From positions 1,853,518 to 1,917,517 of the forward strand of contig NZ_JACCCW010000002.1 in assembly GCF_013410065.1 (NCBI RefSeq): DNA of 64,000 nucleotides. The letters run 5' to 3'. This document shows, one piece after another, positions 1 to 64,000 of this stretch. The stretch is from Granulicella arctica (lineage in GTDB: Bacteria > Acidobacteriota > Terriglobia > Terriglobales > Acidobacteriaceae). The notes beneath the pieces are model-generated. The model saw nothing but the letters and a program-made list of their open reading frames with translations. It was not told the origin of the DNA and made no database searches. Within the stretch, counting starts at the first letter, position 1; every line of letters begins with the position of its first letter. A program made the position numbers and the translations under genes.

Positions 1-66
1 GCAGCGCAGTCGAAGGACCTGCATTGGTTCTTGCACTTGCCGTTGTTCGTTCTTCCCCAATCACCT

Positions 67-375
67 CTAATCCAGGTCGAACTCCCGCAGTGGCTTCCCC
101 GTATCCGGCGTCTCCTTCGCCTTCTTCACCGCCTCGGCAAACTTCTTCGCCAGCACATCGTCCTTGTTCTTCTGCGCATCCACCGACTGCCGAAACAAAC
201 TCTCCCGCCGCGAATCCGACTCCCGCAACGCCGCCGCCGCCTGCCCAAAGTCCTCGAACATCTTCTTCCGCGGAGCAGACGTATGCGCAATCACCGTCCG
301 CGTCACCGGGTCCACCTTCAGCATCGCCCCACAATCCGGACAGCTCACCTCAAACGGCTCATCACTCATCCCCAT
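67..375 (-). CDS. Small CPxCG zinc-ribbon-like protein
   Basis: This 102-residue soluble protein has no recognised function. Near the N terminus the segment SCPDCGAMLKVD looks like one knuckle of a zinc ribbon. No second CxxC pair follows, so metal binding would need a dimer or a partner. The remainder is charged and probably helical, rich in Lys, Glu and Ala (for example FAEAVKKAKE), and ends acidic. It lies downstream of bshC on the same strand but is separated from it by nearly 400 bases, so a shared transcript is doubtful. Codon use matches the GC-rich neighbours, which supports it being real. The antisense frames over it are Pro/Ser-rich and look like artefacts. Confidence 0.7.
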   Translation of the reverse strand: MGMSDEPFEVSCPDCGAMLKVDPVTRTVIAHTSAPRKKMFEDFGQAAAALRESDSRRESLFRQSVDAQKNKDDVLAKKFAEAVKKAKETPDTGKPLREFDLD

Positions 376-770
376 CGCATCATCCTCAGCCCCTCATTCT
401 AAAACGCCGCACACCGGAACCGTCCCACCCCAAAACCTTGTCAAGCCCCCAAACCCAACCTCAAAACCCAAAATCCTCCATAACCGACACAAAATAAACC
501 TCTTAGGTCGCGGAAAAAACATGGAGAATCTTGGCACATTACCCCTACCCAATCCTCTAAACTAAAAACAGAGGATAAAACTCAGCCCTGACGACACAAA
601 AACTCGCTGCCCCTCTCGAAACGAGCGCCGTAAGCCTCATAGAATCTTATATTTGCGTACAACCCAAATGGAATCTTATATTTAGCCGCAACATCCTATC
701 TAAATATAGGTAAATAAACCACTTAGAAGAATAGTGGAGGGGGGGGGGAGGGGGCCAACGAAGCGGCCAG
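376..770. other. AT-rich intergenic region with repeats
   Basis: About 395 bases without a convincing gene lie between the end of bshC and the start of the small CPxCG gene. It holds a 7-bp hairpin (552-576, arms ATCCTCT/AGAGGAT), two exact copies of a 13-mer (642-654 and 671-683), an inverted repeat (TATATTTAG 677-685 with CTAAATATA 700-708) and a G-rich tract (736-754). Local composition from about 640 to 725 is far more AT-rich than the neighbours. Confidence 0.6.
642..683. repeat. Direct repeat of GAATCTTATATTT
   Basis: The 13-mer GAATCTTATATTT occurs exactly twice, at 642-654 and 671-683, giving a 29-base period, or close to three helical turns. The second copy runs into an inverted repeat with CTAAATATA at 700-708. 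This could be an operator for a dimeric regulator or a remnant of a duplication; nothing in the sequence decides between them. Confidence 0.6.
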
Positions 771-2405
771 CTAAAGCCGAACCACCACATGCCCCGGACA
801 AAGGTTCTCCGCCTCCGTCACCAGACGTTCGATCAACCCATCGCCATACCGAGCCAGAAACCAAACCCCACCCAGCGTCCGCTCCTGCGGATGTCCACCC
901 GGAAACAGATGCAGCGTCAGCGCCTCCGCATGCTTCCGTAGACTCGCCTCCTTCTGTAGCTCGAAGGTCGCTGCAATCCGTCGCAGCCGATTCATCTGGT
1001 ACCGCATCTTGTTACCCGACACCTCAGCCGACTTGCCCAAACTCGCATCCATCGCCCCCAGATACTCCGTCAACGCCGCCAGCTCCGCATCCATCGCCTT
1101 GCCGACCGCAGCCAGCTTTCGCTTTCCTTCGATCGGCATCGCCCGAGCGCCCAGCCGTTGCGCCAGAGCCTCAGCCGTCGCCATCGCATCCGGCAGACTC
1201 ACCTCATGCCGATCCATCACCGTCGCAATCGCCGGCTCGATCAGCGTCGCGCTCAACCGCGGCAACACCGGCGTAATCCGCCCTAAAATCGCCTCATACA
1301 ACACCGCAGACTGCGCGAAATAAGCAATCTCCGCCGGTCCGCCAACATACGCCGCAGTCGGCAGAATCGTATCCTGAAACACCGGCCGCAGCAGCGCATT
1401 CGGACTGATCCGCTCCGGCTCAGCCGCAAGAATCGCCAGCAGATCCGCCGTCGAATACACCTTCCCGCCAGCCTTCCACGCACCATCCGCGCTCCGCCGC
1501 AACGCCAATCGCTCACCGCTCGACGCATCGACCAGAAACAGAAGCGACGATCCCGCCGCAACCAACACCTGCGCGTGAAAACCGCCAGCCTCAAGCTCCG
1601 CCGTCCGCGCCACCAGAGCCTCATGCAGAGCATCCGCATGCTCGATCGCATACCGCAGCGTCGACGCGCCCAGCGCATGAAAGGCGCGCCCAGCCGCATC
1701 CATCACAATCAAGCCTTCCGCCGCGAACACCCGCGCCATCAGCCGCGCAAACGCTCCGCCCAGCGTCGGCTCATAACCATCCCGAGCCGCATAACACTCC
1801 CGCAACACATCGGAGATCGGAGCCCATGTCAACAACTCGCTCGCCTGATCGAGAACCGCATCCATCTCGGCGCCCAACGCAACCACGCCAACCGGAACAG
1901 CACCCGAAGTCTTCAGCTCCGCCCGCAGCGTCTCCACCGAAGTCTTACTCAGCAACGCAACATGATCCACCTCAGCCAGATCATGGTCCTCCGTCGCCAG
2001 CCAGAACACCGGCACATGATCGATCCCAGTCGCCGCCGTTGCCTGCTTCGCCCGCGCAATCGCCGTCGCAGCCTTCAGCAACGTCAGCAGCGGACCACCA
2101 AACAAACCAACCTGCTGTCCCGTCACAACCGCTCGCGCACCAGCTCGCAGCCTGGCAATATTCGCCATCGCTGCCGCGCCCGCGCCAAGCTCCACGCTCT
2201 GCTGCTCCAGCGCATCCGCCAATCGAGCAGCATCCACAACGCCGACCGCTTTGCCAATCCACTTCCCCGCAAACGGTTCAGCTCCATACCATCGTCGCAC
2301 CGGCGAACTCGCCGCGCTGTCGCCCGTCGCCAGATACTCCCGATATAACGCAGAGATATGCGGCAACACCGTGATGGGGAAACACTCTGTACTCATCGCA
2401 ACCAC
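771..2405 (-). CDS. bshC: Bacillithiol biosynthesis cysteine-adding enzyme BshC
   Basis: BshC adds cysteine to glucosamine-malate in the last step of bacillithiol synthesis, in the cytoplasm. The 544 residues match the usual family length of about 540. Recognisable blocks are TGQQVGLFGGPL (residues 95-106) and VFWLATEDHDLAEVDH (133-148), which form the nucleotide-binding-like core, and a C-terminal half typical of the family's coiled-coil region, ending in a segment with FPGGHPQERTLG. The start is either GTG at 2405, with GGAG only four bases upstream, or ATG at 2396; I kept the longer form. It is divergent from the Nudix gene. No other bacillithiol gene (bshA, bshB) is seen here, so the pathway genes are scattered. 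Confidence 0.93.
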   Translation of the reverse strand: MVAMSTECFPITVLPHISALYREYLATGDSAASSPVRRWYGAEPFAGKWIGKAVGVVDAARLADALEQQSVELGAGAAAMANIARLRAGARAVVTGQQVGLFGGPLLTLLKAATAIARAKQATAATGIDHVPVFWLATEDHDLAEVDHVALLSKTSVETLRAELKTSGAVPVGVVALGAEMDAVLDQASELLTWAPISDVLRECYAARDGYEPTLGGAFARLMARVFAAEGLIVMDAAGRAFHALGASTLRYAIEHADALHEALVARTAELEAGGFHAQVLVAAGSSLLFLVDASSGERLALRRSADGAWKAGGKVYSTADLLAILAAEPERISPNALLRPVFQDTILPTAAYVGGPAEIAYFAQSAVLYEAILGRITPVLPRLSATLIEPAIATVMDRHEVSLPDAMATAEALAQRLGARAMPIEGKRKLAAVGKAMDAELAALTEYLGAMDASLGKSAEVSGNKMRYQMNRLRRIAATFELQKEASLRKHAEALTLHLFPGGHPQERTLGGVWFLARYGDGLIERLVTEAENLCPGHVVVRL

Positions 2406-2543
2406 TCGTCTCCAGGAGCCTGTTTCTTGAGCCTACGCAACACCGTCAGCGCCTGCAAATCCATCCATCCATTCAACTCAAAAGAAGTCAGTTCGTTGGA
2501 TGCCGCACACCGCCGCTCCGATGCAAGATGATACCGTAGCCTC

Positions 2544-3209
2544 ATGGCTGCCACATCACGCAAAACAACCATCGCCAAGTCCGCAATCAAGTCAATTGCC
2601 GCTAAAACCCCTAAAACCTTAAAGACCAGCCCATTCGCAAAGCCCAAGGCCTCGCTCAAGGCAAAGCTCATCTCCTCAAAGATCGCCTACAAAGGAAAAG
2701 TCTTCAACGTCTACACCGACACCGTCATCGAGCCCGGCGGCAGAAAGAACACCCGCGACGTCATCCACCACAACGGCTCCGTCGTCATCCTCGCCATCGA
2801 CGAATCGACGAACCCCAACGATCCTGACGTCATCCTCGAGCGCCAGTATCGTCACGCCGCCGGTCAGTTCCTCATCGAGCTTCCCGCCGGACGCATCGAG
2901 CCTGAGGAAGCTCCTCTCGCCGCCGCAAAGCGCGAGATGATCGAAGAGACCGGCTATCGCGCAAAGCGCTGGACGCTGCTCACAAAATACTTCGCGAGCC
3001 CCGGCTTCCTCGGTGAATGGATGCAAATCTACCTCGCCCGCGACATCCGCGAAGGCATCGCAAAACCCGAACCCGACGAGCACATCGAGATCCAGCGCCT
3101 CCCACTCTCCGAAGCCATGAAGCTCGTCGCAACCGGTCAGATCCACGACGGCAAGACGATCATCGGCCTCTCGCTCTACGACGCTGCCCGCCGCGCAGGA
3201 CGCATCTAG
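2544..3209 (+). CDS. Nudix hydrolase, ADP-ribose pyrophosphatase type
   Basis: This enzyme of 221 residues carries a complete Nudix box at residues 116-138: GRIEPEE, then REMIEETGY, matching GX5EX7REUXEEXGU. Upstream, the order of strands (VFNVYTDTVIEPGG, then VILERQYRHAAGQFLIELPAG) resembles ADP-ribose or nucleoside-diphosphate-sugar pyrophosphatases of the NudF group, which cleave ADP-ribose to AMP and ribose phosphate. The first 45 residues are an unusual Lys/Ala/Thr-rich extension (AKSAIKSIAAKTPKTLKT) with no in-frame alternative ATG before the conserved core, so it is probably translated. It has no clear Shine-Dalgarno sequence. The exact substrate cannot be read from the sequence. Confidence 0.88.
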   Translation: MAATSRKTTIAKSAIKSIAAKTPKTLKTSPFAKPKASLKAKLISSKIAYKGKVFNVYTDTVIEPGGRKNTRDVIHHNGSVVILAIDESTNPNDPDVILERQYRHAAGQFLIELPAGRIEPEEAPLAAAKREMIEETGYRAKRWTLLTKYFASPGFLGEWMQIYLARDIREGIAKPEPDEHIEIQRLPLSEAMKLVATGQIHDGKTIIGLSLYDAARRAGRI

Positions 3210-3250
3210 CACATTCCCAATGCCCCCCTGACTTACGTAACCTCTGCTGT

Positions 3251-3287
3251 AATGGCGTGAGAAATGGGAAACCATGCTCACGCCATT
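3251..3287 (+). promoter_or_regulatory. Long GAAA-capped hairpin in cold-shock gene leader
   Basis: An 11-bp perfect stem (AATGGCGTGAG at 3251-3261 with CTCACGCCATT at 3277-3287) encloses a short internal loop, a second 4-bp stem (ATGG 3264-3267, CCAT 3272-3275) and a GAAA tetraloop (3268-3271). It lies 42 bases past the Nudix stop and 67 bases before the TTG start of the cold-shock gene. No T-run follows, so a simple terminator is unlikely; a 5' leader structure of the csp mRNA fits better. Confidence 0.65.
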
Positions 3288-3354
3288 TGCGTCTGACTTC
3301 CTTAACCGGGATGAGCGAACATGCACCTCTCGGGAAGCGTAAGGAGAAAAGACA

Positions 3355-3573
3355 TTGGCACAGTACAAAGGACAGGTGAAGTGGTTCAACAATGCGAAAG
3401 GCTACGGCTTTCTCGGTCGTGATGATGGCGCTGATGTGTTTGTGCACTACAGTTCGATTCAGCTCGAAGGGTATAAAAGTCTGAAAGAAGGCGACGCCGT
3501 CGAGTTCGATATCATCGAGGGCGCAAAGGGTCCGCAAGCCGATCAGGTCACTCGCCTGAAGGAAGCTCTCTAG
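3355..3573 (+). CDS. Cold-shock protein, CspA family
   Basis: This is a 72-residue single cold-shock domain, an RNA/ssDNA-binding OB fold that acts as an RNA chaperone. Both nucleic-acid motifs are present: RNP1 as KGYGFLGR and RNP2 as VFVHYS. The N-terminal [14 protein letters not shown] is diagnostic. Translation starts at TTG (3355), chosen because AAGGAG lies at 3341-3346 with ideal spacing and the protein begins where the family begins. The C terminus is slightly longer than E. coli CspA (residues [14 protein letters not shown]). A long hairpin occupies the leader at 3251-3287 and could make expression temperature dependent, as seen for other cspA leaders, though this is inference. Confidence 0.93.
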
Positions 3574-3658
3574 CCGTCAGTGAAGGGTGGATTCGCGGAG
3601 AGATCGCTTCTAGCCGCATACTAACGACAGGTGGCTAACAATCCACCGCACTGAGCTT

Positions 3659-5401
3659 ATGGATAACATCACGATTGCCCGGCTGCTCGACGAAACAGCA
3701 GCTCTTCTCGAAATTGATTCTGCCGATCCCTTCCGCATCCGTTCGTATCGACGCGCTGCCGAGGCCGTCGAACAGCAGACAACGCAACTCGCGACCCTCG
3801 TCGCAGAGCCAAAGCAGCTCCTCGCCATCGCCGGCATCGGCAAAGGCATGGCAGCGAACATCGTCGACCTCGTCAACACCGGCTCCATGCAGCTACGCGA
3901 AGAGCTGTTGCAGAAGTACCGCCCAACCATGCTGGAGCTGCTGCGTCTTCCAGGCATGGGTCCAAAAACCGTAGCTCTCGTCTGGTCCGCACTCGGAGTC
4001 TCCGACATCGACCAGCTCGAAGCCGCCGCCAAATCCGGGCAGATGAACACGCTTCCTCGCATGGGAGAGAAGTTCGTCACCAAGCTCCTCAAGGGCATCG
4101 AAGACTATCGCAAGAACTCCAGCCGCTTCCGTGTCGATCAGGCACGCGAATACGCCGACAAGATCTCCGCGCTCATCCTCAGCTTTCCCGGCATCGAGCA
4201 GGTCACACCCGCCGGTTCGCTCCGACGCGGCCGCGAGACCTGCGGCGACCTCGATCTGCTCGCCACAGGACCAGCCTGTGAGCCCGATGTTGTCGCTGCC
4301 GCCGTCGAATACGTCGCAACATTGCCGCTCATCGACAAGCTCCTCGCACGCGGCCAGAACAAGGTCTCCTTCACCCTGCGCAACAACCTCCAGGTCGATG
4401 TCCGCCTGCTTCCACGCGCCAGCTACGGCGCGGCGCTGCAATACTTTACCGGCTCCAAACACCACAACGTCGCACTCCGCCAGCGCGCCATCAAGCGCGG
4501 CCTGACGCTCAGCGAATACGCGCTGCTACGCCTCGAAGACAACAAGATCATTGCCTCAGAATCAGAAGAAGACATCTACCGCGCCCTCGATCTCGACTAC
4601 ATCCCGCCCGAGCTGCGCGAGAACTCCGGCGAACTCGAAGCCGCCGCAAACCACACGCTGCCGCATCTCATCACCCGCGCCGACATCCGCGGCGATCTGC
4701 ACATGCACACCAACGCCACCGACGGCCGCGACACCATCCGTCAGATGGCCGAAGCTGCGCTCGCACGCGGCCTCAGCTACATCGCCATCACCGACCACTC
4801 AAAGAACCTCGCCATGACCAATGGCCTCGACGACGCTCGCGCCCTCGCCCACGTCAAGCGCATCCGCGAGATCGACGCCGAGATGGAAGGCCGCATCCGC
4901 ATCCTTCCCGGCATCGAGGTCGACATCCTCGCCGACGGCTCCCTCGACCTCGAAGACAGCACCCTCGCCCAGATGGACATCGTCGTCGCCAGCGTCCACT
5001 CGCACTTCGCCCAACCCATTGAGGAGATGACAGCCCGCGTCCTCCGCGCCATCGAGAACCCTCACGTCCGCATCCTCGGCCATCCAACCGGACGTCTCGT
5101 CCTCAAGCGCGAACCCTTCGCCATCGACATCGACACCATCTTGAAACGAGCTTCTGAGCTAGGCGTAGCCGTAGAACACAACGCCGCTCCAGCCCGAGCC
5201 GACCTCAACGATCTTCACCTGCGCCTCGCCAAACAATATGGTTGCAAGATCGTCATCGACACCGACGCCCACGCAACCGAAGAACTCGACCAGATGATCT
5301 ACGGCATCACCCAACTCCGCCGCGCCTGGCTCACACCCGCCGACATCCTCAACACGCTCCCCCTCGACAACTTCCTCACCGCGCTACGTCCAAAGCCCTG
5401 A
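3659..5401 (+). CDS. polX: DNA polymerase/3'-5' exonuclease PolX
   Basis: This 580-residue protein has the full bacterial PolX architecture. It runs from an N-terminal helix-hairpin-helix lyase-like domain (about 1-150, with IAGIGKGMA and LPGMGPKT hairpins), through a polymerase beta-type nucleotidyltransferase domain (GSLRRGRETCGDLDLL at 186-201 supplies two catalytic Asp, and QVDVRLL near 245 the third), to a C-terminal PHP phosphoesterase domain from about 343. PHP metal ligands are visible in GDLHMHTNATDG, AITDHS, GIEVDI, SVHSHF, GHPTGR and DTDAH. Such enzymes fill short gaps and trim 3' ends in base excision repair. The gene converges on the DUF6314 gene with only four bases between the two stops. 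Confidence 0.95.
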   Translation: MDNITIARLLDETAALLEIDSADPFRIRSYRRAAEAVEQQTTQLATLVAEPKQLLAIAGIGKGMAANIVDLVNTGSMQLREELLQKYRPTMLELLRLPGMGPKTVALVWSALGVSDIDQLEAAAKSGQMNTLPRMGEKFVTKLLKGIEDYRKNSSRFRVDQAREYADKISALILSFPGIEQVTPAGSLRRGRETCGDLDLLATGPACEPDVVAAAVEYVATLPLIDKLLARGQNKVSFTLRNNLQVDVRLLPRASYGAALQYFTGSKHHNVALRQRAIKRGLTLSEYALLRLEDNKIIASESEEDIYRALDLDYIPPELRENSGELEAAANHTLPHLITRADIRGDLHMHTNATDGRDTIRQMAEAALARGLSYIAITDHSKNLAMTNGLDDARALAHVKRIREIDAEMEGRIRILPGIEVDILADGSLDLEDSTLAQMDIVVASVHSHFAQPIEEMTARVLRAIENPHVRILGHPTGRLVLKREPFAIDIDTILKRASELGVAVEHNAAPARADLNDLHLRLAKQYGCKIVIDTDAHATEELDQMIYGITQLRRAWLTPADILNTLPLDNFLTALRPKP

Positions 5402-5405
5402 GCCA

Positions 5406-5840
5406 TCATCGCCTACGGTACTGAGTGTGGATCACGTAATCCTTCCTTGGACCACGCACCTCATGCCGCACAGCGAAGCTCTCATCCTCACCAATCCGAT
5501 ACTCCGACATATACACATCGTCGCTACACGCATGCCGCGCAACAGCCCGCAGGCAACCATCGACCTCCACGTGAAACTCCAGCTCATGAAAGAGCGCTAG
5601 CGTTTCCGCAAACAGCACAGCAAGGCCAGCTTCCCTCTTTCGATAGAGATAGCGCTGTTCGCCATGCAAGATCTCACCACCAGCCAGACGCACCTCTGCC
5701 CACTCCTCATACAGCGCAGTACTCATATCCATTGGCGACACCGTAGCTCGGCCAGTCATGCTCGCCTGCCCCGGAATCTCCCGGACAAAGCTCCACTCGC
5801 CCACAAGCCAGCCGAATACCGCACCCGCAGCCAATGCCAT
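5406..5840 (-). CDS. DUF6314 family protein
   Basis: A 144-residue protein without signal peptide or clear membrane span. The pattern fits the DUF6314 family: WLVGEWSFVREI near the start, then G-A-hydrophobic strand repeats, LYEEWAEVRLAGG, RYLYR, and the C-terminal signature RGPRKDYVIHTQYRR. The family probably adopts a small beta-barrel (lipocalin-like) fold and its biochemical role is unknown. It converges with polX and diverges from ctaB across 91 bases, so it is most likely transcribed alone. Family assignment rests on the C-terminal GPRKDYV-type motif and the overall length. Confidence 0.75.
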   Translation of the reverse strand: MALAAGAVFGWLVGEWSFVREIPGQASMTGRATVSPMDMSTALYEEWAEVRLAGGEILHGEQRYLYRKREAGLAVLFAETLALFHELEFHVEVDGCLRAVARHACSDDVYMSEYRIGEDESFAVRHEVRGPRKDYVIHTQYRRR

Positions 5841-5931
5841 GGCTCGATCTTAGCCGAGCCGCCTAAGCCGAGCCGCGTAGACGGGCGGTTTCACGCGAAC
5901 TTCCAGCCCACAACGCGCTAAACTAATCTCT

Positions 5932-6894
5932 GTGGCTACCTCCGCGACATCCGACCAGGTCTTAGCGCCCGCGAAGGCCGCCAATCCCACGCTGTTCGCC
6001 GACTACGCGACCCTCTTCAAGCTCCGCGTCTCCACCATGGTCATCATCACCGCTGGAGCCGGTTTCTACCTCGGCAGCCTACGCAGCGGCATCAGCCCCT
6101 TTCACGCCGGGCTCGTCCAGGCGCTAATCGGAATCGCCGTCGTCACCTGCGGCTCCAGCGCGCTCAATCAAGCTCTCGAGCGCAAGACCGATCTGCTCAT
6201 GCGCCGCACCGCTGACCGCCCCATGGCCGCAGGCCGCATCGGCTTTGCCCACGGGCTCATCCTCGGCTTCGCAGCAACCTTCCTGGGTTCACTCTATCTC
6301 GCGTACATCACCAATCTCCTGACCGGAACCCTTACCCTGCTGACGGCCATCAGCTACGTCGCCATCTATACGCCGCTCAAGCGAGTCACCACCGTCAACA
6401 CCTTCATCGGCGCGTTTCCCGGAGCGCTGCCGCCGCTCATCGGCTGGACCGCCGCGCGCGGCATGATCGAGTGGCCCGGCGTCGCGCTCTTCGCCATCCT
6501 CTTCGTCTGGCAGTTCCCCCACTTCATGGCCATCGGCTGGATGTACCGCGAGGACTACGCACGCGCCGGTATTCGGCTCACCCCCACGCTTGCCAACACG
6601 CGCTACGCAGCTCGCTCCACCGTCATCCAGTCGCTCTTCTACGCCATCCTCATGATCCCCGTAAGCCTATGGCCAGTCAGCCTCGGCATCACAGGCTACG
6701 TCTACGGAGTCGCCGCCACGCTGCTCGGCCTCGGCTATCTCTGGTACACCATCCGCTTCTGGCGGATCGTTCACGAGCCAGACGCAACAGCCTCTCGCCA
6801 GTACGCACGCGACCTGCTCCGCATCTCCGTCATCTATCTTCCCCTGCTCCTCGCCTCCATGATGCTCGACGCCAAAGGACGCCTTCTCTTCTAA
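5932..6894 (+). CDS. ctaB: Protoheme IX farnesyltransferase (heme O synthase)
   Basis: CtaB joins farnesyl diphosphate to heme B to make heme O for terminal oxidases. The 320-residue protein is a UbiA-type integral membrane prenyltransferase with about eight or nine spans. The prenyl-diphosphate site is seen as NQALERKTDLLMRRTADRP (residues 79-97), including the conserved DRPMAAGRI of CtaB proteins. A second loop, YTPLKRVTTVNTFIGAFPGALPP continuing into GW, is also typical. Translation begins at GTG 5932. Three further membrane or exported genes follow at very short spacing, starting with a DUF420 protein directly at the stop codon, indicating an oxidase-assembly operon. No oxidase subunit genes are in the window. 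Confidence 0.96.
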   Translation: MATSATSDQVLAPAKAANPTLFADYATLFKLRVSTMVIITAGAGFYLGSLRSGISPFHAGLVQALIGIAVVTCGSSALNQALERKTDLLMRRTADRPMAAGRIGFAHGLILGFAATFLGSLYLAYITNLLTGTLTLLTAISYVAIYTPLKRVTTVNTFIGAFPGALPPLIGWTAARGMIEWPGVALFAILFVWQFPHFMAIGWMYREDYARAGIRLTPTLANTRYAARSTVIQSLFYAILMIPVSLWPVSLGITGYVYGVAATLLGLGYLWYTIRFWRIVHEPDATASRQYARDLLRISVIYLPLLLASMMLDAKGRLLF

Positions 6895-7449
6895 ATGGAA
6901 CGCTCACTCAGCAAGCCATCGGAACTCCGCACGCCGCCTACAGTCATCGCGACCATCATCGTCGTCAGCGCGCTCGCCAGTGCGCTCATCTGCTACCTCG
7001 TCTACTTTCACGCACCCTCCGATGTGACCGGAACGCACATGCGTTCGCTGCCTTTCCTCAACGCCGTTCTCAACGCGCTCTCGACCATCGCGCTGGTCGC
7101 CGGGTTCCTCTTCATCCGCAGCCGTGAGATTGGCAAGCACCGTGCCGCGATGTTCACGGCGTTCTTCTTCTCGTCGATCTTCCTCGTCTCCTATCTGCTC
7201 AACTTCACCCTGCACGGCGAGACCCACTTCAATCGCCTCAGCCCGTGGTGGCCCTTCTACTGGAAGCTCCTGCTGACGCATGTTCTCTGCTCCATCCTCG
7301 CGCTCCCACTCATCCTTATCACCTTCTTCCTTTCGCTCACCGGCCGTTTCCCCGCACACAAGCGGCTCGCCCGCTACACCTTTCCCATCTGGCTGTACGT
7401 CTCCATCACCGGAGTCATCGTCTACGCCATGCAAGCCACCATCCACTAG
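6895..7449 (+). CDS. DUF420 membrane protein, CtaM/YozB-like
   Basis: This 184-residue membrane protein has five predicted spans. The features FLNAVLNALSTIAL, SREIGKHRAAMFTAF, SYLLNFTLHGET and FPAHKRLARYTFPIWLYVSITGVIVY identify the DUF420 family. In Firmicutes the family member CtaM (YozB) is needed for maturation of heme A/O-type oxidases, and the position here, with the ATG directly after the ctaB stop, supports the same role. Conserved His residues in the spans (GKHR, LHGE, LLTHV, HKRLAR) could coordinate heme or metal. The link to oxidase assembly rests on family knowledge and neighbourhood, not on any visible catalytic motif. Confidence 0.88.
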   Translation: MERSLSKPSELRTPPTVIATIIVVSALASALICYLVYFHAPSDVTGTHMRSLPFLNAVLNALSTIALVAGFLFIRSREIGKHRAAMFTAFFFSSIFLVSYLLNFTLHGETHFNRLSPWWPFYWKLLLTHVLCSILALPLILITFFLSLTGRFPAHKRLARYTFPIWLYVSITGVIVYAMQATIH

Positions 7450-7481
7450 CCGAGAGCCCTTCAGAGAGCACCAGACCCTTC

Positions 7482-7706
7482 ATGCAATCAGATACACGAC
7501 AGCTTCTCCGAACCGGGCTCTACATCTTCGGCACCGGTGCTTTCGCCGCCGCGCTCATGCTCTTCGCCTTCGGCGGCGTCACCAAAGCGGGACCACACAC
7601 CAACTCCGGCTGGCTCGCCCTGATGGTCGCCATGGGATGCCTGCCCACGGGCATGCTAACCCTCCTCCTCGGCCTCGCCAAACTCCTCGGAGACCGCCGC
7701 CGCTAG
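7482..7706 (+). CDS. Small two-span membrane protein
   Basis: This 74-residue protein has two hydrophobic helices (about residues 11-30 and 42-66) joined by a short polar loop, and a charged C-terminal LLGDRRR. The ATG at 7482 was chosen because it starts exactly before the first span; longer versions of the frame run back into the DUF420 gene. It sits 32 bases after that gene and 33 before the thioredoxin-fold gene, so it belongs to the ctaB operon. No family was recognised; a small accessory subunit of respiratory complex assembly is one possible role. Confidence 0.68.
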   Translation: MQSDTRQLLRTGLYIFGTGAFAAALMLFAFGGVTKAGPHTNSGWLALMVAMGCLPTGMLTLLLGLAKLLGDRRR

Positions 7707-7739
7707 CCTTCTGATATTCTCCGCACTGGAGCGAGCGCC

Positions 7740-9062
7740 GTGGTTCTCATCATTCCGAGGCTGTTGTCCCTCACCTTCCTGCTCGCCGGAGCCGCGGCCG
7801 GTCAAGCAGCGCCCACCTCAGCAACGCCACAGCTCTCCCCGCAAGCAGCCTACGATCAGGCAACCCGTCCACTCGAGATCACCCGCCGCTCCATCGCCAA
7901 CTGGTCCGACTCCGAAACCGAAGCCCTCGGCATCGCCATCAAGCAAGCCTCCGAAGCGTGCTCCGAGCGCTCCCCCGAACAGTTCTCCGGCGACGACCTG
8001 ATCGCCTTCGCACGCCTTTGCTCCCTCGGCCAGCAGTGGCCATCTGTCAGCTCTGCCGCGGCCCGCTACATCGGCAGCACCGAGCCAAAGCCGCAACTCA
8101 CCCAGGCGTATGCGTATCAGATCGACGCCGCGCTCCACGCGAACGACGCCAAAGCCGGGCTCGCCAGCAGCCTGGCGATGCTTCAGGCCGTTCCCTACGA
8201 CAGCCTCGTCGACGAGACAATCCGCAGCACTCTGCACTACCTCCAACTCGCCTTCACACCCGACGCCCTGACCTTGTACGCCGCTCGCGAACCGCTCATT
8301 CTGCAAGCTCTCCGCACTCCGCCGCCTACAGCAGCAATGCCTATACACGTTCTCTACGCCGACGGCCTTGCCTACGCCGCACTCCAACAGTTCGCAGGTG
8401 ATCCACAAGCTGCTGCCAAGACCATCTCCGAACTGGATCTAGCCACGCCCTCCTCCCTCTCACCCGACGACTCCATCCCAATCGCCGAAACTCGACGCCA
8501 GTATGCGCTGCTCGGCACTCATCTCCCCCGCATTCCACTGACTGTCTCGCTCTTCTCCGTCGGCGAGACACCGCGCATCAATCCCAACTATGGCAACGCT
8601 ACAGTCTTCTTTCTATTCCCCGACTGGTGCGCCCAGTGCGTCCGCATGGCCCAGCAGCTCCGCCCCACGCTCTACCGGATCAGCCAGAACGACGTCCATC
8701 TCTACGGTCTACTCGCACAACCAGCTCCATCTGTTGCCGCTCCACCGCACGCTTCCGCCCGCTCCAGATCAGTAGGAAAGGAGCCACCAGAACCAGAGTC
8801 CCCCAAAACTCCCTCCGAGCTCCTTCGCGGCACGCCGACCCTGATCGTCCCACCTGCGACCATCGCCACCTTCGCTGCGACTGACTTTCCTCTTCTCATC
8901 GCAACCGGCCCGGACGGAATCATCCGTTTTATCCAGCCCGCACCCGAGAACGCCCTCAATCCCGGCGACTTCCTCGACCAGGTCACCAACCATATCGCCC
9001 AACAATGGCCCCGCGAAACACCGGCCCAATCCGTATTGGGACCCGGTTCTGCACAGCCCTGA
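7740..9062 (+). CDS. Secreted TPR-like protein with thioredoxin fold
   Basis: A 440-residue exported protein. A signal peptide (LLSLTFLLAGAAAGQAAP) leads into a helical region of about 230 residues that looks TPR-like (repeated Ala-rich amphipathic helices). From about residue 265 follows a thioredoxin-like domain with the active-site motif FPDWCAQCVRM. The WCxxC motif resembles TlpA/ResA-type periplasmic thiol-disulfide proteins rather than cytoplasmic thioredoxin. A proline-rich low-complexity insertion follows the strand LYGLLAQ, and a GTPTLIVPP segment supplies the cis-Pro loop. Start is GTG at 7740. Being last in the ctaB group, it may reduce cysteines of an oxidase subunit or a copper chaperone; that role is inferred. 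Confidence 0.72.
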   Translation: MVLIIPRLLSLTFLLAGAAAGQAAPTSATPQLSPQAAYDQATRPLEITRRSIANWSDSETEALGIAIKQASEACSERSPEQFSGDDLIAFARLCSLGQQWPSVSSAAARYIGSTEPKPQLTQAYAYQIDAALHANDAKAGLASSLAMLQAVPYDSLVDETIRSTLHYLQLAFTPDALTLYAAREPLILQALRTPPPTAAMPIHVLYADGLAYAALQQFAGDPQAAAKTISELDLATPSSLSPDDSIPIAETRRQYALLGTHLPRIPLTVSLFSVGETPRINPNYGNATVFFLFPDWCAQCVRMAQQLRPTLYRISQNDVHLYGLLAQPAPSVAAPPHASARSRSVGKEPPEPESPKTPSELLRGTPTLIVPPATIATFAATDFPLLIATGPDGIIRFIQPAPENALNPGDFLDQVTNHIAQQWPRETPAQSVLGPGSAQP

Positions 9063-9131
9063 CCTCCGTCTCAGCCCTTTCCCATCTGCTATTCTGATCG
9101 TTGCAAACCTGCATTGAACCGGAGTACATCC

Positions 9132-9602
9132 ATGGCAAAAGGCGTCAACAAAGTTCTTCTCCTCGGCAACGTCGGCAAAGACCCCGAGATCCGCGCAACC
9201 GCCGGTGGCACCCAGGTCGCCAGCTTTACCCTCGCTACAGCTGACCGCGCCAAAGATGCCCAGGGCAACTGGGCCGACAAGACCGAATGGCACAACCTCG
9301 TCGCCTTCAACCGTACCGCTGAGATCGTTCGCGATTACGTCAAAAAGGGCACCCAGCTCTACATCGAGGGCAAGATCCAGACCCGCTCCTGGGACGACAA
9401 AGAGTCCGGTCAGAAGAAGTACCGCACTGAGATTCTAGTCAACGAGATGACGCTGCTCGGCAAACCCGGCGAAGGCGGCGGCTCGAGCGGCGGCGGCTAT
9501 TCAAAGTCCAACACCGCCAGCTACGATCAGCGCACCCCAGCTAGCTCCAGCCAGCCCGATTATGCTGACACCGGCATCACTGACGACGATATCCCGTTCT
9601 AA
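9132..9602 (+). CDS. ssb: Single-stranded DNA-binding protein
   Basis: This 156-residue SSB consists of an N-terminal OB fold (MAKGVNKVLLLGNVGKDPEIR to about residue 110), a flexible Gly/Ser-rich linker and the acidic tip DDDIPF that recruits repair and replication partners. The OB core motifs NVGKDPEIR, TEWHNLVAF and KGTQLYIEGKIQTRSW are typical. ATG 9132 is chosen because GGAG at 9121-9124 is correctly spaced and the protein then begins as in the family; an upstream in-frame ATG at 9114 lacks that support. The gene stands alone, followed by a strong hairpin at 9628-9670. Confidence 0.96.
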   Translation: MAKGVNKVLLLGNVGKDPEIRATAGGTQVASFTLATADRAKDAQGNWADKTEWHNLVAFNRTAEIVRDYVKKGTQLYIEGKIQTRSWDDKESGQKKYRTEILVNEMTLLGKPGEGGGSSGGGYSKSNTASYDQRTPASSSQPDYADTGITDDDIPF

Positions 9603-9627
9603 TTTCCACCATTTCAAATTTATTGCA

Positions 9628-9670
9628 CGAGAGCGGCAACTCCCTCATCCAGAGAGAGTTGCCGCTCTCG
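9628..9670 (+). terminator. Hairpin after ssb, probable terminator
   Basis: A 14-bp perfect inverted repeat (CGAGAGCGGCAACT 9628-9641 with AGTTGCCGCTCTCG 9657-9670) that extends inward with one mismatch to a small loop. It lies 25 bases after the ssb stop. The downstream T-tract is weak, so termination may rely on the strong GC stem or on Rho. Confidence 0.7.
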
Positions 9671-9801
9671 TATTGGAAGCAGCCAATTATCCTTACCGCC
9701 TCTGAGGTCTCCTCCTGAAGCTTTACGATTTGCTTACACTTTTTGAGCTAACCTTTGTTCCAGGTTGACTTTGCCCACCAAGTCGACCGACGGAGCACCT
9801 C

Positions 9802-11664
9802 ATGTCGTTCTTCGATCTCGTCGCCGGCAAGCCTCTCGCAACGTCGGAAGAGCGCGCTGAACACATCGGTCCGATCGCTGGCATTCCAGTCTTCGGCCTC
9901 GATGCGCTCAGCTCTGCGGCCTATGGTCCCGAAGCCGCACTCACGCTTCTGATTCCGCTGGGCGTAGCGGGCATCACGCATATCGTATCCATCAGCTTCG
10001 CTATTATCGCGCTGTTGGCGATCGTCTTCTTCTCCTACTGCCAGACCATCGACGCCTACCCCAATGGCGGCGGCAGCTACACCGTAGCCAGCGAAAACCT
10101 CGGCGAGACCGCCGGCCTGCTCGCTGCCGCGGCACTGATGATCGACTACATCCTCAATGCCGCTGTCGGAATCTCTGCAGGTGTAGGTGCGCTGGTTTCC
10201 GCGTTTCCCGCGCTTCTACCCCACACACTAGCTCTCTGCCTCACAATTCTGCTGATCCTTACGCTGATCAACATGCGCGGAACCAAGGACACCGGCGTTG
10301 CCTTCCTGCTCCCGACGTACCTATTCATCGGCACACTGTTGGTGGTCATCCTCATCGGAGCGATTCGCGCCATCGCTGCGAGCGGCCATCCCGTTCCGAT
10401 CATCGCCCCACCGCATCTACCGGTAGCGACCTCCATGTTGTCCCTCTGGTTGCTCGCCAAAGTCTTTGCCAGTGGATGCACCGCCATGACCGGCGTCGAA
10501 GCCGTATCGAACGGCGTCGCTGCCTTCCGAGAACCCACGCAGCGCAATGCCAAGCGCACTCTCACCATCATCATCGTGCTGCTGATGGTCTTCTTAGGCG
10601 GCATCGCACTCCTGTGCCGCGCATACGGTATCGGCGCCACCGATCCCACCGGCACTGGCTACCAGAGCATCCTCTCGCAACTTATCTCCGCTGTCATGGG
10701 ACGCGGCTGGTTCTACTATCTCGCCATCGGAGCCATCCTCTCCGTGCTCGCGCTCTCGGCCAACACCTCATACGCCGACTTCCCGCGCCTCACCCGTACC
10801 ATCGCCGAGCATGACTATCTGCCGCACGTCTTCAAAATTCGTGGCCGACGTCTGCTCTACTCGCATGGCATCGTCGCCCTCGTCGGCTTCACATCTGTGT
10901 TGCTCATCATCTTCGGCGGTGTCACTGACCGCCTCATCCCGCTCTTCGCCATCGGAGCATTTCTGGCCTTCACCCTCTCCCAAGCCGGAATGGTCATGCA
11001 CTGGAAGAAGCTGGGCGGCAAGGGCGCAGTGCGTCACATGATCGTCAACGGCATAGGTGCCGTCGCCACCGGCATCACGCTACTGGTAGTGCTAGTGGCT
11101 AAATTTAGAGACGGTGCGTGGATCATCACGATCCTCATCCCCGCGCTCATCTTCCTCATGATTGGCATCAAGCGCCACTACACCCGCGTCGACAGCGAGA
11201 TCGACATCGACCGTCCCATCCGGATCGACACCCTCACCCAGCCGCTGGTCGTCGTCCCCCTCGACCGTTGGACACGTATTACCGAAAAGGGTCTGCGCTT
11301 CGCCATGAAGCTGAGCAGCCAGGTCGAAGCTGTTCACGTCGACGCCGAACAGTGCCGCGCTAAGGTCGAGCAGATGTGGCAGCGCAACGTCGCCACCCCC
11401 ATCGCGCAAGCAGGCCAAGCGGTCCCGAGGCTCGTCTTTCTATCCTCTCCCTATCGTTTTGTCCTGATGCCTCTGGTCGAACACATCCTTCAGCTCGAAC
11501 GCGATCAGCCTGATCGCCAGATCGCCGTCCTCGTTCCTGAACTCGTCGTCAAACACTGGTGGCAGACACCGCTCCACAACCAACGAGCTCAACTGCTCAA
11601 GCTGCTGCTGCTGCTCCGCGGAAATCAGCGCATCATGGTCATCAATATCCCCTGGTACCTGTAG
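9802..11664 (+). CDS. APC-superfamily transporter, KimA-like
   Basis: This 620-residue integral membrane protein has about twelve spans followed by a cytoplasmic domain of roughly 150 residues. The opening PVFGLDALSSAAYGPEAAL is the signature of the amino acid permease-like group that includes Bacillus KimA, a high-affinity potassium-proton symporter. Other landmarks are YPNGGGSYTVASENLG and SGCTAMTGVEAVSNGV. The soluble tail (about 475-620) contains alternating strands and helices (LVVVPLDRWTRITEKGLRFAMKLS begins it) and looks like a regulatory domain. Potassium as substrate is inferred from KimA; amino acid transport cannot be excluded. No c-di-AMP riboswitch pattern was recognised upstream. 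Confidence 0.85.
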   Translation: MSFFDLVAGKPLATSEERAEHIGPIAGIPVFGLDALSSAAYGPEAALTLLIPLGVAGITHIVSISFAIIALLAIVFFSYCQTIDAYPNGGGSYTVASENLGETAGLLAAAALMIDYILNAAVGISAGVGALVSAFPALLPHTLALCLTILLILTLINMRGTKDTGVAFLLPTYLFIGTLLVVILIGAIRAIAASGHPVPIIAPPHLPVATSMLSLWLLAKVFASGCTAMTGVEAVSNGVAAFREPTQRNAKRTLTIIIVLLMVFLGGIALLCRAYGIGATDPTGTGYQSILSQLISAVMGRGWFYYLAIGAILSVLALSANTSYADFPRLTRTIAEHDYLPHVFKIRGRRLLYSHGIVALVGFTSVLLIIFGGVTDRLIPLFAIGAFLAFTLSQAGMVMHWKKLGGKGAVRHMIVNGIGAVATGITLLVVLVAKFRDGAWIITILIPALIFLMIGIKRHYTRVDSEIDIDRPIRIDTLTQPLVVVPLDRWTRITEKGLRFAMKLSSQVEAVHVDAEQCRAKVEQMWQRNVATPIAQAGQAVPRLVFLSSPYRFVLMPLVEHILQLERDQPDRQIAVLVPELVVKHWWQTPLHNQRAQLLKLLLLLRGNQRIMVINIPWYL

Positions 11665-12086
11665 AGTTAGATAGCCCAATGCAGTTTGGACAACCGCGCT
11701 CAGCCTCTGCGCTTACTTCGCAACCAGCCTGTAGCAGATGGAGCCATGGTCCAACTGGAAGTGGCGGGGATTCTGGCGTCCTCGAACTCCACTGTTCATA
11801 GGCCGGGTTCAAAAGCTCAAGCATGTTCTCGTACTGTACGAGCTGGGATCGACGGAAACCTACAATTACATTCTACAAATAGGTACGACACGAGTGGGTA
11901 TCGAAAGATACCCACTCGTGCGACGAAAGATACACCAATATCACCTTGATCGCAGGCTACAGTAACAACTGAGCACCCCCTTGCGGGCCTACTTTCCCGA
12001 AAAAATATCCCTGCTCTGAATGTAAGTGCAATATCTATCAGCCTCGCAAGATGTACTTGCTCGGAGAGTACCGGAAACCTCAAACG
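11665..12086. other. Intergenic region at left edge of AT-rich island
   Basis: About 420 bases with no convincing gene. Short frames on both strands have no recognisable family and no good ribosome binding site. Base composition shifts here from the GC-rich left flank to the AT-richer island. The outstanding feature is a 14-bp hairpin at 11889-11920. Confidence 0.6.
11889..11920 (+). promoter_or_regulatory. Perfect 14-bp hairpin with GAAA tetraloop
   Basis: CACGAGTGGGTATC (11889-11902) pairs perfectly with GATACCCACTCGTG (11907-11920) around a GAAA tetraloop. It lies about 165 bases upstream of the efflux operon start. No T-run follows. It could be a structured leader of the operon or a terminator for the upstream transporter. 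Confidence 0.6.
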
Positions 12087-13382
12087 ATGATTCTAAGTAA
12101 CGTTATTCAAAAACAATATACCGGCCTGTTGCGCCTGGGTATTCTGCTTCTGCCTTTTTTTGCTGGAGTGGCCTATGCGCAGTCCAGTTACACATGGGAC
12201 CAAATCAAGACCAGGTTCGAAACGGCTAATCCTGCACTGAAGGCCGATGCGAGCAATGTAGATGAGCTAAAGGCCGAAGAGATTACAGCCTATCTCCGCC
12301 CGAACCCGCAGTTCACTCTTTCAGAAGATGGAGTCCAAATCGCCCGCTATCAAGGGGTTTGGCAACCATTATCCGGCGTCCAACTACAGCCGAACTTCAG
12401 CTATCTACATGAACGTGATCATAAGCGGGAATTGCGCCTGGAGAGCGCCAAAGAAGCTACAGGCATCGGCAGATCACTACATGAGGATCTGGAGCGCAAT
12501 CTGCTTTTTAATCTGCGGTCGGCTTTCGTACAGACGCTAGAAGCCAAGGCTGTACTGGAATTGGCAAAGTCCGACCTCGAGTATTACGACAAGATTATCG
12601 AGATTAGTCATGCCCGCTATAAGGCTGGAGACCTTGCACAGATTGATCTCGATCGAATTGAGTTGCTCCGCGTGCAGTATGAGTCAGAGATTCAAACAGC
12701 AATCGTCAATCTACGGTCGCAAAAGATTGCGCTGCTACAACTACTGAATGATCGCACTGCTGTAGATCAGTTCGACGTAAATGGGCCATTCGGATTCACC
12801 GGGGACCTAAAACCACTCAATGACTTTGAACAGGTGGCGCTCGATGCACGTCCCGATCTTCGAGCCGCATTACAGTCCATCGAGCAGGCAAAGACGAATC
12901 ATAAGCTAGCGGTATCGAATGGATCGACAGACCCGACATTCGGCGCTTGGTATACGTATAACCCATCATTCAATAATCAATATGATCATCAATCGCTTGG
13001 ACTCAGCGTAAATATTCCGCTTCGCATATTCGATCGCAATCAAGGTGAGAAGAAGCGCACTCTGATCGACATCGACCGCAATCAGCAGCTAACCGATGTG
13101 ACACGGGCACAAGTCTTCAGCGATGTGGACTCGGCGTATGAGCAGGCACGAAGTAACGTCGCGCTGCTGGTATCTTATCGCGACAAATATAAAGATCAGG
13201 CAACGAGAGTACGCGATACGGTGACCTATGCCTATCAGCATGGAGGAGCTTCGCTGATGGATTTTCTCAATGCACAAAGTGACTACCGTACCGTGCAGCT
13301 GGCGTACTTGCAACTCATTGGTGCCTATCTAACGGCTGCCAGTCAATTGAATCTTGCCGTAGGGCGTGAGGTAATCCAATGA
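12087..13382 (+). CDS. TolC/CzcC-family outer membrane efflux protein
   Basis: This protein, 431 residues from ATG 12087, is the outer membrane channel of a tripartite efflux pump. A signal peptide (LLRLGILLLPFFAGVAYAQ) is followed by two TolC-type OEP repeats of long helices and strands; ARYKAGDLAQIDLDRIELLR and its counterpart YQHGGASLMDFLNAQSDYR mark the two halves. The first repeat matches CzcC-type sequences of heavy-metal pumps. I prefer 12087 over ATG 12051 because the signal peptide then starts at a normal distance. It overlaps the adaptor gene by four bases (ATGA), so the three pump genes form one operon. GC content and codon use are lower than in the preceding genes. Confidence 0.88.
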   Translation: MILSNVIQKQYTGLLRLGILLLPFFAGVAYAQSSYTWDQIKTRFETANPALKADASNVDELKAEEITAYLRPNPQFTLSEDGVQIARYQGVWQPLSGVQLQPNFSYLHERDHKRELRLESAKEATGIGRSLHEDLERNLLFNLRSAFVQTLEAKAVLELAKSDLEYYDKIIEISHARYKAGDLAQIDLDRIELLRVQYESEIQTAIVNLRSQKIALLQLLNDRTAVDQFDVNGPFGFTGDLKPLNDFEQVALDARPDLRAALQSIEQAKTNHKLAVSNGSTDPTFGAWYTYNPSFNNQYDHQSLGLSVNIPLRIFDRNQGEKKRTLIDIDRNQQLTDVTRAQVFSDVDSAYEQARSNVALLVSYRDKYKDQATRVRDTVTYAYQHGGASLMDFLNAQSDYRTVQLAYLQLIGAYLTAASQLNLAVGREVIQ

Positions 13383-14521
13383 TAAAAAAGTCCTTCTTGA
13401 ATAACTCCCTCTACCTCATCGCGTGTCTCTCGTTGACTGCATGTGAAAAAAAGTTCAACCCTACTGATGGTGCTCCACAGAAACCGCAGGTTGTTGAGAC
13501 TGGTGATATGAGCCTCGTCACCGTAGATCAACCAAACCTCTTTCCTCTAGTAACAACAGAGAAGATCGATGCACCCGATGAGTTAGTGGCTACAGGGGCG
13601 GTGAATCCTGATGTATCGATGGAGCAGCCTGTAATCTCACTTGCCAACGGCCGCGTAGTCGATATTCTGGCTCGCATCGGCGATCAGGTTCGCAAAGGAC
13701 AGTTACTCCTAAGAGTACAGAGCCCTGACGCAACCGCTGCATTTGATACCTATATCAAGGCAGATGCCGATGAAGTGTTTGCACGCAAAACATTAGTTCG
13801 TACGCAGGATCTCTATCTACATGGCGCCCTCCCACTTAGCGCCGTCGAACAAGCTGAGGATACGGAGAACGATGCAAAAGCCGATCTCGTCGCGTCGGAG
13901 GATCAACTCAAGACGTTAGGCATCGATAAAGCGCATCCATCCAGCATTGTCGATGTAAAGTCGCCGATCTCCGGCGTCATCGTGGCACAAAACGTAACCA
14001 ACGCAGCGGCAACGGGTGTCAGCTACGCGGGTAACACGGGAGCATTTACCGTAGCCGATCTATCACACATCTGGGTCATCTGTGATGTCTTCGAAAATGA
14101 CATTCACAAACTTGCGATTGGGCAAGAGGCCAAAATCTCATTGGCTGCCTATCCGGAGAAGGTATTGACTGGACGCATTAGCGAAGTCGACGCTCTGCTT
14201 GATCCCAATATCCGCACAGCAAAAGTACGTATTGAGGTTCCCAATCCCGGCCTATTGCGCCTGGGGATGTTTGTGAATGCAACTTTTTATAGCAAAGAAC
14301 AAAAGGCGCACCCTGTGGTGCCTGCATCGGCTGTTCTGCATCTGCATGATCGCGAGTGGGTCTTTATTCCGAATGGTGGAAACTCTTTCAAGCGCGTTGA
14401 AGTACGAGGTGGCCGCATGCTGGATCATACCCGACAAGAGATTTTGTCAGGCATTAATCCCGAACAACAGGTTGTTTCCAATGTTCTACAGCTCGAAGCC
14501 ACATTGGAGGCAAAGCAGTGA
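13379..14521 (+). CDS. RND efflux periplasmic adaptor lipoprotein, CzcB-like
   Basis: The membrane fusion protein of the pump, 380 residues. The N terminus is a lipoprotein signal with lipobox LTAC (Cys22), anchoring it to the inner membrane. Next come a beta-barrel/lipoyl half (VISLANGRVVDILARIGDQV, where a biotinyl-lipoyl-like turn is visible), a helical hairpin (FARKTLVRTQDLYLHGALPLS to about residue 180), the second lipoyl half (VKSPISGVIVAQNV) and barrel strands (HIWVICDVFENDI). The family couples the inner membrane pump to the outer channel. No His-rich metal-binding extension is seen, unlike some CzcB proteins. Its start overlaps the channel gene and its end overlaps the pump gene. Confidence 0.9.
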   Translation: MIKKSFLNNSLYLIACLSLTACEKKFNPTDGAPQKPQVVETGDMSLVTVDQPNLFPLVTTEKIDAPDELVATGAVNPDVSMEQPVISLANGRVVDILARIGDQVRKGQLLLRVQSPDATAAFDTYIKADADEVFARKTLVRTQDLYLHGALPLSAVEQAEDTENDAKADLVASEDQLKTLGIDKAHPSSIVDVKSPISGVIVAQNVTNAAATGVSYAGNTGAFTVADLSHIWVICDVFENDIHKLAIGQEAKISLAAYPEKVLTGRISEVDALLDPNIRTAKVRIEVPNPGLLRLGMFVNATFYSKEQKAHPVVPASAVLHLHDREWVFIPNGGNSFKRVEVRGGRMLDHTRQEILSGINPEQQVVSNVLQLEATLEAKQ

Positions 14522-17500
14522 TCCGAGCTCTCGTAGACTTCGCTCTTCGGAGTCGCTTTCTTATTCTGGCAATTGCAATTCTGCTCTTTGTCTGGGGTGC
14601 GATCTCGTTTCATAACCTCCCCGTTGATGCCTATCCTGACGTTGCGGACAACTATGTCAATGTAATTACGCAATGGCCAGGACATTCGGCTGAGGATATC
14701 GAAAAGCAGATTACTGTTCCAACTGAAATTCAGATGGCGGGAATCCCTGACCTGATGAATGTGCGCTCGTTCAGCCTGGCTGGTATATCGAGCCTCATGA
14801 TGAACTTCAATGATTCTTCCGACAATAACTGGAATCGTGAACGTGTGCTGGAACGACTCGGCATGGTCACCTTACCTGCGGGACTGGTGCCACAGCTACA
14901 GACAGATTGGAGTCCAGCAGGGCAAATCTACTGGTACACGATTGACAGCAAAAATCCAAGTATCGATGTCATGGAACAAAAATCTATTGAAGACTGGACA
15001 CTCCAGAAGCAGTTCAAGAATGTTCCGGGAATTGTTGACGTTGCCAGCTTTGGAGGCCTCACTAAGGAATATCAGATTCGTCTCAACCCAGATAAACTTG
15101 TTAGCTATGGTCTAAGCATTGGTCAGGTTGAGCAGCAGCTATCGAACAATAACGCAAATGCTGGAGGCAGCTTCATAGTTGCCGGGGCACAACAGATTAA
15201 CGTTCAGTCAGCAGGTTTGTATGAAGACGTACAACAGATTGAAAACACTCTAATCAAAACGCAGAACGGAACGCCGATCCGTGTTAAAGATATTGCCGAG
15301 GTCGACCAAGGCGCGAAGATCAGACTAGGGCAAATCTCCAAAACCTACAAAGACGTTAATGGAAGGCTGATTGATAATCCCGATGTGGTGGAAGGCGTGG
15401 TCCTATTACAAAAGGGCGGCGACGCTGATCCAGCATTGAAAGGAATTGAGGCCAAGGTTAAGGAGTTGAATGACTACATTCTTCCTAAGGGTGTGAAGGT
15501 TGTGCCATTCCTTGATCGCAGCGAGCTGATTCATCTGACGACGCATACAGTAATGCACAACCTGACTGAGGGCATCGTGCTGGTTGTCATCATTCTGATG
15601 TTGTTCCTCGGCAATGTGCGCGGCGCAATCATCGTTGCCTTGACGATTCCTTTCTCACTTCTGTTTGCCTCGATCTGTCTCGACCTCAAACATATTCCAG
15701 CGAATCTACTGTCGCTTGGGGCCCTGGACTTTGGCATGGTGGTTGATGGCGCAGTCGTCATGATCGAAAACATCGTCCGTCATCTGAATCGTCCGAATCA
15801 TGGCGCAGAGACCACGCAGGACAAGATTCGTGCCGCGGCACACGAGGTACAGCGCCCGGTATTCTATGCGATCGGCATCATTATCACCGCTTACCTTCCT
15901 ATCTTCACGTTACAAGCTGTCGAAGGTAGACTTTTCAAACCCATGGCGTGGACAGTCGCTTTTGCACTTCTGGGCGCCTTGATCTTCTCGATGATTATCG
16001 CCCCGGTTCTGGCCAGCTTTCTATTCCGTAAAGGAGCAAAAGAGTGGAAGAACCCCGTGATGGAATATCTCACGGCGACCTACCGAAAGCGGGTTGTCGA
16101 AGCTATTCATCATCGCGGTATTACCGTTGGCATCGGCGTACTCGGCCTGATTATCGCAATCTATCTTGCGTTTGGTGGCGTCATTGGTTCCGAATTTCTA
16201 CCACATCTGGATGAAGGGGCGCTCTGGGTGCGCGGTTCTCTTGCTCCATCCACGGGCCCCGAGGAGAGTTTGGCAATCTCCAATAAAGCTCGCATTATCA
16301 TGGCCAGCTATCCAGAAGTTACCGACGTTGTGGATCAGATTGGTCGCCCCGATGACGGTACAGACTGGACAGGATTTTTCGATACGGAATATAACGTCAA
16401 CCTGAAACCAAAGGAAGAGTGGCGTCCCGTCTTTCATGGAGACAAAGACGCTCTTATCGCCTCGATGAATCAGCAGTTGAAGAAGATTCCAGGTGTGATC
16501 TGGGGTTTCTCGCAGCCAATCGAAGACAACATGGAAGAGGCAGTCAGTGGGGTGAAAGGTGAGCTGTCGGTCAAAATCTATGGCGACGACTTCAGGACGC
16601 TCGAGCAAAAGGGCAATGAGGTAGTCAGCGTCATGAGCAAGGTCAACGGAGTAAAGGATCTTGGACTATTCCGTATTATTGGCCAACCAAACCTTACCTT
16701 CACCGTAGATCGTCAAGCTGCAGCACGTTTTGGTATCAATGTTGCAGATATTCAAGACGCTATTCAGACTGCTGTTGGTGGCAGTATTCTCAGCGAGGTA
16801 CTAAAAGGAGAAGCACAATACGATCTTGTGTTGCGTTATCAGAAGCCATATCGCGACACCAAGGAAGCCATTACGAATGTCCGTTTGTTGTCTCCATCCG
16901 GCGAACGTGTTTCATTGGATCAGCTGACAACAATTGGGACGACAGATGGTGCGGAAGAGATCTATCGTGAAGGCGAACAGCGGTACATCGCAGTGAAGTA
17001 CAGTGTGCGTGATCGTGATCTTGGCAGTACAGTCGAAGAAGCAATTGACAAAGTCAATAAGCAGGTCCCCTTAGACAAGGGGTATCACTTTGTCTGGGCA
17101 GGCGAGTACCAAAGCAAGCAACGGGCTGATAAAAGGCTCGCAATCATTGTACCAATTACTGTCCTCTTGATCTTCATCATTCTGTACATGATGTTCAAGT
17201 CGTTCAAGTGGGCTACATTGATCCTGCTCAACGTAGCAATGGCACGTGTGGGTGGATTGCTGGCGCTTTTAGTAACGCATACTAACATTAGCGTTTCGTC
17301 CAGCGTGGGGTTCCTGGCACTATTTGGCGTGTCGGTTCAAACCGGCGTCATCATGCTCGAATACATGAATCAACTCCGCGTACGTGGTCACTCAATCGAA
17401 GAATCAGCGGTAGAAGGAGCTGTACTCAGGTTGCGCCCCATCATGATGACGATGCTCGTCGCCACATTGGGACTATTGCCTGCCGCTACATCACATGGTA

Positions 17501-17655
17501 TTGGTTCTGACTCCCAGCGCCCCTTTGCCATCGTGATCGTCGGCGGGCTCATTGCGGATCTGGTAATGAGTATCTTTTTATTGCCCACACTATATGTATG
17601 GATCTCCGGAGAGAACGACGTCTTACCAAAACCAGAACCGGAGTTTGAGATCTGA
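14518..17655 (+). CDS. CzcA-type heavy-metal RND pump
   Basis: This 1045-residue inner membrane proton-driven pump has the RND layout: a span, a large periplasmic loop, six spans, a second loop, and five spans. The fourth-span motif LDFGMVVDGAVVMIENIVRH places D404, D410 and E417 where CzcA of Cupriavidus has its proton-relay acids. That pattern is typical of the divalent cation (Zn/Co/Cd/Ni) branch, while CusA-type copper/silver pumps have a different motif. The porter domains read normally (FGGLTKEYQIRLNPDKL; RIIGQPNLTFTVDRQAAARFG). Translation starts at GTG 14518 with GGAGG upstream, overlapping the adaptor stop as GTGA. The true substrate is not determined by sequence alone. Confidence 0.93.
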   Translation: MIRALVDFALRSRFLILAIAILLFVWGAISFHNLPVDAYPDVADNYVNVITQWPGHSAEDIEKQITVPTEIQMAGIPDLMNVRSFSLAGISSLMMNFNDSSDNNWNRERVLERLGMVTLPAGLVPQLQTDWSPAGQIYWYTIDSKNPSIDVMEQKSIEDWTLQKQFKNVPGIVDVASFGGLTKEYQIRLNPDKLVSYGLSIGQVEQQLSNNNANAGGSFIVAGAQQINVQSAGLYEDVQQIENTLIKTQNGTPIRVKDIAEVDQGAKIRLGQISKTYKDVNGRLIDNPDVVEGVVLLQKGGDADPALKGIEAKVKELNDYILPKGVKVVPFLDRSELIHLTTHTVMHNLTEGIVLVVIILMLFLGNVRGAIIVALTIPFSLLFASICLDLKHIPANLLSLGALDFGMVVDGAVVMIENIVRHLNRPNHGAETTQDKIRAAAHEVQRPVFYAIGIIITAYLPIFTLQAVEGRLFKPMAWTVAFALLGALIFSMIIAPVLASFLFRKGAKEWKNPVMEYLTATYRKRVVEAIHHRGITVGIGVLGLIIAIYLAFGGVIGSEFLPHLDEGALWVRGSLAPSTGPEESLAISNKARIIMASYPEVTDVVDQIGRPDDGTDWTGFFDTEYNVNLKPKEEWRPVFHGDKDALIASMNQQLKKIPGVIWGFSQPIEDNMEEAVSGVKGELSVKIYGDDFRTLEQKGNEVVSVMSKVNGVKDLGLFRIIGQPNLTFTVDRQAAARFGINVADIQDAIQTAVGGSILSEVLKGEAQYDLVLRYQKPYRDTKEAITNVRLLSPSGERVSLDQLTTIGTTDGAEEIYREGEQRYIAVKYSVRDRDLGSTVEEAIDKVNKQVPLDKGYHFVWAGEYQSKQRADKRLAIIVPITVLLIFIILYMMFKSFKWATLILLNVAMARVGGLLALLVTHTNISVSSSVGFLALFGVSVQTGVIMLEYMNQLRVRGHSIEESAVEGAVLRLRPIMMTMLVATLGLLPAATSHGIGSDSQRPFAIVIVGGLIADLVMSIFLLPTLYVWISGENDVLPKPEPEFEI

Positions 17656-17761
17656 TTCACCCCCTAATGCAATCACAGATATGCATGAAAAAAATGTAAC
17701 AACATGAAGGAGGAGACTCGAAGTTAGTGCTCGTCAGGTTTTACTGGCTCTGATTTTCCCT

Positions 17762-17778
17762 AGTCGTAATGTACGACT
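17762..17778. promoter_or_regulatory. Operator-like inverted repeat AGTCGTA-ATG-TACGACT
   Basis: A perfect 7-bp inverted repeat with a 3-base centre, 127 bases upstream of the Wzi-family start. The half-site TACGAC recurs in the palindrome ATACGACGTAT at 20713-20723 between the divergent two-component genes. A binding site for a dimeric regulator such as the nearby LuxR-type response regulator is plausible. Confidence 0.45.
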
Positions 17779-17844
17779 CATATACGCATGCAAGGGACGT
17801 CCCTAAGACCATCGATTCTGCCTCCAAAATGAGCAGATCACTTG

Positions 17845-17873
17845 CTGTCTAGACAGTGGAAATATCTAGACAG
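17845..17873. promoter_or_regulatory. Palindrome plus direct repeat before Wzi gene
   Basis: CTGTCTAGACAG (17845-17856) is a perfect 12-bp palindrome, and its right part TCTAGACAG is repeated at 17865-17873, 17 bases further on. It ends 31 bases before the ATG at 17905, so a bound protein would block a transcript or translation start. Confidence 0.45.
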
Positions 17874-17904
17874 AATGGATGGCTATTCAATATTTGAGGT
17901 AAAG

Positions 17905-19659
17905 ATGAAGCTCATCCGATGGGTATACTATTTCGCACCTCTCTGCGTACTATTACCTAATTCCTTTGCGCAGAAGCCTACCCAATGCGTAGACGATTTT
18001 GTTATCGATAGCCCTTACGTAGATCCCTTGGGCTCAACCTATGTCCCGATAGACAGCTGGATGTACCCTGCTATCGATCGCTTGCATAGCCTGGGTTATA
18101 TCAATACAGCTTATTCCGGTATTCGTCCTTGGACTCGATTGAGCATAGCGCATATGCTCGAAGAGTCCTACAGTAAAATCAATGACGATAGTCGTAATGA
18201 TGAGGCATGTTCGATTTATCGCATTTTGCAAAAGGAACTCACTCCCGACGTGGAGGATTTAAATGAACCACACGAACAGCATACAGAACTGGAGAGTACT
18301 TACACTCGCATCCTTGGCATATCAGGCACACCACTGCGTGACAGCTTCCACCTCGGGCAAACAATTACTAACGATTATGGCCGACCTTACGAGCAGGGGT
18401 TCAACCCAATAAGCGGGTTCAGCACCAGGAGCCAAGCGGGACGATTTGCGTTGTATTTTAGAGGAGAGTACCAACATGCTCCAAGCGCTCCTGGCTATTC
18501 TCAGTCTCTAGCTAATGATCTTGCAACTATCGACGCTGCGCCAATTTCAAGCAATCCGAATCAAGCTACTATTCCTTCAGGTCCGATTAGCCCAGCAAAT
18601 AATTTTCGCATTGTGGAAGCAAATGTTTCCTATTTTTTGCTAAATCACGAATTTTCCTTTGGCAAAAACGATCACTGGATGGGCCCTGCTAGAGGCGGAA
18701 ATTTTGCCTGGAGCAATGACGCTGAAAATATATATGCCTTTCAGATCGATCGCATCGAACCACTCTATGTTCCTCTAGTTTCACGTTTTACAGGTTCATT
18801 TCGATACCAGTTTTTCGTCGGAAGCCTGAAAGGACACACAGACCCTAATGATCCCTGGATACACGTTGAGAAGATAAGTTTTAAACCGACAGCTAATCTA
18901 GAAATGGGTTTTGAACGTTCCACTATCTGGGGTGGAGAGGGACATGTTCCAATCACATTGCATACCTTCTTGAAAAGTTTTTTCAGCTTTCAAAATGTGC
19001 CCGCATCCGAGAAGTTTTCACGAAACGACCCTGGAGCCCGTTTTGGCACCTTTGACTTTACGTACAGGTTGCCTTTTGTGCGCAACTGGCTGACCTTATA
19101 TACAGACTCGCTTGTCCATGACGACGTAAGCCCCATCGATGCTCCTCGACATGCCGGTGTCAGACCTGGTATTTATCTAGCACGGTTTCCACACCTCGAG
19201 CACCTTGATCTTCGCGTAGAAGCCGTAAGCACGGACCCTCCGACCGGACGTAGCAGCGGCGGGAATTACCTCTACACCGAATTCGTGCAAAAGCAGGGAT
19301 ACACTAATAAAGGGTTCATTCTCGGAGACGCGATCGGGCGCGAATCTAAAGGCGGTCAGTCATGGTTGACCTATCATCTGTCACCTAGCGAAGAGGTGCA
19401 GTTCTCTTATCGCAATGCGAAAGCTGCGAAGGATTTTATCCCAGGAGGCACAACGCAGAATGTCTTTCGGGTCTCTACTATAAAGCGCTTCAACAAAGAC
19501 GTTGAATTGCGTGGCTGGATACAGCACGAAGCATGGAAAGCTCCGATTTATAAAACGGGTAAAAATACGGATACCAGCGTTGCTGTCCAACTTACCTGGT
19601 ACTTGCATGGAAAATTTTCTAAGAAACGCTTAATGCAGGAGCTACAAACTAAGCCCTGA
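17905..19659 (+). CDS. Capsule assembly Wzi family protein
   Basis: This 584-residue outer membrane protein starts with a signal peptide (KLIRWVYYFAPLCVLLPNSFAQ). The order of features is that of Wzi-family proteins: STYVPIDSWMYPAIDRLHSLG, IRPWTRLSIAHMLEES, then many amphipathic beta strands with FSFGKNDHWMGPARGGNFAW in the middle. Wzi itself is an 18-strand barrel that attaches capsule polysaccharide to the cell surface; many acidobacterial relatives have no capsule genes nearby and their role is open. ATG 17905 was chosen because GAGGT precedes it and the signal peptide follows; an upstream in-frame TTG at 17842 overlaps a palindrome instead. It is last in the island's plus-strand run and is followed by a terminator-like hairpin. 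Confidence 0.85.
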   Translation: MKLIRWVYYFAPLCVLLPNSFAQKPTQCVDDFVIDSPYVDPLGSTYVPIDSWMYPAIDRLHSLGYINTAYSGIRPWTRLSIAHMLEESYSKINDDSRNDEACSIYRILQKELTPDVEDLNEPHEQHTELESTYTRILGISGTPLRDSFHLGQTITNDYGRPYEQGFNPISGFSTRSQAGRFALYFRGEYQHAPSAPGYSQSLANDLATIDAAPISSNPNQATIPSGPISPANNFRIVEANVSYFLLNHEFSFGKNDHWMGPARGGNFAWSNDAENIYAFQIDRIEPLYVPLVSRFTGSFRYQFFVGSLKGHTDPNDPWIHVEKISFKPTANLEMGFERSTIWGGEGHVPITLHTFLKSFFSFQNVPASEKFSRNDPGARFGTFDFTYRLPFVRNWLTLYTDSLVHDDVSPIDAPRHAGVRPGIYLARFPHLEHLDLRVEAVSTDPPTGRSSGGNYLYTEFVQKQGYTNKGFILGDAIGRESKGGQSWLTYHLSPSEEVQFSYRNAKAAKDFIPGGTTQNVFRVSTIKRFNKDVELRGWIQHEAWKAPIYKTGKNTDTSVAVQLTWYLHGKFSKKRLMQELQTKP

Positions 19660-19726
19660 TAGATATTTTAAGCAAGATGGAATTATTTAGACCATATAGC
19701 TCCATGCCTTTCACCCAGAGGAGTCC

Positions 19727-19754
19727 ACCCTTTGGAGATCAGCCTCCAAAGGGT
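19727..19754 (+). terminator. 11-bp hairpin after Wzi gene
   Basis: ACCCTTTGGAG (19727-19737) pairs with CTCCAAAGGGT (19744-19754) around a six-base loop. It lies between two convergent genes, so it may end transcripts from both sides. T-runs on either side are short. Confidence 0.6.
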
Positions 19755-19881
19755 AACGAACGGATAGAACGTGCGAATCTTTCAAGATACTGATTCAAGT
19801 GATGTATGCAAAAAAGTGAGATGAAAGTCTCTAGTAAATACTCACGGAGCGAATTCATGGCTTCGGATGAGTGAATTTCAT

Positions 19882-20559
19882 TCAGTGGTCGGTTACACCA
19901 GTCTCACCATCCAGCCAATCATCAGAGTGCTGCTCCAAAGCAAGGCGGACTAATTGACTTCGGGTACGAACCCCCGTTTTCGCAAAGAGTTGCTGCAGAG
20001 CTCCTTTCACCCCGCTTTCAGACAGCTGAAGCTCTACTGCTATCTGCTTATTCGAGAGTCCCTCGCAGACTGCCCGCACTACTGCCAGCTCGCGGGCGCT
20101 GAGAGACGGGCGAATTCGCGTTTCTTCGGCTCTACGATTTACGCCATCAATCAAAGGTTTGATTGCCCGCGAATCGAGCCAGATCTGGCCGCTAATGATT
20201 TTATGAATTGCCTCAACGAGCTCTGCAGGAGGAGCCTGTTTAAGAAAAATCCCCGATGCTCCCTGCTCTAGAACCTTCAAGACTGTCGCATTGGGCATGC
20301 CAGCCGTTACCATTAAGATGTGGCCTTTAAAGCCCTTTGCCTTGGCCTCATCTAAAAAGAGCGTCCCGTACTCTCCGTCCAGGTCATAGTCCAGCAGAAC
20401 AACATCTATTACTTCGCCTTCGAGGAGACGCAAAGCCTCTCGAATATGGCCGCAGCTCCGCACCGCTATGAAATCGGGCTCAGCCTGAAGTAATCGGCCA
20501 ACACCTTCACGAAAAAGAGCATGATCGTCAATAAGCAGAATCCGAATTCCCTGATTCAT
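19882..20559 (-). CDS. NarL/LuxR-family response regulator
   Basis: A 225-residue two-component regulator. The receiver domain has the acidic pair in LLIDDHALFREG (D11, D12), the phospho-acceptor in VVLLDYDLDG (D57) and the conserved Lys in FLKQAPP. The C-terminal LuxR-type helix-turn-helix begins LSARELAVVRAVCEG and continues SNKQIAVELQLSESGVKGAL. The start ATG 20559 (MNQGIRILLIDD) gives a standard receiver; an in-frame ATG at 20676 would add 39 residues unlike any known domain. It is divergent from a histidine kinase, which is its likely partner. The recurring TACGAC palindromes nearby are candidate targets. Targets could include the pump and Wzi genes of the same island, which is inference. 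Confidence 0.88.
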   Translation of the reverse strand: MNQGIRILLIDDHALFREGVGRLLQAEPDFIAVRSCGHIREALRLLEGEVIDVVLLDYDLDGEYGTLFLDEAKAKGFKGHILMVTAGMPNATVLKVLEQGASGIFLKQAPPAELVEAIHKIISGQIWLDSRAIKPLIDGVNRRAEETRIRPSLSARELAVVRAVCEGLSNKQIAVELQLSESGVKGALQQLFAKTGVRTRSQLVRLALEQHSDDWLDGETGVTDH

Positions 20560-20949
20560 ATCAACACTGTCGGACGATTTTCTTAACGTAGAAAACCACC
20601 TGGCTTGTCCCTTTGTCTGGAATACATGAGAATCTTCAGCATCATGGGTAAAACCGATCATCCAAAAGATATTCACTTGCCTATTTCTGAGTGTAAGCGA
20701 AAGTATCTAGCTATACGACGTATTTTTGTCAGACTAATAGGCTATGCATGAGCCCGGTATTTAGGCCGTATAGTGTGACCTTTAGCCTTAAAGAAAAATC
20801 TGGATAATAGTCGCCTTCTACTTCATCGATTGATCCATCGGAAGATGGATCAATCGGCACGCTGGCGGATCTTTTTCCGAGTGAGCGTCGGATGCAGAAA
20901 GTGCATTACAGTAGGGAATACATCACACATAGAAGGCAGTGACGCACGC
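20560..20949. other. Divergent regulatory region of two-component pair
   Basis: About 390 bases between the response regulator and kinase starts. It contains an odd palindrome ATACGACGTAT (20713-20723) and a perfect 13-bp hairpin (20827-20856). In-frame upstream start codons exist for both genes, but the added residues resemble nothing and the hairpin lies inside the kinase extension, which argues that this is untranslated leader. Confidence 0.55.
20827..20856 (+). promoter_or_regulatory. Perfect 13-bp hairpin with GGAA loop
   Basis: CGATTGATCCATC (20827-20839) pairs with GATGGATCAATCG (20844-20856) around GGAA, a GNRA-type tetraloop. It sits about 95 bases before the kinase ATG at 20950, within its probable leader. 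It is also a perfect inverted repeat at DNA level and so could bind a dimeric protein. Confidence 0.6.
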
Positions 20950-22326
20950 ATGGATATTCTTTCGATTTACACGCGAACCAACAGAAATCTCTTGTTGCTT
21001 GCCGCTGCAACTCTGGTTGTAACGATCGCTTTTACAGATTGGTCCACCAAACCCTACATCTCGATCGGTTTCCTCTATCTGTTTCCGATCATGCTAATTA
21101 GCGGAATTCTTGCTCGGTGGCAGATCATGAGCGCGGCGCTCGTCTGTTCCGTTTTGCAAGAAGCCTTCAGCAATCTTCCATCGAGTGAAGCAATTGTGCG
21201 GCTGATTCTTTCATCTGCAGGATTTGTAGGAACGGGATTTCTTGTCTTCGAATTAGTACGAAACCGCCGTATCGTCATGCAACATCTTGAAGAGGTTGAG
21301 GGACAAGTACGGTTGCGGAAAGACGCGGAGGAACAACTCCGCGTCTTAGTAGAAAGTAGCCCTGCTGCTATTCTCACAGTCGACTCAAAGGGAGAAATAC
21401 TACTTGCGAACCTGGCGGCACAAGAAATATTGGCTCCTGGACAAGGAGAGCTAAAATCTCAAGCAATTCAGAAGTACCTTCCTGCCTTGCTGATCGCCGC
21501 CCGCTCCAGGAAAGCTCACCCTTTCAGGACGACCATGCAGTGTTGCGGACAAAGGGCAGATGGTGAAACCTTCCTTGCCGGAATATGGTTTTCAACGTAC
21601 ACCACACAATCAGGTAACCGGCTGGCTGCGATCATAGTTGATCTCTCTGAAGAACTTGTCCATCGCGAAGATCTAAGTTTGGACTACTTATTGAAAAATG
21701 CGCGAATTCTGATGAGTGCTGTTTCTCATGAAATACGTAATCTTTCAGGAACAGCTCGAGTCATGTACGAAAATCTAGACCGATTAGGCATATTGTGTGG
21801 AAACGAGGACTTCGAAGCACTAGGAACGCTAATTCACGGCATGGAGAGACTGTCCGATCTCGATATTGTTCGTTCATCCGACAAGGGAAGGCAGGCTGTA
21901 GAGTTAGGACCGGTGCTAGACGAGGTCCGGATTCTGATTGAGTCAGCATGCCGGGAGTCTGAGGTTGAACTTTTTTGGAAGATCGAAGGAACTCAATCCG
22001 TTGTCTGGGCGGATCGATACGGACTTATTCAGGTCTTTCTCAATCTTGCCAAGAATAGTCTTCGGGCCATGGAAGATTGCAGCGATAGACATCTAACAGT
22101 GGAGGCTACAAGGGATAACGAGTATTTCATCGTTCGCATTCACGACACTGGGCCTGGCATAGCAAATTCACAGGATCTTTTCCGGCCATTCCAACAGGGG
22201 GCTGATTCCAGCGGTCTTGGCTTGTATGTTTCACAATCAATTATGAAGAGTTTTGGTGGGGACCTGGCGTTTGAACCTCGAGATAGAGGGTGCTGTTTCG
22301 CCATCACGATACAAGTGGCTGCCTAG
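20950..22326 (+). CDS. Membrane sensor histidine kinase with PAS domain
   Basis: A 458-residue kinase. Three hydrophobic segments in the first 100 residues (LLLLAAATLVVTIAF, ISIGFLYLFPIMLISGIL and LILSSAGFVGTGFLVF) form the membrane sensor. A coiled linker and a PAS domain follow (VESSPAAILTVDSKGEILLAN). The phospho-acceptor is H260 in AVSHEIRNLSG. The ATPase domain shows the N box NLAKNSLRAMED, DTGPGIA and GLGLYVSQSIMKSFGGD. The dimerisation region departs from the usual HisKA pattern after H-E-I-R-N (LSGTARVMYENLDRLG). It is divergent from a LuxR-type response regulator at 19882-20559, the likely partner. ATG 20950 is chosen over 20830 because the sensor then starts normally. Confidence 0.87.
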   Translation: MDILSIYTRTNRNLLLLAAATLVVTIAFTDWSTKPYISIGFLYLFPIMLISGILARWQIMSAALVCSVLQEAFSNLPSSEAIVRLILSSAGFVGTGFLVFELVRNRRIVMQHLEEVEGQVRLRKDAEEQLRVLVESSPAAILTVDSKGEILLANLAAQEILAPGQGELKSQAIQKYLPALLIAARSRKAHPFRTTMQCCGQRADGETFLAGIWFSTYTTQSGNRLAAIIVDLSEELVHREDLSLDYLLKNARILMSAVSHEIRNLSGTARVMYENLDRLGILCGNEDFEALGTLIHGMERLSDLDIVRSSDKGRQAVELGPVLDEVRILIESACRESEVELFWKIEGTQSVVWADRYGLIQVFLNLAKNSLRAMEDCSDRHLTVEATRDNEYFIVRIHDTGPGIANSQDLFRPFQQGADSSGLGLYVSQSIMKSFGGDLAFEPRDRGCCFAITIQVAA

Positions 22327-22410
22327 GTGTTTTCTATATGCCAATACTGCCTAGGTTTTTGTAGTTTCAATAAAGCAACCGCAGAAAGCAGCAGTTTAGG
22401 CTTGCTATCT

Positions 22411-23649
22411 TCAATGCCGTTTTAGCTTCCGTCGGAGTGAGCGGCTCCACCACATGATGAGTCCAGTAACGAGCAGCACTGTAGGGAAAAGGCCGAGAAG
22501 AAACCAAAGCACTCGGGAGACCACGCCGGCAAAACGGCCGAAGTGAACAGCGTACACATAAAGCACAGCCCGCATAACCAGAGGCAAACTGCGCGAATCC
22601 AGCTGTTGCATAGGACTTGCATCAAAGGGATTGATATAGACCCGAAACGGCTGTGCATAGGGCGCGGAATGCGGATAGTACGCGATCGCCTCGAACGAGT
22701 TACCCGGTTCGGAAGGAAGCGCCAGATAGTCGACATAAGCGCCTTGAGGAAGAGAGTCAGCGGCCGCGCGCCAGGCATCCTGAACCGTGATCAACTCCCC
22801 GCCTAGCGGTCGGAGAGGTAGCGTCGGAGCGGAATACCAAGCCCGAATTACGTCTGGGTCCGTGTGCGTCACAAAAGCTAACCCTCGCAGTATTGGTTGG
22901 GGAAAAACAAAGAAGATGCCGGTGGCAATGACCGCGATCAGTGCGGGGTTAGACCAGAAACCACCGGTCGCGTGAAGGTCCCAATTGAACCGCCTCCAGT
23001 TGCTCCGACCGCCATGAAGGCTCCTTCGCAATCCGTGAATACGCAACGCGGAGATCGCTCGGCTCACTCCGGGCCACCAAAGGATCCAGCCTGTCAGAGC
23101 AACGCCGAGGAAGGCTATAGCGAGCACTCCATTGACGACATATCCTCGCTCCCCTGCCAGTAAATAGTAGTGAAGATTCGCAGCCAGCCCCATCACTCCG
23201 GCATACCTCGATCTCGCCCCAAGCAAAGCACCCGAGTATGGATCGAGGTATACCAGCAGCTGATCCGGCGTGAAGGAGTGCGGAGCGAAGACTGCATGGC
23301 CAGGACGCGGCATCATATAGAGGACTACCGGTTGGACAGGCATCGTCGACGGACTCGAGGCAAGCTGTTCAAAGCCACGCGGCTGCCAGTCAGGAAGAGC
23401 ACTCGTAGCAGTATGCAGCAACTGATCAAGCGTCGGCCGCGCCGAAGATGTTGCGCCCGGATGCAGGACATACAGCTTAGGACGCAACGCACGTTCGATC
23501 TCGGAGCGGAAGACAAGCGCTGAACCACTCAGACCAATCAGCGCCATATAGAGTCCAAGGCCGACGCCACACCACAGGTGAATCTGAAACGCCACGCGCC
23601 GCGCCAGGGTTTGACGTGGCTTGTACAACAGACGATGCCATAGCAACAC
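22411..23649 (-). CDS. PepSY-associated transmembrane protein (reductase-like)
   Basis: A 412-residue inner membrane protein of the PepSY_TM family. Four main spans are seen: the opening FQIHLWCGVGLGLYMALIGLSGSALVF, VVNGVLAIAFLGVALTGWILWW, LIAVIATGIFFVFP, and the C-terminal VLWFLLGLFPTVLLVTGLIMWW. Conserved His (IHLW, NLHYYL, DLHATGGFW, VHFGRF) are the type that bind heme in siderophore reductases such as FsrB-like or FpvG-related proteins. The gene follows the TonB receptor by four bases, a pairing seen in many siderophore systems where the PepSY protein is thought to reduce the imported ferric complex. Here the metal is uncertain because of the neighbouring Cys-rich sigma factor. GC content returns to the host level. 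Confidence 0.87.
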   Translation of the reverse strand: MLLWHRLLYKPRQTLARRVAFQIHLWCGVGLGLYMALIGLSGSALVFRSEIERALRPKLYVLHPGATSSARPTLDQLLHTATSALPDWQPRGFEQLASSPSTMPVQPVVLYMMPRPGHAVFAPHSFTPDQLLVYLDPYSGALLGARSRYAGVMGLAANLHYYLLAGERGYVVNGVLAIAFLGVALTGWILWWPGVSRAISALRIHGLRRSLHGGRSNWRRFNWDLHATGGFWSNPALIAVIATGIFFVFPQPILRGLAFVTHTDPDVIRAWYSAPTLPLRPLGGELITVQDAWRAAADSLPQGAYVDYLALPSEPGNSFEAIAYYPHSAPYAQPFRVYINPFDASPMQQLDSRSLPLVMRAVLYVYAVHFGRFAGVVSRVLWFLLGLFPTVLLVTGLIMWWSRSLRRKLKRH

Positions 23650-23653
23650 CGCT

Positions 23654-26185
23654 CTACTCCTGCTTCCAGGGCTTGAGCAGAGACGCGAAACGATACGTCA
23701 AATTGCCGTTCACCGTGCGCCGGTAACCGTAATTGCAAGACGAACTTCCATAGCAATAGGCCACATAGACCTTGTCTAGAAGGTTTTTCCCATCGATACC
23801 TACCCGAAGATTGCCAACAGCATAGTGCGCTTCGGCGTCGAAGAGCGTGTGGCTATCAACATAAAAATCCGTCGACTGCCCAGTGAAGACAACTCCAGGA
23901 GTCTTGCCGGTAAAGCGCGCTCCCATGCCAATGCCGGGACCGTGTTGAGGGTCGTAGTCCAGCCACAGCGACGCCTGGTTCGCCGGAACCGTGACCGGTC
24001 GAACACCCACCGCACCATAGTACGGCTTACTGTAGATCACCTGTTGGTGGTTGAAGGTCGCAATCGTGTTGAGATTATGCGAGAGCGACGCATGAGCTTC
24101 CAGCTCGATGCCTCGCGAACGCTGCTCCGCCGACTGATCCGTAATAAGCGGATTGACCGGATTGCTTGTCTGGAGATTCTTTTCCGTGACCTGGAACAGA
24201 GAAGCAGTCACAAACGCGTTGACGCCATTCGGAGCGTACTTCAGGCCAACCTCGTACTGGTCGCCAGTATCGGACTTGAACGCCTTGGACGTCGAAGGAT
24301 TGATCCCGAAGATCGGATTGAACGAGGTCGAATAGCTGAAGTACGGAGCCACGCCAATATCGAAGTGATAGAGCACACCCGCACGCCCTGTAAACTTCGA
24401 CGGGTTGCTGTCGATATGCTGCTGCGCCAGATTATCGAAGATGTGTTCCGGAGCCCAATCCTCACGGCCGCTCAGCACGAAGTTCAAGTGGCCATGGGTG
24501 ATCTGGTCCTGCGCATAAACGCCATGCTGCTGGAGCGTACCAATCGTATTGGTGGTGGAGTAACCAGGGCTGGGAACCGCGGCTCCATACACAGGATTGA
24601 AGATGTCGATATTAGGACCGTTGGCCGGATCGCCGGGCACGCCGTAGACATCCGATGGACCATAGCCGAGCTTTACGTTCGAACCCTGATGTTGATAGTT
24701 GTAGCCAAAGAGCATGGTCTGCGACCACTTCCCGGTGCGATAGTTCCCCTGGAACTGCTGATCGACGGCATACTGACCATTATTCTGATTTCCTAGAATG
24801 GCCGATCGAGTAAGCGTGTGCGTGCAGGCTGAAGCGTTCGGGTTCGTCGCGCAGATCGTTGCGGTCTGGAGAAATCCCGTGCCATACAAACCGATATACT
24901 GCGGCAGCCCAAGGCGGAGATAACGGAAATTATTGCGCAGCGTCCAGTGCTCAGAGAGCTGATGCTGTAACTGCGTCGCGCTAAAATATTCGACCTTATG
25001 GAAGTTGTCGTAGTCCGGTTCAGAGTCGAAGAAGCTGGTCCCAATCGGTCCGTTGATGTTCGGTGCAATCTTGCCGCCCGCCAGAGTCATACCCTGCGCT
25101 GGAAGAAATCCCCCAACCGATCCAGTTCGAAGATCGAGATAGTTCCCCAACACAACCAGCGAGGTCCGATCGCTCGGCTTCCACAGCAGCGAAGGCGCAA
25201 TGTAATCCTGATCGTCGCGTGCGAACTCAACCTGTGACTTCGACCCACGCGCCAGACCGTTCACGCGATAGAAAAGCGTCTTGGAACCAAAGAGCGGACC
25301 GGAGACATCGACCATTCCCTGATACCGGTGGAAGTTGCCTCCTTCAAAGCGAATCTCCCCCTGCGGCGTCTCCGCAGGCCGCTTCGACGTCAGATTCACA
25401 AGCCCTCCCGGCTCCGTCTGTCCATACAACACGCTGGCCGGTCCCTTGAGAATGTCCACCTGCTGCAACGAGAAAGGATTCGAGGTATAGGCCGCGTCTG
25501 CGCCGGTAATCTTCGGAACCGCCAACCCATCCAGAAAGAGCCCATCGAAGGTCATTCCAAACCCTCGGATGAAAAACCAGTCGACCCGGGTATCCGTACC
25601 ATACGGCTCAGCATCCACTCCTGCCGAGTAGCGCAGCGTGTCGGCAATCGTCTGGGTGTCGCGCGCCTGCATCTGCGCCATCGTAACTGCGGTGATCGAC
25701 TGCGGTGTGTCGATCAGCGGTGTCGAGGTCTTCGTCCCGGAGTCGACCGTCGAAGTAACATAATCCGGACCAGCATTCACCTCCACCGACTGCCCCTCAG
25801 CGGCGATGCCCAATCGAAGATCGACCGTGTTCGAACCACTCTGTACGACAAGCTCTCGAACCTGAGGAAGAAATCCGGTCGATTCAGCATCGAGGGTATA
25901 GCTACCGCCCGGAACACGCAGAATGTAGTGCCCAGCGCCATCGGAAAGAGTCTGCCGATAGAAGCTGCCGCACTCAACGCGAAGCGCCGCCCCCGGCACG
26001 ATGGCTCCGGTTGGATCAAAGACAGTCCCACTGAGTGATTGGAGCGAAGCTCCCGGCGCCGGCGGCTGGCAGCTCCGAGAGCTCTCCGCCGAACTGGTGG
26101 AGCCTTCATGGGAGCGCGCAAAACCGTAGGAAGCAGAGAAGCAAAGATACAGAACGACGCTAAGACGGATCGGAACCAAACGCAT
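23654..26185 (-). CDS. TonB-dependent siderophore-type receptor
   Basis: An 843-residue outer membrane receptor. After the signal peptide comes a carboxypeptidase-regulatory-like beta-sandwich (about 48-130: LSGTVFDPTGAIVPGAALRV, then DGAGHYILRVPGGSYTL), common in acidobacterial and Bacteroidetes receptors. Then come a plug domain (TPQSITAVTMAQMQARD, WFFIRGFGMTFDGLFLDG, VDILKGPASVLYGQTEPGG) and a beta-barrel ending YRFASLLKPW. The plug sequence is that of ferric siderophore receptors of the FhuA/FpvA kind. It is cotranscribed with the PepSY protein and preceded by a good sigma-70-type promoter overlapped by paired repeats. A substrate other than ferric siderophore, for instance another metal chelate, is possible given the sigma factor upstream. 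Confidence 0.92.
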   Translation of the reverse strand: MRLVPIRLSVVLYLCFSASYGFARSHEGSTSSAESSRSCQPPAPGASLQSLSGTVFDPTGAIVPGAALRVECGSFYRQTLSDGAGHYILRVPGGSYTLDAESTGFLPQVRELVVQSGSNTVDLRLGIAAEGQSVEVNAGPDYVTSTVDSGTKTSTPLIDTPQSITAVTMAQMQARDTQTIADTLRYSAGVDAEPYGTDTRVDWFFIRGFGMTFDGLFLDGLAVPKITGADAAYTSNPFSLQQVDILKGPASVLYGQTEPGGLVNLTSKRPAETPQGEIRFEGGNFHRYQGMVDVSGPLFGSKTLFYRVNGLARGSKSQVEFARDDQDYIAPSLLWKPSDRTSLVVLGNYLDLRTGSVGGFLPAQGMTLAGGKIAPNINGPIGTSFFDSEPDYDNFHKVEYFSATQLQHQLSEHWTLRNNFRYLRLGLPQYIGLYGTGFLQTATICATNPNASACTHTLTRSAILGNQNNGQYAVDQQFQGNYRTGKWSQTMLFGYNYQHQGSNVKLGYGPSDVYGVPGDPANGPNIDIFNPVYGAAVPSPGYSTTNTIGTLQQHGVYAQDQITHGHLNFVLSGREDWAPEHIFDNLAQQHIDSNPSKFTGRAGVLYHFDIGVAPYFSYSTSFNPIFGINPSTSKAFKSDTGDQYEVGLKYAPNGVNAFVTASLFQVTEKNLQTSNPVNPLITDQSAEQRSRGIELEAHASLSHNLNTIATFNHQQVIYSKPYYGAVGVRPVTVPANQASLWLDYDPQHGPGIGMGARFTGKTPGVVFTGQSTDFYVDSHTLFDAEAHYAVGNLRVGIDGKNLLDKVYVAYCYGSSSCNYGYRRTVNGNLTYRFASLLKPWKQE

Positions 26186-26206
26186 TGAAACCTTTCGGAC
26201 TAGTTA

Positions 26207-26246
26207 AGTCCTATTTAGATATACGACATAATCAGTCCTATATCAA
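26207..26246 (-). promoter_or_regulatory. Promoter of TonB receptor with paired repeats
   Basis: On the minus strand, TTGATA (26241-26246) and TATATC (26218-26223) are separated by exactly 17 bases, a good sigma-70 type promoter ending about 30 bases before the receptor ATG. The octamer ATAGGACT occurs twice on the minus strand (26234-26241 and 26207-26214), once abutting the -35 box and once just past the -10 box. That placement suits a repressor. It does not match a classic Fur box. Confidence 0.55.
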
Positions 26247-26282
26247 GCGCACCAAACTCCAACTTTTCGAGGGTCAATCAAA

Positions 26283-26322
26283 ACGGGCGGAGCGCCTAAT
26301 CTTCAGGCCGCTCTACCCGTTG
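26283..26322 (-). terminator. Imperfect GC-rich hairpin between sigma gene and receptor
   Basis: Arms beginning AACGGG (26283) and ending CCCGTT (26322) pair with one mismatch, one wobble and one bulge around AATCTTC. On the minus strand it lies just after the sigma factor stop and is followed by TTTGATT, so it probably ends that transcript and leaves the receptor to its own promoter. Confidence 0.6.
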
Positions 26323-26339
26323 CTTTTGCTGTTAACTGA

Positions 26340-26894
26340 CTAAACTCGTACGGCCACAGTCGCTCGGCAGGTGCAGTCGAGGCACCCATGCGTGGCGCAA
26401 GTACCGCAGCAGCGAATGAGCTGTTTGCGCAACGCGGCGCGTGCGCGATGGGCCCGAACAGCAGCATTACCCGGAGTAATTCCTTCAGAATGAGCGTAAC
26501 TGGAAAGGGTCACTTCTCCGAGATCAACCTCGCGCAGCAGTCGCGCATAGGCAGGCGTAAGGAGATCGAGCGCACCCGCAATGCACTGGCATGAGGTTTC
26601 GTGAAGCAAGGGATCAGGGCTGGTCTCCGTCTCCAGTTCGTGAGCCCAGCGTTCGAGAGCCGCTCCTTCGGTCGTTCGTCGCCGGTAGTGATCGATAACC
26701 GCGTTCCGGAGGATGCGATAAAACCACGCGACAGCGGATTCGTCCTCACGTAGATCACTACCCGACTCAAGAGCACGCAAGTAGGCGGTTTGCAGAATGT
26801 CCTCTGCGACAGCGCGTTCATGGACGCGGCGCTGGACAAAGCCGAGAAACTGTCGGCGAAGGTCGAGCAGCGAGTTGAGCATGGTCTCTGACAT
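26340..26894 (-). CDS. ECF sigma factor with cysteine-rich C-terminal tail
   Basis: This 184-residue extracytoplasmic-function sigma factor has region 2 (LDLRRQFLGFVQRRVHERAVAEDILQ begins it; YLRALESG; AVAWFYRILRNAVIDHYRRR, the core and -10 recognition part) and region 4 (LLTPAYARLLREVDLGEVTLSSYAHSEG with a helix-turn-helix after it). The C terminus adds six cysteines and a histidine, C162, C163, C166, H169, C171, C174 and C176, in CCGTCATHGCLDCTC. A Cys-rich tail on an ECF factor is the hallmark of CorE-type sigma factors, which sense copper or cadmium/zinc directly without an anti-sigma factor. None is seen here either. ATG 26894 gives a standard length; longer frames add Arg-rich non-homologous sequence. 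It lies 67 bases after the CxC peptide gene. Confidence 0.87.
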   Translation of the reverse strand: MSETMLNSLLDLRRQFLGFVQRRVHERAVAEDILQTAYLRALESGSDLREDESAVAWFYRILRNAVIDHYRRRTTEGAALERWAHELETETSPDPLLHETSCQCIAGALDLLTPAYARLLREVDLGEVTLSSYAHSEGITPGNAAVRAHRARAALRKQLIRCCGTCATHGCLDCTCRATVAVRV

Positions 26895-26961
26895 AAAAAT
26901 AGCTCTGCGGATAGGAACGTCAACTCCCACCCGCAGATATTTGGATGAGTGGAAGAGTACC

Positions 26962-27060
26962 TTAGTCGCTGTTCGGGCAGTTGCAACCCGGACAGTCGCA
27001 GTCAGGACCGCAGCCACACGCCGGTCCACAGGGGCAAATCTTCGTTTCAATCGTTTGCAT
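26962..27060 (-). CDS. 32-residue CxC-repeat, metallothionein-like peptide
   Basis: This very small gene encodes 32 residues with eight cysteines arranged as four CxC pairs: CPC (9-11), CGC (15-17), CDC (21-23) and CNC (26-28), mostly at a six-residue period with GPx between them. The pattern suggests a thiolate cluster that binds soft metals such as Cu(I), Zn or Cd, like a metallothionein, though no known family was recognised. A strong ribosome binding site (GAGGAG, about seven bases before the ATG at 27060) supports expression. It is directly upstream of the Cys-tailed ECF sigma gene on the same strand, suggesting an operon and a shared metal theme. No export signal is present, so it should act in the cytoplasm. 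Confidence 0.75.
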   Translation of the reverse strand: MQTIETKICPCGPACGCGPDCDCPGCNCPNSD

Positions 27061-27148
27061 ATTCTTCTCCTCGAACGCCCATTGTTGCGTTCGAAAGGGC
27101 TGACGCAGCAGGAGAAGAAACATTACACCCCGAGCGAAATTTCTCTGA

Positions 27149-28126
27149 CTAAGCTCCCTGCAACTCCAACACAATCTCCTGAGCAGCCTTCTGCGCTTCG
27201 TCCTCACGATCCGGAGGAAAGCTGATCGCTCCCACCCGCGCGTGTCCACCGCCGCCGTAGCGCTCGCAGATCGCCGCAATATTTACCAACTCCGACGCTG
27301 GCAGCGGCGTCCATGGATTCGTTCCCACAGACACCTTCGTCCGGAAGCTCGACTTGCTCAGCCCCACGTTGTACGTCCCCTGCGGATGCAGGTAATACGG
27401 GATGAACTTGTTGTATCCCTCCGTCGGTTTATCCGTGATATCAAAGGCAATCACGCCCTTGTGCAGCGAAGACCGCTCCTCAATCAAACCGATCGCCGCC
27501 AGGTGCCGCTCCATCAGCGGCCCCAGAATCTCCTGTACAAATGGCTGGTCCAGCACCTGTTGGAGCTTCATCTCCGTCAGCAGCGGAATCAGCTTCTGCA
27601 CCAGCGTCTCGTCCGGACTGCTCTCGATCACCATCGTCAGCTTCATCGCCGGTTCGGCCATCTCTACCGCCGCCGTCGCGCTCTCGTACTTCGCGCCGTC
27701 CACAATGTTCGCCCAATAGATCAGCTCCGCCAGCGGAGCCGCATCGAACCCAAACTTTGCCGTCGCCACATCCGCGATCAAGCTCGTACACGAGACATAC
27801 GACGCGTCATAAAACTTCCGCAGCGTCTCGCTCCCATCCACCTGCCCGCGTTCAAACTCCGCCTGATCCTCCGGCGTCAGAAACGCGCTCAGATGATGAT
27901 CGAACCACCATGTCACTTTCGGAGACGACAGATATTTGAAGTCGACGATCGCGTTCTCCCCATCTACAAACGCCGCCTCATCGAACAGCCCTCCGGCGCG
28001 ATGCACCAGCCCGTGATACGAAAACTCCTTCACCGTCCCGATGCACTCGCGATGGAACCGTGTAAACAGCGAGGCCGAACAAGCCCCGTCAAAACAATGA
28101 TCGTGATAAAAAATCCGGCAGTCCAA
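27149..28126 (-). CDS. DHH-family phosphoesterase
   Basis: This 325-residue protein has the two-domain DHH layout. The N-terminal part gives metal ligands in YHDHCFDGACSA, AIVDFKYL and the name-giving WWFDHHLSAF. The C-terminal DHHA1-type substrate domain ends in RYGGGGHARVGAISFP, the glycine-rich phosphate-binding loop. Related proteins degrade short oligoribonucleotides (nanoRNase), dephosphorylate pAp or hydrolyse cyclic dinucleotides such as pGpG or pApA; which applies is not clear. HDHCFDG replaces the more usual DGD-type start of NrnA, so the active site may differ. Translation starts at TTG 28126 with GAGAGGA seven bases upstream. It is divergent from the CPBP protease gene. Confidence 0.85.
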   Translation of the reverse strand: MDCRIFYHDHCFDGACSASLFTRFHRECIGTVKEFSYHGLVHRAGGLFDEAAFVDGENAIVDFKYLSSPKVTWWFDHHLSAFLTPEDQAEFERGQVDGSETLRKFYDASYVSCTSLIADVATAKFGFDAAPLAELIYWANIVDGAKYESATAAVEMAEPAMKLTMVIESSPDETLVQKLIPLLTEMKLQQVLDQPFVQEILGPLMERHLAAIGLIEERSSLHKGVIAFDITDKPTEGYNKFIPYYLHPQGTYNVGLSKSSFRTKVSVGTNPWTPLPASELVNIAAICERYGGGGHARVGAISFPPDREDEAQKAAQEIVLELQGA

Positions 28127-28264
28127 GGTAATATCCTCTCCAGCACTCGTCCCGGCTTCCTTCGCAAGGGGCGAATCTCTAAGGATAGCCGCGCTGCCCG
28201 CCCTGTCAAGCGAACCGCTCGCAGCCAGCTTCCGTATAGACTTTCATAACTTGAGGAACCACCA

Positions 28265-29233
28265 TTGAACGACAACACTGCGCTGTCCGAGGAAGTATCC
28301 CCTGCGACTCACTCCATCTTCATCGGCCCTGACGGACTGCGTGCCGGTTGGAGCCTACTCATCTTCATTGTGCTCATGGCCGCATCCTTCTCGGGAGTGA
28401 GTGCCATCAGCCGCCTCCTGCACCTCATCCCTCGAAAGAGTGCCGCTGACGCGCCTGTCACTCCCACCTTCATGTACATCGCCGAGTCCCTCCCCTTCCT
28501 CGCGACCCTCCTCGTCACCTGGATCATGTCGAAGATCGAGCGCCGTCCCAACTCCGTCTACGGCCTCGGCGGCAATCGCAAACTTCCCCGCTTTCTCGCT
28601 GGCCTTGCCTGGGGAGTCACCTGTCTCACCCTTCTCTTCCTTATCCTCTGGAAGACCGGCCTACTCGTCATCAACAGCCGTCTCCTCTTCGGCTCCGATA
28701 TCTTCCGTTATGGAGCTCTCTGGCTCGTAGGCTTCCTTCTGGTCGGCCTGCTCGAGGAATACGTCACTCGCGGCTATCTTCAGTTCACCCTTACCCGTGG
28801 CCTCACAGTCCTTTACCAATGGGCCTTTGAAACTCGTCACAGTAAGGCCCTGGGCTTCTGGACCTCGGCCCTCATCTTTTCGATTCTCTTCGGACTCGGC
28901 CATGGCAAAAATCCCGGTGAGTCTCCCATAGGCCTGCTCGCCGCCGGTCTTGCCAGCATGGTCTTCTGCCTCAGCCTCTGGCGGACCGGATCACTCTGGT
29001 GGGCGATCGGCTTCCACACCTCATGGGATTGGGCGCAATCTTTCCTCTATGGCGTCGCCGACAGCGGAACCATGGTGCAGCACCATCTCCTCGCCACGCA
29101 CCCATTCGGCAAGCCCCTTATGAGCGGTGGAGCGACCGGCCCCGAAGGAAGCATCTACGTCCTGCTCATCCTGGCCCTCGTCAGTCTCATCATCCTCTTC
29201 ACTCTGCCCAAGGAGCGGAGCAGTAACGAATAA
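28265..29233 (+). CDS. CPBP family intramembrane glutamic protease
   Basis: A 322-residue membrane protein with about eight spans. The CPBP (Abi/Rce1-type) motifs are in order: EEYVTRGYLQ (motif 1, EExxxR, near residue 163), FSILFGLGHGKNP (motif 2, FxxxH) and IGFHTSWDWAQ (motif 3, HxxxD-like). In this family a glutamate-activated water cleaves near the C terminus of membrane substrates, or the protein acts in stress or bacteriocin immunity. The substrate here is unknown. Start TTG 28265 follows GAGG at a fitting distance. The gene converges with the antiporter gene, ten bases between stops. Confidence 0.88.
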   Translation: MNDNTALSEEVSPATHSIFIGPDGLRAGWSLLIFIVLMAASFSGVSAISRLLHLIPRKSAADAPVTPTFMYIAESLPFLATLLVTWIMSKIERRPNSVYGLGGNRKLPRFLAGLAWGVTCLTLLFLILWKTGLLVINSRLLFGSDIFRYGALWLVGFLLVGLLEEYVTRGYLQFTLTRGLTVLYQWAFETRHSKALGFWTSALIFSILFGLGHGKNPGESPIGLLAAGLASMVFCLSLWRTGSLWWAIGFHTSWDWAQSFLYGVADSGTMVQHHLLATHPFGKPLMSGGATGPEGSIYVLLILALVSLIILFTLPKERSSNE

Positions 29234-29243
29234 CGGAGCAGCC

Positions 29244-30860
29244 TCAGTCCAGCCTTATCGCCTGATATCGGCTCTCTGCCAGATCCAGCTCCCGCTCCAT
29301 CGTCCGCATCGCATCGTCGCTCATGCGCCCCTCGTTGCGCAGCCGAATCATCGCCCGTCGCTCTGCCTGCACCGCGCTCCGGGCGATCTCCCGCAGACGC
29401 TGGTAGGTCTCCGGGCTATGATCGTGCTCATCCTCAACCTCACCGCCAACCGCGGCCAGTCGATGCCGATATCGATGCGTCAGATCCTCATACACATGCG
29501 CAAAGCTCTCGCCATCGGCAATCCGACCCGCTTCGAGATGCACAAGCGCCTCCTCCAGCATGATGCGCCGCGCCTCCAACTCTTCAGTGCCCATCCCACT
29601 AGCACCCGACAGCCCAAGCGCCCGAATCAACGGTGGCAGCGTCAATCCCTGCACCACCAGAGTCACTAAAATGACACTGAAGGTCAGAAAGACGATCAGA
29701 TTCCGCGCCCCGAACGGCGCACCATTCGCCAGCGTCTCCGGAAGCGAGATCGCCGCCGCGAGCGCGATCACGCCGCGCATCCCTGTCCATCCGATGACGA
29801 ACATCCCACGCGCACCCGGCCGCTCTTCATTGCGGCCAAATCTCTTCCGTATCCAGAAGATAAGCTGCGCTACTGGAAACACCCACAGCATCCGCAACGC
29901 AATCAGGATCAGGCTGAATCCCGCGCCATACTCGAACAGCGTCAACCTGCTCAACTCACGAATGCCACCAAGAACATACGGCAACTGTAGGCCAATCAAT
30001 ACAAAGACGATCCCATTCATCATGAACGTCAATGCATCCCACACACCGTAGATCTGAATCCGCGCCGCCGGCGTGAGATACGTCGCACTCTTCCGGCTCA
30101 GATACAGACCGCACGCCACCACCGCCAACACGCCCGACGCATGAACACCCTCACCCGCCAGATACGCGACATAAGGCACGATCAGGCTAACCACGATCTC
30201 AATCGGGCCATCGTCGATGAACCGTTCCCACCATCCGACCACCAGGCCAATCAACAACCCAATCCCAATTCCAGCGAAGACCAGGTACAGCAACCGAAGC
30301 ACTGCGGCCCCCGCAGTTGGAGTCTCGCCCCGCACCACCATCTGTAAGCCAAACTCCAGCGCGAGCAAGCCGGTCGCATCGTTCAGCAGGCTCTCCCCTT
30401 CAAGAATGTCCACAATCCGACGCGGCAGCCCCAACGTACGCGCAATTGACGTCGCCGCAATCGCGTCCGTAGTCGAAACCACCGCCCCCAGAACAAACCC
30501 CGACTTCCAATCCAGCAGAGTGATGAAACGGTCAGCGAACTCCGCCACTCCCCAGACCGTGAACGCAACCAGCCCAACCGCCAGCATCGTGATGGTCAGC
30601 AGGTTATGGCGAAACTCCCGCCACGACATCGTCCACGCCGAGGAGTAGAGCAGTGGCGGCAAAAAGATCAGAAACACCAGGTCCGGGCTAAGAGGAATGC
30701 GAGGAATATGCGGCACAAAGCTGATGATCAGCCCCGCCACGACCAGCACGATCGGGTACGAGATCTTCAGCCGACGCGCCACCAGCGCGAAGATCGCCAC
30801 CATCAGCAGCAGAAGAAGAAAGACCGTCTGCACCGCATGTACTCCCGAACTACCGAACAT
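29244..30860 (-). CDS. Na+/H+ antiporter, CPA1 family
   Basis: This protein of 538 residues has about twelve spans and a cytoplasmic C-terminal tail. Landmarks are FLIFLPPLLYSSAWTMSWREF, VVSTTDAIAATSIARTLGLP, the ESLLNDATGLLALEF segment that holds the ion-binding Asp of CPA1 exchangers, and GWTGMRGVIALAAAISLPET. Members exchange internal Na+ or K+ for protons at the inner membrane. The tail (about 410-538) is helical and charged (EELEARRIMLEEALVHLEAG) and is probably regulatory. ATG 30860 was chosen because GGAGG stands about eight bases upstream; a GTG at 30875 would lie on top of that site. The gene is divergent from the penicillin acylase family gene. Confidence 0.92.
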   Translation of the reverse strand: MFGSSGVHAVQTVFLLLLLMVAIFALVARRLKISYPIVLVVAGLIISFVPHIPRIPLSPDLVFLIFLPPLLYSSAWTMSWREFRHNLLTITMLAVGLVAFTVWGVAEFADRFITLLDWKSGFVLGAVVSTTDAIAATSIARTLGLPRRIVDILEGESLLNDATGLLALEFGLQMVVRGETPTAGAAVLRLLYLVFAGIGIGLLIGLVVGWWERFIDDGPIEIVVSLIVPYVAYLAGEGVHASGVLAVVACGLYLSRKSATYLTPAARIQIYGVWDALTFMMNGIVFVLIGLQLPYVLGGIRELSRLTLFEYGAGFSLILIALRMLWVFPVAQLIFWIRKRFGRNEERPGARGMFVIGWTGMRGVIALAAAISLPETLANGAPFGARNLIVFLTFSVILVTLVVQGLTLPPLIRALGLSGASGMGTEELEARRIMLEEALVHLEAGRIADGESFAHVYEDLTHRYRHRLAAVGGEVEDEHDHSPETYQRLREIARSAVQAERRAMIRLRNEGRMSDDAMRTMERELDLAESRYQAIRLD

Positions 30861-30957
30861 CAGCCTCACCTCCACCTACGTTCCACGAGCATAGCAGCGC
30901 CCCTCTCCTCGGGACGACACCTCCAACCTCACGTCTGCATTAGACTTTGGCTAGCAC

Positions 30958-33606
30958 ATGGACTCCTTCGACTCCCATCTCCCCGACCGCGCCGCGAGCG
31001 AAGTCGATCCTGTCGCCCTCGGCCGCCGTCACGCCGCCGAAAGCTCGCATGTCTCCACCACTCCCAGCCCTGCACACCGACCGAAGCGCCTGCTCCGCAT
31101 CCTCAGCTTCGTCCTCCTCGGCATCGTCGTCCTGGGAGCCGTCGGATACATCACCGCCCACCACTGGCTCCGCGCCGCCGTGCGCGATTCCCTGCCCCAG
31201 ATCGACGGCACCCTCGCCGTTCCCGGCCTTAGTGCCGACGTCACCGTCCAGCGCGACGCCCACGGCGTCCCTCACATCCGAGCACACTCACTCGACGACC
31301 TCGTCTTCGCCCAGGGCTACATCACCGCGCAGGACCGCCTCTGGCAGATGGAGACCCTCCGCCGCCATGCCGCCGGTACGCTCGCCGAGATCCTTGGCAG
31401 CAGCCTCATCGAACACGACCGCACCCAGCGCGTCCTGCAACTCCGTGCCTCCGCCGACCGCGCTTTGGCCGTCCTGCCTTCCGACCAGCTCCACTGGCTC
31501 GAGCTCTACGCCCGCGGCGTCAACGCCTCCATCGATGTCCAGCGCCAGCACCTGCCCGTCGAATTCCGCATCCTCGGCTTCTCCCCCGCACCATGGACCC
31601 CACGCGACTCCCTCCTCGTCGGCCTCGTCATGTTCGAGGACCTCACCAACTCCTTCCCCGAGAAGCTGGGCCGCGAGACCATCACCTCCAAACTCTCTCC
31701 CGATCTCCTCGCCGATCTCTACCCTGTCGGATCCTGGCGCGACCATCCCGTCGTCCAGCCCCTCGTCGATCTCACACAGCCACAAACCGACTTCGAAGAC
31801 ATTCCCCTCGACAAGTCCCAGACGAAGCTGACCCGTCCAGCCAACCCCGCTCTCGCCACGCCGCAACATATCCAGGCCCTCCTCGACGCAAAGGCTGACA
31901 TGGCCCCCTTCACCAGCAACACCTGCGATGGCTGCGCCGCAGGCTCCAACGACTGGGTCGTCTCCGGAGCCCGCACCGCCTCCGGCAAACCGCTTCTCTC
32001 GAACGACATGCACCTCAGCCACGGCGTCCCCGGCATCTGGTACGAGGCCGACCTCAAAGCCCCCACACCCACCGGCGAGTTCCACGTCGCAGGCGTCTCG
32101 TTACCTGGAACCCCCTTCATCATCGTCGGCCACAACGACCACATCGCCTGGGGCTTCACCAACCTCGGCGCGGATGTGCAAGACCTCACCATCGAGCGCC
32201 TCCGAGGCTCCGGGGACTCAGCCGAGTTCCAGGCCACCGACGGCACCTGGCAGCCCCTGCTGCACCAGCACGAGATCATCCGCGTCCACAGCGGCCACAA
32301 CGTCACGCTCGACATCCCCGAAACACGCCACGGAGCCATCACCACGCCCATCATCTCCGGACTCTACCCCAGCGAGAAGCGCCCCATCTCCCTCCGCTGG
32401 ACCATCTACGATCCGACCACCGTCACCTCTCCCTTTTTCGCCGTCAATAGCGCCACCGACGGCGTCAGCCTCGTCGACGCCTTCTCCACCTTCGGCGGGC
32501 CCTCGCAAAACATGGTCTACGCCGACGACCAGGGCCATATCGGCTACCACGCCGTAGGCCGAATCCCTCTACGCGGCGACCCGGCGCACCCAACATCACC
32601 CAGCCCTGTCCCCGCCGACGCCAGCGTCACGGCAAACGAGTGGTCCACCGCCGCTCCATACATCCCCTTCGACCAGCTCCCCCACGTCGAAGATCCGCCC
32701 GGCGGCATCCTCGCCACAGCAAACGCACGCATCGTCCCCGACGACTACCCCTATCCCATCACCCTCGACTGGGCCGCGCCCTACCGCAATGAGCGTATCT
32801 GGAAGGTCCTCGCCGCAAAGCAGAACCTCACTCCAGCCGACATGCTCACGCTCCAGACCGACATCTCCTCCGACCTCGACCGTGTCGTCGCCCAGCGCCT
32901 CGCCTACGCCATCGACCACGCCACCATCCCCTCCGGCAAGCAGAAGCGCCTGCATCAGGCCGCCGATATCCTCCGCGGCTGGAACGGCACCGTCGACGCC
33001 AACGCCTCCGCACCCGCCATCGTCGATGCCACCCGCACCGCCCTCTGGCCTTTACTGCTTACGCCAAAGCTCGGCGATGCGCAAAAGCTATACTCCTGGG
33101 GCGAGAAGAGCTTTGCCGAGGAACAGCTCATCATGCACACACCTACCCGCTGGCTGCCCTCCACCTACGCCAGTTGGGATGCTCTGCTCGTTGATGCCGT
33201 CGAGCAAGGTCTCCACGATGAACACGCCCCCTCTGACCTGACCACCTGGCACTACGGCAAGGTTCATCCCGTGGACATCGAGCACCCCATCTTCTCCAGC
33301 ACGCCGCTTCTCCAACACCTCCTCGGCCTTCCCACTGGAACCGGCCCACTGCCCCAGAGCGGCGACACCTCTACCGTCAAGCAGGTCGGCAAGACCTTCG
33401 GCCCCTCCGAACGCTTCACCGCCGACCTCTCCAACCTCGACCACTCCACCCTCAACGTCGTCCTCGGTCAATCCGGGAACCCCGCAAGTCCCTGGTTCAT
33501 GGACCAGTTCCAGGCCTGGTACACCGGTAAAACCTTCCCCTTCCCCTACACGGATGCCGCCGTTCAATCCTCCACAACCCACACCCTGATCCTCACCCCA
33601 CAATGA
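30958..33606 (+). CDS. Penicillin acylase family (Ntn-hydrolase) protein
   Basis: An 882-residue Ntn-hydrolase precursor. A cytoplasmic head of about 45 residues is followed by one membrane span (LLRILSFVLLGIVVLGAVGYITA), so the enzyme is a membrane-anchored periplasmic protein. The alpha chain includes VQRDAHGVPHIRAHS and YITAQDRLWQMETLRR. Self-cleavage should occur before Ser330 in CAAGSNDWVVSG, making that serine the nucleophile. The SNDMHLSHGVPGIWYE segment and the late LSNLDHSTLNVVLGQSGNP motif complete the fold. Substrates in the family include penicillins, acyl-homoserine lactones and other N-acyl amides; the one used here is unknown. The stop overlaps the next gene by four bases. Confidence 0.9.
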   Translation: MDSFDSHLPDRAASEVDPVALGRRHAAESSHVSTTPSPAHRPKRLLRILSFVLLGIVVLGAVGYITAHHWLRAAVRDSLPQIDGTLAVPGLSADVTVQRDAHGVPHIRAHSLDDLVFAQGYITAQDRLWQMETLRRHAAGTLAEILGSSLIEHDRTQRVLQLRASADRALAVLPSDQLHWLELYARGVNASIDVQRQHLPVEFRILGFSPAPWTPRDSLLVGLVMFEDLTNSFPEKLGRETITSKLSPDLLADLYPVGSWRDHPVVQPLVDLTQPQTDFEDIPLDKSQTKLTRPANPALATPQHIQALLDAKADMAPFTSNTCDGCAAGSNDWVVSGARTASGKPLLSNDMHLSHGVPGIWYEADLKAPTPTGEFHVAGVSLPGTPFIIVGHNDHIAWGFTNLGADVQDLTIERLRGSGDSAEFQATDGTWQPLLHQHEIIRVHSGHNVTLDIPETRHGAITTPIISGLYPSEKRPISLRWTIYDPTTVTSPFFAVNSATDGVSLVDAFSTFGGPSQNMVYADDQGHIGYHAVGRIPLRGDPAHPTSPSPVPADASVTANEWSTAAPYIPFDQLPHVEDPPGGILATANARIVPDDYPYPITLDWAAPYRNERIWKVLAAKQNLTPADMLTLQTDISSDLDRVVAQRLAYAIDHATIPSGKQKRLHQAADILRGWNGTVDANASAPAIVDATRTALWPLLLTPKLGDAQKLYSWGEKSFAEEQLIMHTPTRWLPSTYASWDALLVDAVEQGLHDEHAPSDLTTWHYGKVHPVDIEHPIFSSTPLLQHLLGLPTGTGPLPQSGDTSTVKQVGKTFGPSERFTADLSNLDHSTLNVVLGQSGNPASPWFMDQFQAWYTGKTFPFPYTDAAVQSSTTHTLILTPQ

Positions 33607-35282
33607 CGAGCGCCTCAGAACCCTCCAGCGAAAGACACACACACGGGAGACTCACTCTCCTGCTCTTTCCGCTGGTCGCGCTGATCGCCGTCCTTCCCCT
33701 CATCCTCAACGGCTGCTCCTGCGGTCACGACTTCGACTTCCACATCCTCAGTTGGATGGAAGCCGCCACCCAGTTCTCTCACGGCAACCTGCACCCGCAC
33801 TGGGCCTTCACCCCTGCTTTCAACGCCGGAGAGCCCCGTTTCGTCTTCTACCCGCCGCTCTCCTGGAGCATAGGAGCCGTCCTCGGCCTCCTGCTCCCAT
33901 GGACCGGCACCCCCATCGTCTATACCTGGCTCGTGCTCACCGCCGCCGGCCTAGCGTGCCATCGCCTTCTCCGCGACTTCGTCCCACCCAGCACAGCGCT
34001 CCTTGTCGCCGCACTCTACGCGGTGAACCCCTACATGCTCTTCACCGCATACGAGCGCACCGCCTACGCCGAACTCCTCGCCGCCGCCTGGCTCCCGCTC
34101 ATCCTCCACGCGATCCTCCGCAAACGAGTCACTATCCCCCGCATCGCCATCCCCATCGCGCTCCTCTGGCTCACCAACGCCCCCGCCGCCGTCATCGGCT
34201 GCTACAGCCTCGCCATCCTCGCCTTAGTCCGCCTCATACTGACCCTCCGGAAACCCATCGATAGCGCAACGCCACCCACCCGCCTCGCCCTCAACACCGT
34301 CGCCGGAACCACACTCGGCCTCGGCCTCGCCGCCTTCTACGTCCTTCCCGCCGCCTACGAGCGCCGCTTCGTCCAGATCAAAATGGCCATGGTCGAAGGC
34401 ATGCGCATCACCGACAACTTCCTCTTCCATCACACCCCCGACCCCGATCACGACGCTGTCCTCCGCACCGCCTCTCTCCTCGCCATTAGCCTCCTGATAG
34501 CAACCGCCGCATCGCTCTTCGCCGCCTTCCTGCAAAGCCGCAAAAGCAACTCCACCCGAAATCTTCTCTACGCCCTAATAAGCCTCACCGCAGTCATTAC
34601 CCTGCTCCTTACTCCTCTTTCCGCAACCATCTGGAGTCACGCCCCAGAACTCTCCTTCCTCCAATTCCCATGGCGCTTCCTCGCCATCCTCACCCCAGCT
34701 CTCGCCCTCTCTCTCGCAATCACCCTCCGCAACCTGCGCCTCACACAAACGCAAGCCGCCCTGATCAGCCTCATCCTCGTCTCCGCCCTCATCTTCGCTG
34801 GCTATCGTCAATTCCGACAGGACTGCGATCCCGAAGACACCGTCGCCGCTCGCCTCTCCCTTTTCCACTCCTCCGCCGGAACCGACCCAACCGACGAGTA
34901 CACCCCCACCGACGCCGACAACGACGTCCTGGGAAAATCCAACCCTCCCTCCTGGCTCGCACCCGATCCCGACGCCCCACCACCACCAAACGCCATCTCC
35001 GGACCACTCCACTGGCCGCTTGACCTCACCTCACCCACCCAGCAGGTCATCATCCTCAACCTGCGCAACTACCCTGCCTGGCGCATCACCCTCAATCATC
35101 AATTCGTCACCACGCGGCTTCAACGCGACGACGGCCTCACCGCCTTCCCCATCCCCGCCGGATCATCGCATCTCGACATCGCCTACACCCGCACCACCGA
35201 CCAGACAACCGGAGTAGCCATCTCCGTAGCCTCCGTCGCCATCCTGCTATTCAACCTGCGCCGTCGCCGCCATCCGCGCTGA
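33603..35282 (+). CDS. Multi-spanning membrane protein, PTPS-related family
   Basis: This 559-residue membrane protein has at least ten spans. The segment GHDFDFHILSWMEAATQFSH just after the first span, then LYAVNPYMLFTAYERTAYAELLA, matches membrane proteins annotated as '6-pyruvoyl-tetrahydropterin synthase related'. The loop between the first spans carries Asp/His residues as in GT-C glycosyltransferases, and a C-terminal extracytoplasmic beta domain (about 470-535: HWPLDLTSPTQQVIILNLRNYPAWRI) resembles those proteins too. A lipid-linked sugar transferase is a plausible but unproven role. It overlaps the acylase stop (ATGA) and precedes the prenyl synthase by 15 bases, so the five genes from 30958 to 37372 look cotranscribed. 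Confidence 0.72.
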   Translation: MTSASEPSSERHTHGRLTLLLFPLVALIAVLPLILNGCSCGHDFDFHILSWMEAATQFSHGNLHPHWAFTPAFNAGEPRFVFYPPLSWSIGAVLGLLLPWTGTPIVYTWLVLTAAGLACHRLLRDFVPPSTALLVAALYAVNPYMLFTAYERTAYAELLAAAWLPLILHAILRKRVTIPRIAIPIALLWLTNAPAAVIGCYSLAILALVRLILTLRKPIDSATPPTRLALNTVAGTTLGLGLAAFYVLPAAYERRFVQIKMAMVEGMRITDNFLFHHTPDPDHDAVLRTASLLAISLLIATAASLFAAFLQSRKSNSTRNLLYALISLTAVITLLLTPLSATIWSHAPELSFLQFPWRFLAILTPALALSLAITLRNLRLTQTQAALISLILVSALIFAGYRQFRQDCDPEDTVAARLSLFHSSAGTDPTDEYTPTDADNDVLGKSNPPSWLAPDPDAPPPPNAISGPLHWPLDLTSPTQQVIILNLRNYPAWRITLNHQFVTTRLQRDDGLTAFPIPAGSSHLDIAYTRTTDQTTGVAISVASVAILLFNLRRRRHPR

Positions 35283-35297
35283 TTTATCATCAAGAAG

Positions 35298-36224
35298 ATG
35301 CCGTCTACTGTAAAAGATCTGCTTGTCTCCGGCGCAGCCCTCACCGACGCCGCTTTGGAACGCTTGCTGCCTGGTCCGGAAACGCTGCCACACTCCATCC
35401 ACCGCGCCATGCGCCACAGCACCTTCGCCGGTGGCAAACGTCTGCGCCCCATCCTCTGCATCGAAGCCTGCCGCATGGTCGCAGGCACCCTTCCCGAAGG
35501 CATCCCCGACCTCGGCGCGGCGCTCGAGATGCTCCACACCTACTCCCTCATTCACGACGACCTCCCTGCACTCGACAACGACGATCTCCGTCGCGGCCAG
35601 CCCACCTGCCACGTCGTCTTCGGTGAGGCCACCGCTATCCTCGCGGGCGACGCCCTCCAGACCCTCGCCTTTCAAACCATCGCCGCGCTCCCCGCCGCTC
35701 CCGCCACTGTCGTCGCCGTGCTCCGCGATATCTCACTCGCCGTCGGCACCGGAGTCGGCCCGAACGGCCCCCTTCCTCCCGGCATGATCGGCGGCCAGGT
35801 CGTCGACATCGAATCCGAGGGCCACACCCCCACCGCCGAGCTCGTCGAGTCCATCCACCGCGCCAAGACCGGAGCCCTCATCACCACCAGCATCGTCTCC
35901 GGCGGCCTCTATGGAGCAGGACCAGACCACGCCGGAACCGACACCATCGCCCGCCTCCGCACCTTCGGCGAAAAAGCCGGTCTCGCCTTCCAGATCGTCG
36001 ACGACGTCCTCGACATGACCCAGGACTCCGCCCAGCTCGGCAAGACCGCAGGCAAAGACACCGCCAGCATCAAGGCCACCTGGCCCGCCGTCTACGGCAT
36101 CGACCAGTCCCTCCGCGACGCCAACCAGCTCATCGCCGACGCCTTCGACGCACTGGCTCCCTTCGGCGAATCAGCCGCTCCACTGAAAGCCCTCGCCCAG
36201 TACCTGACCACCCGCACCAACTAG
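35298..36224 (+). CDS. ispA: Polyprenyl (farnesyl-type) diphosphate synthase
   Basis: A 308-residue trans-isoprenyl diphosphate synthase. The first Asp-rich motif is DDLPALDNDD (about residue 87), with the two extra residues between aspartates typical of bacterial farnesyl diphosphate synthases, and the second is DDVLDMTQD. FAGGKRLRPILC supplies the isopentenyl-diphosphate binding residues and GGQVVDIESEG, then the KTGALI segment, complete the active site. The enzyme condenses isopentenyl diphosphate with allylic diphosphates to C15, perhaps C20, feeding undecaprenyl phosphate, quinones and heme O. Chain length cannot be fixed from sequence by eye. It lies in the run of five closely spaced plus-strand genes. 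Confidence 0.92.
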   Translation: MPSTVKDLLVSGAALTDAALERLLPGPETLPHSIHRAMRHSTFAGGKRLRPILCIEACRMVAGTLPEGIPDLGAALEMLHTYSLIHDDLPALDNDDLRRGQPTCHVVFGEATAILAGDALQTLAFQTIAALPAAPATVVAVLRDISLAVGTGVGPNGPLPPGMIGGQVVDIESEGHTPTAELVESIHRAKTGALITTSIVSGGLYGAGPDHAGTDTIARLRTFGEKAGLAFQIVDDVLDMTQDSAQLGKTAGKDTASIKATWPAVYGIDQSLRDANQLIADAFDALAPFGESAAPLKALAQYLTTRTN

Positions 36225-36235
36225 CGATTGCAACG

Positions 36236-36604
36236 ATGACAGAAGCCGAAATCCGAGCCGCTCTCCGCGACTGCTACGACCCGGAGATCCCCTGCAACAT
36301 CGTCGATCTCGGGCTGCTCCAATCCATCGCCATCCAGCCGGACCTCGAAGCCCCCGGTGCCGGAATCCCCGGCGTTCCGCAGAAACACTGCGTCGCCATC
36401 ACCCTTATCCCCACCAGCCCCACCGAGGCAGCCGAGGCCCAGCTCACCGCACAGATCGTCAACCGGCTCGCGGGCCTCGAGACCGTCAGCAAGGCCACCG
36501 TCACCATCCTCCACACCCCTCCCTGGACTCCACAAAACATCACCCCATCCGGCCGAAAGATCCTCGGCCTCGATGGCAACCCGGCCCTGGTCCAGATACG
36601 CTAA
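36236..36604 (+). CDS. DUF59/MIP18-family protein lacking the usual Cys
   Basis: This 122-residue protein has the MIP18 (DUF59) fold used in Fe-S cluster assembly (SufT, PaaD, Mrp N-domain). The N-terminal signature YDPEIPCNIVDLGLLQSI is clear. The second conserved block normally reads T-x-PGCP and carries a reactive Cys; here it reads LIPTSPTEAAEAQL, with no cysteine. The C-terminal PPWTPQNITPSGRKILG matches the family's PW-x-P segment. The only cysteines left are in the N-terminal region (RDCYDPEIPC) and KHC. Such a variant may not bind a cluster in the standard way. It starts 11 bases after the prenyl synthase and ends three before a methyltransferase. Confidence 0.82.
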   Translation: MTEAEIRAALRDCYDPEIPCNIVDLGLLQSIAIQPDLEAPGAGIPGVPQKHCVAITLIPTSPTEAAEAQLTAQIVNRLAGLETVSKATVTILHTPPWTPQNITPSGRKILGLDGNPALVQIR

Positions 36605-36607
36605 CCC

Positions 36608-37372
36608 ATGCCCCCCAGACGGCCCCGAGATCTCCTCAAAGCGACTGACCACCCCATTCATCCCTTCGACCAGATGCATGGCGTCGACACCAGCGGCCTC
36701 GTGCCCGCCGGACATCTAGTCACCGGCCACCCCAACGACGCCCATGTGACCGCCTACTACGGCATCGCCCCCAGCATCCTTCGAACACTTATCAGCCGCT
36801 GGCGAGAGAGCCCGCCGCCCGAACCCATCAGCCAATACAGCTTCGTCGACATCGGCGCCGGAAAGGGTCGCGCCATGCTCGTCGCCAGCGAGCTACCCTT
36901 CCGCCAGATCATCGGCATCGAGCTGAACCCCGGCATGGCCCGCACCGCTCAGAAAAACCTCGACCATTGGCTGGCCATCCACTCCGCCGATCCCACCGCA
37001 AACCCCATCGCACCCATCCTCCTGCTGGAACAGGACGCCCTCGAGTTCCATTTCCCTGTCACACCCACACTGCTCTTTCTCTTCCATCCCTTCGAAGCCC
37101 CAGTCCTCAAGGCGCTCCTCCGACGCATCGAGACCCAGTATGCAAATCGCCCCAACCTCCTGGATCTGCTCTACGTCAACGCCGAGTGCGCCGACGTCCT
37201 CGACCGAAGTCCCGCGTTCACACGTCTCTGGTCCGGCCCCGTCCCCATGTCGCCGGACGACCACGCCGCCGATCTCGAAGCCATCGCCCAGCAAGAAGAG
37301 TACGGCTCGACCGGCGATGAGCAGTGCGCCATCTACCGCTACACCGGCCGCGCCGCGAAACAAAAATCCTAA
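36608..37372 (+). CDS. Class I SAM-dependent methyltransferase
   Basis: A 254-residue methyltransferase of unknown substrate. Motif I is FVDIGAGKGRAMLVAS (around 79-94), followed by the acidic end of strand 2 in QIIGIELNPGMA. LEQDALEF gives the motif II/III acidic residue and TLLFLFHPFEAPV the post-motif. The N-terminal region (HPFDQMHGVDTSGLVPAGHL) is characteristic of a group of uncharacterised bacterial methyltransferases. It starts three bases after the DUF59 stop and is probably the last gene of the run beginning at 30958. The 185-base gap before ftsZ holds structured and repeated DNA. Confidence 0.85.
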   Translation: MPPRRPRDLLKATDHPIHPFDQMHGVDTSGLVPAGHLVTGHPNDAHVTAYYGIAPSILRTLISRWRESPPPEPISQYSFVDIGAGKGRAMLVASELPFRQIIGIELNPGMARTAQKNLDHWLAIHSADPTANPIAPILLLEQDALEFHFPVTPTLLFLFHPFEAPVLKALLRRIETQYANRPNLLDLLYVNAECADVLDRSPAFTRLWSGPVPMSPDDHAADLEAIAQQEEYGSTGDEQCAIYRYTGRAAKQKS

Positions 37373-37509
37373 AGATAGCTACGCCATCGGTAACACTTTA
37401 CCCCGGATCGAAATTTCCGCGAACCAAGCATGGTTCCCGTAGCCAGCTATTTATTTGCACCGGCGTTGGAAATGTCAAAATTATGTGACGACCGGAATCA
37501 AGAATCGCG

Positions 37510-37533
37510 CTGTAGAACCACTCTGTAGAACCA
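37510..37533 (+). promoter_or_regulatory. Tandem CTGTAGAACCA repeat before ftsZ
   Basis: The 11-mer CTGTAGAACCA occurs at 37510-37520 and again at 37523-37533, a 13-base period, just before the AGGAG (37541-37545) that serves ftsZ. A small hairpin GAACCA-AGCA-TGGTTC lies further upstream (about 37421-37436) and shares the GAACCA core. It may be an operator or translational control site of ftsZ. Confidence 0.45.
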
Positions 37534-37557
37534 TGCAATAAGGAGCATCCCGACCCC

Positions 37558-39096
37558 ATGACCAATCTGCCCGAAGACGACATCCGCATCCATTACCAGG
37601 ACGAAATCCCCAACGGTGCGCGCATCAAGGTGATCGGCGTCGGCGGCGGCGGCAACAACGCCGTCAATCGCATGATCCAGGCGCACGTCGAAGGTGTGGA
37701 GTTCATCGCGGCAAACACAGATGCGCAGGCGCTCCAGGTCTCGAACGCCTCGGTCAAGTTGCAGCTAGGAGTCAAACTCACCAGCGGCCTCGGCGCAGGC
37801 TCGAACCCCGACGTGGGTCGCCGCGCCGCGCTCGAAGATTCCGACAAGATCATCGAAGCCCTCGAGGGCGCGGACATGGTCTTCGTCACCGCCGGTCTCG
37901 GCGGAGGCACCGGCACCGGCGCAGCGCCGGTCATCGCCTCGCTCGCCAGCGAGATGGGCGCGCTCACCGTCGCCGTCGTCACCCGCCCCTTCGCCTTCGA
38001 AGGCAAGCGCCGCATGATGCAAGCCGAGCGCGGCATGCAGGAGCTGCTCGAGTCCGTCGATACGCTCATCGTCATCCCCAACGAAAAGCTGCTCGCCGTC
38101 GCCAAAGACGCCGGCTTCTTCGAGTCCTTCCGGATCGCCGACGACGTGCTCCGCCAGGGCGTGCAGGGCATCTCCGACATCATCACCATCCCCGGCGTCA
38201 TCAACCGCGACTTCGCCGACGTCAAGACCACCATGGCAGGCATGGGCTACGCCGTCATGGGCACCGCCGCCCGCACCGGAACCAACCGGGCTGTCGATGC
38301 AGCCGTAGCAGCCATGGCCTCTCCACTTCTCGAAGCCGGTGCCATCGACGGCGCACGCGGCATCCTCATTAACATCACCGGCTCCAGCAATCTCAAGCTA
38401 TCCGAGGTCAACGAAGCCTCCAGCATCATCCAGAACGCCGCCCACGAAGACGCAAACATCATCTTCGGCGCCGTGCTCGACGAGACCATGGGCGACGAGG
38501 TGAAGATCACCGTCATCGCCACCGGCTTCCGTCAGGAAGAGATGCCGCAGCGCCGCGACCGCATGCTCGCTGAGCCGTCGCTGTCGAACAGCCGGCACGA
38601 TGTTCCCATCCAGCGCTACTCCGCACCCAGGCCGCCAGCAGCTCGCTTCGCCAGTGAGCGTGCGGACGAGCTCGACGTAAAGCCCGCAGGAACTCCCAGC
38701 TCTGCCCTACCCGCCGTCGAACCGCCAGCCGCGCCCGAAGACAGCCAGCAGGCAGCCCCTATCGTCACCGATACGTTGATCCCCGTACGGGCATCCGTCT
38801 TCGACGACGACTTCTTCCGCAACACACGCGAGACCGAAGCGCGGCAGGCAAGAGACATACAGACCGCCTCCCCGCTGCCGCAGAAAGGTTCCGAGCCATA
38901 CGGGATCGCCGACCACGACTTCCGGCTTTCGACCAGCCAGCCGCAAGCCGCCGCAAAAACCACCCCTGCATGGGAGCCAACCGTGGCCGAACCAATCGTC
39001 CGCAATCCTTCATTTGCCACCGCGACAACCATCGAAGTCGAGCAGCGCGAATCCGACGAACTGGATATTCCCGCCTTTCTAAGGCGCAGCCACTAA
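37558..39096 (+). CDS. ftsZ: Cell division protein FtsZ
   Basis: FtsZ is the tubulin-like GTPase that forms the division ring. The 512 residues contain the GTPase domain ([16 protein letters not shown] at the N terminus, [13 protein letters not shown], the tubulin signature [13 protein letters not shown] around 115, and [11 protein letters not shown] for catalysis). A linker of about 170 residues, rich in Pro, Ala and Glu, is longer than in E. coli, and the conserved tail [11 protein letters not shown] binds FtsA. It lies on the opposite strand to ftsA and about 4 kb away, which departs from the usual ftsQAZ order. A transpeptidase gene follows after 99 bases. Paired repeats lie just upstream. 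Confidence 0.98.
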
Positions 39097-39195
39097 GTCC
39101 GACCGGCCCGCCCCAACAACCCTGTCGGCGAGCCTTCGATTAGACTTATAAGAGGGGCAGTTACGCATATTCCGTCCCCCTGAAGGAGCAACGCA

Positions 39196-40437
39196 GTGCG
39201 GATGATGGAGACGATGAAAAGCCTTCGCAGTATTCTCCTGTTAGTCACCCTGGGCAGCATGGTGACAACGGTGCCGCTCTATGCGAAGACCAAGACCCAT
39301 CACGCCCCGGTGCACGCAAAGGCCCAGCCCGTCCGCAAAACGTCTACCGTACGCAGCAAAGCAACAAGCTCCAGAAGATCGACACAGACAGTCGCCGTCA
39401 CACGAGGCAGACGCGGTACCCATGCAACGCTTCGCCGCGCACGCTACAGCGAACGCTTCTTCGTTAGCTCCTTCGAGGACAACCCGGAGAACCTGACGCA
39501 GGGCGATGTCACCGGCGGAGAAGATCCAACCGTGCGCGCAGCAGCCATCGCCGCTCTCGGCAACATGAACGGAACCGTCCTCGCGATCGATCCTTCAAGC
39601 GGTCGCATCCTCGCCATGGTCAACCAGAGGCTCGCGCTCTCAAGCGGTGCCGAACCCTGCTCCACCATCAAGCTGACGGTAGCCATGGCCGCACTCGAGG
39701 AAGGACTCATCAAGCGCGATACGCCAGTGAATCTCGGCGGCGGATACCGTGTCGACCTCACCTACGCACTCGCCAAGTCCATCAACCCCTTCTTCGAAGT
39801 CCTAGGCCGCACCCTCGGCTTTGAACGCGTCAAGCACTACGCCAACGAGTTCGGCCTCGGCGAGCTCGCCGGCTATCACATCCAGGGCGAGCAGCTCGGC
39901 ATCTACCCCGACCAGGAGCTCTCACAGAAGCTCGGCGGCGTAGGCCGCATGTGTTCCTTCGGCGAGAGCATCTCCATGACCCCGCTCCAGCTCGGAGCCA
40001 TCGTCTCGGCCATCGCCAACGGAGGCACCCTCTACTACCTCCAGCATCCCGAGACGCCGGAAGACGTCACCAACTTTACCCCCAAGGTGAAGCGCCTCCT
40101 CAACATCGCGCCCATCATCCCCGAGATCGTGCCGGGCATGGCCGGAGCCGTAAACTCATCCTTCGGCACCGCCCGTTCGCTGCGATCCAACTTCAACGAA
40201 TTCCCCGTGATGGGCAAGACCGGCACTTGCTCGAACAACGGCACGCGCTTCGGCTGGTTCGGCTCCTACGCCGACACCCCCACCGGCCGCATCGTCACCG
40301 TCATCTTCCTCGAAGGCGGCCGTCCCACCTTCGGACCGAAGGCCGCGGAGCTAACCGGCGAGTTCTACAAAGCCCTCTGGGACAAGAGCTACTTCACCCC
40401 CAAAATGGAACCAGCCCCGGTCACAGCAACCCGTTGA
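39196..40437 (+). CDS. Small penicillin-binding transpeptidase domain protein
   Basis: This exported protein of 413 residues consists of a signal peptide, a strongly basic Ser/Arg/Lys-rich stretch (about 35-90, with VTRGRRGTHATLRRARYSERF) and one transpeptidase domain. The three active-site motifs are complete: S156-T-I-K159, S195-I-N197 and K341-T-G343. The pedestal domain usual in class B PBPs is missing, so this is a minimal transpeptidase or a PBP-like regulator. GTG 39196 was chosen since AAGGAG stands seven bases before it. Lying directly after ftsZ, it may act at the septum. The basic region could bind the anionic wall or membrane. Confidence 0.85.
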   Translation: MRMMETMKSLRSILLLVTLGSMVTTVPLYAKTKTHHAPVHAKAQPVRKTSTVRSKATSSRRSTQTVAVTRGRRGTHATLRRARYSERFFVSSFEDNPENLTQGDVTGGEDPTVRAAAIAALGNMNGTVLAIDPSSGRILAMVNQRLALSSGAEPCSTIKLTVAMAALEEGLIKRDTPVNLGGGYRVDLTYALAKSINPFFEVLGRTLGFERVKHYANEFGLGELAGYHIQGEQLGIYPDQELSQKLGGVGRMCSFGESISMTPLQLGAIVSAIANGGTLYYLQHPETPEDVTNFTPKVKRLLNIAPIIPEIVPGMAGAVNSSFGTARSLRSNFNEFPVMGKTGTCSNNGTRFGWFGSYADTPTGRIVTVIFLEGGRPTFGPKAAELTGEFYKALWDKSYFTPKMEPAPVTATR

Positions 40438-40477
40438 AACCCTCTGCACCAGAGCTCTTTCCTGCACAGGACATCCG

Positions 40478-42061
40478 ATGAAGATCTTGACGGCAGCAGA
40501 GATGAGCGCAACGGATCGACGTTCGTCAGAGGAATTCGGTATTCCCCTGACAGACCTGATGGAGCACGCCGGAGCCGCAGTAGCCGCATTCTGCCTACGG
40601 CAATATCCATCAGCCACGAAGATCACAGCGCTCTGCGGCAAAGGCAATAACGGAGGCGACGGCTTCGTTGCAGCCCGTCTCCTCGGACAAACAGGACGAA
40701 ACGTAACCGTCCTCTTATTAGGCCAGATCAGCAAGCTGAAAGGTGAAGCCGCTAGCGCATTCGCACACCTGCGAACCGAGACCGCCGTACACATTCTGGA
40801 GATGGACGACGAGCCCGCACTTGCCGACGCACTCAAGCACACCGATCTTCTGATCGACGCTGTAGTAGGAACAGGCTTCCGCCCTCCGCTGCGCGGTTTA
40901 GCAGCAGCAGCGCAAAACATCCTGGCCCAATCAAACGTACCCATCGTTGCCATCGATCTCCCCTCCGGCTGGGATGCCGACTCCACCGAACAGACCTCCG
41001 CTGAAGCCTTCCGCGCAGATGCCGTCGTTACCTTCACCGCTCCCAAACTCGCCCATGTCTTCGGCCATCTCACCCAGCGCACCTTCGGTCCCGTCGTCGT
41101 CGCGGAGATAGGCTCACCCACCCAGGCCGTGCAATCCACCTCGCACCTTACCTGGGCCGGAACGTCCAAAGCCATCGCCGAGCAACCTCGCAACGCAAAC
41201 TCCAACAAGGGCAACTTCGGCCATGTGCTGCTGATCGGCGGTAGCTACGGCAAGGCCGGAGCCCCATCCATGTCCTCACTCGCCGCTCTGCGTGCCGGCG
41301 CAGGACTAGTAACCGCCGCCGTCCCCGAGTCGATCCTCAACACCGTCGCCCTCACCACCCCAGAGCTGATGATGGCTCCGCTACTCGAAAGCGACGGAGC
41401 AGTAGCACTCGCGAATCTCGAAAACGGCAACCTCGACAAGCTCCTGAAGGGCATCAAGGTCCTCGCCGTAGGCCCGGGTCTTTCAACCGATGGTGAAGCA
41501 CCGGAGTTTGTGCGGCGACTCGTCGCACAAACAACACTCCCCATCGTCATCGACGCCGACGCACTAAACGCCTTCGCCGGACACACTGATCTGCTGCGTG
41601 GCAATGGCCGTGCCATGGTCCTCACCCCACACCCCGGCGAGATGGCGCGCCTCCTCGGCAAGACCGTCAAAGAGGTCGAAGCCGACCGCCTCAACCTCGC
41701 CCGCGCCTTCTCAACGAAGCACCATCTGACGCTTGTCCTAAAAGGCTGGCGCACCCTCATCGCTCACCCCGACGGCACCGTCGCCATCAACACCACCGGC
41801 AACCCGGCCATGGCGAAAGGCGGCAGCGGCGACATCCTCACCGGCATCGTCGCCGCAATGCTGGCGCAGTTTCCCAACGACGTCGCACGAGCCGTAGAGA
41901 CCGCTGTCTATCTCCACGGCCTCGCCGCCGACTTCGCCGCGCACGCAATGGACGAGCATACCGTCCTCGCAACCGACACGCTCGCACACCTCACCAACGC
42001 CTTCCGCTATCGCATCAAAGATGCAGATGGGCTCACATGGCTTACCGGAATCCATTCATGA
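40478..42061 (+). CDS. nnr: Bifunctional NAD(P)H-hydrate epimerase/dehydratase
   Basis: The enzyme of 527 residues repairs hydrated NAD(P)H. The N-terminal YjeF_N epimerase domain (about 1-215) shows LTDLMEHAGAAVA, ALCGKGNNGGDGFVAARLL and LIDAVVGTGF. The C-terminal ribokinase-like dehydratase (about 225-510) shows GHVLLIGGSYGKAGAPSMSS, LTPHPGEMARLL and the ATP/ADP site GNPAMAKGGSGDILTG. The fusion is the common bacterial form. It follows the transpeptidase by 40 bases and its TGA overlaps the tsaE ATG, so the plus-strand genes ftsZ-PBP-nnr-tsaE may be one transcript. The nnr-tsaE pair is widespread in bacteria. Confidence 0.95.
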   Translation: MKILTAAEMSATDRRSSEEFGIPLTDLMEHAGAAVAAFCLRQYPSATKITALCGKGNNGGDGFVAARLLGQTGRNVTVLLLGQISKLKGEAASAFAHLRTETAVHILEMDDEPALADALKHTDLLIDAVVGTGFRPPLRGLAAAAQNILAQSNVPIVAIDLPSGWDADSTEQTSAEAFRADAVVTFTAPKLAHVFGHLTQRTFGPVVVAEIGSPTQAVQSTSHLTWAGTSKAIAEQPRNANSNKGNFGHVLLIGGSYGKAGAPSMSSLAALRAGAGLVTAAVPESILNTVALTTPELMMAPLLESDGAVALANLENGNLDKLLKGIKVLAVGPGLSTDGEAPEFVRRLVAQTTLPIVIDADALNAFAGHTDLLRGNGRAMVLTPHPGEMARLLGKTVKEVEADRLNLARAFSTKHHLTLVLKGWRTLIAHPDGTVAINTTGNPAMAKGGSGDILTGIVAAMLAQFPNDVARAVETAVYLHGLAADFAAHAMDEHTVLATDTLAHLTNAFRYRIKDADGLTWLTGIHS

Positions 42062-42498
42062 TCGAACGTCGCTTCAAGACCCGCTCCGTAGGCGGCACCC
42101 TGGCCATCGGCCAGAACGTCGCTGAACTCCTGCAACCCGCACCGAAGCTGATCGTCCTTCGCGGTGACCTCGGCGCAGGCAAAACCACGCTCGTCAAAGG
42201 CATCGCCGCCTATCTGGGAGCAGCCGAACCCGAAGAGGTCACTAGCCCAACCTTCACCCTCGTCCACGAGTACCAGGGCAAAACCATCCGGCTCTACCAC
42301 CTCGACCTCTACCGCCTCGAAACCGAGCGCGAGCTGCTCACCCTCGGCCTCGAAGAGATGATCGCCGAACCCGACGCACTCGTCCTCGTCGAATGGGGAG
42401 AAAAGTTCCCCAGCATCGTCGATCGCGCAGACGGTGAGATCCTTATCGAGCACGCAGGCGGCGATGAGCGCATGTTTTATGTACGGGTAAACGGATAA
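42058..42498 (+). CDS. tsaE: tRNA threonylcarbamoyladenosine ATPase TsaE
   Basis: A 146-residue P-loop ATPase that, with TsaB and TsaD, makes the t6A modification of tRNAs reading ANN codons. Walker A is GDLGAGKTTLVKG, the switch segment is VTSPTFTLVHEY, the Walker B-like part is YHLDLYRLE, and VLVEWGEKFP is the family C-terminal signature. ATG 42058 overlaps the nnr stop by four bases and gives a normal N terminus; an in-frame ATG at 42037 would merely extend into nnr. TsaB and TsaD genes are not in the window. Confidence 0.95.
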   Translation: MIERRFKTRSVGGTLAIGQNVAELLQPAPKLIVLRGDLGAGKTTLVKGIAAYLGAAEPEEVTSPTFTLVHEYQGKTIRLYHLDLYRLETERELLTLGLEEMIAEPDALVLVEWGEKFPSIVDRADGEILIEHAGGDERMFYVRVNG

Positions 42499-42525
42499 CC
42501 AATTCAGTGTCGCAGCTTGTCCTGC

Positions 42526-42714
42526 TCAGATTGCGCGAAGCATCCTCACCGGAAGAAAGACAATGGCAGCCACCAGCTCCAGCGCTCCCTCCACCGCAAT
42601 ACCAACGATCCGAAACGGCAGCAACAACAGCCACACCAACGGATACAAAACCGCCGCAAGCAGAGCCAGCGGCCAGCAAAAGACCAAAAGCAAACACCAC
42701 AGCAGGAACTTCAT
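42526..42714 (-). CDS. Small hydrophobic membrane protein
   Basis: A 62-residue protein made almost wholly of hydrophobic helices (KFLLWCLLLVFCWPLALLAAVLYPLVWLLLLPFRIVGIAVEG, given here in part as FCWPLALLAAVLYPLVW). Two spans are likely, with arginines (LLPFRIVG, LPVRMLRAI) near the membrane edges. ATG 42714 was chosen because GAGGAG lies about seven bases upstream. It sits 93 bases after ftsA on the same strand and converges with tsaE. No family was recognised; a partner role in the division apparatus is only a guess from location. Confidence 0.65.
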   Translation of the reverse strand: MKFLLWCLLLVFCWPLALLAAVLYPLVWLLLLPFRIVGIAVEGALELVAAIVFLPVRMLRAI

Positions 42715-42807
42715 CGTAGGCTCCTCAGACACAGCATGATGCCGCGCTCACGATGAATACGCAAGCCGCGAACTTCAGGTTCCCTGCCTAAAAGTGGTTA
42801 GAAATAC

Positions 42808-44037
42808 TTAGAAGCTTCCCGCAAAGATAGCCTTCAACTTCGCACGCAACCCCTGCTCCTCGCTTGCACGGCGAATCTGCGTGCGATGCGTGTAGAGCAG
42901 CATGCCGATAGCCGCGGCATACTCCGGCTTCGCCAGCTCCGGCGGCATCCGTGAGAGCGGCACCGGATAACCGATCCGCGCCGGAACACGCAACAGGCTC
43001 TCCGCATTATCCAGCAACCCGACAAGATTCGCTCCACCACCCGTCAGCACACACCCCGCGCCCAGTGCCTCCAGCACGCCACCATCGCGCAGATTATTCC
43101 GCAGCATCGTAAAGAGTTCACGAGCACGCGGCTCCAATATCTCTGCAAGAAAACGCTGCCGCACCATCCGAGCAGGCTGTCCACCGGAGATCGACAGATC
43201 GCCACCAATCTCAATCTCGTTCAACTGCGGAACAGAGGTCACAACGCAGTTGCCGTAAGTCAACTTAAGCTGCTCCGCCTCCTGCACCGTCACATGCAGA
43301 CCCACCGCAAGATCGTTCGTAAAGTGGTCGCCGCCGATCGGCAGCACTGCTGTATGCGCAATCGACCCCTCGAAGAACACCGCCAGCTCCGTCGTGCTCG
43401 CGCCGATATCCATTACGCAGACACCCAGCTCGCGCTCATCCGCGGAGAGCACCGCCTCCGCCGCAGCCAGCCCCTCGTACACCGTATCCTCAACCTCCAG
43501 CCCCGCACGGTTGGCGCACGTAACAACACTCTGCGCCACACCGCCAGAGCAGGTCGAGAGGTGCAGATTGACCTCCAGCTTATTCCCCACCATCCCCATT
43601 GGATCGTGTATGCCAGCCTGATCGTCGAGGATAAACTCCTGCGGCAACAAATGCAGCACCTCGCGGTCCGGAGGCAGCGCAACCGAGCGCGCACGATCTA
43701 CAGCAGCCTTGATCTCCTCACGCGTAATCTCGCGCATCCGGCTGCCCATGCTGATACCGCCACGGCTGTTGACGCCACGGACATGACTACCGCCAATCCC
43801 AACAACAGCCGTTTCAATCCCCTGTTTGGCAATACGTTCCGCCGTCAGCGCTGCACGATTGATAGCCTCCGCCGCCGGTCCAAGCTCCGCGATCAATCCC
43901 TTGCGCATCCCCAGCGACTGCTCGATGCCATGTCCCCGATAGCGCAACACGCCGTCCTGAAGCTCCGCCACAAGCACGCAACTCTTCGCGCTTCCAGCAT
44001 CCAGAACAGTGATGAGATTTGTCTGTTTCTGCGTCAT
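42808..44037 (-). CDS. ftsA: Cell division protein FtsA
   Basis: FtsA is the actin-like ATPase that tethers FtsZ to the membrane. The 409 residues show the phosphate loops LDAGSAKSCVLVAEL and VCVMDIGASTTELAVF, the adenosine segment GAGCVLTGGGANLVGL, and subdomain 1C between them (VVGIGGSHVRGVNSRGGISMG). The C-terminal amphipathic helix (LRAKLKAIFAGSF) that inserts in the membrane is present. Its ATG overlaps the ftsQ stop by four bases. It is the last division gene of the minus-strand cluster; ftsZ does not follow. Confidence 0.96.
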   Translation of the reverse strand: MTQKQTNLITVLDAGSAKSCVLVAELQDGVLRYRGHGIEQSLGMRKGLIAELGPAAEAINRAALTAERIAKQGIETAVVGIGGSHVRGVNSRGGISMGSRMREITREEIKAAVDRARSVALPPDREVLHLLPQEFILDDQAGIHDPMGMVGNKLEVNLHLSTCSGGVAQSVVTCANRAGLEVEDTVYEGLAAAEAVLSADERELGVCVMDIGASTTELAVFFEGSIAHTAVLPIGGDHFTNDLAVGLHVTVQEAEQLKLTYGNCVVTSVPQLNEIEIGGDLSISGGQPARMVRQRFLAEILEPRARELFTMLRNNLRDGGVLEALGAGCVLTGGGANLVGLLDNAESLLRVPARIGYPVPLSRMPPELAKPEYAAAIGMLLYTHRTQIRRASEEQGLRAKLKAIFAGSF

Positions 44038-45455
44038 CGTGGGGCCACCTGCGGAGGTTGATACGTATCGGTCGGAAGCAACGGCTTACCCGCCGAAGGC
44101 TTCGCCATATAGCCGGAACGAGCAGCCGCACTGGCGTTCGTAACAGCCGGTTTAGGCGCGACGGGCGAGGTATTCGCCGTCGAATGCGGCACCGCCGTAG
44201 CCGCTACCTTCGGAGCAGGCTTGTGCACAATTGGAGCGGCATGAACCGGCGGCTTCGCTGCGACCACCGGAACTTTACGAAGAGCAGGCTTCACAACCGG
44301 GCGATCCTTCCCCTTTGCATCATGCTTCACAACACTCTTCGCATCCGAGTGAGCAGCAACCACATGCGCCGCTGGCACAGGCTTCGGCAACGAGCTCGCT
44401 GCTACAGGCTTCGCGGCTGCGGTCTTTGCATCGACACTTGCCTTCGCCGCCGCAGCAGCATTGGCCATATCGAGCACCACCTCTCGCTCATAACGCATAT
44501 CGACCGACGCGAGATTCGGATACTGCTTCTGCCACTCCGCCAGATGATCCTGAAACTTGCGATACCGATCAAGGAAGTGATCGTCGCCAAAGTGAACGAG
44601 AATTCCCGACGGCTGCTCCGGAATCAGAGCCTTCACATCCTCCGGATTAGACAGATCAACCTCGCTCAATTTTTCAGAGATCTTCTCCCCCGAAGAATCG
44701 AGGTCCCCCGTGAACCGCTCGAAGATCTTCATCCGAGCCTCACGAGTCGACGCCGCATCCGCAACAGACAACCCAGTCACCACCGGAAACGAGTAGCGCG
44801 AATCGTTCTCCGTATTCGCTCCGCCACCCATGCCCAGCAGGACCCCGCTAGCATCTACCAGACCGATCTCGCTACCTTGTCGCACAAAGGCTACCGGCGT
44901 GCGCTCCGCAATCGAAACACGGATACGTCCCGGCAAAAGCCGCATCACCGTCGCATGCTGCACCCACGGCAACTGTTCAAGCTCAGCCTGTCGATCGGTA
45001 AGCGAAATACGGAAGATGTTGCGCCCAATATCCTCGCCGAAGATCCCCAGCAAGTCCGCACGCGTCAGATGTTGATTCCCCTGAATCTCAATCGCCGAGG
45101 GCGACTGAATCATGAACCGTTCATCATGAAGCAGAAAGCTACGCGTCAGCATCAGCAGACTAACGCCAACTCCCGCAATCGCCAGAAGCGCTACACCGGT
45201 AACAATCCGACCCGCAAGGCTCTTGGGAACACGTGCGCGAATCCTGAATTTAAGCCCGGTTTGGCGAAGACGAGCTCCACTTTGCTGTCGCTCTTCGCCA
45301 AAGTCACCATACTCCTCGGCAAACTCATCAGCAGCAGTACGGCGCAGCTTCGTATTCACCCGGGCAGAGGACCGCCGGGGCGAACTGAGCCGGTCGGACG
45401 AAGGAGCGTACTCCTGCTCCGGCTCATCCAACATCGCCGTTCCGCGCTTCGACAT
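44034..45455 (-). CDS. ftsQ: Cell division protein FtsQ with long C-terminal extension
   Basis: A 473-residue bitopic division protein. A cytoplasmic head of about 75 charged residues precedes one span (VTGVALLAIAGVGVSLLMLT). The POTRA domain follows (AIEIQGNQHLTRADLLGIFG, then LPWVQHATVMRLLPGRIRVSIAERTP), then the FtsQ beta domain (SYSFPVVTGLSV to VVLDM at about 315). FtsQ recruits FtsB/FtsL-type partners to the septum. The remaining 150 residues are Ala/Pro/Lys/Val-rich low complexity, far longer than in E. coli FtsQ, and look like a wall-spanning tail. ATG 45455 has AGGA upstream. It follows murC with no murB or ddl between them. Confidence 0.92.
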   Translation of the reverse strand: MSKRGTAMLDEPEQEYAPSSDRLSSPRRSSARVNTKLRRTAADEFAEEYGDFGEERQQSGARLRQTGLKFRIRARVPKSLAGRIVTGVALLAIAGVGVSLLMLTRSFLLHDERFMIQSPSAIEIQGNQHLTRADLLGIFGEDIGRNIFRISLTDRQAELEQLPWVQHATVMRLLPGRIRVSIAERTPVAFVRQGSEIGLVDASGVLLGMGGGANTENDSRYSFPVVTGLSVADAASTREARMKIFERFTGDLDSSGEKISEKLSEVDLSNPEDVKALIPEQPSGILVHFGDDHFLDRYRKFQDHLAEWQKQYPNLASVDMRYEREVVLDMANAAAAAKASVDAKTAAAKPVAASSLPKPVPAAHVVAAHSDAKSVVKHDAKGKDRPVVKPALRKVPVVAAKPPVHAAPIVHKPAPKVAATAVPHSTANTSPVAPKPAVTNASAAARSGYMAKPSAGKPLLPTDTYQPPQVAPR

Positions 45456-45566
45456 AGAGTTTCCTGATCGCACGCCTGAGCAAGGCCGCGAAGAATCGCC
45501 ATTCCGACTATACCGCGCTGTCCCCACCCGAAAACGATCTTCTTGGGGGAGTACCCGCCGAGGAAC

Positions 45567-46967
45567 TCACTCCGAATCCCGAAGCGCCGCCAGCACCAGC
45601 CCCCCTGCATGCGATACGCTCCCCGCCCCCATGGTCAGAATCACGTCGCCCTCTCGAGCCTCCGCAGCAAGCGCGGCAACTCCATCGGCCACGCTCTCCG
45701 CATATCGCACCTTCACCGCACTCGCAGCAGCAATCGCCTTCACCAACGCAGGCGCGTCGATCCCCGGAATAGGCTCCTCACTGGCAGCATAAATATCAAG
45801 CACCTGGACGGTATCCGCTTCAGCAAAGGCCGCCGCAAACTCCGGCATCAAATCCCGCGTCCGCGTATACCGATGCGGCTGAAAGAGCACATGGACGCGC
45901 TTGTAGCCGCACTCCCGCGCCGCCCGCAGCGTGGCCAGCACCTCCGTCGGATGATGCCCATAGTCATCCACAACCGTGACCCCGCGCACAATCCCCTTCT
46001 CCTGAAAGCGCCGATCCACCCCACGAAAGGTCTCCAGCCCAGCAGCAATCTGCTCCGGCGCAACTCCAAGCTGCACCCCGATCGCCACCGCCGCCGTCGC
46101 GTTCAGCACGTTGTGCCGCCCCGGAACATGCAGGCTGAACGGCCCCAGCACCAGTCCCTTATAGTTCACCTGAAAGCTCGATTGGCAGTGCGGCTGCTTC
46201 GGCAATACCTGTAACCGGAAGTCGGCATCCGCGCTCTCCCCATAAGTCCGCACCCTGCGCCGCACCTGCGGAAGCACCGCGCGAAGCAGCGCATTATCGA
46301 CACACGCCGTAGTCGCCCCATAGAACGGAACCTTGTCCATGAACTCGACGAACGCCGCCTCCACATCCTCCATGTCCCGATAGCAGTCCATGTGCTCGCG
46401 GTCGAGGTTCGTAACGACCGCAAGAATCGGCGACAGCTTCAAAAAAGACCGGTCGCTCTCATCCGCCTCCGCCACCAGATACTGCGAGTTCCCCAGCCGC
46501 GCATTCGATCCCAGTGCGTTCACTCTCCCACCCACAACCACCGTCGGATCAAGCCCGCCGCCAGCCAGCACCGCCGCAATCATCGAGGTCGTCGTCGTCT
46601 TGCCATGCATCCCCGCCACGGCAATGCCATACTTAAGCCGCATCAGCTCGGCCAGCATCTCCGCCCGCTGAATCACCGGAATCTTCCGCTCCCGAGCCTC
46701 AAGCACCTCGGGATTCGCCGCTGAAACCGCCGAACTCGTCACCACCACATCGCTCGCTGCCGCATTCAGCGCCGCATGTCCCTCGAAGATGCGCGCCCCC
46801 ATGCTCTCCAGCCGATCCGTCGTCGGCGAGCGCCGCAGATCCGAACCCGAAACCGGATATCCCATCGTCAGCAGGATCTCCGCGATCCCACTCATCCCGA
46901 TGCCGCCGATCCCGATAAAGTGAATCCGTTGCGACGAAGCTAATAAAACGTGACCGGGCAAAAACAT
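45567..46967 (-). CDS. murC: UDP-N-acetylmuramate-L-alanine ligase MurC
   Basis: MurC adds L-alanine to UDP-MurNAc in cytoplasmic peptidoglycan precursor synthesis. The 466 residues have the Mur ligase layout: N-terminal Rossmann fold (IHFIGIGGIGMSGIAEIL), ATP site (AVAGMHGKTTTTSMIAAVL), middle-domain YLVAEADESDRSFL and TNLDREHMD, and C-terminal domain with VVDDYGHHPTEVLATL and VLFQPHRYTRT. All are typical of MurC rather than MurD to MurF. It is separated from ftsQ by 111 bases and from the upstream decarboxylase by 55. Confidence 0.97.
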   Translation of the reverse strand: MFLPGHVLLASSQRIHFIGIGGIGMSGIAEILLTMGYPVSGSDLRRSPTTDRLESMGARIFEGHAALNAAASDVVVTSSAVSAANPEVLEARERKIPVIQRAEMLAELMRLKYGIAVAGMHGKTTTTSMIAAVLAGGGLDPTVVVGGRVNALGSNARLGNSQYLVAEADESDRSFLKLSPILAVVTNLDREHMDCYRDMEDVEAAFVEFMDKVPFYGATTACVDNALLRAVLPQVRRRVRTYGESADADFRLQVLPKQPHCQSSFQVNYKGLVLGPFSLHVPGRHNVLNATAAVAIGVQLGVAPEQIAAGLETFRGVDRRFQEKGIVRGVTVVDDYGHHPTEVLATLRAARECGYKRVHVLFQPHRYTRTRDLMPEFAAAFAEADTVQVLDIYAASEEPIPGIDAPALVKAIAAASAVKVRYAESVADGVAALAAEAREGDVILTMGAGSVSHAGGLVLAALRDSE

Positions 46968-47022
46968 GGGGCTACTTTCTCGCTTTCAGATTCTGATTCA
47001 GAAGATACGCTGTGCAGCCCTC

Positions 47023-49455
47023 CTACCGCTCCGACTGTAGCCCATGCGGCGGCTCGCTCAGCGGCGGAACCGCCTGAGCGCGCTTCCGCTTCTTCACCGG
47101 CGGTGCCGAACTCGGCGGACGATTCTTCCCGTTGCCGTTCTTCTTCTTGCCGTTCGGCGTTTCAATCACGCTGCGCATCCAGTAGTTCCCCTCGGCATCG
47201 AGCTCGATACCATGCACCTCGCGCTCGAAGCCCGGAAACCTCTTGCTGAACTCCTCCATCGCAAGAATGAGCTTGATCACCGGACTCTCTGGTCCACCCA
47301 GGCGCTCACCCGGCATCGACATCGGAATACCCGGCGGATACGGCACCAGCATCACCGCCGCGATCCGGCCAGCCATATCGCTGAAGCGAATCTTCTCCGT
47401 CTCATTCCGCAGCAACTTCTGATACGTCTGCGCCGGCGTCAGCACCGGATCAAAGTCCTCATCGCAAGCATCGTTGACGAGCCCCGAAAGGTTGAGCTGA
47501 CGCATAGCCGCATGCATCTCGTCGGACAACTCCTTCAGCGACACATTCCGATAACGAGCCGGATACTTCGCAACCAGCTCCGGCATCGCCTCTTCCAGCG
47601 GAGCCTCCGAGTCATACAGCCGCTTGAACTCGAACAGGTTCTCGAGCAGCGCGCCCCACTTGCCCTTCGACGTTCCCACCGAGAACAACACCAAAACCGT
47701 ATAGTCGCCCGTGCGCGCAATCTCCACGCGACGTCCGTCCAGAAACTCTGTCAGAATCGCCGCCGGAATCCCCCAATCGCCCACCACGCCACGTGCATCC
47801 ACACCCGGCGTCAAAATCGTCACCTTCGTTGGGTCCAGCATGCAATAGTCATCGGCGATATCCTCGTCCTGAAAACCGTGCCACTCCTCGCCGGCCTTCA
47901 ACGTCCACGCGCTCGACCGATTCGTCAGCAAACCGTCCGCCGCCTCTTCGATCAAATACGTCTTTCCATCCAATGGATCGAAGACATACTCCGGCTGATA
48001 CAGCCGGAAGAACCACCCCTGCTCCGCCGCCCGCAGACGATGACCAATCGAAGACATCGCCTTGCGGAAGCTGATCGCATCCTGCAACGTCTCACTCATC
48101 AGCGTCGGACCCGCAGGCTCATCCATCATCGCCGCCGCCACGTCCAGCGAAGCAATCAGCGGATAGAACGGCGAGGTCGTCCCATGCATCATGAACGCCT
48201 CATTGAACTGATCGAAGTCCAACTGAGCCCGCGGACTCAGCTTCACATGAATCATCGAGCCCATCGAGAACGCCGCCAGCATCTTGTGCGTGGACTGCAC
48301 CGCGAAGATCGCCGGCCGCTCCGGCATATCGTCCGGCACGCCCATCGCATACCGTCCCTGATAGATCTCATGGAACTTCGCATAGGCGTACCACGCCTCA
48401 TCGAAGTGAATCCGCGGCACACTCTTCGCCAGCTCCGTCACCACACGGTTCACGTCGTAACAAAGACCGTCATACGTCGAGTTGGTGACGACCGCATACG
48501 TCGGCACCTGCGACCGCGCCCCCACCGTCAGCGGACTTTTCTCAATCAGCCCCTGGATAAAATCCGGATGAAACCGCTTCAGCGGCACCAATCCGATCAT
48601 GCCGTAACCGTTGCGCGTCGGCTTCATATACACCGGACGCGCCCCCGTCACCGTCAGCGAGTGGCAGATCGACTTGTGGCAGTTCGCATCCGCCAGTACG
48701 ATATCGTCCTGCGCGATCACACCATGCCCGATAATCTGGTTCGACGTCGACGACCCTCCCAGCACATAGAACGTCCAGTCCGCGCCAAAGATCCGCGCAG
48801 CATTCCGCTCCGACTCGCCCGGAGGTCCAATATGGTCCAGCCACGAGCCCAGCGGCGCCGTCGAAATACCCAGGTCCGACCGCATAATGTTCTCGCCGAA
48901 AAACTTATGGAACTCCATACCGATCGGATGCTTCAAAAACGCGACGCCGCCCATGTGTCCCGGCGCATCCCACGAGTACGCACCCTGATCGTTGTACTTC
49001 TTCAACTCACGAAAATACGGCGGCAGCAACTGCTCGTGATAGCGATCGACAGCGAAGTCCACACGGTTCGCAATAAACGCAGGCGTATCCCCGAACAGGT
49101 GAATGTACTCATGCACTTGCTTAACCACCTCAAGCGGCAGCTCCGAGACCAGCGTCCGGTCAGCGATCAAAAATATCGGAATCTTCTTATTGCGGCGACG
49201 CACAGCGCGCAGAATCTTCAACGCAGCGAGCTCGTCGAGCTGGTTCTCCCCTTCAAGGTCCCAATCCAGCAAGATCGCGCTATACGATGGGTCGGATGTC
49301 ACCAGAGAAAGCCCATCCTCCGGCGTCGACGTCCGGACTACCTCATACCCCTCCAACTTAATCGCATCGACTAATCGCTCCATGGCCCGATCCGATACCG
49401 AATCCGTGCCACCCACCTCACTCGCAATCAACAGAACCCAACGCCCTTCGCTCAT
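47023..49455 (-). CDS. Orn/Lys/Arg decarboxylase family, class I PLP enzyme
   Basis: An 810-residue pyridoxal-phosphate enzyme related to AdiA/LdcC-type amino acid decarboxylases. The N-terminal wing domain (about 1-130) resembles a response-regulator fold (ILLDWDLEGENQ). The PLP domain shows DAPGHMGGVAFLKHP, VLGGSSTSNQIIGHG, DANCHKSICHSL, HFDEAWYAYAKFH and the Schiff-base lysine in STHKMLAAFSMGSM (around residue 391). The C-terminal domain has PYPPGIPMSMPGERL. A basic low-complexity tail (about 780-810, KKKNGNGKNR) is extra. Substrate choice among arginine, lysine and ornithine cannot be read. It sits inside the dcw cluster between murG and murC, which is not a standard position. Confidence 0.9.
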   Translation of the reverse strand: MSEGRWVLLIASEVGGTDSVSDRAMERLVDAIKLEGYEVVRTSTPEDGLSLVTSDPSYSAILLDWDLEGENQLDELAALKILRAVRRRNKKIPIFLIADRTLVSELPLEVVKQVHEYIHLFGDTPAFIANRVDFAVDRYHEQLLPPYFRELKKYNDQGAYSWDAPGHMGGVAFLKHPIGMEFHKFFGENIMRSDLGISTAPLGSWLDHIGPPGESERNAARIFGADWTFYVLGGSSTSNQIIGHGVIAQDDIVLADANCHKSICHSLTVTGARPVYMKPTRNGYGMIGLVPLKRFHPDFIQGLIEKSPLTVGARSQVPTYAVVTNSTYDGLCYDVNRVVTELAKSVPRIHFDEAWYAYAKFHEIYQGRYAMGVPDDMPERPAIFAVQSTHKMLAAFSMGSMIHVKLSPRAQLDFDQFNEAFMMHGTTSPFYPLIASLDVAAAMMDEPAGPTLMSETLQDAISFRKAMSSIGHRLRAAEQGWFFRLYQPEYVFDPLDGKTYLIEEAADGLLTNRSSAWTLKAGEEWHGFQDEDIADDYCMLDPTKVTILTPGVDARGVVGDWGIPAAILTEFLDGRRVEIARTGDYTVLVLFSVGTSKGKWGALLENLFEFKRLYDSEAPLEEAMPELVAKYPARYRNVSLKELSDEMHAAMRQLNLSGLVNDACDEDFDPVLTPAQTYQKLLRNETEKIRFSDMAGRIAAVMLVPYPPGIPMSMPGERLGGPESPVIKLILAMEEFSKRFPGFEREVHGIELDAEGNYWMRSVIETPNGKKKNGNGKNRPPSSAPPVKKRKRAQAVPPLSEPPHGLQSER

Positions 49456-49545
49456 ACACCTCTCACTTCACATTCGATGTTACAAGGGTTTGGCAAAGGA
49501 TATTTCCGCAGTGTGACAAAGCAGCCTTTCAGCCCACGGACAACC

Positions 49546-50634
49546 ATGCTATACACACGTATGTCCCCCTCAGGCCGTCTCCCAGCTCTCCGCGTCCTTA
49601 CGCTGCTCGCCTTGGTAGCCCCTCTGGGGGCCAACTCAGTAGCCCAAACCACCCAGACCCTCCTCGCCACCCCCTCCACCGTCGCCTGGGGCTATTACTG
49701 GGCCAAAGCGAAGCCTGCCCTCACCGTTCACTCCGGCGACACCGTCGTCATCCAAACCCTCTCCACCTGTGGACCACCCGAGCGCCTCGAAGCCCTCGGC
49801 GTCAAGGCCGCCGACATCCCCGCCTACACCGGAGAAATCTACGCCAAGGTCCCCAAAGAGGACCGCGGCCCCGGCGGCCACATCCTCACTGGACCCATCG
49901 CCATCGCCGAAGCGGAACCCGGCGACATCCTCGAGGTCCGCATCCAGAAGATTCAGATCGACGTCCCCTTCGCCTGCAACTCCTTCGGTCCCGGTCGCGG
50001 CTTCCTCCCCAATGACTTCCCCTATGGCCGCACCAAGATCATTCCGCTCGACCGCACCGCCATGACCGGAGACTTCGCTCCCGGCATCACCCTCCCCCTC
50101 CATCCCTTCTTCGGCAGCATGGGCATCGCCCCGCCGGAAGGCGCAGGCCGTTACAACTCCGCTCCGCCCTGGATGCACGCCGGCAACATGGACAACAAGG
50201 AGCTCGTCGCCGGAACAACGCTCTTCCTCCCCGTCCACGCCCCCGGAGCCCTCTTCGAAGCTGGCGACGGACACGCCGGTCAGGGTAACGGCGAGGTCGA
50301 CATCACCGCCCTCGAAACCTACCTCACCGGCACCTTCCAGTTCATCGTCCACAAAGGCTCGCTCTCCGATCCCCACCGGCTCCTCTGGCCCCGCGCCGAA
50401 ACCCCCACCCAGTACATTGCCATGGGCTTCGACGAAGACCTGAAGCTCGCCACCGAGATGGCCGTCCACAACATGATCACGTTCCTCTCCGAGCAGAACC
50501 CCGACCACCCGCACCTCTCTCGCGAGGACGCCTACTCCCTCATCTCCGTCGCCTGCGACGTCGACATCACACAACTCGTCGACACCAAAAGCGGCGTTCA
50601 TGTCATGTGCCCGAAAAATATCTTTTCAAAATGA
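49546..50634 (+). CDS. Exported acetamidase/formamidase family protein
   Basis: This protein of about 362 residues has a signal peptide (LPALRVLTLLALVAPLGANSVAQ) and a single acetamidase/formamidase domain. Family landmarks are TVAWGYYWAKAKPALTVHSGD, GHILTGPIAIAEAEPGDILEV, FGSMGIAPP, HAGNMDNKELVAGTTLFLPV, DGHAGQGNGEVDITALE and the C-terminal LISVACDVDITQLVD. Members hydrolyse short amides to ammonia and an acid, and export suggests a periplasmic substrate. ATG 49546 or 49561 are equally possible starts. It is divergent from the decarboxylase gene and on the opposite strand to the dcw genes around it. Confidence 0.9.
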   Translation: MLYTRMSPSGRLPALRVLTLLALVAPLGANSVAQTTQTLLATPSTVAWGYYWAKAKPALTVHSGDTVVIQTLSTCGPPERLEALGVKAADIPAYTGEIYAKVPKEDRGPGGHILTGPIAIAEAEPGDILEVRIQKIQIDVPFACNSFGPGRGFLPNDFPYGRTKIIPLDRTAMTGDFAPGITLPLHPFFGSMGIAPPEGAGRYNSAPPWMHAGNMDNKELVAGTTLFLPVHAPGALFEAGDGHAGQGNGEVDITALETYLTGTFQFIVHKGSLSDPHRLLWPRAETPTQYIAMGFDEDLKLATEMAVHNMITFLSEQNPDHPHLSREDAYSLISVACDVDITQLVDTKSGVHVMCPKNIFSK

Positions 50635-50831
50635 TGCAACCCCGCCAATACAACCTCTAATTGCATCCAACCCAACATAAGCAACAATCCGAAGACACCT
50701 GTGTCTAATCAATTGGAAGCCAGCTCCGGAGCCGTCAGCCAGGCTGGAGATGAGGTCCAGGCCATTCGCGCAACCCGTCGCACCAAAGCAGCACCGGGCA
50801 AGCGAAGAATAGGCAGGACAAAGGTACGAGC

Positions 50832-51719
50832 ATGAACATCCCACGGACAATCAAACAAACGCTTGGTGCCGCTCTCTTGGCCGGCGCACTGATGATCTCT
50901 CCTACAGCCGCAAACGCAGCCGTCTTCGTCTCGGTAGGCATCGCTCCCCCCGCTATTCCCGTCTACGCCCAGCCTATCTGCCCCGGCGACGGTTACATCT
51001 GGACCCCCGGCTACTGGGCCTGGAACGGCGAAGGCTACGTCTGGGTAGACGGCGCATGGGTCTTCGCGCCCTACACCGGAGCTCTCTGGACCCCCGGATA
51101 CTGGGGTTGGGGTGGTGGTGGCTACTTCTGGCACGCCGGATACTGGGGTCGCAGCATCGGCTACTATGGTGGCATCAACTACGGCTTCGGCTACTTCGGC
51201 ACCGGCTTCTACGGCGGATACTGGGGCGGCGGCCACTTCTTCTATAACCGCGCCTACGGCCACTTTGGCCCCGGCTTCCACGGCGGCTTCTACAACCGCC
51301 CCGTAGCCGGATTCCGAGACGGCCGCCCCGGCGGAGCAAGCTTCACCAACCGCCCCGGCAACATCGCCGGCGACCACGGCTCCGCCCTGCGTGGCGGCAG
51401 CAGCTTCACCAACCGCGGAGGCTTTAATAGCACAAACCGTGGCAGCTTCAACAATGCCAACCGCGGTGGTTTCAACGAAGCCAATCGCGGCAGCTTCAAC
51501 AACGCAGGCCGTGGCGGCTTCAATGAAGCCAATCGCGGCCAGGCAGCAAGCCGTCAGAACTTCGCCGCTACCCCGCGCGGTGGCTTCAACGGCGGAGGAG
51601 CCCGGCCAAGTGCAGGCGCAGCTCGCCCAGCCGGCGGTGGTGGTGGCTTCCACGGCGGTGGAGGCGGCGGAGGCTTCCATGGTGGCGGTGGCGGATCGCA
51701 CGGCGGCGGTCACCGCTAA
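50832..51719 (+). CDS. Secreted WxxGxW-repeat, Gly/Asn-rich protein
   Basis: A 295-residue exported protein. The signal peptide ends near AANA (residue 29). Four WxxGxW units follow at residues 57-62 (WTPGYW), 71-76 (WVDGAW), 86-91 (WTPGYW) and 100-105 (WHAGYW). Next come Gly/Tyr-rich sequence, then six eight-residue repeats of the form RGGFNEAN (about 187-234), and a Gly/His-rich tail (FHGGGGGGGF, SHGGGHR). Proteins of this kind are envelope or secreted proteins of unknown function; the His/Gly end could bind metal. Codon use is fully GC-rich, so it is native. A strong terminator follows. Function is not known. Confidence 0.82.
   Translation: MNIPRTIKQTLGAALLAGALMISPTAANAAVFVSVGIAPPAIPVYAQPICPGDGYIWTPGYWAWNGEGYVWVDGAWVFAPYTGALWTPGYWGWGGGGYFWHAGYWGRSIGYYGGINYGFGYFGTGFYGGYWGGGHFFYNRAYGHFGPGFHGGFYNRPVAGFRDGRPGGASFTNRPGNIAGDHGSALRGGSSFTNRGGFNSTNRGSFNNANRGGFNEANRGSFNNAGRGGFNEANRGQAASRQNFAATPRGGFNGGGARPSAGAARPAGGGGGFHGGGGGGGFHGGGGGSHGGGHR
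51390..51533 (+). repeat. 24-bp coding tandem repeat, six units
   Basis: Six consecutive 24-base units, each encoding R-G-x-x-x-F-x-N-like octapeptides, for example RGSFNNAN and RGGFNEAN. Units differ mainly at third positions, so the array is old or constrained at protein level. Copy number may vary between strains. Confidence 0.7.
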
Positions 51720-51741
51720 ACCAGAACTCCGTTCCATCAAA

Positions 51742-51769
51742 AAGGGCCGAGGCAACCACCTCGGCCCTT
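51742..51769. terminator. Bidirectional terminator between WxxGxW gene and murG
   Basis: AAGGGCCGAGG (51742-51752) pairs perfectly with CCTCGGCCCTT (51759-51769) around a six-base loop. It lies 22 bases past the plus-strand stop and 20 before the murG stop on the minus strand; the A/T-flanked arms suit termination in both directions. Confidence 0.8.
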
Positions 51770-51789
51770 CCTATTTCCCTCCGAACGAA

Positions 51790-52878
51790 TCAATCTCCCG
51801 CAAGCCGCAATACCATCCCCGCAATCTTCTCCAGCGCCCCCGGCTTCGCCATCGATCTAGCCCGCTCCGCCATGACAGCCCGTCGCGGCCCATCCTTCAG
51901 CAACCCCACCAGCGCATTCCGCAATGACTCCGGCGTCACATCCTTCTGCAACAGCATGACCGTCGCGCCAGCCTCAGCAAGCACCTCAGCATTCTTCCGC
52001 TGATGATCGTCCGCCGCAGTTGGAAGAGGCACCAGCACCGAAGGCTTACCCGCCGCGCACAGCTCCGCAATCGTGCTGCCAGCCCGCGCCAGCACCAGAT
52101 CCGCCGCCGCATACTGCGCAGGCATGTCGGTCAAAAACGCCTCCACCGACCAACGCGCCGCATCCGCTCCACTCGCCGCAAACGCAGCCCGCGTCTCCTC
52201 CAGCCGCCGCGCTCCAGCCTGATGCACGATCGTCAACCCAGGCACCTCGTCCAGCAACTGCGCCACAATCTGCGGCATCACCTCATTGAAGATCAGCGCC
52301 CCATTGCTCCCTGCCGTAATCAGCAAACGCGGTGCCGCTCCAACCGGCCGCGGTGGCAGAGCAAAGATCTCCGGCCGCACCGGTACACCCGTCACCTCGG
52401 CATTGTGAAAGTACCGCGTAGTCTGCGCAAAGTTCACCGCCGCCGCACTTACCCGCTTACCCACCAGCCGATTCGTCAACCCCGGCACGGCATTCGGCTC
52501 ATACGCCAACGTAGGCACACGAAGCAGCACCGCCGCTATCATCCCCGGCCCCGAAGCATACCCGCCCACGCCAACCACCACCTGCGGCTTGAACGCACGC
52601 ACCAGCCGCACGCAATGCAGCACCCCCAGCGGCAGGTCCGCCATCGTCCGCAGCCGCGTCATCAGGCTCACATTCTTCAACTGCCCCGACCTCACCAGCT
52701 CCAGCGCAAAACCCGCCTCCGGAACCAGCTTCGTCTCGATCCCCCGCGCCGTCCCCACAAAGCGCACCTCGGCCCCATGCCTGTCGCGCAACTCCCGCCC
52801 AATCGCCAGCGCCGGGATCACATGTCCACCCGTGCCCCCACCCGCAATCAGAACCCGCAACGTCTCTTCGTGTGCCAA
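51790..52878 (-). CDS. murG: UDP-GlcNAc transferase MurG
   Basis: MurG transfers GlcNAc onto lipid I to give lipid II on the inner face of the membrane. The 362 residues form the GT-B fold. The first glycine loop is LIAGGGTGGHVIPALAIG, the second VVVGVGGYASGPGMIAA, and the third LLITAGSNGALIFNEVMP (SNGA where SQGA is more usual). The donor site includes LVLARAGSTIAELCAAGKPSVLVPLP. The gene begins directly at the end of ftsW, with no gap. Confidence 0.97.
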   Translation of the reverse strand: MAHEETLRVLIAGGGTGGHVIPALAIGRELRDRHGAEVRFVGTARGIETKLVPEAGFALELVRSGQLKNVSLMTRLRTMADLPLGVLHCVRLVRAFKPQVVVGVGGYASGPGMIAAVLLRVPTLAYEPNAVPGLTNRLVGKRVSAAAVNFAQTTRYFHNAEVTGVPVRPEIFALPPRPVGAAPRLLITAGSNGALIFNEVMPQIVAQLLDEVPGLTIVHQAGARRLEETRAAFAASGADAARWSVEAFLTDMPAQYAAADLVLARAGSTIAELCAAGKPSVLVPLPTAADDHQRKNAEVLAEAGATVMLLQKDVTPESLRNALVGLLKDGPRRAVMAERARSMAKPGALEKIAGMVLRLAGD

Positions 52879-53970
52879 CTAATCGATCTCACGCGTGATA
52901 TTCAACAACACACCCATACACGCCAGCGTAATAAACACCGATGTCCCGCCATCGGAGATAAACGGCAGCGTAATCCCCTTCGTCGGCAACAGCGCCAACA
53001 CCACGCTCATGTTGAAGAACGCCTGGATCAGCACCGCCGTCGTAATGCCGAACGCCAGAAACCGTGCAAACGGATCCGTCGATAAGAACGCAGCCCGCAA
53101 CCCGCGATACCCAAGCACCACAAAGAGTCCGACGACCAGCACCGCTCCAATCAGCCCAAGCTCCTCGCACACATTCGCAAAGATAAAATCCGTATGCGGC
53201 TCCGGCAGATAGAACAGCTTCTGGCGCCCCTCCATCAGCCCAAGTCCATGAAACCCACCCGTCCCCACCGCAATCAACGATTGCAGAATGTGGAACCCAG
53301 TCCCACGCGGATCGGCCTCCGGATCGACAAACGCCAGCATGCGCGCCCGTCGCCAGGCCACATGAAACAGCATGAAATAAAGCACCGGCGCAGCCACCAC
53401 CGCACCCAGCGCGAAGTAGCGCGTCTGCGCCCCCGCCAGATACAACATCAGCGCCATCACCGCACCGCACACCATCGCCGTGCCCAGATCCGGCTCCTTC
53501 AGGATCAGCGCAATAAAGAACAGCGGCAGAGCGACCGCCCGCAGAATCGTCCCCTTCCAGTCGTCCATCTGATGAATCCGCGACTGGAGGAAATAAGCCA
53601 GAAACAGCACAATCACCGGCTTCGCAAGCTCCGAGGGCTGCAACGTCACGCCCGCCATGCGAATCCATCGATGCGCTCCATTCATGCCGCCCATCGCAAA
53701 TACGCCGAGCAGCAACAGCGTCGTCATCGCCACCGCCGGAAACACCACACGAGGGTTGTTGAACTTCCGGTAGTCCACCTGCATCAACCCGGTCATCGCA
53801 AGCAGGCCCATCACAGCCCAGATCGCCTGCCAGATGACAAACTTATACGGCGAGCCGTACTTCGCCTGCGCCATCACCGCCGACGAGGAGAACACCATCA
53901 CCAGCCCGAACAGCACCAGCAACAGCACCACTCCGAACAGCCATTTGTCGACGCCGACCCGCTTCGCCAT
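52879..53970 (-). CDS. ftsW: Lipid II polymerase FtsW
   Basis: FtsW is a SEDS-family peptidoglycan glycosyltransferase that works with FtsI at the septum. The protein, 363 residues, has about ten spans. The motifs SSAVMAQAKYGSPY, the catalytic-region LQPSELAKPVIVLFLAYFL, KEPDLGTAMV and the C-terminal LPTKGITLPFISDGGTSVF are standard. It lies between murD and murG with short spacing. Confidence 0.96.
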   Translation of the reverse strand: MAKRVGVDKWLFGVVLLLVLFGLVMVFSSSAVMAQAKYGSPYKFVIWQAIWAVMGLLAMTGLMQVDYRKFNNPRVVFPAVAMTTLLLLGVFAMGGMNGAHRWIRMAGVTLQPSELAKPVIVLFLAYFLQSRIHQMDDWKGTILRAVALPLFFIALILKEPDLGTAMVCGAVMALMLYLAGAQTRYFALGAVVAAPVLYFMLFHVAWRRARMLAFVDPEADPRGTGFHILQSLIAVGTGGFHGLGLMEGRQKLFYLPEPHTDFIFANVCEELGLIGAVLVVGLFVVLGYRGLRAAFLSTDPFARFLAFGITTAVLIQAFFNMSVVLALLPTKGITLPFISDGGTSVFITLACMGVLLNITREID

Positions 53971-53983
53971 CTACATCACTTCC

Positions 53984-55342
53984 TTACGTACGCCGTGCCT
54001 CGACCAGCTCGCGAAAGACCCGGCCTCGATGTTCATAATTTTCAAACTGATCGTAGCTCGAGCACGCCGGAGCCAGCAGCACCACGTCTCCCGGAGCAGC
54101 AGCCTTCGCCGCCTCCGCAACGGCCACCTCCATCGTGCCCGCCTCCACCATCTTCACCACTCCCTGCAACTGACGCTCAATCTTTTCCGCCGCCGAACCA
54201 ATCGTATAAACAGCCTTCACCCGCTCACGCAGCAGCGGAGCCAGCAAACTGTAGTCCGAATCCTTATCCTTGCCCCCAAGAATCAAATGCACTCCACCCG
54301 CAAACGACGCCACCGCCTTCATCGTCGCATCGACATTCGTCGCCTTCGAATCGTTGTAGAACGCCACGCCATCCACATCCGCCACAAACTCCAGCCGATG
54401 CTCCACCGCCCTGAAACTCGCCACCGACGCGCGAATACTCTCCGCCGCAACACCCGCGATTCGCGCCATACACACCGCCGCCAAAACATTCTCGACGTTA
54501 TGCGCGCCCTTCAGCGCAATCTCGCTCACCGGCATCACCGGCTCCGTCATCCCACCCTCCTTCGCCACCCAAGCAACCACGCCATCCCGTACAAACGCGC
54601 CCTGCCGCACCACCTTCGTCCCACTAAACCAGAACACCTGCGACTTCACCTTACTCGCGCACATCTGCACCACGCGATCATCCGCGTTCAACACCAGCGC
54701 ATCCTCCGCCGTCTGCCGCGCAAAGATCTTCTCCTTCGCCGCCACATAGTTCTCGAAGCTCCCATGCCGATCCAGATGATCCGGCGTCAAATTCAAAATC
54801 GCCGCAATCTGCGGATGAAACTCCACCACCGTCTCCAACTGAAAGCTCGACACCTCGAGCACATTCACCGTCTCTGCCTTACTCTCCGCAATCAGCTCGA
54901 TCACCGGCAGCCCGATATTCCCACCCACCTGCGTCGGCAACCCGGCATCGCTCAAGATCTTTCCCACCAGCGAGGTCGTCGTCGTCTTTCCATTCGATCC
55001 CGTAATCGCCACCACCTTACCCTGCAAGTACCGGCTCGCCAGCTCCAGCTCTCCAATCACCGGCATCCCATACGCCATCACCTGCTTCACCTCAGGCGTA
55101 TCCAGCGGCACCCCCGGCGACGCCACAATCAGATCCTGTCTCCTGAAGGTGAGCAACCCATGCCCACCCGCCTCGACCATAATCCCCGCCTCCAGCAGCG
55201 CCGGAATCTCTCCCGCCAACGCCGCCGAGCTACGCGCATCACTCACCGTCACCCGCGCCCCCTGCCCACGCAGAAATAGCGCCGCCGCCAAACCCGACTT
55301 CCCCAACCCAACCACCAAAACCCGCTTGTCTTTCAGCTCCAT
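53984..55342 (-). CDS. murD: UDP-MurNAc-L-alanine-D-glutamate ligase MurD
   Basis: MurD adds D-glutamate to UDP-MurNAc-L-Ala. The 452 residues contain the N-terminal Rossmann-like domain (VLVVGLGKSGLAAALFLRGQ), the ATP site (AITGSNGKTTTTSLVG), middle-domain VSSFQLETVVEF and LNLTPDHLDRHGSFENYVAAK, and the C-terminal FYNDSKATNVDATMKAV and LLAPACSSYDQFENYEHRG. These are diagnostic for MurD. It is 13 bases before ftsW and 34 bases after mraY. Confidence 0.97.
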   Translation of the reverse strand: MELKDKRVLVVGLGKSGLAAALFLRGQGARVTVSDARSSAALAGEIPALLEAGIMVEAGGHGLLTFRRQDLIVASPGVPLDTPEVKQVMAYGMPVIGELELASRYLQGKVVAITGSNGKTTTTSLVGKILSDAGLPTQVGGNIGLPVIELIAESKAETVNVLEVSSFQLETVVEFHPQIAAILNLTPDHLDRHGSFENYVAAKEKIFARQTAEDALVLNADDRVVQMCASKVKSQVFWFSGTKVVRQGAFVRDGVVAWVAKEGGMTEPVMPVSEIALKGAHNVENVLAAVCMARIAGVAAESIRASVASFRAVEHRLEFVADVDGVAFYNDSKATNVDATMKAVASFAGGVHLILGGKDKDSDYSLLAPLLRERVKAVYTIGSAAEKIERQLQGVVKMVEAGTMEVAVAEAAKAAAPGDVVLLAPACSSYDQFENYEHRGRVFRELVEARRT

Positions 55343-55376
55343 CGATACACCCTCGAAAACTTTTACTTATCTTCCC

Positions 55377-56513
55377 TTACCGCAGTTTCAATGTTGTCAA
55401 CGCCAGCAAAGCAAACACCAGCGCCAGAATCCAGAACCGCGCAATCACCTTCGACTCCGACCATCCCCCCAACTCAAAATGATGATGCAGAGGAGCCATC
55501 CGAAAGATACGCTTCTTATTCCGCAGCTTGTAACTCCCCACCTGCAACATCACGCTCACCGCCTCCAGGATGAACACGCCCCCAATAAACGGCAGCAGCA
55601 GCTCCTGCTTGATGATGACCGCCACCGTCCCAATCGCACCGCCCAAAGCAAGGCTCCCGACATCCCCCATAAAGACCTCAGCCGGATGAGCGTTATACCA
55701 AAGGAACCCGATGCTCGCCCCCACCATCGACCCGCAGAAGATCGTCAGCTCGCTCACCATCGGCATTCGCTGCAGCTCGAGATAGTCCGAGAACACCACA
55801 TGCCCACTCACATACGTCAGCACCGTCAGCGCTCCAGCCGCAATAATCGTGCAGCCAATCGCCAACCCATCCAATCCATCCGTAAGGTTCACGGCGTTAC
55901 TCGAAAATGTAACCACAAGCATTACAAATAGGGCGAACGGCAGAAACGCCAGCCAATGCATGTGCGGGATATGCCCCATCCAACCCCACACCAGGTCCGG
56001 CCGAAACCGCTTCGCGAACGGCACCACCAGCCGCGTCGAATAGCCGCCCCGCATATCCATCACAACCAGCGCCGCCGCGATACAAGCACTCGCCAAAAAC
56101 TGGAGCACCAGCTTCCCGCGAGCCGAAAGCCCCTTGCTCTGTCGCCGCACCGTCTTGATGTAATCGTCCGTAAAACCAATCGCCCCAAACGCCGTCGTCG
56201 AAAACACGACGAGCCAGACAAACGGATTCGACAGATCCGACCACAACAACGTCGGTATCAGGATCGAGATGCAGATCAGAATGCCGCCCATCGTCGGCGT
56301 CCCACCCTTCTTCAGGTGAGACTGCGGCCCATCCTCACGAACGTACTGACCGATCTGAAACTCCCGCAGCCGCTCAATCACAAACGGCCCGATCAGCAAC
56401 CCGATCAGCAGCGCCGTCAAGCTCGCAAACACCGTCCGAAACGTCAGGTAGTGGAAGATGCGAAACAGTCGAAAGTAAGGAAACAGCTTCTGGTACAGCA
56501 GCCAATAGAGCAA
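55377..56513 (-). CDS. mraY: Phospho-MurNAc-pentapeptide transferase MraY
   Basis: MraY links phospho-MurNAc-pentapeptide to undecaprenyl phosphate, making lipid I. The 378 residues form about ten spans. The catalytic aspartates are seen in FTDDYIKTVRRQSKGL and NLTDGLDGLAIGC, PTMGGILI is the conserved early motif, and the cytoplasmic MAPLHHHFELGGWSESKV near the C terminus is diagnostic. Upstream on the same strand a 121-base gap separates it from the Lys/Ala-rich protein gene, so it may have its own promoter. Confidence 0.97.
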   Translation of the reverse strand: MLYWLLYQKLFPYFRLFRIFHYLTFRTVFASLTALLIGLLIGPFVIERLREFQIGQYVREDGPQSHLKKGGTPTMGGILICISILIPTLLWSDLSNPFVWLVVFSTTAFGAIGFTDDYIKTVRRQSKGLSARGKLVLQFLASACIAAALVVMDMRGGYSTRLVVPFAKRFRPDLVWGWMGHIPHMHWLAFLPFALFVMLVVTFSSNAVNLTDGLDGLAIGCTIIAAGALTVLTYVSGHVVFSDYLELQRMPMVSELTIFCGSMVGASIGFLWYNAHPAEVFMGDVGSLALGGAIGTVAVIIKQELLLPFIGGVFILEAVSVMLQVGSYKLRNKKRIFRMAPLHHHFELGGWSESKVIARFWILALVFALLALTTLKLR

Positions 56514-56634
56514 ACGATCTCCGCCTTATCACCCGCAGCTTCTTGCAACACACCACAGGGGTCAGCGCTATCTTAACAGCCGAAACGCCTGCTTCGCCCG
56601 CTATTCTCTCCACCGGAACCACGCCGCATCCCGG

Positions 56635-57255
56635 CTACAGCCCATTCTCCAGCGCAAAGCACAGCGCATCCGCCGCCATCACCAGCTCGAACGCCAGATG
56701 AGGATCATGATCCGCCTCCTCCGCCTGCCGCACCAGCTCCTCAGCCACCGGATGCAGATCCGGCCCCTTGCCGCGCTTTCCACCTTCAACGCGCTTCAGC
56801 CGCTCGTTCGTCTCCGCCATAAAGCCCTCAAGCCACGGCCCCTCCGGCGGTGCCACCTTCTGCCGATGCTTGTGCCGAGCCGCATACAACCCCGCCATGG
56901 CCAGATGCTCCGCAGCCCGCAGCAGGCCAATCGCCTTCAGGATCGCCTCCTCACCACCCTCGCCCTCCACCGCATGCTCGTACAGCTTGACGCCCCGGTG
57001 CAGCAAGTCCCGCAGATCCTCGCCCGTCCCCTTCTCCATCAGCGAGATCACCACCGACGCCCGCTGCATATGATGAAACGCCGTCCGGAACCCTCCCTGC
57101 GATCCCTCCCGCTTCACGCCAGCCGTCTTCTCAGCAGCATGCTTAGCAGCCTTCTTCGCATGTTTCTTCGCCGCCTTCTTCGCATGCTTCACCAGCGCGC
57201 CCACGCTCTTGACCGCCACTTCCTTCTTGCCGCTCTTCACCAGATCCTTTGCCAT
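56635..57255 (-). CDS. Lys/Ala-rich protein in dcw cluster, histone-H1-like N terminus
   Basis: This protein of 206 residues is not recognised as a known family. The first 50 residues are strongly basic and repetitive (VKHAKKAAKKHAKKAAKHAA), resembling the tails of bacterial histone H1-like proteins. From about residue 55 a helical, more acidic domain follows (FHHMQRASVVISLMEKG, LRAAEHLAMAGLYAARH, AFELVMAADALCFALENGL). ATG 57255 has AAGGA close upstream and is preferred over a start at 57285. It lies between murF and mraY on the same strand, a place where no standard dcw gene belongs. DNA binding is suggested only by the basic repeats. Confidence 0.75.
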   Translation of the reverse strand: MAKDLVKSGKKEVAVKSVGALVKHAKKAAKKHAKKAAKHAAEKTAGVKREGSQGGFRTAFHHMQRASVVISLMEKGTGEDLRDLLHRGVKLYEHAVEGEGGEEAILKAIGLLRAAEHLAMAGLYAARHKHRQKVAPPEGPWLEGFMAETNERLKRVEGGKRGKGPDLHPVAEELVRQAEEADHDPHLAFELVMAADALCFALENGL

Positions 57256-57301
57256 AAGTCCTTGGATGCCTCCAGCATCGTTCACGTCAGCTCAACTCAA
57301 T

Positions 57302-58684
57302 TCATTGCACCAGGCCACTCAAAGCCCGTTCCAGCCGGACCCCACGCGACCCCTTCAACAAAACCGCATCTCCCGGCAGCAGACTCTCTCGCATCCACGC
57401 ACCCGCATCCTCCGGTGCCGCAAAAAATATCGCCTCGCCCCCGTCCTCGCGCGCCGCGTTAACCAACGACTCCGCCACCCCACGCACCCCAACCACAACC
57501 GTCACCCCACGTTCCGCCATCCGCCGCCCGCACGCCGCATGTAACGCCGCAGCCTCCGAACCCAGCTCCAACATCTCGCCCGCAATCACAATATGCCGCT
57601 CTGCCGGCATCGCCAGCAGCGCATCCACCATCGCATCCAGTGCCTTTGGATTCGAGTTATAGCAATCGTTGATCAGCGTCGCCCCACGCCACGCAATCAC
57701 CTCGCCGCGCTTGTCCCCCGCCGTCAACTCTCCCAGCGCCGCACTGCACTCCCCCAACGCAATCCCACTCTGTAACCCCACCGCAATCGCCGCCAGAGCG
57801 TTATAAACGTTATGCCGCCCCAACAAACGCAACTGCACACTCGCACGCTCCCCCCGAGCCTCAACCGTAAACAGAGTCCCCTCCGCGCCGAGCTCGCTCA
57901 CATGCACCGCTCTCACCGCAGCCCCCTCACCCATGCCAAAGAAGACCGCACGCTCACCCATCCCACGACCGAAGCTCGCAACATAAGCATCATCGAAGTT
58001 CAGCACCGCAACCCCATCCTCCGGCAGCGCCGCGACCAGCTCATACTTCGCCGCCGCAATCCCCGCAATCCCGTCTGGAAAATGCTCCAGGTGCACCGCC
58101 GCCACATTGCTCACCACCGCCCAATTCGGCTCCGCAATCTTCGCCAAGGCCGCGATCTCCCCCGCATGGTTCATCCCCATCTCGATCACCGCAACCTTAT
58201 GCTCCGGCTCCAGCCTCAGCAACTGCAACGGCACCCCAAACCCATTGTTCAGATTCCCCTGCGACTTCAGCACCCGAAATCGCGACGCCAACACCTGCGC
58301 CACCGCCTCCTTCGTCGTCGTCTTCCCCGCCGAACCCGTCACCCCAATCACCCGCCCACCCCAGGCCCGCCGCACTGCATGCGCCAGCTTCTGTAACGAG
58401 TGCAGCACCCCATCCGTATCTCCATCCGGAACCCGCAACAGCTTACCCACGTCCACCCCCGCAGGCTCCAGCCACCGCATACTCACCACCGCCGCTACCG
58501 CCCCATTCGCCAGCGCAGCCTCTACAAAATCATGCCCGTCCAGCCGTTCGCCCTTCACCGCAAAGTAAAGCTCCCCCGCGCCAATCGTCCGCGAGTCGAT
58601 CGAATACCCCACCGCCTCCGACCCCGTCGCGAAGTCTCCTTCGGCATGAATAAAATCTGCGATCTGTCCGAGCGTCAGCTTCAC
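57302..58684 (-). CDS. murF: UDP-MurNAc-tripeptide-D-Ala-D-Ala ligase MurF
   Basis: MurF adds D-Ala-D-Ala to complete the UDP-MurNAc-pentapeptide. The 460 residues show SIDSRTIGAGELYFAVKGERLDGHDF, the ATP site GVTGSAGKTTTKEAVAQVL, LNNGFGVPLQLLRL, EMGMNHAGEIAALAKI and the C-terminal INDCYNSNPKALDAMVDAL, all characteristic of MurF. It overlaps murE by four bases. Confidence 0.97.
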   Translation of the reverse strand: MKLTLGQIADFIHAEGDFATGSEAVGYSIDSRTIGAGELYFAVKGERLDGHDFVEAALANGAVAAVVSMRWLEPAGVDVGKLLRVPDGDTDGVLHSLQKLAHAVRRAWGGRVIGVTGSAGKTTTKEAVAQVLASRFRVLKSQGNLNNGFGVPLQLLRLEPEHKVAVIEMGMNHAGEIAALAKIAEPNWAVVSNVAAVHLEHFPDGIAGIAAAKYELVAALPEDGVAVLNFDDAYVASFGRGMGERAVFFGMGEGAAVRAVHVSELGAEGTLFTVEARGERASVQLRLLGRHNVYNALAAIAVGLQSGIALGECSAALGELTAGDKRGEVIAWRGATLINDCYNSNPKALDAMVDALLAMPAERHIVIAGEMLELGSEAAALHAACGRRMAERGVTVVVGVRGVAESLVNAAREDGGEAIFFAAPEDAGAWMRESLLPGDAVLLKGSRGVRLERALSGLVQ

Positions 58685-60183
58685 GACACAATCTCCTTCA
58701 ACACCCCAGCCGCCACCGCCACATCATCGAACGGCACCGTACCGTCCCTCAAGATCTGCACCTTCTCATGCCCCTTGCCCGCAATCAGCACAATATCCCC
58801 CGGTCCCGCCGCACGAATCGCAATCTCAATCGCACCCGCCCGGTCCTCTTCGACGATGCACGTAGTCCCTGTCTCATGCACGCCAACCAGAGCCTCCTCA
58901 ATAATCGCCATCGGCTCTTCACTCCGCGGATTGTCGCTCGTCAGCACCACCAGATCGCTGCCCTCGCCCGCTGCTCTGCCCATCCGCGGCCGCTTCGTCC
59001 GATCCCGATCCCCGCCACATCCAAACAGCGTAATTACGCGTCCACCATGCTCCGCAGCCAACTCCCGCGCCAGCGCAATTAGATTCCGTAACGCATCGTC
59101 CGTATGCGCATAGTCCACCACGACCGTCACGCCGCTCTCACCCGAAGCCACAACCTGAAACCGCCCCGGCACCTGTGCCCCCGCCGCCGCACCCGCAACG
59201 ATCTGCTCCAGAGTCAGTCCCCGAGCATGCGCCGCCGCACTCGCCGCCAACAGGTTGTACACATTCACCCGCCCCGTCAGCGGAGAACGCATCTCCAACG
59301 CCCCCTCCGGAGTCACCATGCGAAACAGCGTCTCCCCCGCTCGCATCCTCACCTGCTCCGCACGAAAATCCCCGCGCTCCAACCCATACGTCACCACCTG
59401 CGAGTGCCGCGCCATCCCCACCAGCCGCTCTCCATAAGCGTCATCAACATTGATCACCGCCACCCGAGGCACTACCGTCCCCACACCCTCAAACAACCGC
59501 GCCTTCGCCGCGAAGTAAGCCTCCATCGTCCCGTGATAATCCAGATGATCCTGCGTCAGATTCGTGAACATCGCCACGTCCACCGGCATCCCCCACACCC
59601 GCTCCTGCTCGAGCGCATGGCTGGACATCTCCATCACCGCCTCCATCGCCCCCGCCTTCACACCATCCGCAAACAGCTCCAGCACATCGCGGCTCTCCGG
59701 CGTCGTATGCGGCGACACCCGCACCGCATCGCCCACGTGATACTCAATCGTCCCCACCAGCACACACGTCCGCCCTACACTCCGCAGCATCGACTCCAGC
59801 AGGTACGAGGTCGTCGTCTTCCCATTCGTCCCCGTCACCGCACTCAGCGCCAGCGTCCGCTCCGGATGCCCGAACACATTCGCCGAAACCTCGGCCAGCG
59901 CCCGCCTTCCATGCTCGACCAGATAAAACGGTGTTCCCGGAAAATCAACCCGCGCAGCCTCCCACACCACGCGCGAATCCGTCACCACTACCGCAGCCCC
60001 ACGCTCAACCGCACCAGCGATAAACCGGTTCCCATCCGTAGCTCCACCCCGCATCGCCACGAACACATCGCCCGGCCCAACCCGCCGCGAATCGTACTCA
60101 ACACCACGCACTTCCACTACACCTTCGCCGCGCTCCAGAGCCTCAACGCCGCGCATCGCCTCGTCGTTCCACATAGTCTGCAT
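58681..60183 (-). CDS. murE: UDP-MurNAc-L-Ala-D-Glu-diamino acid ligase MurE
   Basis: MurE adds the third residue of the stem peptide. The 500 residues show YDSRRVGPGDVFVAMRGGATDG, the ATP site AVTGTNGKTTTSYLLES, MEMSSHALEQERV, TNLTQDHLDYHGTMEAYFAAK and the C-terminal SDNPRSEEPMAI. The DNPR motif is the one that binds meso-diaminopimelate, so the wall is probably of the mDAP type. It starts 33 bases after ftsI and overlaps murF. Confidence 0.97.
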   Translation of the reverse strand: MQTMWNDEAMRGVEALERGEGVVEVRGVEYDSRRVGPGDVFVAMRGGATDGNRFIAGAVERGAAVVVTDSRVVWEAARVDFPGTPFYLVEHGRRALAEVSANVFGHPERTLALSAVTGTNGKTTTSYLLESMLRSVGRTCVLVGTIEYHVGDAVRVSPHTTPESRDVLELFADGVKAGAMEAVMEMSSHALEQERVWGMPVDVAMFTNLTQDHLDYHGTMEAYFAAKARLFEGVGTVVPRVAVINVDDAYGERLVGMARHSQVVTYGLERGDFRAEQVRMRAGETLFRMVTPEGALEMRSPLTGRVNVYNLLAASAAAHARGLTLEQIVAGAAAGAQVPGRFQVVASGESGVTVVVDYAHTDDALRNLIALARELAAEHGGRVITLFGCGGDRDRTKRPRMGRAAGEGSDLVVLTSDNPRSEEPMAIIEEALVGVHETGTTCIVEEDRAGAIEIAIRAAGPGDIVLIAGKGHEKVQILRDGTVPFDDVAVAAGVLKEIVS

Positions 60184-60216
60184 TCTACTGTTCGACCAAC
60201 AAAGAAGCGCCCACCG

Positions 60217-62553
60217 TCACCGTCCGAACCGGACGACAACCTCGGTTCCCGATGGCACCATCGTCCCCGCTGCTGGCTCCTGCTCGCGCGCCAGCCCGCT
60301 CCCCGTCGGCTGCACCCGCAACCCCGCGGACTCCGCCTGCACCACCACCGACCGCAACCCCGCGCCTACAAACGAAGGCACCGCCACCCGCTGCCCCGCA
60401 TCCACCACCACGCCGCCATTCCCGTTCTGCTGCACCATAGGAGCAATCTTCGGCGCCGTCATCTTCGCCGAATCGTCCGTATCCTTGATCCCAAGAATCG
60501 CATTCGCACCACCGCCAGCATGAAACGCCGCTAGCACCTTCTCCGGAAGCAGCTTCATCAACCCTTCCGGCTTCGCCGCAGCAACATGCGCGTGCACCTC
60601 AGCCGGAGCAGGAACCACACTGTCCTTCGAAGCCTCCACAGATGCCCGCAGCGGATCATCTGCCGGAAGATTATCCGCATCCGCCAGCATCGCCCCTACA
60701 TCCGCCCCATTGTCGACGGGCCCATCTTCAGACGCATCATCCTTAGCCGCGACCTCCAGGTCCTTCTTAGCCTGCAACGGCTGGTCGTGCGGAACCCCAA
60801 GGTACTCGAGCACCTGTTGCGCTACCTCGCGAAAGACCGGAGCACTCGTCTCCGCCCCATACCGCGACCCCACCGTCGGGTTATCGATCACCACCGTCAC
60901 CGAGATCGCTGGATTGCTCACCGGCGCAAACCCCGCAAAACTCGCCACCAGCTTCGTATGCGAATACGTACGCGTCGCCGGATCGATCTTCTGCGCCGTA
61001 CCCGTCTTACCCGCCGAGCTATACCCATTCAACCGCGCGAGTTTGCCCGTCCCCTCCACCACGATCCCCTGCATCATCGACCGCATCTTCGCCGACGTCA
61101 TCTCCGTGATCACGCGATGCGCCCCATCCGGCAGCTTCTCCGGCAACTGGTTCGCTGGACGAAACGCCGCAGGCTGTAGCCGCGCATCGCCCTTCATCTC
61201 ATCCGTCGACTCCAGCAGCACATGCGGAGGCATATACACCCCACCATTCGCAATTGCGCTCACCATCGTCACCAGCTGCACCGGAGTCACGCCGACCTCC
61301 TGACCAATCGCGATCGACAAAATGCTCGTCGCACCCCACCGCTTCGGGTTGCGCAGCAACCCACGCGTCTCACTCGGCAACTCAATGCCCGAGCGATCTC
61401 CGAATCCGAAGCCTTTCACATAATCGTAAAATTTCTGGCTTCCGAGCTTCAAAGCCATCTTCGCCGCGCCCACATCGCTTGAGTGTTCCAGCGCATACTG
61501 CACCGTCACCCGCCCAAAGCGATCTGACTTATCGTCATGCAGCGTCCGGCCATACATCGTCATCGCGCCGCCCTGGCAATCCACAATATCGGTCGGCTGA
61601 ACCCCCGCCCCATCCAGTGCCGCCGAATACGTCACCAGCTTGAACGTCGACCCCGGCTCATACACATCGCTCACCGCCAGGTTCGACAGCACGCTCGCAT
61701 CCATATGCCGCTGATCATTCGGATTGAACCGCGGCGAGATCGCCAGCGCCAGAATCTGCCCCGTATGCGGATCCTGCACCACCACCGTTCCGTGCAGCGC
61801 CTTCATCTTCGCCATCTGCGCATCCAGCGCACGCTCCGCCATGTACTGGATATTCGCGTCGATCGTCAGCACCAGGTTTTCACCTGGCATCGGCTGCGTC
61901 TCCTGGCTCCCCAACACATGCCGCTTCGCATCGAGAGCCGTCAACATATGCCCCGGCACCCCATGCATATCATCATCAAACTGACGCTCCAGGCCGCCCA
62001 ATCCAATATCGTCCGTGCCGACATACCCCAGCACCTGCGCCGCCAGATCACCGTTCGGATAGAACCGCTTGAACTCCTTCTGAAAATAAACGCCCTTCAG
62101 ATTCAGCTCGCGCACCCGGCTCACCGTCTCCGGATCAAGCTTACGCGCCACCCACGCAAAGCCGTGCGACGCATTGAACCGCGCCATCATCTGCTGCTTC
62201 GACGTAAAGTTATCCGCCGGGTCCGCATGAACAATACGCGACAGCAGCTCCGCCGTCATCTCCTTGTTATCGCCCAGCTCCGACGGCACCGCATACACGC
62301 TGTCCACCGACACCGTCATCGCCAGCTCACGCAGATTGCGGTCGTACAAAACCCCGCGCCGCGGAGCAACCTCAAACCCGCTCTGCTGCTGCAACGCCGC
62401 TACATGCTGATAGTGCCCATGACGGATCACCTGCAACCACGTCAGCCGCAACCCGATAATTACCGTCCAGGCGCAAAAAAACAGCGCCACATAGGCGAAG
62501 CGGATCCTCCGTATCGGAGCGGTCAACGTCTGCCGTGGTGGCGCCTGATTCAT
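60217..62553 (-). CDS. ftsI: Septal PBP FtsI with C-terminal PASTA domain
   Basis: A 778-residue class B penicillin-binding protein, the septal transpeptidase. After one N-terminal span (FAYVALFFCAWTVIIGLRLTW) come the pedestal domain (RRGVLYDRNLRELAMTV) and the transpeptidase domain with Ser302 in EPGSTFKLV, a second motif S-S-D around residue 355 instead of the usual S-x-N, and K516-T-G518. A linker of roughly 110 residues rich in Ala, Asp and Glu precedes a single PASTA domain (about 720-778: VAVPSFVGAGLRSVVVQAE). PASTA tails occur in some FtsI homologues and may sense wall fragments. It is 46 bases after ftsL. Confidence 0.95.
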   Translation of the reverse strand: MNQAPPRQTLTAPIRRIRFAYVALFFCAWTVIIGLRLTWLQVIRHGHYQHVAALQQQSGFEVAPRRGVLYDRNLRELAMTVSVDSVYAVPSELGDNKEMTAELLSRIVHADPADNFTSKQQMMARFNASHGFAWVARKLDPETVSRVRELNLKGVYFQKEFKRFYPNGDLAAQVLGYVGTDDIGLGGLERQFDDDMHGVPGHMLTALDAKRHVLGSQETQPMPGENLVLTIDANIQYMAERALDAQMAKMKALHGTVVVQDPHTGQILALAISPRFNPNDQRHMDASVLSNLAVSDVYEPGSTFKLVTYSAALDGAGVQPTDIVDCQGGAMTMYGRTLHDDKSDRFGRVTVQYALEHSSDVGAAKMALKLGSQKFYDYVKGFGFGDRSGIELPSETRGLLRNPKRWGATSILSIAIGQEVGVTPVQLVTMVSAIANGGVYMPPHVLLESTDEMKGDARLQPAAFRPANQLPEKLPDGAHRVITEMTSAKMRSMMQGIVVEGTGKLARLNGYSSAGKTGTAQKIDPATRTYSHTKLVASFAGFAPVSNPAISVTVVIDNPTVGSRYGAETSAPVFREVAQQVLEYLGVPHDQPLQAKKDLEVAAKDDASEDGPVDNGADVGAMLADADNLPADDPLRASVEASKDSVVPAPAEVHAHVAAAKPEGLMKLLPEKVLAAFHAGGGANAILGIKDTDDSAKMTAPKIAPMVQQNGNGGVVVDAGQRVAVPSFVGAGLRSVVVQAESAGLRVQPTGSGLAREQEPAAGTMVPSGTEVVVRFGR

Positions 62554-62599
62554 GTCGATTCCTGCTGTTTCTTCTTGTAACTTAAGTTGTTACATATCG

Positions 62600-63127
62600 T
62601 TAGTAAGCATTCAAAGCAGGAGTGGAAGCCTGTGCCAGCACCGGAGCATTCGCATCGCTACCATCCGGACGAACCACTTGTCCCGGCTGCGGCTCATCGA
62701 GACCAAGCTGCTTCGCAATCCGGTCGATTCTTCCCGGATCCGTCAACTGCGCCTCGCTCAGACGAAGCTCGCGGTTCTGCTCCCGCATCTGCTCCACCTG
62801 CACCTTCTGCGCCTCGACGTGATACCCCACCTCGATCGCCGCAAAGTGCTGCCACACATACACCATCACCAGCAGAAACAGAACACTCATCGCCATCGTG
62901 AAGCTGCGCATCTCGCGCTGCCGCTCCGGATCATTCGCCTTCACAATGCGGCTATTATCGATATGCTTCGCAAAGAACACCTCGAGCGCCGGTCCACGCC
63001 GCGCCTTGCGCTGCTCTTCGAACAGGCGGTGATTCCGCTCCGCCAGCGTCTCCGTACGGCTGCGCGCCCCACGCGAGCTCCCCGCCTGCCCCGCCATTAC
63101 TCCCGCACCTATCGCCATCGTCGCCAT
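62600..63127 (-). CDS. ftsL: FtsL-like cell division protein
   Basis: This 175-residue bitopic protein stands in the normal ftsL place between rsmH and ftsI. A long cytoplasmic head (about 72 residues, charged) precedes one span (FTMAMSVLFLLVMVYVWQHF) and a periplasmic coiled coil (KVQVEQMREQNRELRLSEAQL) ending in the FtsL-type DPGRIDRIAKQLGLDEPQPGQVV. FtsL joins FtsB and FtsQ to activate the septal synthase FtsWI. Sequence conservation is low in this family, so position and topology carry the assignment. Confidence 0.9.
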   Translation of the reverse strand: MATMAIGAGVMAGQAGSSRGARSRTETLAERNHRLFEEQRKARRGPALEVFFAKHIDNSRIVKANDPERQREMRSFTMAMSVLFLLVMVYVWQHFAAIEVGYHVEAQKVQVEQMREQNRELRLSEAQLTDPGRIDRIAKQLGLDEPQPGQVVRPDGSDANAPVLAQASTPALNAY

Positions 63128-63198
63128 CGTTTTGCTCCTGTCGCCCGTTGCCCTCGAACCCTCAACCCCAAAGAAACCTATCTACCTTCCCTCAAATA

Positions 63199-63289
63199 CG
63201 ATCGGACCGGGATCGCTATGGGGGAAGGGACTTTGTCGTACTGAGTTGTCTTTCGCCTGAAAGAAGGTGGGACAACCCCGGCCCGATCG
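63199..63289 (-). promoter_or_regulatory. Compound folded element between rsmH and ftsL
   Basis: A 13-bp outer stem with one mismatch (CGATCGGACCGGG at 63199-63211 with CCCGGCCCGATCG at 63277-63289) encloses a second stem (GTTGTC 63245-63250 with GACAAC 63271-63276) which holds a mini-hairpin (TTTC-GCCT-GAAA, 63251-63262). The outer 3' arm stacks directly on the inner stem. It sits in the 202-base gap between rsmH and ftsL, in their transcription direction, and may attenuate or control the downstream dcw genes. Confidence 0.55.
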
Positions 63290-63329
63290 CTTGTACGTCC
63301 AAACTTGATACTGCAACTGTTACAAATTC

Positions 63330-64000
63330 CTAAATCTTCTCTGCCGCCCGCATCTTCGCGCTTCTCGATCGCGGATTTCGCATCGACTCCTGCTCCTCCG
63401 CGACGACCGGCTTCTTCGTCAAAACCTCATACACCTTGCTCCGGCCAGCCTCACGGAACGCATCCTTTACCAGCCGGTCCTCCAACGAATGAAAGCTGAT
63501 CAACACCAACCTCCCTCCCGGCTTCAACAGAGACGGCGCGCTCTCCAGCAGCGACTCAATCTCTCCCAACTCGTTATTCACTCGAATTCGAAGCGCCTGA
63601 AAGGTCTTCGTCGCCGGATGGATCTTATCCCCTTTCATTGCTGGGGCCGCGGCCGATATCACTTGAGCCAATTCCGCTGTCGTTGATATCGGCCGGGCCC
63701 TCACAATGGCTCTGGCGATTCTCCGCGATCTCCTTTCGTCTCCAAATTCGTAAATCAGATCGGCGAGTTCGTTTTCGTCTTCCTGATTTACCACTTGCTC
63801 GGCCGTCTCTCCACTGCGCGTATCCATCCGCATATCAAGTGGACCGTCGTGCCGAAAACTAAATCCTCTGTGCGCCTCGTCCAGCTGTAGACTGCTGACT
63901 CCGAAGTCCGCCAGCAACCCATCCAGGCTTCCCGGCTTGATCTCGCTGGCCGCCTCGGAGAACGCCCGGGGCACATACACCACCTTCGGCATCGCCTCTC
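63330..64000 (-). CDS. rsmH: 16S rRNA m4C1402 methyltransferase RsmH (5' end outside window)
   Basis: This is the C-terminal three quarters of RsmH (MraW), about 223 residues, cut by the window end; the reading frame stays open to base 64000. It methylates N4 of C1402 in 16S rRNA. Family blocks seen are [22 protein letters not shown] (here in part), [49 protein letters not shown] and [18 protein letters not shown]. It is the first dcw gene in view; mraZ, if present, would be beyond 64000. A 202-base gap to ftsL contains the folded element at 63199-63289. Confidence 0.95.

Follow-up and report, generated by a model that had tools for sequence, protein, structure and literature searches.

A probable two-gene metal-stress operon pairing a CorE-like sigma factor with a mini-metallothionein-like peptide in Granulicella arctica

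A CorE-like ECF sigma factor and a 32-aa Cys-rich peptide encoded in a 64,000-nucleotide stretch of Granulicella arctica DNA (the window, meaning the whole stretch analysed here) probably form a two-gene metal-stress operon with a mini-metallothionein output, while the TonB receptor and PepSY protein encoded beside them would make up a separate ferric-siderophore cassette. Our best reading of the operon is self-amplifying and copper-responsive, for which we infer both the identity of the metal and the feedback by the peptide. The four genes are co-oriented on the minus strand within 4.65 kb: the peptide gene (26962..27060) ends 67 nt before the ATG of the sigma gene (26340..26894; 184 aa), and the receptor gene (23654..26185) is followed after 4 nt by the PepSY gene (22411..23649). 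The first-pass annotation had given these spacings, the peptide's eight Cys in four CxC pairs and a sigma tail with six Cys and one His, all of which hold, and had read sigma factor, peptide, receptor and reductase as one metal-sensing unit; the CorE-like sigma factor and a conserved peptide behind a CorE-type promoter survive from that reading, but the four-gene unit does not.

The sequence features tested mark the sigma factor as CorE-like (former group ECF44), in agreement with the type first assigned to it. The protein scored over the cut-offs of the Pfam profile PF04542 and the ECF superfamily model TIGR02937 and below that of PF08281, and ECF membership (sigma2 and sigma4), the Cys tail spacing, a linker CxC and the absence of a linked anti-sigma factor among the seven genes scanned at the locus were all found. 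The tail carries Cys at 162, 163, 166, 171, 174 and 176 together with one His, and its spacing C-x2-C-x4-C-x2-C-x-C, conserved in 26 aligned sequences, is that of the Cys-rich C-terminal domain of CorE (PMC3107203), with C162 as an extra Cys; C171 is the equivalent of CorE C189, the main residue for copper activation (PMC3107203). Invariant in the 26 aligned sequences are also C102 and C104, a CxC in the linker between sigma2 and sigma4 that the first-pass annotation missed and that excerpts of PMC8999054 name as a CorE-like signature.

Sequence comparison indicates that the peptide is a conserved partner of the CorE-like sigma factor. Such a peptide is encoded directly upstream of the sigma gene at 41 of 118 distinct CorE-like sigma loci and elsewhere in the locus at 21 more, whereas 2419 control stretches of 415 nt yielded 21 Cys-rich ORFs of this kind, so the association is more than chance; co-occurrence with Cys-tailed sigma genes in other genomes, which had been proposed as a check on the first-pass annotation, was thus found. 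The script scored 42 upstream-peptide loci. L153, a spurious hit lying antisense to a divergent peptide, and L113, which has a different tail and lacks a CorE-type promoter, were removed, and L128, for which the script had set the sigma start wrongly, was added, giving 41; the 21 loci with a peptide elsewhere were picked by reading, not by score. CorE-like candidates were the best 80 of at least 365 confirmed, L174 was left out of the tree and the family row G270:C29 was also left out. Among plasmid-borne relatives, 3 of 53 records were inspected by annotation only, and they listed no peptide beside the sigma gene.

With eight Cys in 32 residues, four CxC pairs and no aromatic residue, the window peptide has the size and Cys content of a metallothionein, although no known metallothionein model among Pfam and NCBIfam (0 matches in each) was hit by the seven peptides searched at E up to 1; a search with a 53-aa Nitrospira peptide returned one relative, which says little. 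Pooled over 15 hand-chosen pairs that share sequences, with L113 and its copy L168 counted apart, pN/pS of the peptide was 0.36; the pair L045/L046 alone shows a high pN/pS, with synonymous changes absent. An alternative interpretation makes the small ORF a cis-acting leader, a Cys-codon attenuator setting sigma translation, whose product has no role. A short ORF directly before the sigma gene with a conserved hairpin between them would suit such a leader, but we consider it very improbable, because the peptide gene of one genome (G026) lies ~130 kb from the sigma gene with its promoter intact and so is not a leader of sigma in that genome, the peptide gene of another locus (L121) lies 1.4 kb upstream, 17 of the 21 peptides found elsewhere in the locus are divergent from sigma (hand count), and the pN/pS of 0.36 also speaks against a product without a role.

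Comparison across loci points to a CorE-type promoter before the peptide gene. TGTAA-N16-CGT precedes 40 of the 41 peptide genes examined (here the 42 scored loci less L153, hence with L113 and without L128), the exception being L113, and it matched 13 of 7616 control windows. Around peptide-less sigma genes the motif was counted 40 + 26 times at N16, against 0–5 times per strand for any of the other spacer lengths between 11 and 21, and there the motif precedes genes for Cu ATPases, HMA proteins, oxidases and cupredoxins. In a letter search for the promoter plus ribosome-binding site across 299 genomes, 24 of 29 sites fell in the 50 CorE-bearing genomes, where 22 of the 24 stand before a short Cys-rich ORF, in one case only if a later start is taken, compared with none of the five sites outside those genomes. 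The Fisher values calculated in the analysis take no account of kinship. The motif is also present at the M. xanthus locus L072, which was taken for the corE locus from its tail spacing and neighbours. Four related sigma genes (L055, L114, L143 and L163) have no peptide, Cu gene or motif in the stretch examined. In the window, TGTAAT-N16-CGTC (27102..27127, minus strand) before the peptide-sigma operon is the sole CorE-type N16 site.

A scan of the whole genome that contains the window showed no enrichment of the motif (TGTAAK-N16-CGTC, nine sites versus 18 control matches; with the CGTT variant, five versus 17), and the promoter assignment therefore rests on the comparison between loci. A wider regulon in this genome was considered and dropped: the other eight CGTC sites have, by eye, no consensus-like continuation, lie inside open frames 216 to 853 codons long, and are not close to either P-type ATPase gene of the two in this genome. 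At the eight other ECF loci of this genome, used as a control, the motif was found at none, and one has a qualifying Cys-rich ORF somewhere in ~3.2 kb.

Peptides and copper genes were seen at different loci. Within 6 kb, Cu genes were found beside none of the 62 peptide loci (0 of 62) but at 40 of 55 other loci (at the remaining 15 no Cu gene was seen), and among loci with 5.5 kb on both sides they occur at 0 of 38 with an upstream peptide, 0 of 13 with another peptide and 28 of 39 without one, bearing in mind that the Cu-gene queries were drawn from peptide-less loci, so that distant Cu genes beside peptides may have escaped detection, and that the three classes hold 117 of the 118 loci (L113 is in none). 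CxC thiolates also bind Cd and Zn, and the window's tail carries the extra C162, both of which would suit the same operon responding to cadmium/zinc, as CorE2 does, or to another thiophilic ion in place of copper. According to excerpts of PMC8999054 and PMC9023288, CorE-like proteins with different tails do sense different metals, yet we regard this alternative as unlikely because the CorE C189 equivalent is kept, no Cys directly follows C166, the place of the residue said in the same excerpts to set CorE2 specificity, the N16 promoter at peptide-less loci leads to copper-type genes, and His makes up only 0.8% of the peptides. Copper is the most likely metal in our preferred reading.

Two hairpins missed by the first-pass annotation lie on the minus strand, one on each side of the sigma gene. 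The one between the peptide and sigma genes (26904..26937; z -3.7) is terminator-like in a simple terminator scan, and a stable fold at this place was found in 35 of 37 relatives tested (L113, L136 and L153 were excluded, and the intergenic stretches of L130 and L144 were too short). The other lies 3' of the sigma gene in the 154-nt gap before the TonB gene (26280..26321); it is strong and also terminator-like, with a fold z of -4.25 for the region 26255-26345, although it is absent from the list of the simple scan. A possible third hairpin occupies the 5' untranslated stretch directly before the ribosome-binding site (27061..27100; z -1.85), but a general 5' hairpin before the peptide, with z below -1.5 at only 16 of 39 loci, is not claimed.

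The receptor and PepSY genes look like a ferric-siderophore cassette, and as iron-uptake neighbours they appear unrelated to the peptide-sigma unit. Siderophore-receptor homology (TIGR01783 over cut-off; matches to FetA, FoxA and FhuA chains) comes with a PepSY_TM partner (PF03929), probably a ferric-siderophore reductase, which matches chain 7abw, named PepSY domain-containing protein, which we take to be FoxB. The first-pass annotation had tied uptake through this pair to storage in the peptide under one sigma factor, and the co-orientation of the four genes in so short a span and possible read-through past the hairpin would allow it; we nevertheless consider it highly improbable. Searches reaching at most ~8 kb each side, and less at some loci, detected no relative of the receptor (E below 1e-20) or of the PepSY protein (E below 1e-8) at the 117 distinct sigma loci other than the window's, so that the co-occurrence seen for the peptide is absent for the receptor. 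Since the pair also lies behind the terminator-like hairpin without a CorE-type site of its own, is of ferric-siderophore type, and has a best receptor match in 30 related genomes of only 39% identity, the uptake-storage link is not supported, and both genes, found with the sigma factor only in the window among the 118 loci, were rejected as members of the unit. A sigma70-like promoter before the TonB gene, seen by eye, was not in the consensus scan and was not used.

The receptor also gives the locus a superficial likeness to methanobactin-like copper-chelator loci, in which a modified Cys peptide would accompany an ECF sigma factor and a TonB receptor; MbnA precursors are 22-40 aa in excerpts of PMC7558416, and the genome has one MbnB-family gene (PF05114). 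That gene, however, lies 0.42 Mb away and not beside the precursor, a scan of seven genes at the locus turned up no match to such an enzyme, and relatives of the receptor are missing from the other sigma loci, which leaves this reading a negligible chance.

In the two-gene operon that we favour, excess metal, most likely copper by analogy with CorE, would bind the Cys tail and linker CxC and activate the sigma factor, and the active holoenzyme would use the promoter before the peptide gene. The transcript would yield the peptide and, past the conserved hairpin, a smaller amount of sigma factor. The peptide most likely mops up metal, holding it in thiolates and so protecting the cell, and by removing it from the sigma factor could end the response; the earlier proposal that it buffers the sensed metal fits a conserved partner behind a CorE-type promoter, with metal binding itself a prediction. 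The TonB receptor and PepSY protein would operate separately next door. More tentatively, with confidence somewhat short of even, we suggest a widespread, unannotated CorE-like circuit whose output has switched between genes for copper export/oxidation and ultra-short metallothioneins, and in which the hairpin, where the transcript is shared, keeps peptide in excess over sigma, and the peptide thereby strips the sensor of its metal and resets it; its loci come from Acidobacteriota and Nitrospirota, with single loci from Myxococcota and Verrucomicrobiota. The favoured operon would add a second kind of output to CorE-like sigma factors, and would supply Cys-rich peptides of 21-55 aa without a Pfam or NCBIfam match (seven tested) with a regulator, a promoter and a function open to testing. 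Since the promoter geometry is fixed across phyla, DNA sequence would suffice to read off the likely targets of these sigma factors, and the sigma tree could be used to trace the swap between metal export and metal sequestration. In its smallest form, with sensor, promoter and metal sponge in less than 900 bases, the unit would be a compact metal-response module for bench tests.

Among known systems, FoxA/FoxB-type uptake resembles the neighbours only, through the receptor's matches to FoxA and FhuA and the PepSY protein's match to 7abw. The short metallothionein of Neurospora is likewise very small and Cys-rich with CxC pairs, but no sequence model matches the seven peptides searched here. 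MymT of mycobacteria shares very small size and Cys richness (excerpts of PMC7558416) and is under RicR (excerpts of PMC10141476), whereas the partner of the window peptide is a CorE-like sigma factor. As excerpted in PMC9023288, OrbS of Burkholderia cenocepacia is an ECF sigma factor with a metal-binding Cys tail that serves siderophore genes, as the window's neighbours would be, but Fe(II) switches OrbS off and its Cys spacing differs. CorE2 of M. xanthus is also a Cys-tail ECF sigma factor without an anti-sigma factor, but it responds to Cd/Zn and has a tail Cys pair where the window has Cys-Ala (excerpts of PMC8999054 and PMC9023288). CorE of Myxococcus xanthus (PMC3107203) shares the Cys-tail spacing and the linker CxC, with no linked anti-sigma factor seen; its targets are an oxidase, ATPases and an HMA protein, whereas the only credible target found for the window's sigma factor is the 32-aa Cys-rich peptide on the same transcript.

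The window finding is real: a copper-type sigma factor with a mini-metallothionein as its conserved output, for which we infer which metal is sensed, its binding and the feedback. In the source genome (4.3 Mb, three contigs), the minus-strand locus runs in transcription order from a CorE-type promoter (27127-27102) through the 32-aa peptide gene (27060-26962), a hairpin in the peptide-sigma interval (26937-26904), the ECF sigma gene (26894-26340), a second hairpin in the sigma-TonB interval (about 26321-26280) and the TonB receptor gene (26185-23654) to the PepSY gene (23649-22411). What the first-pass annotation observed here stands, but its reason, a coupling of metal uptake to storage, gives way to a sigma factor with mini-metallothionein output.

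The CxC peptide recurs beside Cys-tailed sigma genes, as had been proposed for a search. Among 118 distinct sigma proteins gathered from the best 80 of 365 candidates, 56 regions of the class and the window, 41 are encoded just downstream of a Cys-rich ORF (control, 21 in 2419 stretches of 415 nt); the 40 ORFs measured encode 21-37 aa and end 3-214 nt before sigma. Within the 56 class regions, the peptide lies upstream of sigma in 28 and elsewhere in the locus in 10, the rest having a Cu gene (11), neither (6) or another type (1). Kept Cys codons show synonymous changes in fifteen chosen peptide pairs, whose pooled pN/pS of 0.36 is only rough because the pairs overlap. Pfam and NCBIfam models gave no match for seven peptides tested.

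The motif TGTAA[TGC]-N16-CGT lies upstream at 40 of the 41 peptide loci examined (the miss is L113), with a spacer of exactly 16 in all 40 when 14 to 18 were permitted (control, 13 of 7616 windows). Within 3 kb of 77 sigma genes scored as peptide-less, we count 40 N16 motifs on the sigma strand and 26 on the opposite one, compared with 0-5 per strand for any other spacer between 11 and 21, and these sites lead to Cu P-type ATPases, HMA proteins, oxidases and cupredoxin-like proteins. At other loci of this set the motif precedes Cys-rich peptides of 28-55 aa (by hand count, 17 of the 21 such loci have them divergent from sigma), in Bryobacterales and other Acidobacteriota, six Nitrospirota genomes and one Myxococcales MAG; the six Nitrospirota loci (L061, L077, L078, L096, L098 and L100) have a divergent 53-aa Cys-rich peptide with a CorE-type promoter, and that of L061 has a single relative in the protein collection searched. 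At the Myxococcus xanthus locus L072, taken to be the corE locus because of its tail spacing and neighbours, motif sites precede an HMA gene and others, and an HMA gene is named among CorE-regulated genes in the CorE paper (PMC3107203). Four CorE-like sigma genes (L055, L114, L143 and L163) form a clade with no peptide, Cu gene or motif in the stretch examined.

A search of 299 genomes using only promoter and ribosome-binding-site letters, with neither peptide nor sigma named, returned 29 sites (reversed control pattern, 8; hand count), 24 of them in the 50 genomes that carry a CorE-like sigma and 5 in the other 249. A Cys-rich ORF follows 21 of the 24, and at locus L212 one follows only when a later start in a different frame is taken; the two remaining sites precede an ATPase (L221) and a 55-aa protein with 5 Cys (L207). 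In the genomes lacking the sigma, no such ORF follows any of the 5 sites, 3 of which show no start codon over the scanned stretch. The window's own site is absent from the 29 because its ribosome-binding site departs from the pattern. In genome G026 the peptide gene and its promoter lie about 130 kb from sigma, and the peptide is therefore no leader of sigma there. The first start codon of the L212 peptide gene (genome G131) opens a frame without the Cys pattern, which is intact in its close relative L213; a recent frame change and a sequencing fault are possible alternatives.

Stretches between peptide and sigma fold more stably than random ones, with z < -1.5 in 35 of 37 tested (mean -4.0) versus 13 of 126 (mean -0.16), and hairpin sequences differ between loci despite the shared fold stability. 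We infer that the hairpin holds sigma output under peptide output, for which mRNA stability, partial termination or a masked sigma start site would be candidate routes.

Seven copper-gene queries found a Cu gene within 6 kb at none of the 41 upstream-peptide loci and none of the 21 other peptide loci, but at 40 of the remaining 55. On the sigma tree, seven Acidobacteria Cu-type loci form a clade (100/99) that joins nine other loci (97/87), of which eight carry the upstream peptide; from this mixed grouping, the outputs of CorE-like sigma factors seem to have been exchanged between Cu genes and the peptide. Genomes G175 and G163 each have one peptide locus and one Cu locus. A Verrucomicrobia MAG locus, L085, has the peptide upstream of a sigma whose tree neighbour is an Acidobacteriaceae sequence, possibly through transfer or a binning error. 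Separately, the L048 sigma, from a record titled Comamonas, falls among Myxococcus sequences on the tree; the record is perhaps mislabelled.

For the TonB receptor the matches are FetA, FoxA and FhuA chains; for the PepSY protein, 7abw. The proposed link of uptake to storage is not supported: this pair was found at no other sigma locus among the 118 distinct ones gathered (window included), a stable hairpin parts the receptor gene from sigma, and the window holds no CorE-type site for the pair. The receptor's best match in 30 related genomes is 39% identical, and the pair adjoins a low-G+C stretch (12001-22000; 47-49% versus 55-65% in the rest of the window) with flat GC skew; the window has no tRNA gene. 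This stretch is possibly an acquired island ending beside the PepSY gene, and its composition hints at a late arrival of the pair. Just upstream of the TonB gene, visual inspection shows an imperfect dyad (26244-26218) as well as a short palindrome (26211-26197), which may be operator sites of another regulator.

The literature searched, which did not extend to the CorE2 and ECF re-classification papers, held nothing linking CorE-like sigma factors to metallothionein-like peptides, and the word metallothionein is absent from the main texts of the CorE paper (PMC3107203) and a review of non-canonical ECFs (PMC8999054). Elsewhere in the window's genome, at L198 (G000:C2:1455612-1459072), an MbnB/TglH/ChrH-family gene (PF05114) has an ECF sigma match ~2.5 kb away, possibly marking a second metal-peptide locus.

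E-values across 299 genomes of the class set the sigma family apart from other ECFs, at 1e-24 or better for full-length members and 5e-16 or worse for the others, with a few family fragments scoring below the full-length members; the closest relatives among the matches listed are L040 (a Granulicella) and L039 (an Acidobacteriaceae genome). For the window sigma, Pfam finds region 2, region 4 falls under the cut-off and the ECF superfamily model passes. An alignment with 25 relatives shows no variation at C102, C104, C163, C166, C174 and C176 and almost none at C171. The suggested kinship with CorE-type, Cys-tailed factors is upheld by tail Cys spacing identical to that of CorE, whose named residues are 181, 184, 189, 192 and 194, with 189 the main one for copper activation (PMC3107203), and by C102 and C104, which form the linker CxC described as a CorE-like signature (PMC8999054). 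In CorE2, by contrast, metal specificity is said to be set by the second Cys of a pair (PMC9023288), a residue without counterpart after C166 of the window sigma.
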